Assembly (NCBI GenBank): GCA_029850515.1
Contig: JARCRW010000073.1
Coordinates: 1-35,182 of the forward strand
Length of the DNA: 35,182 bases
From: Nitrosotalea sp.
GTDB taxonomy: Archaea > Thermoproteota > Nitrososphaeria > Nitrososphaerales > Nitrosopumilaceae
Direction of reading: 5' to 3'
Under the pieces are notes generated by a model. That model was not told the origin of the DNA and searched no databases. It saw only the letters and a program-made list of their open reading frames with translations. The translations under genes and the position numbers were made by a program. Shown piece by piece: positions 1-35,182 of this stretch; the first letter of the stretch is position 1; each line of letters opens with the position of its first letter.

Positions 1-2
1 GT

Positions 3-119
3 ATTTTTCCTCCAAATATTGCACCATTGGCAGTCCTACACGCGCAAGATGTTGATTCAAACAAGCTGTTTGCTCCCAAGAAGTTATTTGCCTCCAATGC
101 AAAAGACCTGACACCATAG
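3..119 (+). CDS. C-terminal fragment of an unidentified protein running off the window start
   Basis: Open frame from base 3 to TAG at 117-119 reads IFPPNIAPLAVLHAQDVDSNKLFAPKKLFASNAKDLTP*; protein-like composition but family not recognised. Confidence 0.35.
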   Translation: MFPPNIAPLAVLHAQDVDSNKLFAPKKLFASNAKDLTP

Positions 120-179
120 TGAGCCACAAAAGCCTACATAATCAACAAAAGCATATTTTTGATCACTATCAACAAGGGA

Positions 180-1079
180 TCATTTTTGTTCAATTTGTTC
201 TTGTTTACTCAACACAGTTGCAAGAACTAGATCAACTTTGTAGCTCAATTCAAGGCGTGAATTCACGTTTAATTTCCACGAAATAAAACTTGGCTTGACA
301 GTACCAAGAATTAACTTGAATCCCATCTGTCGTATACTTGTTCGCAGTGTTTTTTCATCTAGTCTAGTTTTAACAGAATTTTTTCTTCCATCATAATCAT
401 AAGGATCAGACAAGAGTAAAAATCGCCCAGATTGAGTACCAATAATTTTTAAAAATTTCAACGGCTCAACTAATTCTAAAATATTAAGGGATACAACAAG
501 ATCAAATTTCATAGAACCGAATGGTCTTGACAGAGAATCGGCCAGAAAAAAATCCATATTTTCTACCTCATGCTTCTTTGCTTCCAACAGAGCAAAAAAG
601 GATGTATCAATTCCAAATACCATGCCATGGTGTTTTGCCATAATATCTGACATTGTACCTATCGAGCAGCCATGTTCTATTACAAAGCTACATTTTGGAA
701 GTTTCCGGACAATATTTTTTATTTTTCCCTCAAATACCGAATATCTGCTTTTCTTGTAAATTTCTGTCCAGTTCTTTTCTAAATCTGTTGTATCTTCTCC
801 AACTTTTTTTATACTTTGTAGTGATTTTTTTATCAAGGATTTTATTTTCTGATTTTTCACATTTAGTAAAAAATATCCCCCAAGTTTTGTCCTAATAGAG
901 AAAAAAGAAGAAAGATCTTCAACTAGAATTGGGATTGACAAAATTATGGGATACATGCTACTACAAGACGTGCAAGAAAGCAATCCCTCTACAATCTCCA
1001 TTCCCTTTTCAAATACCTCCATTTCCAAAGATTGTCCACATTTGACGCATCTGATATACTGTAAGCTAGATTCGTGCAA
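180..1079 (-). CDS. SAM-dependent methyltransferase with N-terminal Trm112-like zinc ribbon
   Basis: N-terminal CVKCGQSLE...LLSCTSCSSMYPIILSIPIL (Trm112-like) followed by VIEHGCSIGTMSDIMAKHHGMVFGIDTS methyltransferase motif I. Confidence 0.7.
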   Translation of the reverse strand: MHESSLQYIRCVKCGQSLEMEVFEKGMEIVEGLLSCTSCSSMYPIILSIPILVEDLSSFFSIRTKLGGYFLLNVKNQKIKSLIKKSLQSIKKVGEDTTDLEKNWTEIYKKSRYSVFEGKIKNIVRKLPKCSFVIEHGCSIGTMSDIMAKHHGMVFGIDTSFFALLEAKKHEVENMDFFLADSLSRPFGSMKFDLVVSLNILELVEPLKFLKIIGTQSGRFLLLSDPYDYDGRKNSVKTRLDEKTLRTSIRQMGFKLILGTVKPSFISWKLNVNSRLELSYKVDLVLATVLSKQEQIEQK

Positions 1080-1118
1080 TAAAGCTCAACACCGACAAGA
1101 GATTAAATCTATAACGTT

Positions 1119-1919
1119 TTACTCTAAAATCTTGTTCTCTTGGAACGGTCCTGAATTATACCAGCAATACCTGAAATAATCAAGACACCACTCGTGAAAC
1201 AACTGATCTTTGCTATAGAACATTTCTCTCATATCTGCATCCCCATCAAGAGTTGGAAACAACACGCATGCCTCTTTTTCATTTAACACGACAACTACCT
1301 TGACATCCTCTTTCATTTTTCTTTCAACCAGTCCCTTGTCAAGTAAGGCCTTCATACCCAGTTTGTTTAGCAGTTCTTTTCTACCCTTGGGCACGATTAC
1401 GGTATTAGAAAATATGTAGTTGAACGTAGTACCATGTTTTACTCTTGCAAGCAATGGCTCTATTAGATCCAATGGAACCTCTGTGAACAATTCATAGATA
1501 TATTCATCTGCATTCTTGTACACAAGTTTCCATTGTTCCAACACATTAACAAATCCCTTGATCTGTTGTCCTCCGGCAAGAGCACCAATTCGTTGTATGA
1601 ATTTCATTGGGATGTCCCCAAAGTCATGGGTTTCAAAATATTTCCTATTTCTTGATAAAAATAGCAAGGAAGGTACTTGAGTACACATTGTCTTTCCATA
1701 GGTAGTTAGATCATAGTATCCATCTTTGTCTTTCATGATAAGTCCAGCATTTGAAAGACGTTCAAAGTTTCGATGTACCTCCTGTACAGTGGCGTGTAAT
1801 TCCTTTGCCATGTTTGAAATTTTTGATTTTTGCTCCAGCAGTTTGAATATTATCTTGAGTCTCTGTTCGCTTGCAAGTTCTAGAAAATCGTTTGCTGCAT
1901 TTTCATAAATTGTACCCAC
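1119..1919 (-). CDS. Winged-helix transcriptional regulator (ArsR-like HTH plus DUF1724/FilR1-type domain)
   Basis: N-terminal ASEQRLKIIFKLLEQKSKISNMAKELHATVQEVHRNFERLSNAGLI wHTH; long C-terminal domain as in archaeal DUF1724 regulators; GTG start. Confidence 0.65.
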   Translation of the reverse strand: MGTIYENAANDFLELASEQRLKIIFKLLEQKSKISNMAKELHATVQEVHRNFERLSNAGLIMKDKDGYYDLTTYGKTMCTQVPSLLFLSRNRKYFETHDFGDIPMKFIQRIGALAGGQQIKGFVNVLEQWKLVYKNADEYIYELFTEVPLDLIEPLLARVKHGTTFNYIFSNTVIVPKGRKELLNKLGMKALLDKGLVERKMKEDVKVVVVLNEKEACVLFPTLDGDADMREMFYSKDQLFHEWCLDYFRYCWYNSGPFQENKILE

Positions 1920-2075
1920 AACATATTTGGTTCAAAGTATTTATGTAAATCTTACGAACCCAGATCCTGTGCAGATTATCATCATGAACAAATTCTGATG
2001 AAAATGTGACTTGCTGGGAGATATGTTTACCAGACATATTGTTAAACTAAAATATCATGGTCAACTGGACTAGGT

Positions 2076-2444
2076 ATGATCACAGTAGACTGCAGAGACA
2101 TACCATCCCTAAAGTCTCCCCTTGCTGTATACACATCGGACCAAGTTGGAGCAGTACCAGCACTAAAGATACGCGAATTTGTACTAGATTCCATAAGTGA
2201 TGATGGTGTAGATGCTGCAAGAGTCATAAAGGCAATCAGGAATTTTTTGGATTCATTGTCTATCGAGAAACATTTTGCCATAATTCAGAACAAAAACTTG
2301 ATTTCAGTAGTAGCAATAGACGACTTTAAGTTAGAGATGCAGCCTGCGCAGCTAACAGATCAGTTTTTTTCATGTGTCCATTGTGGTCATGTTACCCAAT
2401 TTGAGGCAGTGCATAACAACCACATGAAGATACATTATTTGTGA
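2076..2444 (+). CDS. Small protein with C-terminal C2H2 zinc finger
   Basis: C-terminus CVHCGHVTQFEAVHNNHMKIHYL fits C-x2-C-x12-H-x3-H. Confidence 0.6.
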   Translation: MITVDCRDIPSLKSPLAVYTSDQVGAVPALKIREFVLDSISDDGVDAARVIKAIRNFLDSLSIEKHFAIIQNKNLISVVAIDDFKLEMQPAQLTDQFFSCVHCGHVTQFEAVHNNHMKIHYL

Positions 2445-2684
2445 TACATGATCAGGTATTAAAATAACATAATTTTTCCTAGAATCCATACGAGACACTG
2501 CATAAACAAAGCAGGCATATTTGAACAAAATATCGTCACCGCAAGCACAATACCTATACAGTAAAAGACAGCAATACAAAACTTTGAGAGGCGTTTCCAA
2601 TCACATCATAGAAAATTGAATTGAAAAATTCATGTTTCTCAGATTATGATTCTCATCAGGATAAAAAAAGAACATGTGAGTATG

Positions 2685-3056
2685 TTAGTCCTTATGCGTT
2701 TCTGAAATAATCCTTTTCAGTTTGGATTCCAGATCCTTCATGACTTCAGCGTCTTGCATCTTTGATTGCCAAATCTTTCCAAATGAATCCACAATTGCTT
2801 CTGCAGTCTTGTCAAGTGTAGGACCCATTGTAGCCTCTATCCTCTTCTTTATGTGTTCTACCTTAGCTTGATGCATAGCCTCAAAGAATGCATGTTTGTA
2901 CATTTTTGACATGTGTGATGAATCATGTCCACTGCCACACCCGCATTGACCATGAAAAGCCATCGGAGCACATCCGCAATATTCATGTGACGACATTGAG
3001 CCGCAACCTCCCGTGTGATGATGTTCCATTTTGCATGATTCGTCTTTACATTCCAT
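2685..3056 (-). CDS. Cys/His/Met-rich putative metal-binding small protein
   Basis: N-terminal about 50 aa MECKDESCKMEHHHTGGCGSMSSHEYCGCAPMAFHGQCGCGSGHDSSH, then a helical C-terminal domain. Confidence 0.6.
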   Translation of the reverse strand: MECKDESCKMEHHHTGGCGSMSSHEYCGCAPMAFHGQCGCGSGHDSSHMSKMYKHAFFEAMHQAKVEHIKKRIEATMGPTLDKTAEAIVDSFGKIWQSKMQDAEVMKDLESKLKRIISETHKD

Positions 3057-3317
3057 GTGGTTTTCATTATCTTGACACTTGTAGAGAACAGACTAAAATT
3101 CCAATATTGGTAATCATGATAGCATGTAAAATGCCACGAGTCAAATCTCCGTCAGGCAAGGTTAATCCACTCAAGGATGTGACATATGTGAATCAATTTT
3201 AATCAACAGTTAGATGGTCAGTATTGTCACATAGAAAAGAAGACCCGTCACATTGATTATCAAATCTGAAAATCTAAATTTGGTTTATAGTTATAGAAGC
3301 CTTGAGTAACATAGGAA

Positions 3318-3787
3318 GTGTACACACTGGAACTTGGTTTCTCAGACATTCTTAGCATAGCTCAAACAATCGGTATTGTTGGCTCTCTCGTAGTTGCGTC
3401 TTATTTCTCAAGACGAGAGATCAATCATTTATCAAGAGAATTTCGAACCCAAATTATCAGTGAGATTACCGATAAGATGCACCGCATAGGAGAGATAATG
3501 ATTGAGCATCAGATCTTTCAAAACTGATAAACCGGGTTGATCCACCAGAGCAAGTATTTGCAATTTACATCTTGTCAGTATACAACCAAGTATACAACCA
3601 AGCATACAACATGCACAAGTGAAAGCTGCTAAGTGATACAATTTGGTCTGGGTGGACACGGATGATACGAAGTAGTTTTCGAGACGGGACGATCGGCACA
3701 TACTGGAAAAAAATTAATGCGGACAGCAGATTCAGTTCTGATTTTAGACACTTTATCAACAACACAATAATCGCAAAACCCGATTAA
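3318..3787 (+). pseudogene. Decayed small membrane-anchored protein gene (one frameshift plus one in-frame TGA)
   Basis: Frame 0 from GTG 3318 gives MYTLELGFSDILSIAQTIGIVGSLVVASYFSRREINHLS...MIEHQ; from about 3508 the next frame continues LSKLINRVDPPEQVFAIYILSVYNQVYNQAYNMHK[TGA 3620-3622]KLLSDTIWSGWTRMIRSSFRDGTIGTYWKKINADSRFSSDFRHFINNTIIAKPD* ending at TAA 3785-3787. Confidence 0.7.
3583..3617. repeat. Short 12-bp tandem repeat (about 2.7 copies) within the pseudogene
   Basis: tatacaaccaag tatacaaccaag catacaacatg. Confidence 0.6.
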
Positions 3788-3869
3788 TCTAGATGTCTAT
3801 CCATTGCACATAATCAGAGTCATGTGTTTACAACTGGAACTTGCAAGAATATCATTATCAGAAATACAT

Positions 3870-5177
3870 TCATTTGGGTTTCATAAAACCCCATTTACCA
3901 AGTGCTTCTTTCAGTTCAGTATGAGCCATCGCATACTCCTGCAACGAGATTTTCTGCATTGTAGCATCAATTGCTTGCATCACAGCTTTTGCTCCAGATC
4001 TTGTTCCTTTAGGATGTCCATGAATTCCGCCGCTTACCAGTATTCCAATATCACTCCCAAGCGTATTCATAACAGCAGGTATCAATCCCGGATGCAGCCC
4101 CCCTGATGAAATAGGTAACACCGGTTTGAAATTATTCCAATCTTGAAAAAGCACCTTATAATTAATTTTCACACTTTTTTCCGGCAACACCTTGGCTGTA
4201 ATTTCATTTCTGATGTCAATAATTTCATCTCTACTTCCAACCAACTTGCCTACTGCCGTACCTATATGGATCTGATCAACCCCAACAAGTCTCATCATTT
4301 TCGCAAGAACCAACATTGTCATCCCATGTCGTGGATTCCTATCAAAAGCGGCGTGCATTGCCCTGTGAGCATGGATTGCAAGACCATATTCTTCACATGT
4401 CTCACGCAACGTCTGCACTGCAGACATTCCAGAGGTTACAACATCAATCATTGCATATTCCCATCCAAAATCATGTAACATCTTGGCTCGTTTCTCCATG
4501 AGTTTTGTCTCACCTGTTATGTTGATTAGCGCAGATTTTCTCTCCCCTGTTTCTTTTTCTGCTTTATCGCGCATTTTTGCGCAAAGTCTTATCCTATCCT
4601 CAAATCTGTTAAAAGAAGTCGAGGTAAGATTCTCGTCATCTTTGACCAAATCAAAACCGCCCATCCATGTCTCATAAGCTATCTGTGCGTGCTCACTGGC
4701 ACTCCAACCTATTTTTGGTTTTGCAACTGCACCCGTTATGGGCCTGTCTTTTATTTTCAGAATTTTTCTTATTCCTTCAATTCCAAATTGAGGACCTTCA
4801 AAGTGTTTCAAATATGCTTTAGGAATGGAAATATCAACGAGTCTCAAATTTTTCAGGGCCTTCATGCCAAAGATGTTTCCTGCAACGCCACTCAGTAGTT
4901 GCGAGGCATTACCTTCTTCCCACAACTCTATAGGATATGAAACTTTGACAAAATTTCCCCTTATTTCATAAGAAGTCGCCATCACTTTTTGTAGTCTTGA
5001 TGGAACCTTGTTTAGTGTAGTCCATGTTCCAGCTGAACTCTCCGACGCAATTCGTCCGACAGCTTCCTTGACGGAGATACCCCTGGCAGGTTCGAATCTA
5101 AATAGACAAACAATATCAGTCCTGGTTGGACGATAGTCCAAATCTACAAAATCTGAATACCAATCAATATTTTTCAT
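3870..5177 (-). CDS. rbcL: Ribulose-1,5-bisphosphate carboxylase/oxygenase, archaeal form III type
   Basis: TGAVAKPKIG (catalytic Lys), GGFDLVKDDENLTS (carbamylated Lys/Asp/Glu), HAHRAMHAAFDR, IHIGTAVGKLVG, ISSGGLHPG, SGGIHGHPKGTRSGA all present. Likely start is the ATG at 5177 (MKNIDWYSDFVDLDYRPTRTD) rather than ORF-track 5213. Confidence 0.95.
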   Translation of the reverse strand: MKNIDWYSDFVDLDYRPTRTDIVCLFRFEPARGISVKEAVGRIASESSAGTWTTLNKVPSRLQKVMATSYEIRGNFVKVSYPIELWEEGNASQLLSGVAGNIFGMKALKNLRLVDISIPKAYLKHFEGPQFGIEGIRKILKIKDRPITGAVAKPKIGWSASEHAQIAYETWMGGFDLVKDDENLTSTSFNRFEDRIRLCAKMRDKAEKETGERKSALINITGETKLMEKRAKMLHDFGWEYAMIDVVTSGMSAVQTLRETCEEYGLAIHAHRAMHAAFDRNPRHGMTMLVLAKMMRLVGVDQIHIGTAVGKLVGSRDEIIDIRNEITAKVLPEKSVKINYKVLFQDWNNFKPVLPISSGGLHPGLIPAVMNTLGSDIGILVSGGIHGHPKGTRSGAKAVMQAIDATMQKISLQEYAMAHTELKEALGKWGFMKPK

Positions 5178-6009
5178 ATAGCAGTTCCTTCTTGATTTTA
5201 TCTGGAGATACAATTCCTCGTTCTGTGATAACAGATGTTATCAATTCCCAAGGAGTAATATCGAATGCGGGATTTCTAATATCAATTCCGTTGATCTTTT
5301 CTTTATAGAGTATTTTCCTGAAAATCTCCTTGGCAGGTCTCTCTTCGATTTTGAAATTTTCTCTCCTATCAAGCTTGAGAGAGTTTGCAACTACGTAAAA
5401 TGGCTTATGGGCACTTGCTGCAGCACCTGCAAGCAGTCTAGTTCCAATCTTATTTACAAGACCTTCCAATCTAAGAGCATCGGCTCCCACTATTACCATA
5501 TCAACGCTTTTTATGAAATAACCCATAGCATTATCATCTATCAAAGTCACAGGTATGCCTTCCCGAGAAAGCTCTTTTGCTGTCAGTACTCCTTGTTCTT
5601 GTGGTTCAGTCAAGCATGCAATAACAGAAATTTTCTTCTGCTTTGTCCAAGAATGTTTGATAAACGACATGGCTTCCCCAGAATGACAATATGTCATTAT
5701 CACGTTTTTTGGATGTATCAGCCTACCCGAATATTTTGATTCTTTTTCTCTTGCAGTATTGATATTTTTTATAAGACGGTCTATTGTAGGTGTCTTTTTT
5801 TCTTTCTTTAGAATTTCAAGGCAATTATGTAATACCACTGCAGTTGGACGTACTTTTTCAAGATTCTTTACTGCATTTTCAAAATCTTTCTCAAAACCAT
5901 AACGTTTGACGTATTGTTTTAGAAAACAAAGGCCATAAATTGCAATCTCGTTTGCTCCTTGGACCTTAAAATTGCGAATGTCTTTAATGGCTTTTTGAAT
6001 ACTAGTCAT
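5164..6009 (-). CDS. Ribose-1,5-bisphosphate isomerase (eIF2B-alpha-like family)
   Basis: IF2B-family sequence with MTYCHSGEA (catalytic Cys) and IVGADALRLEGLVNKIGT (catalytic Asp); located between AMP phosphorylase and RuBisCO. Confidence 0.88.
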   Translation of the reverse strand: MTSIQKAIKDIRNFKVQGANEIAIYGLCFLKQYVKRYGFEKDFENAVKNLEKVRPTAVVLHNCLEILKKEKKTPTIDRLIKNINTAREKESKYSGRLIHPKNVIMTYCHSGEAMSFIKHSWTKQKKISVIACLTEPQEQGVLTAKELSREGIPVTLIDDNAMGYFIKSVDMVIVGADALRLEGLVNKIGTRLLAGAAASAHKPFYVVANSLKLDRRENFKIEERPAKEIFRKILYKEKINGIDIRNPAFDITPWELITSVITERGIVSPDKIKKELLYEKY

Positions 6010-6014
6010 GCAAG

Positions 6015-7559
6015 TTACCTATCAATTACAAAGGCTCTTTTTACAACGGGTGACTCTTTTATCTTGTGTATGAACATTTCTCTCCTTTCACCAACACCGA
6101 TAGGTTCCACCTCGGATAGCAAATCTTCAACTCTTGATAATTTCCGTGATTTTTCAGCATAAACAGTAAACAGTAAGTCACCAGTCCTTACCTTGTCATC
6201 TTGTTTTTTGTAAAGTACTATTCCCGCTCCTTTGTCTTTTGGAGAACCTGCAGCTCTTGCTATTTCCACAAGCAAGTTATTATCCATCCATAGAACCAGT
6301 CCAGATTTTTTAGATCTTACTTCTTTTACTTCCCCGCCTATTTGAAAATCGTCAAGACCAATTCTGGGGTTTCCTCCTTGTAGAGAAATTATCTCTCGCA
6401 TTTTCTTTTCTGCCTTGCCAGTACGTAGTATTTCTCTTGCAAAATGATAACCATTATCTTTTCCAACCATCTCAAATATTGAGCCTGCCAGGTGGCATGC
6501 TTTATCCACCAAGTCTGGAACATTGACTTTGTTCATCAAAACTGAAAGTGCCTCTCTAGCTTCAAGAGATGCACCTAGAGTATAGCCAACTGGCATTTCC
6601 CCATGAGTTACAACACATTGTGTATGTATGCCAAGCTTTCTTCCAAGTTCTATGAGATCCTTTGCTAGCAGATCAGCCTCGTTAATAGTCTTCATTTTTG
6701 CGCCTCTTCCAGTTGGTATATCTATTACAAGATGAGTAGCACCAACAGCTTTCTTTTTACTCATTATGGAAGGCAAAAGTAATGGATCAATGTATAACGA
6801 ATATTCAGTTTTGACAAATATGTCGTCAGCAGGAGCAAGTTCTAGTGAACCTCCCCACACAATACAACCATTACATTTTTTCACAATGCTTTCCATTTCT
6901 TCAATTCCCAAGTTTACAGGCATTATTGCCTCTGCTCTATCCGCTGTACCTGCAGCAGACGTAATTGCTCTTGATGATGCTTTTGGAATTGTGACGCCTG
7001 CAGCTGCCACGATTGGGACTACTAGTAATGTTGTCTTATCACCAGGTACACCGCCAATGCTGTGTTTATCTGCAATTATTTTTTTACGTAGATTCAATCG
7101 TTTTCCTGTCACCACCATAGAAGATGACAAACTCAGTGCCTCATCAAGATCAAGTCCCTGCATGTTAAGTGCAGTAACAAAGGCTGCAATCTCTCCTTCG
7201 TTGAGATTTCCTTCAACCACATCCTTTACTATTTCCAGAATTTCGTTGTAAAGCAATCTCTTTCCCATTAATTTGTGATGGATGAATTGGAGCGATTTTG
7301 GAAATGTTGCAATATCCACATCTACCACAGAGTTTTGCCGCAAAATCAGTTTCTTTTTTACTTCTTCATTTACTCCGACTATTCCCGCATTGACAGATGT
7401 TGTAGAAATGTTAACAATCGCAGTTATCTCTTTTTTGTTAAGACCTATCCTGACTCTTCCCGATGCAGTTACGCCTATTTCATCGGCGTCATGCTTGTTC
7501 AAGAATACAATTGGCTTTCCACCGGATTCTATACCTAAAATATCTACCCTAAACCGCAT
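6015..7559 (-). CDS. deoA: AMP phosphorylase (archaeal thymidine phosphorylase-like)
   Basis: N-terminal archaeal domain plus DKHSIGGVPGDKTTLLVVPIVAAAG, SSRAITSAAGTADRAE, VWGGSLELAPADD motifs. Confidence 0.92.
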   Translation of the reverse strand: MRFRVDILGIESGGKPIVFLNKHDADEIGVTASGRVRIGLNKKEITAIVNISTTSVNAGIVGVNEEVKKKLILRQNSVVDVDIATFPKSLQFIHHKLMGKRLLYNEILEIVKDVVEGNLNEGEIAAFVTALNMQGLDLDEALSLSSSMVVTGKRLNLRKKIIADKHSIGGVPGDKTTLLVVPIVAAAGVTIPKASSRAITSAAGTADRAEAIMPVNLGIEEMESIVKKCNGCIVWGGSLELAPADDIFVKTEYSLYIDPLLLPSIMSKKKAVGATHLVIDIPTGRGAKMKTINEADLLAKDLIELGRKLGIHTQCVVTHGEMPVGYTLGASLEAREALSVLMNKVNVPDLVDKACHLAGSIFEMVGKDNGYHFAREILRTGKAEKKMREIISLQGGNPRIGLDDFQIGGEVKEVRSKKSGLVLWMDNNLLVEIARAAGSPKDKGAGIVLYKKQDDKVRTGDLLFTVYAEKSRKLSRVEDLLSEVEPIGVGERREMFIHKIKESPVVKRAFVIDR

Positions 7560-7688
7560 ACATAATCATCATTTTATGCTGAATATATGGTCTAGATATA
7601 ATTCTCATCTTTGATTACAAATCATATACATTCAAGCCTTTTCGCAATATTTCTGATAACTTATTACAACTTCGTAACATATCCCATC

Positions 7689-8516
7689 ATGAACAAAAAA
7701 GCTATTTGGATCATCAAAGCAAACGGTACCCGGGTACCGTTTGACAAATACAAAGTAAAAACTACGTGTATTAGAGCAGGAGCAAACAGAAAAACGGCAA
7801 AGACAGTAGCAGAAAGGATAGGTCGGAAGGTAAAGGACGGTATGAAAACATCTGAAATTTACAAAATGGTTCTAGAAGCACTCAAAATTGAAGATGTGGG
7901 TAAGATAGCACATCACAAGTATAGACTCAAAGAATCGATCATGAGGATGGGACCTGCTGGATATAGCTTTGAAAATTATGTTGGTGAGATACTTCGAGAT
8001 TATGGTCACAATGTTCTCTTTACCAGAACAATAGAGCATGGCAAATGTGTAAAGCACGAAATTGATCTAGTTACAGAGATCATTTCCACGGGTGAAAAAT
8101 ACATAATTGAATGCAAATATCACAACATGTCTGGAATATACACAGGTCTCAAAGAATCATTGTACACACACGCTAGGTTCTTAGATCTAGATGACAAGTA
8201 TGATCATGAGATGCTAGTATGTAACACCAAATTATCGGATGATGCCATAACATACGCAAAGTGCATAGGTCAGCAGACAATTTCCTGGAGATATCCACCA
8301 AACAAAGGTCTTGAAAGCATGATTGAAGAAAAGGGCCTATATCCAGTAACAATTTTAGGATTAAACCGGTACGAACTTGAATCCCTATCAAGAAACAACA
8401 TGATGTTGATCAGAGATTTGGTAAAGTCAGATCTGAATATGTTATCCAGAGAAACTAGAATATCATACCAAAGATTACAAAGACTTCAGAATCTTGCCAC
8501 GCAAATTCTAGAGTAG
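7689..8516 (+). CDS. ATP-cone domain fused to PD-(D/E)XK restriction-endonuclease-like domain
   Basis: WIIKANGTRVPFDKYKVKTTCIRAGA (ATP-cone) followed by FENYVGEILRDYGHNV...HEIDLVTE...KYIIECKYH (nuclease core). ATG at 7689 preferred over ORF-track 7611. Confidence 0.75.
   Translation: MNKKAIWIIKANGTRVPFDKYKVKTTCIRAGANRKTAKTVAERIGRKVKDGMKTSEIYKMVLEALKIEDVGKIAHHKYRLKESIMRMGPAGYSFENYVGEILRDYGHNVLFTRTIEHGKCVKHEIDLVTEIISTGEKYIIECKYHNMSGIYTGLKESLYTHARFLDLDDKYDHEMLVCNTKLSDDAITYAKCIGQQTISWRYPPNKGLESMIEEKGLYPVTILGLNRYELESLSRNNMMLIRDLVKSDLNMLSRETRISYQRLQRLQNLATQILE
7720..7743. repeat. Perfect 24-bp palindrome inside the ATP-cone coding region
   Basis: caaacggtaccc|gggtaccgtttg is exactly self-complementary. 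Confidence 0.95.
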
Positions 8517-8621
8517 TATGTAAAAATACTCAAAGACATCAAAATGTTTCTAGATATCAAAGATTTCAAGACATTTGTGTACCGGATCGTGTGATTACAA
8601 GAACCGGGGGTAATGAATCTA

Positions 8622-9803
8622 CTACGCTGTTGTAGATCTGCCAGTTTTCTTTAAAGTTTGGAGATATTTTTGCCTCTCATTTGCCAGTTCCATAATGTCT
8701 GTTTTGCTTACTACTCCCAAAAGTTTACCCCCCTTGTCACATACAAAGACCTTTCCCACACGTTTCTGAACCATTTGTAAAAGAGATTTTTCAACTTCCA
8801 TGCCAGGTGACACAATTGCAAGATGTGTCGGTGAAATCATAATATCGTTGACTAGTACAGCATCTCTTTGATTTTCTGGGATACTCAATATGTCCTTCAG
8901 CGTGATCATCCCCAAGAGACGGCCTTGCTCATCCGTTACTGGGAGTTCACTCTTCATACTTGTCATAAAAAAATTAATGAGTGTAAAACCAACAGATGCA
9001 TCCTGTTTAACAGATATTATTTTTGTGTTCATGATGCTATCCACTATTATTCCTCTCAGTGTAGAAGTCAGCTCAAATTGTGACATGTATGACTTGGCGC
9101 CGTCGTGTAAGAACCAACCTATCAGAACTATCCACAAACCTCCGATAAAATCACCTTTGAAAAGCGACACAAACCCAAATCCCATGAACAGGTATGATAT
9201 GATCACGCCTATGGTTGTTGCAATCTTTGTTGCTTCATGATAATCCCTTTTCCATCGTACCAATCCTGCCCGTAAGACCCTTCCACCATCAAGAGGAAAT
9301 GCAGGAATTAGATTGAATGCGCCCAGCATTACATTAGCAATTGCCCCATAGAACAAGATGCCTTTGATTTGTTCAAGATATACAACAGTATTACCAGAAT
9401 TTGGGACACTTTGTAAAACTAACCAATAGAAAAAAGTAAAAATCGCACCCAATCCAAAGCTTGTAAGAGGGCCTGCAATAGACATCTTAAATTCCTGATG
9501 AAAATCCTTTGGCTCCCTTGCAATGTCTGAGACTCCTCCGAAAATAAATAATGTAATACTCTTTACCGGTATATCATATCGTTTTGCAATAATTGAATGT
9601 GCCAACTCATGAAGCAAAATGGAGAAAAATAAAAATACAGTTGCCACTGAACTCATGATCCAGTAATCCGCAGATGTTAGACCTTTGACATAGTCAGGCA
9701 TAAAATATGTAGAAAGTGTCCAATCTATTAGAAAAAATGTTATAATCAGTGTAAAATGTAAGCGAATACTAATTCCTTTGATGTGGCCTACTTGAAAAGA
9801 CAT
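8622..9803 (-). CDS. Membrane site-2-type zinc metalloprotease (M50) with C-terminal CBS pair
   Basis: HELAHSIIAKRY zinc motif, NLIPAFPLDGGRVLRA motif, several TM segments, CBS-like repeats (IMNTKIISVKQDAS; IMISPTHLAIVSPG). ATG at 9803 overlaps the upstream TAA. Confidence 0.9.
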   Translation of the reverse strand: MSFQVGHIKGISIRLHFTLIITFFLIDWTLSTYFMPDYVKGLTSADYWIMSSVATVFLFFSILLHELAHSIIAKRYDIPVKSITLFIFGGVSDIAREPKDFHQEFKMSIAGPLTSFGLGAIFTFFYWLVLQSVPNSGNTVVYLEQIKGILFYGAIANVMLGAFNLIPAFPLDGGRVLRAGLVRWKRDYHEATKIATTIGVIISYLFMGFGFVSLFKGDFIGGLWIVLIGWFLHDGAKSYMSQFELTSTLRGIIVDSIMNTKIISVKQDASVGFTLINFFMTSMKSELPVTDEQGRLLGMITLKDILSIPENQRDAVLVNDIMISPTHLAIVSPGMEVEKSLLQMVQKRVGKVFVCDKGGKLLGVVSKTDIMELANERQKYLQTLKKTGRSTTA

Positions 9804-11932
9804 TATACCGCACACTTCTCATGACTTGATTTTACCTTCTCAAATGCCTTTTGAAAATCATCCTGCGTTATCTTGATTGTTTTTACATCCTTTCCCTTCT
9901 TGTCTACATATTGCCTTACTGCAGACATTGCAGCTCTGTTGCACATGGATTCAATTTCTGCTCCACTGTATCCATCTGTTTGTTCCACAAGTTTTTTAAA
10001 ATCCAAATTTGCAGTCAAGGGTTTCTTTTTTGTATGGATTTTAAAGATGTTTTCACGCCCTTTCTTGTCTGGCAATGGTACTTCAATTATGATGTCAAAC
10101 CTGCCAGGTCTGAGAAGAGCAGCATCAACAATATCCAGCCTATTGGTGGCACCAATCACAATCACATCATGTAGTTCTTCCAATCCATCAATCTCTGTTA
10201 AAATTTGGGATACCACCCTTTCTGTAACATTAGAATCTGAACCACCTGATCCCCTGCTTGGTGCAAGTGAATCTATTTCGTCTAGAAATATTATACAAGG
10301 AGCTGCTTGGCGCGCCTTTCTGAAAACTTCTCTTATTCCTTTTTCTGATTCACCTACCCATTTGGATAATAATTCAGGACCCTTTATGCTGATAAAGTTA
10401 GATTCCGTAGTACTTGCAACCGCCTTTGCAATGAGTGTCTTACCTGTTCCAGGCGGACCATACATGAGTATTCCCTTGGGTGATGCAATATCTGCATACG
10501 CAAATGCTTCTGCATGCTTCATTGGCCATTCAACAGCTTCGCGTACCTCCTCTTTTAGAGAATCCAATCCACCTACATCATCCCATGCAACATCTGGAAC
10601 CTGTACCAGTACCTCACGCAACGCAGATGGCCTTACTTCTTTTAATGCTTCCTTGAAATCATCGTCTGTGATCACAATTTTTTGCAAAATTTCTGAAGAT
10701 ATTTTTTCTTCCTCCAGATCAAGTTTTGGTAGCATTCTTCTTAACGACCTCATGGCAGCTTCCTTTGCAAGAATTTCCAAATCTGCACCAACAAATCCAT
10801 GTGTTACTTTTGCAATCCGTTCCAGGTTGACTTTCTTGTCAAGTGGCATTCCACGTACATGGATGTTCAATATTTCTCTCCTTCCGGTCTCGTCAGGTAT
10901 TCCAATTTCAAATTCTCGGTCAAATCTTCCCGGCCTTCTTAATGCAGGATCTATTGAATCAGGTCTGTTTGTTGCTGCAATTACAACAACTTTACCTCTT
11001 GATTTCATCCCATCCATTAATGTAAGTAACTGCGAAACTATTCTTTTTTCAAGCTCCCCTGTAACCTCTTCTCTTTTAGGAGCAATGGAGTCTATCTCAT
11101 CTATGAAAATTATGCTTGGTGCGTTCTCTTCGGCTTGCTTGAATATCTCTCGAAGTCTTTCTTCACTTTCGCCATAATGTTTAGCCATGATCTCAGGTCC
11201 GCTAAGAGAGATAAAATGTGAATTTGTTTCTCCGGCTACAGCTTTTGCAAGCAAAGTCTTTCCAGTACCAGGTGGGCCGTATAAGAGCACGCCCTTGGGT
11301 GCATCCACGCCCAATTTTTCAAACAATTCAGGATGTCGCATTGGGAGTTCAACCATCTCTCGGATTTTCTGGACTTCTTTTTTTAGACCACCTAGATCGT
11401 CGTAGGTAATCCTTGGAACCGATTTATCCATGGCTTTGGCCATTGCACCCAGTTTGAACTCCGTCGATTCAGATACTATTACAGGCTTTGATGGAGGTGT
11501 AGTACTTGCAACAATGAGTTGGGTTTTGCCACCAAGATGAGTGCTGACTATTAATGTGTCACCAGTGGTTAAAACATGACCATCATAATTTTCCTGCATG
11601 TATTCTTGCAATCCTTCCTCACTTATTTTTTCAACGGGTGATAAAACTATGCGTTGTGCTTCTTTCACATCCACCTGTTTTACCGATATTCGTTCTCCAA
11701 TGCCTGATCCAATATTATACCTAGTCAATCCGTCAATCCGGATTACCCCAGTTCCATAATCTTCTGGTGAGCCAGGCCATAACCTTACATGACTTTTTTT
11801 GTTTCCCACAATTTCTAGCACTTGGCCTCCGGTCCACTGATTATCATCAACTACTTTAGGATCTACAATGCCAATTCCATTTCCCACATATCGCTGCGGT
11901 ACTTCTGCAATTTTTAAAACAACTTCGCCCAT
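9803..11932 (-). CDS. Cdc48/p97-type AAA+ ATPase with two AAA domains
   Basis: Cdc48 N-domain, two Walker A (GPPGTGKTLLAKAVA, GPPGTGKTLIAKAVA), two Walker B (IIFIDEIDSIAPKR, IIFLDEIDSLAPSRG). Confidence 0.95.
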   Translation of the reverse strand: MGEVVLKIAEVPQRYVGNGIGIVDPKVVDDNQWTGGQVLEIVGNKKSHVRLWPGSPEDYGTGVIRIDGLTRYNIGSGIGERISVKQVDVKEAQRIVLSPVEKISEEGLQEYMQENYDGHVLTTGDTLIVSTHLGGKTQLIVASTTPPSKPVIVSESTEFKLGAMAKAMDKSVPRITYDDLGGLKKEVQKIREMVELPMRHPELFEKLGVDAPKGVLLYGPPGTGKTLLAKAVAGETNSHFISLSGPEIMAKHYGESEERLREIFKQAEENAPSIIFIDEIDSIAPKREEVTGELEKRIVSQLLTLMDGMKSRGKVVVIAATNRPDSIDPALRRPGRFDREFEIGIPDETGRREILNIHVRGMPLDKKVNLERIAKVTHGFVGADLEILAKEAAMRSLRRMLPKLDLEEEKISSEILQKIVITDDDFKEALKEVRPSALREVLVQVPDVAWDDVGGLDSLKEEVREAVEWPMKHAEAFAYADIASPKGILMYGPPGTGKTLIAKAVASTTESNFISIKGPELLSKWVGESEKGIREVFRKARQAAPCIIFLDEIDSLAPSRGSGGSDSNVTERVVSQILTEIDGLEELHDVIVIGATNRLDIVDAALLRPGRFDIIIEVPLPDKKGRENIFKIHTKKKPLTANLDFKKLVEQTDGYSGAEIESMCNRAAMSAVRQYVDKKGKDVKTIKITQDDFQKAFEKVKSSHEKCAV

Positions 11933-12094
11933 GATTTACTCACAATAGATATCTTTTTGTTTTCCAATTAAAAAATGACATGGTTGATTCTCCGAGATGA
12001 TATTCACCTATCTCATTAAATCTCACATTATGCATAACTTGATTTACAAGTTTTCGTTAAAAGCGAGGATCTACATTTACGGTAAATCTTTGTC

Positions 12095-12877
12095 CTAAAT
12101 AATTATCGCATCCATCTGATATGCGTCTACAATATCTCTTGCTGTAACAATCCCCGAAAGAGAGTCATTTTCTGTCAATCCCAATCTTTTAATTTTTTTT
12201 GACGCCATGATGTTTGCAGCTTCATTTGCCAAAATTCCTCTCTTTGCGGTAACAAGTGGAAATGATGAATGCGGTCCCACCTTGCTTTTCAAGTCTACTT
12301 CTTTTTCAAGAACTCGGACCAGATCTCGTTGTGTGAATATTCCATATAGTGAATTATGTGTTACCAGCACACTGCCAATATTTTTTTCATCAAGCATCTT
12401 CGCAGCATCTAAAATCGTAGTGTCATATGGACAATGATATACTATTGTGCTGGTGACTTTTTCCAGGCTTGGAGCTTTATCTGTTTCCCTAAATGCCCTC
12501 ATCATATCAGATGCAGTGATGGTTCCTACTAGTTTGTCAGTATCGGCAAATACCAAAATCCTTGACTTTTTAGATATCATCAATCTTGCAGCCTCAATAA
12601 TAGTAGTATCAGGTGTAACGGAAACAAAGGGTTGGATGAATTCCTGTTTTACGCTTTGGTCCATGTTTTTTTCTCCAGATACAACATGTCTGACAATTCC
12701 TCTTTCTGTGAATATTCCAATGGGCATGAGGCTGTCTTCCTCCATCACAATCAAGGTGGCAAACTTGTTGTCTGCCATAAAGCTAACAACAGTCTTGAAT
12801 GGAACAGATGGTTTTACTGAAATCGGATACTCTGACATGTAATTACCAACTAAAAGTTCAGTTATTTTCAATCCCAT
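12095..12877 (-). CDS. Multi-CBS-domain protein (four CBS motifs)
   Basis: Repeated CBS signatures: SVKPSVPFKTVVSFMADNKFATLIV, SVTPDTTIIEAARLMISKKSRILVF, PYDTTILDAAKMLDEKNIGSVLV, ILANEAANIMASKKIKRLGL. Confidence 0.85.
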   Translation of the reverse strand: MGLKITELLVGNYMSEYPISVKPSVPFKTVVSFMADNKFATLIVMEEDSLMPIGIFTERGIVRHVVSGEKNMDQSVKQEFIQPFVSVTPDTTIIEAARLMISKKSRILVFADTDKLVGTITASDMMRAFRETDKAPSLEKVTSTIVYHCPYDTTILDAAKMLDEKNIGSVLVTHNSLYGIFTQRDLVRVLEKEVDLKSKVGPHSSFPLVTAKRGILANEAANIMASKKIKRLGLTENDSLSGIVTARDIVDAYQMDAIII

Positions 12878-12995
12878 GTATCTAAAGATATTATTCCTAG
12901 TATTTTACTTGAATGATTAAATATCAAAAGTGATAACATGATAAATTTGATACTACAAAAGCAATAGATGGCCTTAGAGAATCCCGAAATGATCT

Positions 12996-13427
12996 CTATT
13001 TTATTACAAGAACAGGAACTTTGGATTTATGAATAGTAGAGTTTGCAACACTTCCAAGAAACATCTCTCGGACTGCGCCATGACCACGATGTCCTATTAC
13101 TACCAGATCAAACTTGTGTTTGTTAGAAAAATTGACAATGTCTTCAGTCGGTATACCATAAATTATTTTTTGATTAAACACTATTCCATTTTGTGCCGCT
13201 TTTATTTTGGCATCATCTAAAAACTTTTTAGCATCTTTTGTCATTTTTGACCTGAAGGAACTAGTCAATCCCGGCATTGCAAGAGGTGAATAAATAGGCA
13301 CTACACACAACCCGGTGACAGTAGAATGACACTGTCTTGCAAGATAAATTGCGTAATCAAATCCTTTGAAAGAATTTTTTGATCCATCAAGAGATACCAA
13401 TATTTTGTTAATTTCAAGTCCCTTCAA
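12996..13427 (-). CDS. Universal stress protein (UspA family)
   Basis: ILVSLDGSKNSFKGFDYAIYLA and LVVIGHRGHGAVREMFLGSVANSTIHKSKVPVLVIK; TTG start. Confidence 0.92.
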   Translation of the reverse strand: MKGLEINKILVSLDGSKNSFKGFDYAIYLARQCHSTVTGLCVVPIYSPLAMPGLTSSFRSKMTKDAKKFLDDAKIKAAQNGIVFNQKIIYGIPTEDIVNFSNKHKFDLVVIGHRGHGAVREMFLGSVANSTIHKSKVPVLVIK

Positions 13428-13601
13428 TTACATTTCTTGTTTTTCAGCCCCATCTATAATGATTTGTTCTAATAGACCAAATATTTCACCTTCTTGAACT
13501 GAGAAACTTACATCATCAACGGCTCCGACATTACCATGATAAATTTTTGTTAGATTCTTTACCTCTATCGCATTTTTGTTTTCAAATTTGTTAGAATCCA
13601 T
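13428..13601 (-). pseudogene. ABC transporter ATPase remnant lacking Walker A and everything after it
   Basis: 57-codon ORF not in the track: MDSNKFENKNAIEVKNLTKIYHGNVGAVDDVSFSVQEGEIFGLLEQIIIDGAEKQEM*. The beginning matches ABC-ATPase N-termini (IEVKNLTKIY...AVDDVSFSVQEGEIFGLL), then diverges where GPNGAGKTT is expected. Confidence 0.7.
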
Positions 13602-13776
13602 AACTCAAGACTTCTTTTCCATGATATGTATCTTCATTTAAAAACTAGAAGCGGAAGAGAACTTTCCCTAATGCATTTGTTCAAAATCAGAAAAAATAGA
13701 TCAAAATTTGCAGTGTGTATCAAAACTAGTTATTGTGCTACAAAAGACATTATTTACAAACCTAGAAAAATTTAGT

Positions 13777-14076
13777 CTACTGAGATACTACTTCATAAAA
13801 CGTTGGCTTTGGTAGGCCGTCCATGAAAGAGTGACCCTTTGATTGGATTCTAAAATGTTCTTGTGTTTTGTGCATTGCTTCAAACTTTGCCTGGGTTTCA
13901 AACTCCACCAGAATCACATGCTTGCCACTACGTGTTTCCAGCAGTCGCCTTCTTACAAAGCCATCAAATTTTGAGAGATCAGCATTAGATTCAGATATCC
14001 AGTTTTTGAACTCGTCTTCGGAGCCCTTTTTGATTTGAATTTCTGCTGAAACTACAAACATATGCTTGAACGGCAA
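13777..14076 (-). CDS. Antibiotic biosynthesis monooxygenase (ABM)-like small protein
   Basis: Ferredoxin-like ABM pattern: FVVSAEIQIKKGSEDEFKNWISESNADLSKFDGFVRRRLLE...HVILVEFETQAKFEAMHKTQEH. Confidence 0.65.
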   Translation of the reverse strand: MPFKHMFVVSAEIQIKKGSEDEFKNWISESNADLSKFDGFVRRRLLETRSGKHVILVEFETQAKFEAMHKTQEHFRIQSKGHSFMDGLPKPTFYEVVSQ

Positions 14077-14194
14077 TTATACGAATAATAATATTTCTAA
14101 GATTATCATGCACGGTAAGTCGCATGTATCTAAATGGTACCAGATTCAACGTAGACTCAATAATTCTAAATAACGGAGCAATTCGATCAAAGAT

Positions 14195-14458
14195 ATGAAT
14201 GAGAAGCTCCTAGCATATGGATCAATCATTGCAGCCATAGTGATAATGTCAACTATTGTGTTTCCATTTTGGAATCTGATTCCATCCATGGTTACAGAAA
14301 AGGCCAAAGTTGTATATTTAGAAGGAGGCGGTAAATGTACCGTAGAAACAAGTGATGGTTTTAACATACCCGGTATTCCTTGCAACAATGCAAAGGTAGG
14401 AGACAACATCACTGCGACATATGACGTAAAGGTAAAAGACAGAGAAAGTAAAATATAA
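14195..14458 (+). CDS. Hypothetical single-TM/exported small protein
   Basis: MNEKLLAYGSIIAAIVIMSTIVFPFW hydrophobic N-terminus, extracytoplasmic beta-rich tail with two Cys. Confidence 0.5.
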   Translation: MNEKLLAYGSIIAAIVIMSTIVFPFWNLIPSMVTEKAKVVYLEGGGKCTVETSDGFNIPGIPCNNAKVGDNITATYDVKVKDRESKI

Positions 14459-14462
14459 CAGA

Positions 14463-14819
14463 CTAGAGAAGTTTTAGATCCTTTGTAACTTTATCAATCA
14501 TTTCTTCCGGGGCAGGACCTATTGATATGCATGTCACAGTTCCAGGCTCTATCTGAGTATGACCTGCATCAGTAACCTCAGACCAAGGCAGATCATGTGA
14601 TATCGCATCACGTTTTATTTTTTCAAGCTCTGACATGCTAGATACTTTAACAACAACTTTTTCTTGCCCATATCGCTCCCACTGATCAAACCATTCTCTT
14701 TTTGATTTTCTCACATGCTCAGCTCCCAAAACACATGCGTGGCCTACCTGTGCCGCAATCTTTCCAGTACCCATCCCTAAATCTTTTCTTACAACAATTA
14801 CCTGCTTGATGGTACCCAT
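14463..14819 (-). CDS. pth2: Peptidyl-tRNA hydrolase 2
   Basis: KQVIVVRKDLGMGTGKIAAQVGHACV...VTDAGHTQIEPGTVTCISIGPAPEEMIDKVTKDLKLL. Confidence 0.93.
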   Translation of the reverse strand: MGTIKQVIVVRKDLGMGTGKIAAQVGHACVLGAEHVRKSKREWFDQWERYGQEKVVVKVSSMSELEKIKRDAISHDLPWSEVTDAGHTQIEPGTVTCISIGPAPEEMIDKVTKDLKLL

Positions 14820-14935
14820 ACTAATTTGGAATTACATTAGGACATGTTAAACTTTTGAATCATCATGTTTAACAAAAAAAGATTGTTTGATTTTCATATT
14901 ATATCCATAAATAACGGTAGTATTTTACTAGATAC

Positions 14936-15076
14936 ATGCCAGGTATGAAATGTGTATCATGCGGGATTGGATTCTTTTCTGCCACTGGTTCAGACAAATG
15001 TTCCAAGTGTTCAGACAAGGGCAATCATGAAGCCGCAGCAAGTCATGACTCTTGTGGTTGCGGTCATAGCCACTAA
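14936..15076 (+). CDS. 46-aa zinc-ribbon-like Cys/His-rich protein
   Basis: Below ORF-track cutoff: MPGMKCVSCGIGFFSATGSDKCSKCSDKGNHEAAASHDSCGCGHSH*; two CxxC motifs and CGCGHSH tail. Confidence 0.6.
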   Translation: MPGMKCVSCGIGFFSATGSDKCSKCSDKGNHEAAASHDSCGCGHSH

Positions 15077-15159
15077 CCCATTTTTTCTTACCATAAAACA
15101 AAACCGGGTTTTTTCAAATCCGTATTGAATTAATAGTGTATACATAGAAAATAAGAAAC

Positions 15160-16296
15160 ATGGATTACGATGCAGTCATAGCAGGTGGAAGTGTTGCTGG
15201 ACTCTTGTGTGCTAGAGAGATTGCAAGCAAGAATCATCGGGTCCTAGTGATAGAAGAAGACGCGGAACTTGGAACTCCAGAACACTGCGGTGGAGTAGTC
15301 AGCATCCCTGCAATAGATGACTTGGGCATCATACCAATGAGGGCCACACTTGACAACAAGATACGCTCTGCAAAGATAGTGTCACCATCTGGAAAAGATT
15401 TTACAATTGATGCAAGGCAGCAACAAGTCATAGTCTTGGACAGGCGAGAATTTGACAAGCAGATTGCACATCAGGCTCAGGTCAAGGGAGCTGAAATTAG
15501 AGTAAGAACATCATTGCGAGAGATTACAAAAGAAGGAGTGCGAACATCAGATGGTGAGATAAAGTGCAAATTTGTTGTAGATGCAAGAGGTGTGACATCT
15601 CTTGTTCAAAAAGACAGAACCGGTATTCTCCAGTCAGCACAATACGAGGTATTTGCAGACTGGATAGACAAGGAAAGAATCGAGGTCTATTTAGATCAAG
15701 AAAAATATCCAGGATTTTTTGCATGGGTCATACCCACTAGAAGAGATGAGGCCAAAATAGGAGTGGCTGGAAGAGGAATCAACCCAGCACAAGCAATCGA
15801 GGAATTCCTCAAGAAGAAAGGAAAACATTCCATCATTAGAAAAATATTTGCTCCAATTTGGATCAAAGGGCCAATCAAAGAATTTGTCACAGGAAATGTC
15901 ATAACAATAGGTGATGCGGCAGGACAGGCCAAGCCCACAACCGCGGGAGGAATCTATTCGTCAGGAATTGGAGGCATGTTTGCAGGCAATGCGATTTCCA
16001 AGTTCTTGGAATCTGGAAATAGATCAGAACTAGCAGAATATCAAAAAAAGTGGAACAAAAAATTTGGTAGGGAGTTTGAGAATATGCTTCTTGCTCGCTC
16101 CCTCCTTGAGAGAATGGACAATAAAACAATCGACTCGATATTTGACTCGATAACACCAAAGATACTTGATGAAATATCAAAAGAAGGAAATTTTGATTTT
16201 CATACCACGTCAGTTGCCAAGCTACTGGGTGTAAGAGGATCTGTCAAGGCAGTACAAGCAATTCTTGGAAATGAATTGAGAAGATTGCTGAGCTGA
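15160..16296 (+). CDS. Geranylgeranyl reductase family flavoprotein
   Basis: DYDAVIAGGSVAGLLCAREIASKNHRVLVIEED FAD motif; VITIGDAAGQAKPTTAGGIYSSGIGG GGR motif. Confidence 0.92.
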   Translation: MDYDAVIAGGSVAGLLCAREIASKNHRVLVIEEDAELGTPEHCGGVVSIPAIDDLGIIPMRATLDNKIRSAKIVSPSGKDFTIDARQQQVIVLDRREFDKQIAHQAQVKGAEIRVRTSLREITKEGVRTSDGEIKCKFVVDARGVTSLVQKDRTGILQSAQYEVFADWIDKERIEVYLDQEKYPGFFAWVIPTRRDEAKIGVAGRGINPAQAIEEFLKKKGKHSIIRKIFAPIWIKGPIKEFVTGNVITIGDAAGQAKPTTAGGIYSSGIGGMFAGNAISKFLESGNRSELAEYQKKWNKKFGREFENMLLARSLLERMDNKTIDSIFDSITPKILDEISKEGNFDFHTTSVAKLLGVRGSVKAVQAILGNELRRLLS

Positions 16297-16346
16297 GTCA
16301 AAATTGATAAGCAAGGTATAAATTCAGTAGAAATCGAGTTTTAATC

Positions 16347-16526
16347 ATGTCATCAACAATAGCATTACCTGTCTGCAGTTCTTGTCACAGACCAATAATG
16401 CCTAACGATAAGTGTGTAAAATTCAATTGCCCAAGTTGTGGCTCTGTATTACTCTGGAGATGTGAGAGTTGTAGAGAAGCAGCAAGACCATACAAATGCA
16501 ATTCATGCACATTTGAAGGACCTTAG
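16347..16526 (+). CDS. Small zinc-ribbon protein with four CxxC-type motifs
   Basis: Below ORF-track cutoff: MSSTIALPVCSSCHRPIMPNDKCVKFNCPSCGSVLLWRCESCREAARPYKCNSCTFEGP*; resembles archaeal HVO_2753-like zinc finger proteins; next to aEF1-beta. Confidence 0.8.
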   Translation: MSSTIALPVCSSCHRPIMPNDKCVKFNCPSCGSVLLWRCESCREAARPYKCNSCTFEGP

Positions 16527-16529
16527 AAA

Positions 16530-16811
16530 TTGGCACGACTCTCACTTAGAGCAAAAATTCTCCCAACCGGAACTGAAATAAATCTAGACGATATTGCAAA
16601 AAAGATCACCGTATCACTAAAAGAAGGTATCACACTTTCAAAATATACAAAAGAGCCGCTTGCTTTTGGCCTCTATTTTCTTAATGCAGAGTTTGCCCTA
16701 GATGACAAGGAAGGCCAAATGGATTCTCTTGAAAACGCAGTACGTTCAATTGAGGGAGTTGGAGAATTCGAAGTACTAGGCTTGAGCAGAACATCTGTTG
16801 ATATGAAGTAG
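16530..16811 (+). CDS. Translation elongation factor 1-beta (aEF1B)
   Basis: ARLSLRAKILPTGTEINLDDIAKKI...KEPLAFGLYFLNAEFALDDKEG...VEFEVLGLSR-like pattern. Confidence 0.88.
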   Translation: MARLSLRAKILPTGTEINLDDIAKKITVSLKEGITLSKYTKEPLAFGLYFLNAEFALDDKEGQMDSLENAVRSIEGVGEFEVLGLSRTSVDMK

Positions 16812-16819
16812 GTATCAAC

Positions 16820-18988
16820 TTGGTAAAAAAAGACGAACTGCTACAAATGCGGGTCGGCGAAGCAAAACAAAGAGACGTTGGAAAAAGACGAGCCAGAATA
16901 GAACCAGAGGCAATGGAATTTTTAAAAGTAGAAGCAGGTGACATGGTTGAAATCATTGGAAAAAGATCAAGTTGTGCAGTAGTTTGGCCTGCAGATGACG
17001 ACAACAAGACACCAGATGTCATTCGAATAGATGGTCAAACAAGAAAAAATGCAGGAGTTGGAATCAACGACTTGGTAAATGTGAAAAAGATAACAGCCAA
17101 GCCTGCCAAGACTGTAACTTTGATGCCAGTAAACGGAAATGTTACAGTTGACAAGGAGTTTACAGATTTTGTAAAAAACAGACTACGCGGTTTACCACTT
17201 TCTGAAGGCGATGAAATATCAGTAATGATTCTAGGAAACTCGATGGATTTCAAGATTCACAAGATCTCACCAAAAGCTGTTGTAAAAATAGAACGAAGCA
17301 CTTCGGTTACCATACTTACTGAGACATCAATTGATAAAAAAGTTAGAGTTACATTTGATGAAATAGGTGGTCTTAAGACACAGACAAAAAGAATGCGGGA
17401 AATTGTTGAGCTGCCATTGAAACACCCCGAAGTTTTTACAAGACTCAATGTAGAGCCACACAGTGGAATATTGTTGTACGGTCCTCCAGGATGCGGAAAG
17501 ACATTGATTGCAAAAGTACTAGCAAGTGAATCAGAGGCAAATTTTTACTCAATCAACGGTCCAGAAATAATGAACAAGTATTACGGAGAGACAGAGGCAA
17601 GATTACGAGATATTTTCAAAGAGGCAAAAGAAAATTCACCAAGCGTAATATTCATTGATGAAATTGACGCAATCGCCCCAAAAAGAGAGGAAGCATATGG
17701 TGATGTGGAAAAAAGAGTAGTGGCCCAGCTATTAGCCTTGATGGACGGTCTAAATGACAGAGGAAATGTAATAGTCCTTGGTGCAACAAACAGACCAGAA
17801 AGTGTAGACCCTGCTTTGCGAAGACCAGGTAGGTTTGACAGAGAGATTGAGATCACAGTACCAAATGCAGACGGTAGGCTTGAGATACTACATATCCATA
17901 CGCGCGGCATGCCGCTTCAAGATGTAGACCTCAAAATACTTGCTGCAGAATTACACGGATATACTGGAGCAGACATCAAATCATTATGCAGAGAAGCTGC
18001 AATGAAAGCCCTCAGAACATTCTTGCCAGAGATTGAAAACGAGAATGAAAAGATAGCGCCAGATGTATTAGAAAAGATGAGGATAACATTACAGGACTTT
18101 TACGATGCAATGCATGAAATCGTGCCAACTGCCATGCGCGAATTCTATGTTGAGAGTCCAAAAGTATGGTGGAAGGAAGTGGGCGGATTGGATGATGCAA
18201 AAAGAACTCTAGAGGACAACTTGATCACTGCAATAAAAGAGCCAGCCAAATTCCAAAAGATGGGAATCAAACCTCCAAAGGGCGCATTATTGTATGGCCC
18301 ATCAGGATGTGGAAAGACATTGCTTGCACGAGCTCTTGCAACAGAGAGTGGTGCAAACATGATACTTGTAAGAGGACCAGAGATACTGTCAAAATGGGTC
18401 GGAGAATCAGAAAAAGCAATTAGGGAGATCTTCAGAAAAGCAAAGACATCGTCACCATGCATAATAATATTTGATGAACTTGACTCACTTGCTCGCTTCA
18501 AATCAAATGAGGAAGGTGGTATTGGAGAGAGACTGCTCAGTCAGCTTCTTACAGAGATGGAAGACGGAGGCGCTTCAAGAGTCGTGGTACTAGGAATTTC
18601 AAACAGACCAGATCTTATCGATCCATCACTAATACGACCTGGCAGACTGGATCTAATGATCTTCGTTCCACCGCCAGATGAAAAGGGTCGATTTGAGATA
18701 ATCAAACTATTAACAAAACAGATGCCACTTTCTGGGGACATTAACTTGAAAGAGATAGCAGTAGCAACAAAAGGATATAGTGGAGCAGATCTTGTTGCAA
18801 TATGCAGGGAATCTGCAGTAAATGCCATGCGAAACAATAGTCAAAAAATAAGTAGCACAGACTTTTCTTCTGCACTCAAAAACGTCAAGCCGTCAATTAC
18901 AAAGGGAGTTGAAGACTGGTACTCCACAGTTAAAGATAATATATCATATGCATTACCAAAACCAATGGACAAGGCATTTTACGGATAG
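16820..18988 (+). CDS. Second Cdc48-type AAA+ ATPase (two AAA domains)
   Basis: Walker A GPPGCGKTLIAKVLA and GPSGCGKTLLARALA; Walker B VIFIDEIDAIAPKR and IIIFDELDSLARF; TTG start. Confidence 0.92.
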   Translation: MVKKDELLQMRVGEAKQRDVGKRRARIEPEAMEFLKVEAGDMVEIIGKRSSCAVVWPADDDNKTPDVIRIDGQTRKNAGVGINDLVNVKKITAKPAKTVTLMPVNGNVTVDKEFTDFVKNRLRGLPLSEGDEISVMILGNSMDFKIHKISPKAVVKIERSTSVTILTETSIDKKVRVTFDEIGGLKTQTKRMREIVELPLKHPEVFTRLNVEPHSGILLYGPPGCGKTLIAKVLASESEANFYSINGPEIMNKYYGETEARLRDIFKEAKENSPSVIFIDEIDAIAPKREEAYGDVEKRVVAQLLALMDGLNDRGNVIVLGATNRPESVDPALRRPGRFDREIEITVPNADGRLEILHIHTRGMPLQDVDLKILAAELHGYTGADIKSLCREAAMKALRTFLPEIENENEKIAPDVLEKMRITLQDFYDAMHEIVPTAMREFYVESPKVWWKEVGGLDDAKRTLEDNLITAIKEPAKFQKMGIKPPKGALLYGPSGCGKTLLARALATESGANMILVRGPEILSKWVGESEKAIREIFRKAKTSSPCIIIFDELDSLARFKSNEEGGIGERLLSQLLTEMEDGGASRVVVLGISNRPDLIDPSLIRPGRLDLMIFVPPPDEKGRFEIIKLLTKQMPLSGDINLKEIAVATKGYSGADLVAICRESAVNAMRNNSQKISSTDFSSALKNVKPSITKGVEDWYSTVKDNISYALPKPMDKAFYG

Positions 18989-18990
18989 AT

Positions 18991-19305
18991 ATGGCCATCC
19001 CACTACGAAATACCATATATGAAAAGATCAAGATTGCGGGGTCTCTTACCGATTCAGATCTATCAAAATCTCTCATCAAGGCAGGCATCTCAATTCCAGA
19101 AGACGAGTTCAACAAGACTCTTCTCAACCTAGAGATTTATGGCTTGATCAAAGTAACTTGGTTAACAAAAGATGAGCGTAGAATAGAGATATCTGAAAAA
19201 GAAGAAGATGAAGATGAGATAGAAAAACAAAACATGGAAAACTTGGAAAAAGAATACGAGTCAGGATTTCCAGGTGTTGGACAAGAAGAAGAGATTCAAG
19301 AATAG
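18991..19305 (+). CDS. Winged-helix-like small protein with acidic C-terminal tail, downstream of Cdc48
   Basis: NTIYEKIKIAGSLTDSDLSKSLIKAGISIPEDEFNKTLLNLEIYGLIKVTWL wHTH-like; EKEEDEDEIEKQ tail; 2-nt gap from the Cdc48 stop. Confidence 0.65.
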   Translation: MAIPLRNTIYEKIKIAGSLTDSDLSKSLIKAGISIPEDEFNKTLLNLEIYGLIKVTWLTKDERRIEISEKEEDEDEIEKQNMENLEKEYESGFPGVGQEEEIQE

Positions 19306-20187
19306 TTACTTTATCACTGGAAAGTGAAATGCCGCATCAAGTGCAATTCCTACAAATATTATTGTAAGATATGGCGCAGTAACCTTGTACGCTTTCCATG
19401 CAAAATCTGAGGTGGGAGTCTTGGTAAGCTTGTAATGGTAAACCAACATGAGGCCCCCTGATACCAAGGCAACTCCGAGATACACGTATCCCAATCCAAA
19501 TGCAACAAGTGCAATAGAATATGGCAGTAGTATTGCTGTGTTGAGCAGAATGTACTTGGAGGTCTTTTGCATGCCAATCAATACTGGAAGCATTGGGACC
19601 TTTGCTTCAGCATAATCATCTCGTATTTTCATCGCAAGGCACCAAAAATGAGAAGGCGTCCACACAAAGACTAGCATACCAACCAATGCCCCAAGAATAT
19701 CCATGGAACCAGTTGCTGCAGCCCAGCCTGCCATAGATGCACAGCTTCCAGCAAAACCACCAATTACAATGTTTGACCAGTTATTTCGTTTAAGCCAGAC
19801 AGTATAGATAATCACATAGAAAAATATCCCAAGTGCAATAAAGAACGTGGATATAGGATTTAGTGTAAACCAAGCATAAATCACTGAAATACAACTAACT
19901 GCAAGACCATAGACAAGTACACTACGAGCAGCCATTCTTCCAGATGGGATCGGTCTTGTGCTGGTTCTTTTCATTAATGGATCAATGTCTCTATCGTAGA
20001 AATGATTCAGAGCACTAGAACCTGCAGACGAAAGCGCACCTGCCACTATCAGATGTAAGAGTACAATATTGTCAAGAGGTTTGTGTGCGATCAATATGCT
20101 TGCTGCATACATCGAGGTTACTGCAGTAATGACAAGTAAAACTATGATTCGCGGTTTAGATACTTCAAGTACTTCCTTTAATCCCAC
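19306..20187 (-). CDS. ctaB: Protoheme IX farnesyltransferase (heme O synthase)
   Basis: SKPRIIVLLVITAV, NHFYDRDIDPLMKRTSTRPIPSGR, WTPSHFWCLAMKIRDDYAEAKVPMLPV. Confidence 0.95.
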   Translation of the reverse strand: MGLKEVLEVSKPRIIVLLVITAVTSMYAASILIAHKPLDNIVLLHLIVAGALSSAGSSALNHFYDRDIDPLMKRTSTRPIPSGRMAARSVLVYGLAVSCISVIYAWFTLNPISTFFIALGIFFYVIIYTVWLKRNNWSNIVIGGFAGSCASMAGWAAATGSMDILGALVGMLVFVWTPSHFWCLAMKIRDDYAEAKVPMLPVLIGMQKTSKYILLNTAILLPYSIALVAFGLGYVYLGVALVSGGLMLVYHYKLTKTPTSDFAWKAYKVTAPYLTIIFVGIALDAAFHFPVIK

Positions 20188-20266
20188 GGATCTAAGCTGA
20201 TTTGCAGGGAATTTAATTTCTTCGAAGATTGTCCCACAGGTTCAAAAGAATTAAGTATGTCACCTC

Positions 20267-21373
20267 ATGGAACAACCACAAATGAGTGACTGGGACCTCA
20301 TGATGCCAGGAATGGGACTATCAGCGATTGGTCTGGCAGGAGTAATTTTATCATATTTGGGCATTGCAAACACCTTCCTTACAGGAATGCAGGCTCTTTC
20401 AGGTTTAACCCTGTTTATCGGCTTGATCTTCTTGTCAGCAGGAATTCTAAGTGGCGGAGTATCTACTAGCCCACGTGCCAAGGCAACTACGCTTGTAATC
20501 TTTGGCATTGCAGGCTCTGTTGCAACATATGCCCTAAGCTTGAACAAGGTAATCACATCATTGACAGTGTTTGTCGGATTGTTACTGATCATCATAATAC
20601 CGACAATAGTTCTTGCCTTTTTCTCAATGAAGATGCCAAAGCACTTCAAGCCAGTAGCAACAATATTCATTGCCGCAATGGTAGTAGCAATAGGCTCTTA
20701 CACGGTATTTGGTTTTATCGGACCCGGTGCACAGTTTCACATCAACTCAATATCAGAAAATGCAACAAACGCAACAGCACCCACTTCAAATGTACCGGTC
20801 ATATCAATTGATATCCCTGCAAATGCATCAGTAAAGGGCAATCCAAGTTTTACCCCTAATGCGATATCAGTTCCCAAGGGAGACATTATAGAATGGAAGA
20901 ACGATGATAAAGTCGGTCACACTGTAACAAGTGCTGATGGTACAACATGGGATTCTGGAATAATATCAGCAGGCAAAACATTCCGTCTTGATACATCAAA
21001 ACTCAATGCAACTACATATCAGTATCTTTGTACTGTTCATCCAATCATGACAGGAAGTATAACCATAACAGCCCCAATGTTTGCAAATGTAACAATCTCA
21101 AGCGGTGCTTCAAAACAAGCTGCAGGTCAGAAATACTTTGATCCACAGGAGAGCAAAGTAAAGGTTGGAACCACAGTGGTTTGGACAAATGCAGACAGTG
21201 TAGCACACACAGTTACTAGTGGCAACCCTAGCGATTCATCCCCTGGTGGACTGTTTGACTCGGGCCTTATCAAACCAGGAAAAACATTCCAGCAGGTGTT
21301 TAACGCTACTGGCACCACATCATACTTTTGTACAGTCCACCCATGGATGACTGGAAAAGTAACAGTAGGATGA
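20267..21373 (+). CDS. Multi-TM protein with two C-terminal plastocyanin-like cupredoxin domains
   Basis: About five hydrophobic N-terminal segments; two type-1 Cu motif sets: VGHTVTS...YLCTVHPIMTG and VAHTVTS...YFCTVHPWMTG. Confidence 0.85.
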   Translation: MEQPQMSDWDLMMPGMGLSAIGLAGVILSYLGIANTFLTGMQALSGLTLFIGLIFLSAGILSGGVSTSPRAKATTLVIFGIAGSVATYALSLNKVITSLTVFVGLLLIIIIPTIVLAFFSMKMPKHFKPVATIFIAAMVVAIGSYTVFGFIGPGAQFHINSISENATNATAPTSNVPVISIDIPANASVKGNPSFTPNAISVPKGDIIEWKNDDKVGHTVTSADGTTWDSGIISAGKTFRLDTSKLNATTYQYLCTVHPIMTGSITITAPMFANVTISSGASKQAAGQKYFDPQESKVKVGTTVVWTNADSVAHTVTSGNPSDSSPGGLFDSGLIKPGKTFQQVFNATGTTSYFCTVHPWMTGKVTVG

Positions 21374-21783
21374 CAACACCAAAGGCAATAATTTTTTCAA
21401 AGAACCAAATAGAGACACTAAAAAAATACTCGGAACAAAACTCTCCAAATGAGGCATGTGCAATTTTGTTTGGCAATAATACAGATGAACAGGTCATAAT
21501 AAAAGAAATTTTTCTTGCAAAAAATATTGACGAGTCACCAGTAAATTTTACCATTTCAAATGAGGAACTAATAGCAGCATATGGCAGTGCAGAGAAGATG
21601 AAGCTAGATGTCAGTGGGATATTTCATTCCCATCCAGTCTCTGTTCCACATCCTTCGTCGACAGACAAGAAATACATGGAAATCAATCCCATACCATGGG
21701 TTATCTTCTCAAACATAAATGACGAATTCAAGGCGTATATTTACAATTCAGGGATCATCCAGATTCCCGTGAAGGTATTGTGA
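21370..21783 (+). CDS. JAMM/MPN (Mov34) metalloprotease
   Basis: NEACAILFG plus GIFHSHPVSVPHPSSTDKK = HxHx7Sx2D; ATG at 21370 overlaps the upstream TGA (ATGA). Confidence 0.88.
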   Translation: MTTPKAIIFSKNQIETLKKYSEQNSPNEACAILFGNNTDEQVIIKEIFLAKNIDESPVNFTISNEELIAAYGSAEKMKLDVSGIFHSHPVSVPHPSSTDKKYMEINPIPWVIFSNINDEFKAYIYNSGIIQIPVKVL

Positions 21784-21785
21784 AT

Positions 21786-21890
21786 CTATTTTTTGTGAAC
21801 TTTTTTGTGTCGTTCAAAGTGCTCTTTATCTGTAAAAATAGTGTCACAGTCCTTGCATTTTAGTTCGGTTTTAGCGCCCCACAACGGCAA
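21786..21890 (-). CDS. 34-aa C2H2 zinc finger microprotein
   Basis: Below ORF-track cutoff: TTG-start MPLWGAKTELKCKDCDTIFTDKEHFERHKKVHKK*; C-x2-C-x12-H-x3-H. Confidence 0.65.
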   Translation of the reverse strand: MPLWGAKTELKCKDCDTIFTDKEHFERHKKVHKK

Positions 21891-22129
21891 TTAATGGTAT
21901 GAACTTGCGTAAAAGGATTTACCAAATCATCCCAAAAAAGGCGTTTTAGAAGATGCACCGTCAGATAAGATCTGGAAACATACACCCCCTAAAGCATTCA
22001 TTGTGTCTACTTTATCTTAAATTCATTAAAATATGAAATTTCAGAGATCCTGTAAAGACATCTTCGATATAAAAAACCCAATTTTACGATCGACTGTACC
22101 AATCATGTTAAAAACTTGTCCAAATTAGA

Positions 22130-22137
22130 TTAAATAT
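22130..22137 (+). promoter_or_regulatory. Probable TATA box for the DUF2024-like gene
   Basis: ttaaatat about 25 nt upstream of ATG 22159, consistent with a leaderless archaeal transcript. Confidence 0.45.
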
Positions 22138-22158
22138 CCCTTTTTTCGAATAGCAATT

Positions 22159-22416
22159 ATGGAAATTCACGTATATGATACATACGTAGAGGCAAAGGAT
22201 GGCCACACAATGCATTTTGATGTCATTACAAGCCAGAAGGATCACCAAAAGGCAATCCAATATGCAAAAGAATGGCTCAAGACCATTGGAGAAGCCGAGT
22301 CAAAGGTTTCAACCGAAGAGTGCCAATTCTGTCACTCACAAGGTGCACCAGAACCAATTGCCAACGAGATCCAAAAGAAAGGCTACTTCATCCAAAAGAT
22401 GGAAGGCTGTCCGTAA
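22159..22416 (+). CDS. DUF2024 family protein
   Basis: MEIHVYDTYVEAKDGHTMHFDVITSQKDHQKAIQYAKEWLKTIGE...ECQFCHSQ...IQKKGYFIQKMEGCP. Confidence 0.8.
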   Translation: MEIHVYDTYVEAKDGHTMHFDVITSQKDHQKAIQYAKEWLKTIGEAESKVSTEECQFCHSQGAPEPIANEIQKKGYFIQKMEGCP

Positions 22417-22491
22417 GATCTAATCTCAATTTTTTAATCCAATTACTATTTTTAAAAACTCTTTTTAGCGTGATGCATATAGCATCATTTC

Positions 22492-22680
22492 ATGACAAAG
22501 AAAAGCAATTACAACAGATTAACTGTAGAGGGCGACATACAGACAAAATGGATATGCGGATGCTTTGAGACAGTAGATGGATTTTTCAAGTTTTGTTCCC
22601 AGCATGGTGAGTTGATGAGGAACACCATAGTAGTACAGATAGACAAGCTTGACATGACTACGGTAGTTGAAGAAAAATAG
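22492..22680 (+). CDS. Hypothetical small protein with CxC/CxxH cluster
   Basis: MTKKSNYNRLTVEGDIQTKWICGCFETVDGFFKFCSQHGELMRNTIV...; short but protein-like. Confidence 0.5.
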   Translation: MTKKSNYNRLTVEGDIQTKWICGCFETVDGFFKFCSQHGELMRNTIVVQIDKLDMTTVVEEK

Positions 22681-22692
22681 CCTTGATTGGAT

Positions 22693-23055
22693 TCAATGTC
22701 TTTTTGAATATGGTTTAAATGCCCAGCCTGCAAGGCCCCGCCTTACCATCTTGTTGAATCGCCTTCCATGACTCAGGTATGGGAACCTCATGTGGATTAG
22801 CTCGTGCACAATGGTATTTTCCAGCATCTTTTCATCTTGGATCTTTCGCACATTGATAAAAACAACATTGTCCTGAATGTACGAGACTCCAAGATATTTG
22901 TATGCAGACGTTCGCCTTCCCTCAGTCACTTCCTTTGGCATGGCAAGAACCTCTTTTGTTGTTAAAAGTATCTTGGGCTCTGATATGCTAAATCTTGCAG
23001 AGTAAACTCCTACTTTTTCAAGTATCTTAAAACGCAGATCATGATCTAGCTTCAC
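22693..23055 (-). CDS. SprT/YgjP-like zinc metalloprotease domain protein
   Basis: NTIVHELIHMRFPYLSHGRRFNKMVRRG (HExxH). Confidence 0.78.
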   Translation of the reverse strand: MKLDHDLRFKILEKVGVYSARFSISEPKILLTTKEVLAMPKEVTEGRRTSAYKYLGVSYIQDNVVFINVRKIQDEKMLENTIVHELIHMRFPYLSHGRRFNKMVRRGLAGWAFKPYSKRH

Positions 23056-23211
23056 AAAATCAAAGACTACAATTCCAAGTTTAATTCATGTTGTCAAAAT
23101 TCGTATTGGTAGTGGTGGATTTTTTTATTTCAACCAGAAAAGTAGTAAGCAGGGTCAGAAATCATTAGTTTAATCACAAATCATACAGCCACCGTCTCCT
23201 CATTCCCCACA

Positions 23212-23706
23212 TCAATTCATTGAACTCATTATAGATTTAGCCTTATTTCTTACCTTCTCTGTCAATACCACAAGAACCAGCCCTTCATTTGGTTGACCAT
23301 ACAAAATTACCGAGTTATCCGGTGCATAAGCTGCAACTGGAAGAACAAGCAAGTCCTCCTCCCCATCCACAATTATTCGTACAGGCGGAGCCATGCTAAA
23401 CGCTTGACGAATTACGGAAATGCTTTCTTCTGTAATCTCTGCAGCGGGATTTGTACAAGTAAGAATTGTCTCTGCTTTTCCCTCAGGCAGATCCCTCTTG
23501 CTTCTCTTTTCTACCGAGTCTACGATCTGCAATGACGGATTAAAACCAAATCGTACCATTTTTTCCGTAGTGGCATCACCCACAGTAATTACGAAAGAAT
23601 CCAAAGGAATATGTTTTGAAATATTGTTTCTAGTAGCATCAGAGTCTAGCAATAAAATGCCAAGTGGTTTTTTTAATTGGTCACGTAAATTTTCAGGCAG
23701 ACGCAC
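23212..23706 (-). CDS. GTP-dependent dephospho-CoA kinase (DUF359)
   Basis: FVITVGDATTEKMVRFGFNPSLQIVDSVEKR...TCTNPAAEITEES...IIVDGEEDLLVLPVAAYAPDNSVILYGQPNEGLVLV. Confidence 0.9.
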   Translation of the reverse strand: MRLPENLRDQLKKPLGILLLDSDATRNNISKHIPLDSFVITVGDATTEKMVRFGFNPSLQIVDSVEKRSKRDLPEGKAETILTCTNPAAEITEESISVIRQAFSMAPPVRIIVDGEEDLLVLPVAAYAPDNSVILYGQPNEGLVLVVLTEKVRNKAKSIMSSMN

Positions 23707-23731
23707 AACTTTCTTTTGTTTTCAACTATTT

Positions 23732-24814
23732 TTATGTAGCTACTTCTGCCTTTAGCTCTTCGCTTAGCTGAGACGCAAGCATGCTACACTTGGCGGCTAC
23801 ATTCTTTGCCACAATCATAAAAGATTGAGACATGCTAGAATTTGGATCAGTTACAAGTACTGGAGTTCCACTGTCAGAGCCCTCCATTATACCAGGATTT
23901 AGGGGAATCTCTCCCAAGAATGCCAAGTTATGTTTTTCACTCATTCTTTTTGCACCCTCTTTTCCAAATATATGATGTTTTTCGTTACATTTTGTGCATA
24001 TGAAATAACTCATGTTTTCTATCACGCCCATGATTGGTATGTTTAATTTTTGGAACATTCCAAATGCCTTGACTGCTATATTGCTTGCAACTTCTTGAGG
24101 AGTTGTAACAACAACTATTCCAGTGATAGGTATAGTCTGTGCAAGTGTTAAAGGAATATCACCAGTTCCGGGTGGCAAGTCTACTATAAGATAATCAAGA
24201 TCAGTCCAGTTTGTATCAACTAGAAATTGTTTTAAAATTCCAGAAATTATCGGACCACGATATATTGCAGCCTGATGTGCCTGCTCTGCAAAGAATCCAA
24301 ATGACACAACTTTGATTCCATGCGATTCTGCTGGCTGTAATTTATTATTGTCAACTTCCATCGAAGCTTTTCCCATTCCAAGCATCAGTGGAACACTTGG
24401 TCCATAGATATCTGCATCAAGCAATCCAACCTTTGCACCAGTCTGTGCCAATGCAAGTGCCAAGTTTACAGATACAGTGGTTTTTCCTACTCCACCTTTA
24501 CCACTTGCAACGCCGATAATGTTTTTTACAGTTGGCAACATTTGATCTACACTAAGGGATCTTCCCTCCATGACTTTAGCAGTAACTTTGAGATCAAGTT
24601 TTGAAACTTCTTTTATTGTAGCAATTGCAGCTCGTACATCCTGTTCTATTTCATCATTGAAGGGACAAGCAGGAGTAGTAAGTTCAAGTGTAAATTTAAG
24701 ATCGTTTCCATTTATCTCAATGTCTTTTATCATACCCATTGAGACTATGCTCTTTTTTAGATCTGGGTCGATTACGGTACTAAGCGTAGTAAGAACTTGA
24801 TCAACAGATACCAT
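23732..24814 (-). CDS. Mrp/NBP35 family P-loop ATPase (Fe-S carrier)
   Basis: N-terminal MIP18-like domain; GVASGKGGVGKTTVSVNLALALAQTGAKVGLLDADIYGPS; YFICTKCNEKHHIFG CxxC. Start 24814 preferred because a TATA-like element lies about 29 nt upstream. Confidence 0.93.
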   Translation of the reverse strand: MVSVDQVLTTLSTVIDPDLKKSIVSMGMIKDIEINGNDLKFTLELTTPACPFNDEIEQDVRAAIATIKEVSKLDLKVTAKVMEGRSLSVDQMLPTVKNIIGVASGKGGVGKTTVSVNLALALAQTGAKVGLLDADIYGPSVPLMLGMGKASMEVDNNKLQPAESHGIKVVSFGFFAEQAHQAAIYRGPIISGILKQFLVDTNWTDLDYLIVDLPPGTGDIPLTLAQTIPITGIVVVTTPQEVASNIAVKAFGMFQKLNIPIMGVIENMSYFICTKCNEKHHIFGKEGAKRMSEKHNLAFLGEIPLNPGIMEGSDSGTPVLVTDPNSSMSQSFMIVAKNVAAKCSMLASQLSEELKAEVAT

Positions 24815-24836
24815 AAAGTAAAAAATCACGAATACA

Positions 24837-24848
24837 ATATTTAAACAT
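24837..24848 (-). promoter_or_regulatory. Probable TATA box of the Mrp gene
   Basis: Minus-strand atgtttaaatat centred about 29 nt upstream of ATG 24814. Confidence 0.45.
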
Positions 24849-24933
24849 AGGTGGGAGATTCCAAAAGGACGCCTAGTTTTGACATGTCATAATTACCATG
24901 AATTTTTAAAGAAAGCCACCTTCTTGCCACACC

Positions 24934-26093
24934 ATGAAAGTAATAAGATGTGTTTGGCAGTACCATGATAAAAAAGATGATCTAGGACCAGTTTTCGATT
25001 ATTTCAGGTATTGTGCAAATGAGGCAATCAGGATCGGTATTGAAATGAACTTCTCATCAAAGTACAAACTACATTATCAGCTGTATCACAAATTACGTGT
25101 AGATTCCGAGTTTCATTCCAAGTATGTCTATGGTGCATTAGAGTGTGCGGCTGCCAGATTGAAACTATACAAAAAAACACTCAAGAAAAAGAAGGATGTA
25201 AAAAAACCATACATTTCAAGAAATCATCTCATAATAAACAATCAGTCATACAAGATTGAACAAGACACCATCAGAATTCCTACAGAACCTGGAAAATATC
25301 TCTTATCATATTAACAAGATATGTTTGTGAAAAGATCAAGAGTGCAAAGCTTGGCAATGTTGTCATCACAAATGACAAGATCATAATATCATACTCTAAA
25401 GACATTGTAGAACAAAGACCGTCTAATTTTATTGGAATAGATAGAAACCTGAATAATGTCACAACATATGACTCCAAAGGAAGTTGTAGTGTATACGATC
25501 TATCGAAAGCTCAAGGAATTATTGCATCATACAATAAAGTAAAAAGCAAGTTTAGACGTAATGATTATAGGATTAGCAAAAAAATATTTCAAAAATATGG
25601 TAGGCTACAAAAAAATAGGATTCACAATATTTTGCACTGTGCCTCAAAGAAGATTACATCTCAAAATTCAGGAATAATAATGGAAGATATTAAGGGAATT
25701 CGTAAGATGTACAGAAAAGGAAATGGTCAGGGAACTAAATATAGATCCGTGATGAACTCTTGGTCTTTTTACGAATTGCAACGACAGATTGAGTACAAAG
25801 CAAGATGGCTTGGTCTGCCAGCAAATTATGTCAGGTCAGGAGGAACAAGCTCAAAGTGTGCAGCATGTGGGTCAAAACTAGTACCCGAAGAGCACCGAAA
25901 GATGTCATGTTCTTTCTGCAATACAAGCATTGACAGAGATGTCAATGCGGCGTGTAACATCTTGCTTCGAGGTACACGGGTCGTACCAAACGGGATCACA
26001 AGTGAAGCGGTGATGACAAAACCTGGTAGTCAGAAACCAGTAATCTGTCGAGTCGATGTGATCAAGTCAAGCGATCGGATTTCCATCTCATAA
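24934..26093 (+). pseudogene. tnpB: TnpB (IS200/IS605-type OrfB) gene, disrupted by one frameshift
   Basis: Frame 1 ends ...RIPTEPGKYLLSY* at 25314; frame 0 continues LIILTRYVCEKIKSAKLGNVVIT...FIGIDRNLNNVTTYD...IIMEDIKGIRK...CAACGSKL...CSFCNTSIDRDVNAACNIL through 26093 without stops. RuvC D/E/D residues and zinc ribbon preserved. Confidence 0.88.
24934..26093 (+). mobile_element. TnpB-only IS605-like element remnant (ends not defined; no TnpA seen)
   Basis: Coding core of TnpB only; flanking host genes are mrp and rpo7. Confidence 0.65.
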
Positions 26094-26168
26094 CTTGATA
26101 GTACCCTTAAACATAGACAAAAATCATATCCAAAGATTCATAAATTCAAATTTTATGTAATTTTTTGA

Positions 26169-26768
26169 TTGTTTTCTATATCAACCCTTACTGATGTAGT
26201 TAGGATACCGCCAAAGCTGTTTGGAGAATCGCTAAAAAAAGCAGCTATTACAATTTTAAGAGAAAAATATGAGAGTATGATAAATCCAGAACTTGGCTAT
26301 GTTATCATGATACTTGAAACCAAGGTAGAAAAAATGGGCAAGGTAATTGCCGGAGACGGAGGAACATATCACAGAGTAGAATTTACAGCGTTAACATTTT
26401 CACCAAAACTCCAAGAAATTGTCCGCGGGGAAATTGTTGAGATTACAGACTTTGGAGCATTCGTCAGAATTGGTGCAACCGATGCATTGTTACACTTGTC
26501 ACAAATTATGGATGATTATCTCAAGAGTGATGTCAAGTCTGGCATGATACTTGCAAACCAGAGTGGAAGAACAATGAAGATTGGAACAACACTACGTGCA
26601 AGAATCACAGCAGTATCAATTGGTAAGACAGCAGCCATGAAGGTTGGCATTACATGCAGACAACCATTCCTGGGTGCAGACGAGTGGATCGAGGAAGAAA
26701 TTAAAAAATCAAAAACACCAGCTGCTGCAACTCCAGAGAAGAGTAAAAAGCCAGCGGAGACCAAGTGA
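26169..26768 (+). CDS. rpoE1: DNA-directed RNA polymerase subunit E' (Rpo7)
   Basis: VVRIPPKLFGESLKKAAITILREKYE...GDGGTYHRVEFTALTFSPKLQEIVRGEIVEITDFGAFVRIGATDALLHLSQI S1 domain; extra Lys/Ala/Pro-rich tail. Confidence 0.92.
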   Translation: MFSISTLTDVVRIPPKLFGESLKKAAITILREKYESMINPELGYVIMILETKVEKMGKVIAGDGGTYHRVEFTALTFSPKLQEIVRGEIVEITDFGAFVRIGATDALLHLSQIMDDYLKSDVKSGMILANQSGRTMKIGTTLRARITAVSIGKTAAMKVGITCRQPFLGADEWIEEEIKKSKTPAAATPEKSKKPAETK

Positions 26769-26774
26769 TAAAAA

Positions 26775-26963
26775 GTGGTAAGAGAATTGGCTTGCCGCAA
26801 ATGCAAGTTTGTAACAGTAGGGAAAGTATGTCCAATATGCAAGTCATCAGACCTTAGTCCAGATTGGAGTAGCTCAGTTCTTGTTGTAGACCCAACAAAT
26901 TCTCTTGTTGCCAAATCTCTAGGAATAAAAGAGAAAGGCAAGTATGCACTCAAGGTAACCTAG
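26775..26963 (+). CDS. spt4: Transcription elongation factor Spt4 (RpoE'')
   Basis: RELACRKCKFVTVGKVCPICKSSDLSPDWSSSVLVVDPTNSLVAKSLGIKEKGKYALKV. Confidence 0.92.
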   Translation: MVRELACRKCKFVTVGKVCPICKSSDLSPDWSSSVLVVDPTNSLVAKSLGIKEKGKYALKVT

Positions 26964-26964
26964 G

Positions 26965-27792
26965 TTGCAAAAAAGTGCAAAAAAACAACTAGAAAGATTT
27001 CTTGCTGAAGATATCAAAAGCGGTGACATTACAAGTAAGTTACTTGTAAGAAAAAAAATTACTGCAACCATAGTATCTCGTGAAAACGGCATTGTGGCAG
27101 GCGTATTATATGCAAAGGAGATTTTTTCATCAAGAGGTTGCAAGGTTACAATACACAAAAAAGACGGACAAGCTGTAATCCCAGACCAAAAGATAATGAC
27201 AATTTCAGGTGACACATATCAAATATTATCCTGTGAGAGAACCGCATTGAATTTAATGTCAAGGATGAGCGGTATTGCAAGTCAGACAAACCAATATGTG
27301 AAAAAAATTCGTGCTGCAAACTCCAAAGTTGAGATATATTCCACACGAAAGACAGCTCCAGGTCTTAGAATTTTTGACAAGGATGCAGTAGTTATTGGTG
27401 GGGGGCATAGACACAGGATGTCTCTAGATCAGATGGTCATGATAAAGGACAATCACATTGCAGCATCAGATTCTCTTTTAGATTTGATCAAGCGTGCAAA
27501 ACAAAAGCACAAGAAAATCGAGGTAGAAGTAGAAAACCTAAAGGATGCAATTACTGCAGCAACAGAAGGTGTGCAGATAATCATGCTAGACAACATGCCG
27601 CCGTCAAAGATAAGAGGGACAATCCAAGAACTCAAACGCCTTCACTTACGGGACAGAGTAAAGATAGAGGCGTCAGGCGGAATAAACCACTCAAACGTAG
27701 CACAATACGCAATATCTGGGGTAGACATGATATCCATTGGGAGACTGACAAGCTCAGTCACAGGCCTTGATCTAAGTCTTGAAGTTAGTTGA
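26965..27792 (+). CDS. nadC: Nicotinate-nucleotide pyrophosphorylase (quinolinate phosphoribosyltransferase)
   Basis: ERTALNLMSRMSGIASQT, STRKTAPGLRIFDKDAVVIGGGHRHRMSLDQMVMIKDNH, VEVENLKDA, IMLDNM, EASGGI. Confidence 0.95.
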   Translation: MQKSAKKQLERFLAEDIKSGDITSKLLVRKKITATIVSRENGIVAGVLYAKEIFSSRGCKVTIHKKDGQAVIPDQKIMTISGDTYQILSCERTALNLMSRMSGIASQTNQYVKKIRAANSKVEIYSTRKTAPGLRIFDKDAVVIGGGHRHRMSLDQMVMIKDNHIAASDSLLDLIKRAKQKHKKIEVEVENLKDAITAATEGVQIIMLDNMPPSKIRGTIQELKRLHLRDRVKIEASGGINHSNVAQYAISGVDMISIGRLTSSVTGLDLSLEVS

Positions 27793-28741
27793 TTGCAAGC
27801 ATACGTTCTATTGCAAGATGTGCCTTTTCTGCAATGTTTTTTGGAACTTTGACTTGATACTTGTTTTCTTGCAATGACGCATATACCTTGTCTAGTGTTA
27901 TCATCTTCATGTACCTGCATATCGCATTTTCAGACATGGGGATAAATTTTTTGTCAGGATTTTGTTTTTGCATTTTATACAATATTCCAGTCTCTGTTGC
28001 CACTACAAATTCCTTTGATTGCGAGTTTTTGGCATGATTCATCATTCCTTCGGTTGACAATATCTGAACTTGTCTTGATCCATAGTCACCTGATGCCACA
28101 TCATACATTACTGAAGATGTACAACTGCATTCGGGGTGTACCAAAAATTCAGCATTTGCATGTTCTCTGAGTTTTTCTTGTACATCCTGTGAACGAATAC
28201 CAGCATGAACATGGCATTCACCTGCCCAGATGAACATGTTATTTCTGTTTGTCATCTTTGCAACATAAGAACCAAGGAACATGTCTGGCAAAAAGAGAAT
28301 CTCCTTGTCTTCAGGAATAGATTTAACAACATTTACGGCATTAGATGAAGTACAACAATAATCAAGCTCTGCCTTTACTTCAGCAGATGTGTTGACGTAG
28401 CCTACCGTGATTGCTTTTGGATGCTCTGATTTCCATTTTCTCAACTCTTCTGCATTTATGGTATCTGCAAGTGAGCATCCAGCCCCAAGGTCTGGAATTA
28501 ATACTGTTTTATCAGGACATGTTATCGCAGCAGTCTCTGCCATAAAGTGAACCCCACAGAAAAGAATTGTCTTTTGGTCAGTCTTTGCAGCCTGTCTTGA
28601 GAGTCCCAGTGAATCTCCTACATAGTCCGCAATATCTTGTACATCTGGGAGCTGGTAATTGTGAGCAAGTATTAGTACGTCTTTTTCTTTTTTGAGCTTT
28701 AATATCTCAGATTTGATATCCATGTACAAACTAACTAGCAT
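27785..28741 (-). CDS. nadA: Quinolinate synthase A
   Basis: LILAHNYQLPDVQDIADYVGDSLGLS, ILFCGVHFMAETA, DYCCTSSNAV, HPECSCTSSV, VATETGILYKM; start may be MDIKSEI at 28723. Confidence 0.94.
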   Translation of the reverse strand: MLVSLYMDIKSEILKLKKEKDVLILAHNYQLPDVQDIADYVGDSLGLSRQAAKTDQKTILFCGVHFMAETAAITCPDKTVLIPDLGAGCSLADTINAEELRKWKSEHPKAITVGYVNTSAEVKAELDYCCTSSNAVNVVKSIPEDKEILFLPDMFLGSYVAKMTNRNNMFIWAGECHVHAGIRSQDVQEKLREHANAEFLVHPECSCTSSVMYDVASGDYGSRQVQILSTEGMMNHAKNSQSKEFVVATETGILYKMQKQNPDKKFIPMSENAICRYMKMITLDKVYASLQENKYQVKVPKNIAEKAHLAIERMLAIN

Positions 28742-28814
28742 TGATTCATCTTTAAAGCGTCATGATATTGACAAATTTATCGGCAACATTGATCCAGACG
28801 GCAAAATTTACCAA

Positions 28815-29690
28815 TCAAGTGCCTATGTTCAAGGGAGAGCCGCAAATCTTTTTGAGGCATTCTATTGCAGCAAGTGTTGCAAGCCTGCTTGTTTTAGGAT
28901 TGTTTGGGCTAGGTACATTTTCTACCTTTATTGAGAATTTCCCAAATTTCCCCTCAGCGTATATCTCATGAATGTTCTTGCTAGCATCAGGGTCTGCAAT
29001 TATCTTCACCCTAGTCTTTTCGCTACCAATTCCTGCAAGACTAAGAAGTGCCGCAACATTGATGTTTGCTGGAAATAGTTTTACTGCTTCTTGTGCACTT
29101 CCTTCATAGATTACAACAGACGTGGTAATTTTATCAGGATCAATCGTTGACGTTTCGAAAAACTTGGCGCCTTTGAGTGCTTGTGGATTTTTCGTAGTAA
29201 CCAAAGTTACCAAGTCAAGTTCATCCTGAACAGCCCTAATACCATCAAGTCCTATTATTGCGCCAGATGGAAGATAGACGCGTTTATTGAAGTCCCTACA
29301 ACCATCCATGACAATATCAAATATTGATTCATCCAACAGTGCACCTACACTCATTATCATCACGTCCTTCCTATTTTGCAATATGCTCAGTACGTCATCC
29401 CTTACTGCATCTTGTGATGCAGCCTCTATTATCAGATCCACCGGAGATGCCGCAAGTAGACCGATATTTTCTGTCACGACAGGTTTATTTTGTAACTTGT
29501 CAACAAGTTTCTTGGAATTGTCTTTTGAAAAATCATAAATGTGAGTAAGTTTTGCAGAAATCTTTCCAGAGTCTATTGCAAATGCGATCTCTGATCCTAT
29601 TGCCCCACAACCAAGCAATCCCACTCGTTTCAATCTAATTTTCCAACAGTCTGTCCTCATTAAATCTGTTATCAGGTTTTGTACTAGCAA
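28815..29690 (-). CDS. nadX: L-aspartate dehydrogenase
   Basis: KRVGLLGCGAIGSEIAFAIDSG Rossmann motif; LLAASPVDLIIEAASQDAVRD; LPSGAIIGLDGIRA; ANINVAALLSLAGIG; start may be internal (MRTDCWKIRLKRVG). Confidence 0.9.
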   Translation of the reverse strand: MLVQNLITDLMRTDCWKIRLKRVGLLGCGAIGSEIAFAIDSGKISAKLTHIYDFSKDNSKKLVDKLQNKPVVTENIGLLAASPVDLIIEAASQDAVRDDVLSILQNRKDVMIMSVGALLDESIFDIVMDGCRDFNKRVYLPSGAIIGLDGIRAVQDELDLVTLVTTKNPQALKGAKFFETSTIDPDKITTSVVIYEGSAQEAVKLFPANINVAALLSLAGIGSEKTRVKIIADPDASKNIHEIYAEGKFGKFSIKVENVPSPNNPKTSRLATLAAIECLKKICGSPLNIGT

Positions 29691-29694
29691 AATA

Positions 29695-30606
29695 TTGAAT
29701 TATCAAAGCAAGTCATACAAATCAGGTAAATTGGAAAAACACAAGTCTGTACTAATTGAAAAGGTCTTGTTCAAGATAGCAAAGCAGTGGATAGCGGGAG
29801 ATACAATGGATGATGCACTCAAGTCTGCACGTCAGGCAAACATGAACGGAATGAATGCAATCTTGAACAAGTTAGGTGAACATATGACATCCAAAGCTCA
29901 GGTTAGTCAGACGGTTTCAGATTATCTAACACTTGTTTCAAACTTGCGGAGATCAAAGATAACTGGCGGATTGTCCATAAAGCCAACTCAGGTGGGACTT
30001 GCCATCAGTGCAAAAGAATGCATTTCAAATCTTGACACCATAATAGAAAAAGCCCTACAGTTCCAGTCTTTTGTTTGGATAGATATGGAATCATCAGAAT
30101 ACACAGACGCCACATTCAAAATATACCAGACGCTCTTTGAAAAATACGAGAGAGTAGGCATAGTCATACAAGCCAATCTAAAACGTACTTGGAATGATCT
30201 GGACATGCTTTTAAAAAAAGGTGCCAAGATTCGTCTAGTCAAAGGGGCATATCATGAAAATTCAGTGAATGCATACAAAACAAGACATGCGGTAGATGAA
30301 AACTATAGAAAATTAATGAGTGTTTTATTTGAACATGGAAATGAGTTTGCAATTGCAACACATGATTCCAAGATAATTGATTTGGCGATAGATTTGTCAA
30401 AAAAATATGAACGAAAGTTTGAGTTTCAAATGCTAAAGGGAATACGTGATGAGATAAAACCTATTTTGATAAAAAATGAATTCTCTGTTTCAGAGTACAT
30501 TCCATACGGCACCAACTGGCTCCCTTACTCCATCAGAAGACTAAGGGAGAGAAAGCGTAACATACTTCTTCTTGGAAGTTCATTTATTCACTCACATCGG
30601 GTCTGA
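29695..30606 (+). CDS. Proline dehydrogenase (monofunctional)
   Basis: GGLSIKPTQVGLAISAKECISNL, VWIDMESSEYTDAT, GIVIQANLKRTWNDLDMLLKKGAKIRLVKGAYHE, FEFQMLKGIRDE, YIPYGTNWLPYSIRRLRER. Confidence 0.93.
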   Translation: MNYQSKSYKSGKLEKHKSVLIEKVLFKIAKQWIAGDTMDDALKSARQANMNGMNAILNKLGEHMTSKAQVSQTVSDYLTLVSNLRRSKITGGLSIKPTQVGLAISAKECISNLDTIIEKALQFQSFVWIDMESSEYTDATFKIYQTLFEKYERVGIVIQANLKRTWNDLDMLLKKGAKIRLVKGAYHENSVNAYKTRHAVDENYRKLMSVLFEHGNEFAIATHDSKIIDLAIDLSKKYERKFEFQMLKGIRDEIKPILIKNEFSVSEYIPYGTNWLPYSIRRLRERKRNILLLGSSFIHSHRV

Positions 30607-32177
30607 GTCTGCTCCCTTAGAAATTGTAAAAGATAGTATGCTCCCCCGGCACCTTTGCCAGATATTCCAGAGTCTTTCCATCCCACAAATGGTTGTGCTC
30701 CGACCATTGCACCAGTGGTGGCACTAGCCGCCCTATTGGCATATGTAACACCTGCCTCAATTTTTTCAAAAAACTTTTCAATCTCATTTTTGTCTTGGCT
30801 GAAAACTCCGGCAGTCAATCCGTAATTGCTCTTGTTTGCCAAGGCAAGTGCCTCATCAAAGTTTTCAAATTCTTCAATGCAGAGAAACGGCAAGAATAAT
30901 TCTTCGCGTATCAACTCATGATCTTTTGGAAGGTTTACTACAATTGTTGGCGTTACAAAGTTTCCATCTTTGTGTTGTTCATCGGAAACAAGTGAACCTC
31001 CACACAGTATAACACCATCTTTTTTTGCAATCTCAACTGCCCTTTGAAATTTTTTTACCGCGGCATCATTTATGACAGGCCCTATGTATGCATCCTGTTC
31101 CCAGGGCTTGCCAATTTTTAATGCGCTGGTCTTTGCAACAAGTCTTTCCAAAAACTTGTTTGCAATAGATTTTTGGACATAGACTCGAGAACAAGCGCTA
31201 CACTTTTGTCCGCTAAAACCAAATGCTGAACGCATGACACCATCTACTGCCTTTTCCACATCAGATGATGAAGAAACTATTGTTGGATTTTTTCCTCCCA
31301 TTTCAGAGATAAATGGTCGTGGCTTGTTTGTTTCAAATGTAGAATATCCAGCCATTCCCACCTCTTTTGAGCCAGTAAATGCAATCCCATCAACCACATT
31401 GCTTTCAACTATTGTTTTTCCAACTATGCCTCCAGCGCCAGTTACAAAGTTTATTGTTGCAGGAGGAAGTTTATGATAGATTAGTTCAATAAACTTGAAT
31501 CCAGATATTGGTGCATCGCTTGACGGTTTTAAGACAACGGTATTTCCGGTGATCAAAGCCCCAGATGTCATTCCTATTGCAATTGCAGAAGGAAAATTAA
31601 ATGGCGATATTATTCCCCAGACTCCATATGGCTTGAGAACACTCCTTGTCTTTTCATTTGGAGAAGCGCTTTTGGTTTCCTTTGAAAATCCTTCATTTAT
31701 CTCAAGTTGCTCAGCGTAAAATCTCATAAAATCTATTGACTCATCTAGGTCACCCATTGCCTCAAGTCGATTCTTTCCATTTTCAAAACTAAGGATTGCT
31801 GCAAGGCTAAACTTGTCATGTGAAAAAATGTCTGCAACATCTCGAAATATCTGAACTCTTTTTTGGTATGGTACAAGAGACCATTTGTAAAATGACTCTC
31901 TTGCAGTTTCAATTGCGCGTAAAACGTCATCCTTTGTAGCAAGTGGAAAGTTTGCCAATACAAGATTCTTGTCTGCAGGAGATCTGACTTGGAATACATC
32001 ACCAGAAAAGATCTCCTTTCCTCCTACTATCATTGGATATGCCTTTCCAAAATCCTTTCGTACTTTATCTATAGCATCATCAAAGTTCTTGTGAAACTCA
32101 TCAGCAGAGTTGTTTTCTACAAATCGCATCCAAGTCTTTTCGTTTTCAAACATGCATGTATTACACAGCACCATCAT
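30588..32177 (-). CDS. 1-pyrroline-5-carboxylate dehydrogenase (ALDH superfamily)
   Basis: FNFPSAIAIGMTSGALITGNTVVLKPSSDAP, FTGSKEVG, SEMGGKNPTIV, FSGQKCSACSR, GVTYANRAASATTGAMVGAQPFVGWKDSGISGKGAGG; start probably MFENEKTWMRF at 32153. Confidence 0.93.
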   Translation of the reverse strand: MMVLCNTCMFENEKTWMRFVENNSADEFHKNFDDAIDKVRKDFGKAYPMIVGGKEIFSGDVFQVRSPADKNLVLANFPLATKDDVLRAIETARESFYKWSLVPYQKRVQIFRDVADIFSHDKFSLAAILSFENGKNRLEAMGDLDESIDFMRFYAEQLEINEGFSKETKSASPNEKTRSVLKPYGVWGIISPFNFPSAIAIGMTSGALITGNTVVLKPSSDAPISGFKFIELIYHKLPPATINFVTGAGGIVGKTIVESNVVDGIAFTGSKEVGMAGYSTFETNKPRPFISEMGGKNPTIVSSSSDVEKAVDGVMRSAFGFSGQKCSACSRVYVQKSIANKFLERLVAKTSALKIGKPWEQDAYIGPVINDAAVKKFQRAVEIAKKDGVILCGGSLVSDEQHKDGNFVTPTIVVNLPKDHELIREELFLPFLCIEEFENFDEALALANKSNYGLTAGVFSQDKNEIEKFFEKIEAGVTYANRAASATTGAMVGAQPFVGWKDSGISGKGAGGAYYLLQFLREQTQTRCE

Positions 32178-32270
32178 TTTAACAGTCAGTTTTGTGTTGA
32201 ATTTGCACTAGCTTGAGAACAAATCTATTTCAAACGAGAAACATTTTATCTCTGCAGGCAAAGGTGTTTT

Positions 32271-33110
32271 ATGCTCAACACTGTATATCGTGACGCAATA
32301 AAGAAGCGTGAAGCGGCAAGATCCATCTTCAAGGGCGAGAAATTTGATCAGATAATCAAAACAGCCAGGGAAAACTGGATCGAGTATACCCCTCAGAAAA
32401 AAAATGCAGAGATTGCAGGAATAGACAGTAGTTATAACAGTACAAAGTTTCAAGGGCTAGAATTATGGGTAGTAACTGGCGTATCAGTAAAATCAGACGG
32501 CCAGATAATAACTGAGAATCACAACCAGGGACTTGGTCAACCTACGCCTGAACTTGAGACACAGGCAAGCAAGATGGAGGTAGAGGCATGCATCAACTCA
32601 GTAGACAAGGCAGACTTGGTGGCATTGGATGGTTCGCTCTATTCACAGTTTCTTACCAGGCAGACATCGCTTGGAAACTCCATCACGTCTGCAATAAAAA
32701 AAAGAAACAATGTAATTTTCATATCAAAAACGTCATCTGCAAGAAAACAATTTGAAAAACTTGGCTCCGTGGCAGGTGATATTTTCTATTACAACCACGC
32801 AATCAAGACACCTGGCTTTAGCAAAATATTTGTTGATACCAGTCTAGGACCTGGCAAAATAATATCCTATGTCTACGCAAGACTAAGAGATTCCACTCCA
32901 CTAATCAAAATAGAACTTTTAGGTTCAGATCACATGGAAAATGAAATAAAATCACTTCTTGACATGATAACAAAAAATAGCGTAGGCGGATACCCGTACT
33001 CGTTAAAGCTTGCACATGAAAACTGCAAGATAACCAATGCAGATCTTGCAAGACTTGTTAGTCTATATGGACTAGGAAATGAAATTGGTTCAAGAGAGGT
33101 GTTGAGTTGA
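32271..33110 (+). CDS. nurA: NurA domain nuclease
   Basis: IAGIDSSYNSTKFQGLELWVVTGV, LVALDGSLYSQFL NurA-like motifs; directly upstream of HerA. Confidence 0.82.
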   Translation: MLNTVYRDAIKKREAARSIFKGEKFDQIIKTARENWIEYTPQKKNAEIAGIDSSYNSTKFQGLELWVVTGVSVKSDGQIITENHNQGLGQPTPELETQASKMEVEACINSVDKADLVALDGSLYSQFLTRQTSLGNSITSAIKKRNNVIFISKTSSARKQFEKLGSVAGDIFYYNHAIKTPGFSKIFVDTSLGPGKIISYVYARLRDSTPLIKIELLGSDHMENEIKSLLDMITKNSVGGYPYSLKLAHENCKITNADLARLVSLYGLGNEIGSREVLS

Positions 33111-34627
33111 CAATAGGTGTAGTAATAGGGGAATCAAGACCTACAGATGTTACGGTCCAATCATCAAAGCCGCTTTCAGTTGGAGAATATGTAATAATTG
33201 ATTCTCAAGATGGGCAAATTCTAGGTCTTGTTGAAAAATCAATCATATCAAGCGAAGCATTAACAGATGTCAGAAATTTTGATGAGGCTGTAGAAAGCAA
33301 AGAAGTTGCCGATATCAATTCACGAGATAAAAATTACAAGGTAAAGATAGGAATACTTGGCTTTTTGGACAAGTTACAAAAGGGTCAGATGATTCTGCCA
33401 GCAGTGCCGCCATTGCCTGGTACTTCAATTCTTGAGGCAACACAAAAAGACCTTGGCGTAATATTTGGACCCATGACAGAAGAATGGGTCAGAATCGGCT
33501 CTCTTTTGAGAAACTCTAGCATCGAGGCCAAGATTAATGTCAACAAGATTGTATCAAGACATCTAGCTATACTTGCAATGACTGGCATGGGAAAGAGTAA
33601 TCTCGTATCCCTCATTGCAAGACATGTTGCATCACTAAATGGCACCTTGATTATTTTTGATTACCACAATGATTATGAGAATTTGGATGTGCCAAAGATA
33701 AATTACATGCTGGCAAAGATAAATCCCAGACTTTTACCTTCAGACAAGCTAGCAGAAGTAATAGAGCTAAGAGAGAATGCAGACAAACAACAAAGAGCAT
33801 TACGAGAGTCTCTTACAGAGTCAGTGAAACAGTCAAAAGATTTCTGGCAAGCCCTAGAAGAGAGTACGGCATCGTTTGGTCGGACTGCCAAGGGCTATGC
33901 AGACAGTGCAAGCAGGGTTTTAGACAAGATAGATGACGCAAAACACAGATTTTCAGACATACTGGATCCAGATTGTGGAGATCCAGTAGATCTTATCAAG
34001 GAAGGTAGGGTCAATGTGTTGAACATATCAGAGCTCAGCGAGAGACAGGCAAACGCAGGACTATCATATTATTTACAAGAGTTATTGCAGCACAGAAAGG
34101 ATGCAGTGTGGGAAAGGAAGGGCAAGTCATCAAGTAAAAGAAACAACAAGTTTCTTGCACCAATATTTGTAATAATAGAAGAAGCCCATGTCTTTATTCC
34201 AAAAGGCGAACATACCGATACAAAATACTGGGCATCAAAAGTAGCAAGAGAGGGTCGCAAATTTGGAATTGGTCTAGGGGTCGTGTCTCAAAGACCACGA
34301 AACATCGATCCAAATGTACTAAGCCAGATGGGTTCACTTGCAATAATGAAGATAGTACAAGACGATGATCAGCAACAGATTGCATCTGCTGCAGAATCAC
34401 TAAGCAAAGATCTACTATCACAACTTTCATCTTTGAATATTGGTGATGCCGTTTTGGTTGGACAATGGGTGAACCTACCATCAATTGTACATGTGGACGA
34501 AGTAAAGAGTAAGAAATCAGGATCTGATTTGAATGCAGTGTCAGAGTGGAACCAGACCGACAAATTCAAGCAAGTCGCAAAAGAATCTACCAAGTCAATG
34601 ATTCAAAAAGACCTGCTACTAGATTGA
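33107..34627 (+). CDS. herA: HerA hexameric DNA helicase/translocase
   Basis: Walker A LAMTGMGKSNLVSLIARH; IFVIIEEAHVFIPKG; SKVAREGRKFGIGLGVVSQRPRNIDPNVLSQ; TTG start overlapping the NurA stop. Confidence 0.95.
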   Translation: MTIGVVIGESRPTDVTVQSSKPLSVGEYVIIDSQDGQILGLVEKSIISSEALTDVRNFDEAVESKEVADINSRDKNYKVKIGILGFLDKLQKGQMILPAVPPLPGTSILEATQKDLGVIFGPMTEEWVRIGSLLRNSSIEAKINVNKIVSRHLAILAMTGMGKSNLVSLIARHVASLNGTLIIFDYHNDYENLDVPKINYMLAKINPRLLPSDKLAEVIELRENADKQQRALRESLTESVKQSKDFWQALEESTASFGRTAKGYADSASRVLDKIDDAKHRFSDILDPDCGDPVDLIKEGRVNVLNISELSERQANAGLSYYLQELLQHRKDAVWERKGKSSSKRNNKFLAPIFVIIEEAHVFIPKGEHTDTKYWASKVAREGRKFGIGLGVVSQRPRNIDPNVLSQMGSLAIMKIVQDDDQQQIASAAESLSKDLLSQLSSLNIGDAVLVGQWVNLPSIVHVDEVKSKKSGSDLNAVSEWNQTDKFKQVAKESTKSMIQKDLLLD

Positions 34628-34628
34628 G

Positions 34629-35182
34629 ATGATCTTTTCACATATCTCCGATACACACCTTGGTTTTGTACAGTATCATTCAGAAGAACGTGAAAATGAT
34701 GTGTACACTGCATTTGATGAGGCAATTGATACATCAATAAAAGATCATGTCGATTTCATCATACTGGCAGGAGACATATTTCATGTCCCAAACCCAAGTG
34801 GAAAGGCAATTGTTGTTTTAGCAAACGCCTTAAAGCGCCTAAAGAAAAACAACATTGAATCTTTCTTCATCCTGGGAGATCATGATATTAGTAGAATTAG
34901 GGCGACCCCAGTTCCCTGGGTATATCATAATCTAGAGTTTTCAAAGTACATTGGAAGCGGCAAGCCAGTTATCTACAAAGATGTTTTAATTGCAGGATTT
35001 GACAAGCGTAGAAAGGCAGAGATTGAATCATTTGAAGATGACTTTTCCCAAATTGATGCAGATGCAAAAAAACACCAGGGGCACAAAATATTGGTCTTGC
35101 ATCAGGGAATTACAGAAATTAACAAGTTTGCAGGAGAGTTAAATTCCACAGATCTTCCAAGGAATTTTACATATTATGCAAT
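34629..35182 (+). CDS. mre11: Mre11 DNA repair exonuclease, N-terminal part (runs off the window)
   Basis: MIFSHISDTHLGFVQYHSEERENDVYTAFDEAIDTSIKDHVDFIILAGDIFH...FFILGDHDISR phosphoesterase motifs; adjacent to NurA-HerA. Confidence 0.9.
   Translation, partial: MIFSHISDTHLGFVQYHSEERENDVYTAFDEAIDTSIKDHVDFIILAGDIFHVPNPSGKAIVVLANALKRLKKNNIESFFILGDHDISRIRATPVPWVYHNLEFSKYIGSGKPVIYKDVLIAGFDKRRKAEIESFEDDFSQIDADAKKHQGHKILVLHQGITEINKFAGELNSTDLPRNFTYYA

Follow-up and report, generated by a model that had tools for sequence, protein, structure and literature searches.

The window examined here, a stretch of 35,182 nucleotides from a member of the genus Nitrosotalea, is one contig of a 1.70-Mb assembly that is 99.6% complete. 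Its minus strand carries three co-directional genes, for an AMP phosphorylase, a divergent homolog of ribose-1,5-bisphosphate (R15P) isomerases and a form III RuBisCO large subunit, with a 5-nt gap between the first two and a 14-nt overlap between the last two, just as a sequence-only reading of this DNA had described (Table 1). The RuBisCO gene starts with the ATG at 5177, the mechanically derived open reading frame extending upstream to a TTG at 5213, and is the only RuBisCO gene in this genome. A chance arrangement of the three genes is excluded, because nine further species of the genus have the identical set and order. To judge from the coordinates, the promoter of the operon probably lies in the gap separating it from a divergently read ATP-cone gene.

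Table 1. Features of the operon and its surroundings in the window
Feature	Coordinates	Strand	Description and basis
AMP phosphorylase	6015-7559	-	514 aa; first gene of operon; TIGR03327 and PDB 4ga5 matches
Isomerase, divergent (Gln-type) R15P isomerase homolog	5164-6009	-	281 aa; middle gene; PF01008
Form III RuBisCO large subunit	3870-5177	-	435 aa; last gene; TIGR03326, residues, tree
Putative operon promoter region	7560-7691		132-bp gap between operon and divergently read ATP-cone gene; coordinates only
ATP-cone/AF1548-like protein, Mrr-like nuclease match	7692-8516	+	Pfam; neighbor, divergent from operon
Segment absent from the closed chromosome of relative G005	2606-7802		blastn collinearity

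Both outer genes pass the corresponding NCBIfam equivalog models. The AMP phosphorylase scores 562 bits against TIGR03327 (AMP_phos, cut-off 535), and its best PDB match is the archaeal phosphorylase 4ga5 (E 2e-123); the RuBisCO scores 592.5 bits against TIGR03326 (rubisco_III, cut-off 497.45). In an alignment of 60 RuBisCO sequences, the carbamylated-lysine motif KDDE, KPK, the loop-6 Lys311, H271, R272, H275, H304 and SGG358-360 are all present, and the active-site positions checked are invariant except for one that is either Val or Ile. The score and the residues bear out the earlier assignment to form III with complete catalytic residues, and lead us to reject a form IV or RuBisCO-like protein. 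The first glycine of the GGG P1-phosphate loop is replaced by Ser382, which might be taken as a sign of active-site decay; this was rejected because the same replacement occurs in 44 of the 60 sequences and is usual in the clade, including the RuBisCOs of Methanomicrobiales whose genomes bear phosphoribulokinase (PRK).

Elsewhere in the assembly are an archaeal amoA (353 bits) and a gene for an HpaB_N domain protein of the 4-hydroxybutyryl-CoA-dehydratase family (322 bits). The host is thaumarchaeal, as had been supposed, and the accompanying suggestion of a non-canonical, possibly heterotrophic lineage is unsupported, since these two genes fit an ammonia oxidizer and amoA was found in most operon bearers: nine of ten in the genus (not in G032), one of two in the sister genus g24 and both in g44, a genus of a second family. 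A single pathway is credited with CO2 fixation in ammonia-oxidizing archaea, and the best explanation is that the host is a soil ammonia oxidizer (Ca. Nitrosotalea) that fixes the bulk of its CO2 by a route other than RuBisCO. The earlier remark that no PRK, which a Calvin cycle requires, is visible was supported as well, the host genome yielding only a 43-residue match below the cut-off and the 11 operon-bearing genomes of ammonia-oxidizer lineages that were searched yielding none above it. Positions 1-2605, 7803-8790 and 13739-23366 align at 89-93% DNA identity with the closed chromosome of G005; this collinearity of the flanks rejects a contaminant contig and places the operon in genuine DNA of the genus. 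Farther along the window, at 26965-32177, lie the NAD-precursor genes nadC, nadA and aspartate dehydrogenase, followed by genes for proline dehydrogenase and aldehyde dehydrogenase.

A divergent clade of isomerases

The middle gene passes the broad TIGR00524 model (195 against a cut-off of 186) and fails the R15P-isomerase equivalog TIGR00511 by 120 bits (193.8 against 314.1), with five clade mates scoring 174-213 against the same cut-off. The active site is kept, Cys108 and Asp177 being equivalent to Cys133 and Asp202 of the Thermococcus kodakarensis enzyme, together with Asn186-Lys187, Arg54 and Gln139; Asn62, Ser110 and Lys212 are the residues that, in the alignment compared, separate R15P isomerases from methylthioribose-1-phosphate (MTR1P) isomerases, MtnA. 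The N-terminal R-G-A motif reads Q-G-A, Gln17 standing in place of Arg20 (T. kodakarensis numbering, used hereafter for the clade). This glutamine is found in all 34 members of the clade (14 from ammonia oxidizers and 20 from DPANN archaea), whereas all canonical R15P isomerases and MtnA sequences in the comparison have Arg at this position, and most members of the clade have also lost Arg160, usually to Glu. Each of the 34 retains Cys133, Asp202, Asn212, Lys213, Arg63 and Gln164 as well as the markers Asn71, Ser135 and Lys238 that set R15P isomerases apart from MtnA. The conservation of the motif suggests that Arg20 contacts a phosphate. The catalytic Cys and Asp pointed out in the sequence-only reading are thus in place, but a canonical R15P isomerase identity does not hold, given the TIGR00511 result and the missing invariant Arg; likewise, the salvage operon stands, but to call the pathway from AMP to 3-phosphoglycerate "complete" overstates the case for an isomerase outside the curated R15P family. 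We found no published description of the Gln-type clade in the limited open-access literature consulted, and the divergent isomerase marks a clear gap in annotation that is open to testing.

The isomerase tree sets the Gln-type clade apart both from MtnA (100/100) and from the canonical R15P isomerases. The AlphaFold model of the window protein (pLDDT 90) has R15P isomerases as its first 13 Foldseek matches in the PDB, with TMq up to 0.88, foremost among them the substrate-bound enzyme of T. kodakarensis. One could propose that the gene encodes an MTR1P isomerase or an aIF2B-like binding protein, which would leave the pathway incomplete, and the failure against TIGR00511, the Arg20 to Gln change and the usual Arg160 to Glu change are in line with such a proposal. 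It appears unlikely, however, because the discriminating Asn, Ser and Lys are those of R15P isomerases and not of MtnA, the clade stands apart from MtnA in the tree, the active-site Cys and Asp are invariant within it, and seven operon-bearing genomes keep a separate full-length MtnA-like gene. The isomerase as a replacement for MtnA is rejected by the same seven genomes and by four near-complete genomes that have neither an intact operon nor any match. In the genome of the window no separate MtnA-like isomerase was detected, while most relatives have one and several lack one.

Relationships and gene order across lineages

On one side of a branch with 100/95 support in the RuBisCO tree stand the ammonia-oxidizer sequences, along with those of Aenigmatarchaeota and other DPANN, Methanoperedens and Methanomicrobiales; the 11 RuBisCOs of non-ammonia-oxidizing Nitrososphaeria fall on the opposite side of it. 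Inheritance of the RuBisCO of family f1 together with these non-ammonia-oxidizing relatives was rejected by the AU test (p = 0.00033); a single origin, with all ammonia-oxidizer RuBisCOs including those of g44 held together, was not (p = 0.058). Of the genomes tested for PRK, all three from Methanomicrobiales had a match above cut-off, and those from ammonia oxidizers, Aenigmatarchaeota and Methanoperedens had none. The window enzyme shares a supported clade, and Ser382, with the form III-a RuBisCOs of Methanomicrobiales (Kono 2017, PMC5241800), yet its host lacks the PRK above cut-off that their genomes carry, and some published Aenigmarchaeota RuBisCOs have been labeled III-b. The clade thus mixes PRK-linked and AMP-linked use, and the choice between III-a and III-b is not a decisive one for this enzyme.

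The ammonia-oxidizer isomerases branch inside the DPANN diversity, with 100/98 support for a group that has one DPANN member within it and weaker support deeper in the tree (81/69), and for 14 of the 20 DPANN Gln-type genes a RuBisCO gene is no more than 1.5 kb away. DPANN archaea (Aenigmatarchaeota, PMC8407114) resemble the window in having the closest isomerase clade, near RuBisCO kin and linked RuBisCO and AMP phosphorylase genes; they differ in their small-genome hosts and in gene order, which is isomerase, RuBisCO, AMP phosphorylase in two Aenigmatarchaeota and in genus g44. In Nitrosotalea the order is AMP phosphorylase, isomerase, RuBisCO, and in g24 the isomerase and RuBisCO genes are followed by that of AMP phosphorylase on the opposite strand. 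That linkage of the three genes was retained despite such rearrangement supports a common pathway.

Lateral transfer is the likely source of the ammonia-oxidizer operon, as the RuBisCO and isomerase trees place its genes with those of DPANN and methanogen lineages and not with those of non-ammonia-oxidizing Nitrososphaeria. The position of the isomerases favors DPANN as donor, although the direction is not proven, and the AMP phosphorylase tree resolved no donor. As a tentative and rather doubtful extension, the Gln-type isomerases may be a new subfamily that is linked to RuBisCO and recognizes phosphate in an altered way, and DPANN archaea, which may be symbionts of the recipients, would have supplied ammonia oxidizers of two families with the CO2-incorporating module as a whole. 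The trees point to an exchange of genes between nitrifiers and DPANN archaea.

Distribution, loss and selection within the genus

Among 37 genomes of the genus (most of the genomes surveyed being metagenome assemblies), ten species have the intact three-gene set, always in one order; a contig break divides the set in G017 and G023, and no partial set with intact genes was found. Absence elsewhere does not just reflect missing data, as only seven of the 19 genomes that are at least 90% complete carry the operon. In G013 a relic remains between the neighbors seen in carriers, with residues 1-77 of the AMP phosphorylase fused to RuBisCO from about residue 221 and two stops; in G010 a C-terminal piece of the AMP phosphorylase, interrupted by three stops, is a probable relic. 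In the closed G005 genome the segment listed in Table 1 is precisely deleted, joining the sequences on either side and removing the whole operon and the first codons of the ATP-cone gene, the remainder of which is split into three pieces. The intact copies are under purifying selection, with dN/dS of 0.05-0.16 for nearly all pairs and 0.21 for the isomerase in one close pair, values that are approximate where dS is near 1. A reading of the operon as a functionless passenger in decay, to which its patchy presence, the G005 deletion, the fused relic in G013 and the probable one in G010 might point, is highly improbable in view of this constraint, which persists in intact copies even at dS near 1. 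The operon is thus accessory, useful enough in some species for selection to maintain it while others can dispense with it, and it has probably been lost repeatedly. Carriers and near neighbors without this optional module make natural pairs for testing the role of archaeal RuBisCO in an aerobic autotroph.

Several other features of the region vary among species. The ATP-cone gene is found in all 12 genomes of the genus with an operon or relic and in seven of the 25 others, and adjoins the operon in four genomes of the window's subclade and in g44. A Cys/His-rich 123-aa open reading frame, possibly metal-binding (2685-3056, minus strand), was lost with the operon in G005. A second segment absent from G005, close to the first (8790-13739; M50-CBS protease, CDC48-type AAA ATPase and CBS protein), makes the region look deletion-prone. 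Two CDC48-type AAA ATPases (9803-11932, minus strand, and 16820-18988, plus strand), 5 kb apart, are about 45% identical, and of a small 143-aa protein (12996-13427, minus strand) other species of the genus have several diverged copies close to the operon.

Proposed pathway and known systems

The operon is likely to specify the salvage route known from archaea as the AMP (pentose bisphosphate) pathway, here an accessory module that an ammonia oxidizer has acquired laterally. AMP phosphorylase would convert AMP and Pi to adenine and ribose-1,5-bisphosphate, the divergent eIF2B-fold isomerase would turn the latter into ribulose-1,5-bisphosphate, and the form III RuBisCO would carboxylate this to two molecules of 3-phosphoglycerate destined for gluconeogenesis, with a net addition of one CO2 per ribose as in Thermococcus. 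The curated matches of the outer genes, the conserved residues, the linkage, the low dN/dS, the lack of PRK and the host genes speak for this route; the TIGR00511 failure, the lost invariant Arg, the dispensability implied by frequent loss and an aerobic host that would expose RuBisCO to O2 speak against it.

Alternatively, the RuBisCO might be fed mainly by ribose-1,5-bisphosphate from the breakdown of PRPP or from other pools, with AMP phosphorylase acting separately in nucleotide turnover. Such a source was proposed for N. bavarica (Herbold 2017, PMC5767755), and in Gagatemarchaeaceae the RuBisCO and R15P isomerase genes adjoin one for ribose-phosphate pyrophosphokinase (PMC10640624). We regard it as improbable here, since in every ammonia-oxidizer copy the AMP phosphorylase gene is physically linked to its two partners, and no PRPP synthetase was identified beside the operon among the window genes checked. 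The evidence for PRPP feeding, for another isomerase substrate and for decay is in each case weaker than that for AMP salvage.

The AMP pathway of T. kodakarensis (Sato 2007; Aono 2015; summarized in PMC9700705) shares all three reactions with the proposed route, and its enzymes are homologous; the window differs in its Gln-type isomerase, compact operon, diverged RuBisCO and ammonia-oxidizing host. No AMP phosphorylase has been identified in the RuBisCO-bearing heterotrophic marine thaumarchaea (PMC7300363). The present finding is partly known, as RuBisCO and AMP phosphorylase were reported in the genus in 2017: in Ca. Nitrosotalea bavarica SbT1, very probably bearing the same operon, a type III RuBisCO adjoins AMP phosphorylase, PRK is missing and AMP salvage was suggested (Herbold 2017, PMC5767755). 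The isomerase candidate in that study was a THI4-related homolog of MJ0601, said to need proof, whereas in the window the two genes flank an eIF2B-fold isomerase; and what was there a species-specific gene is here part of a set carried by ten species.
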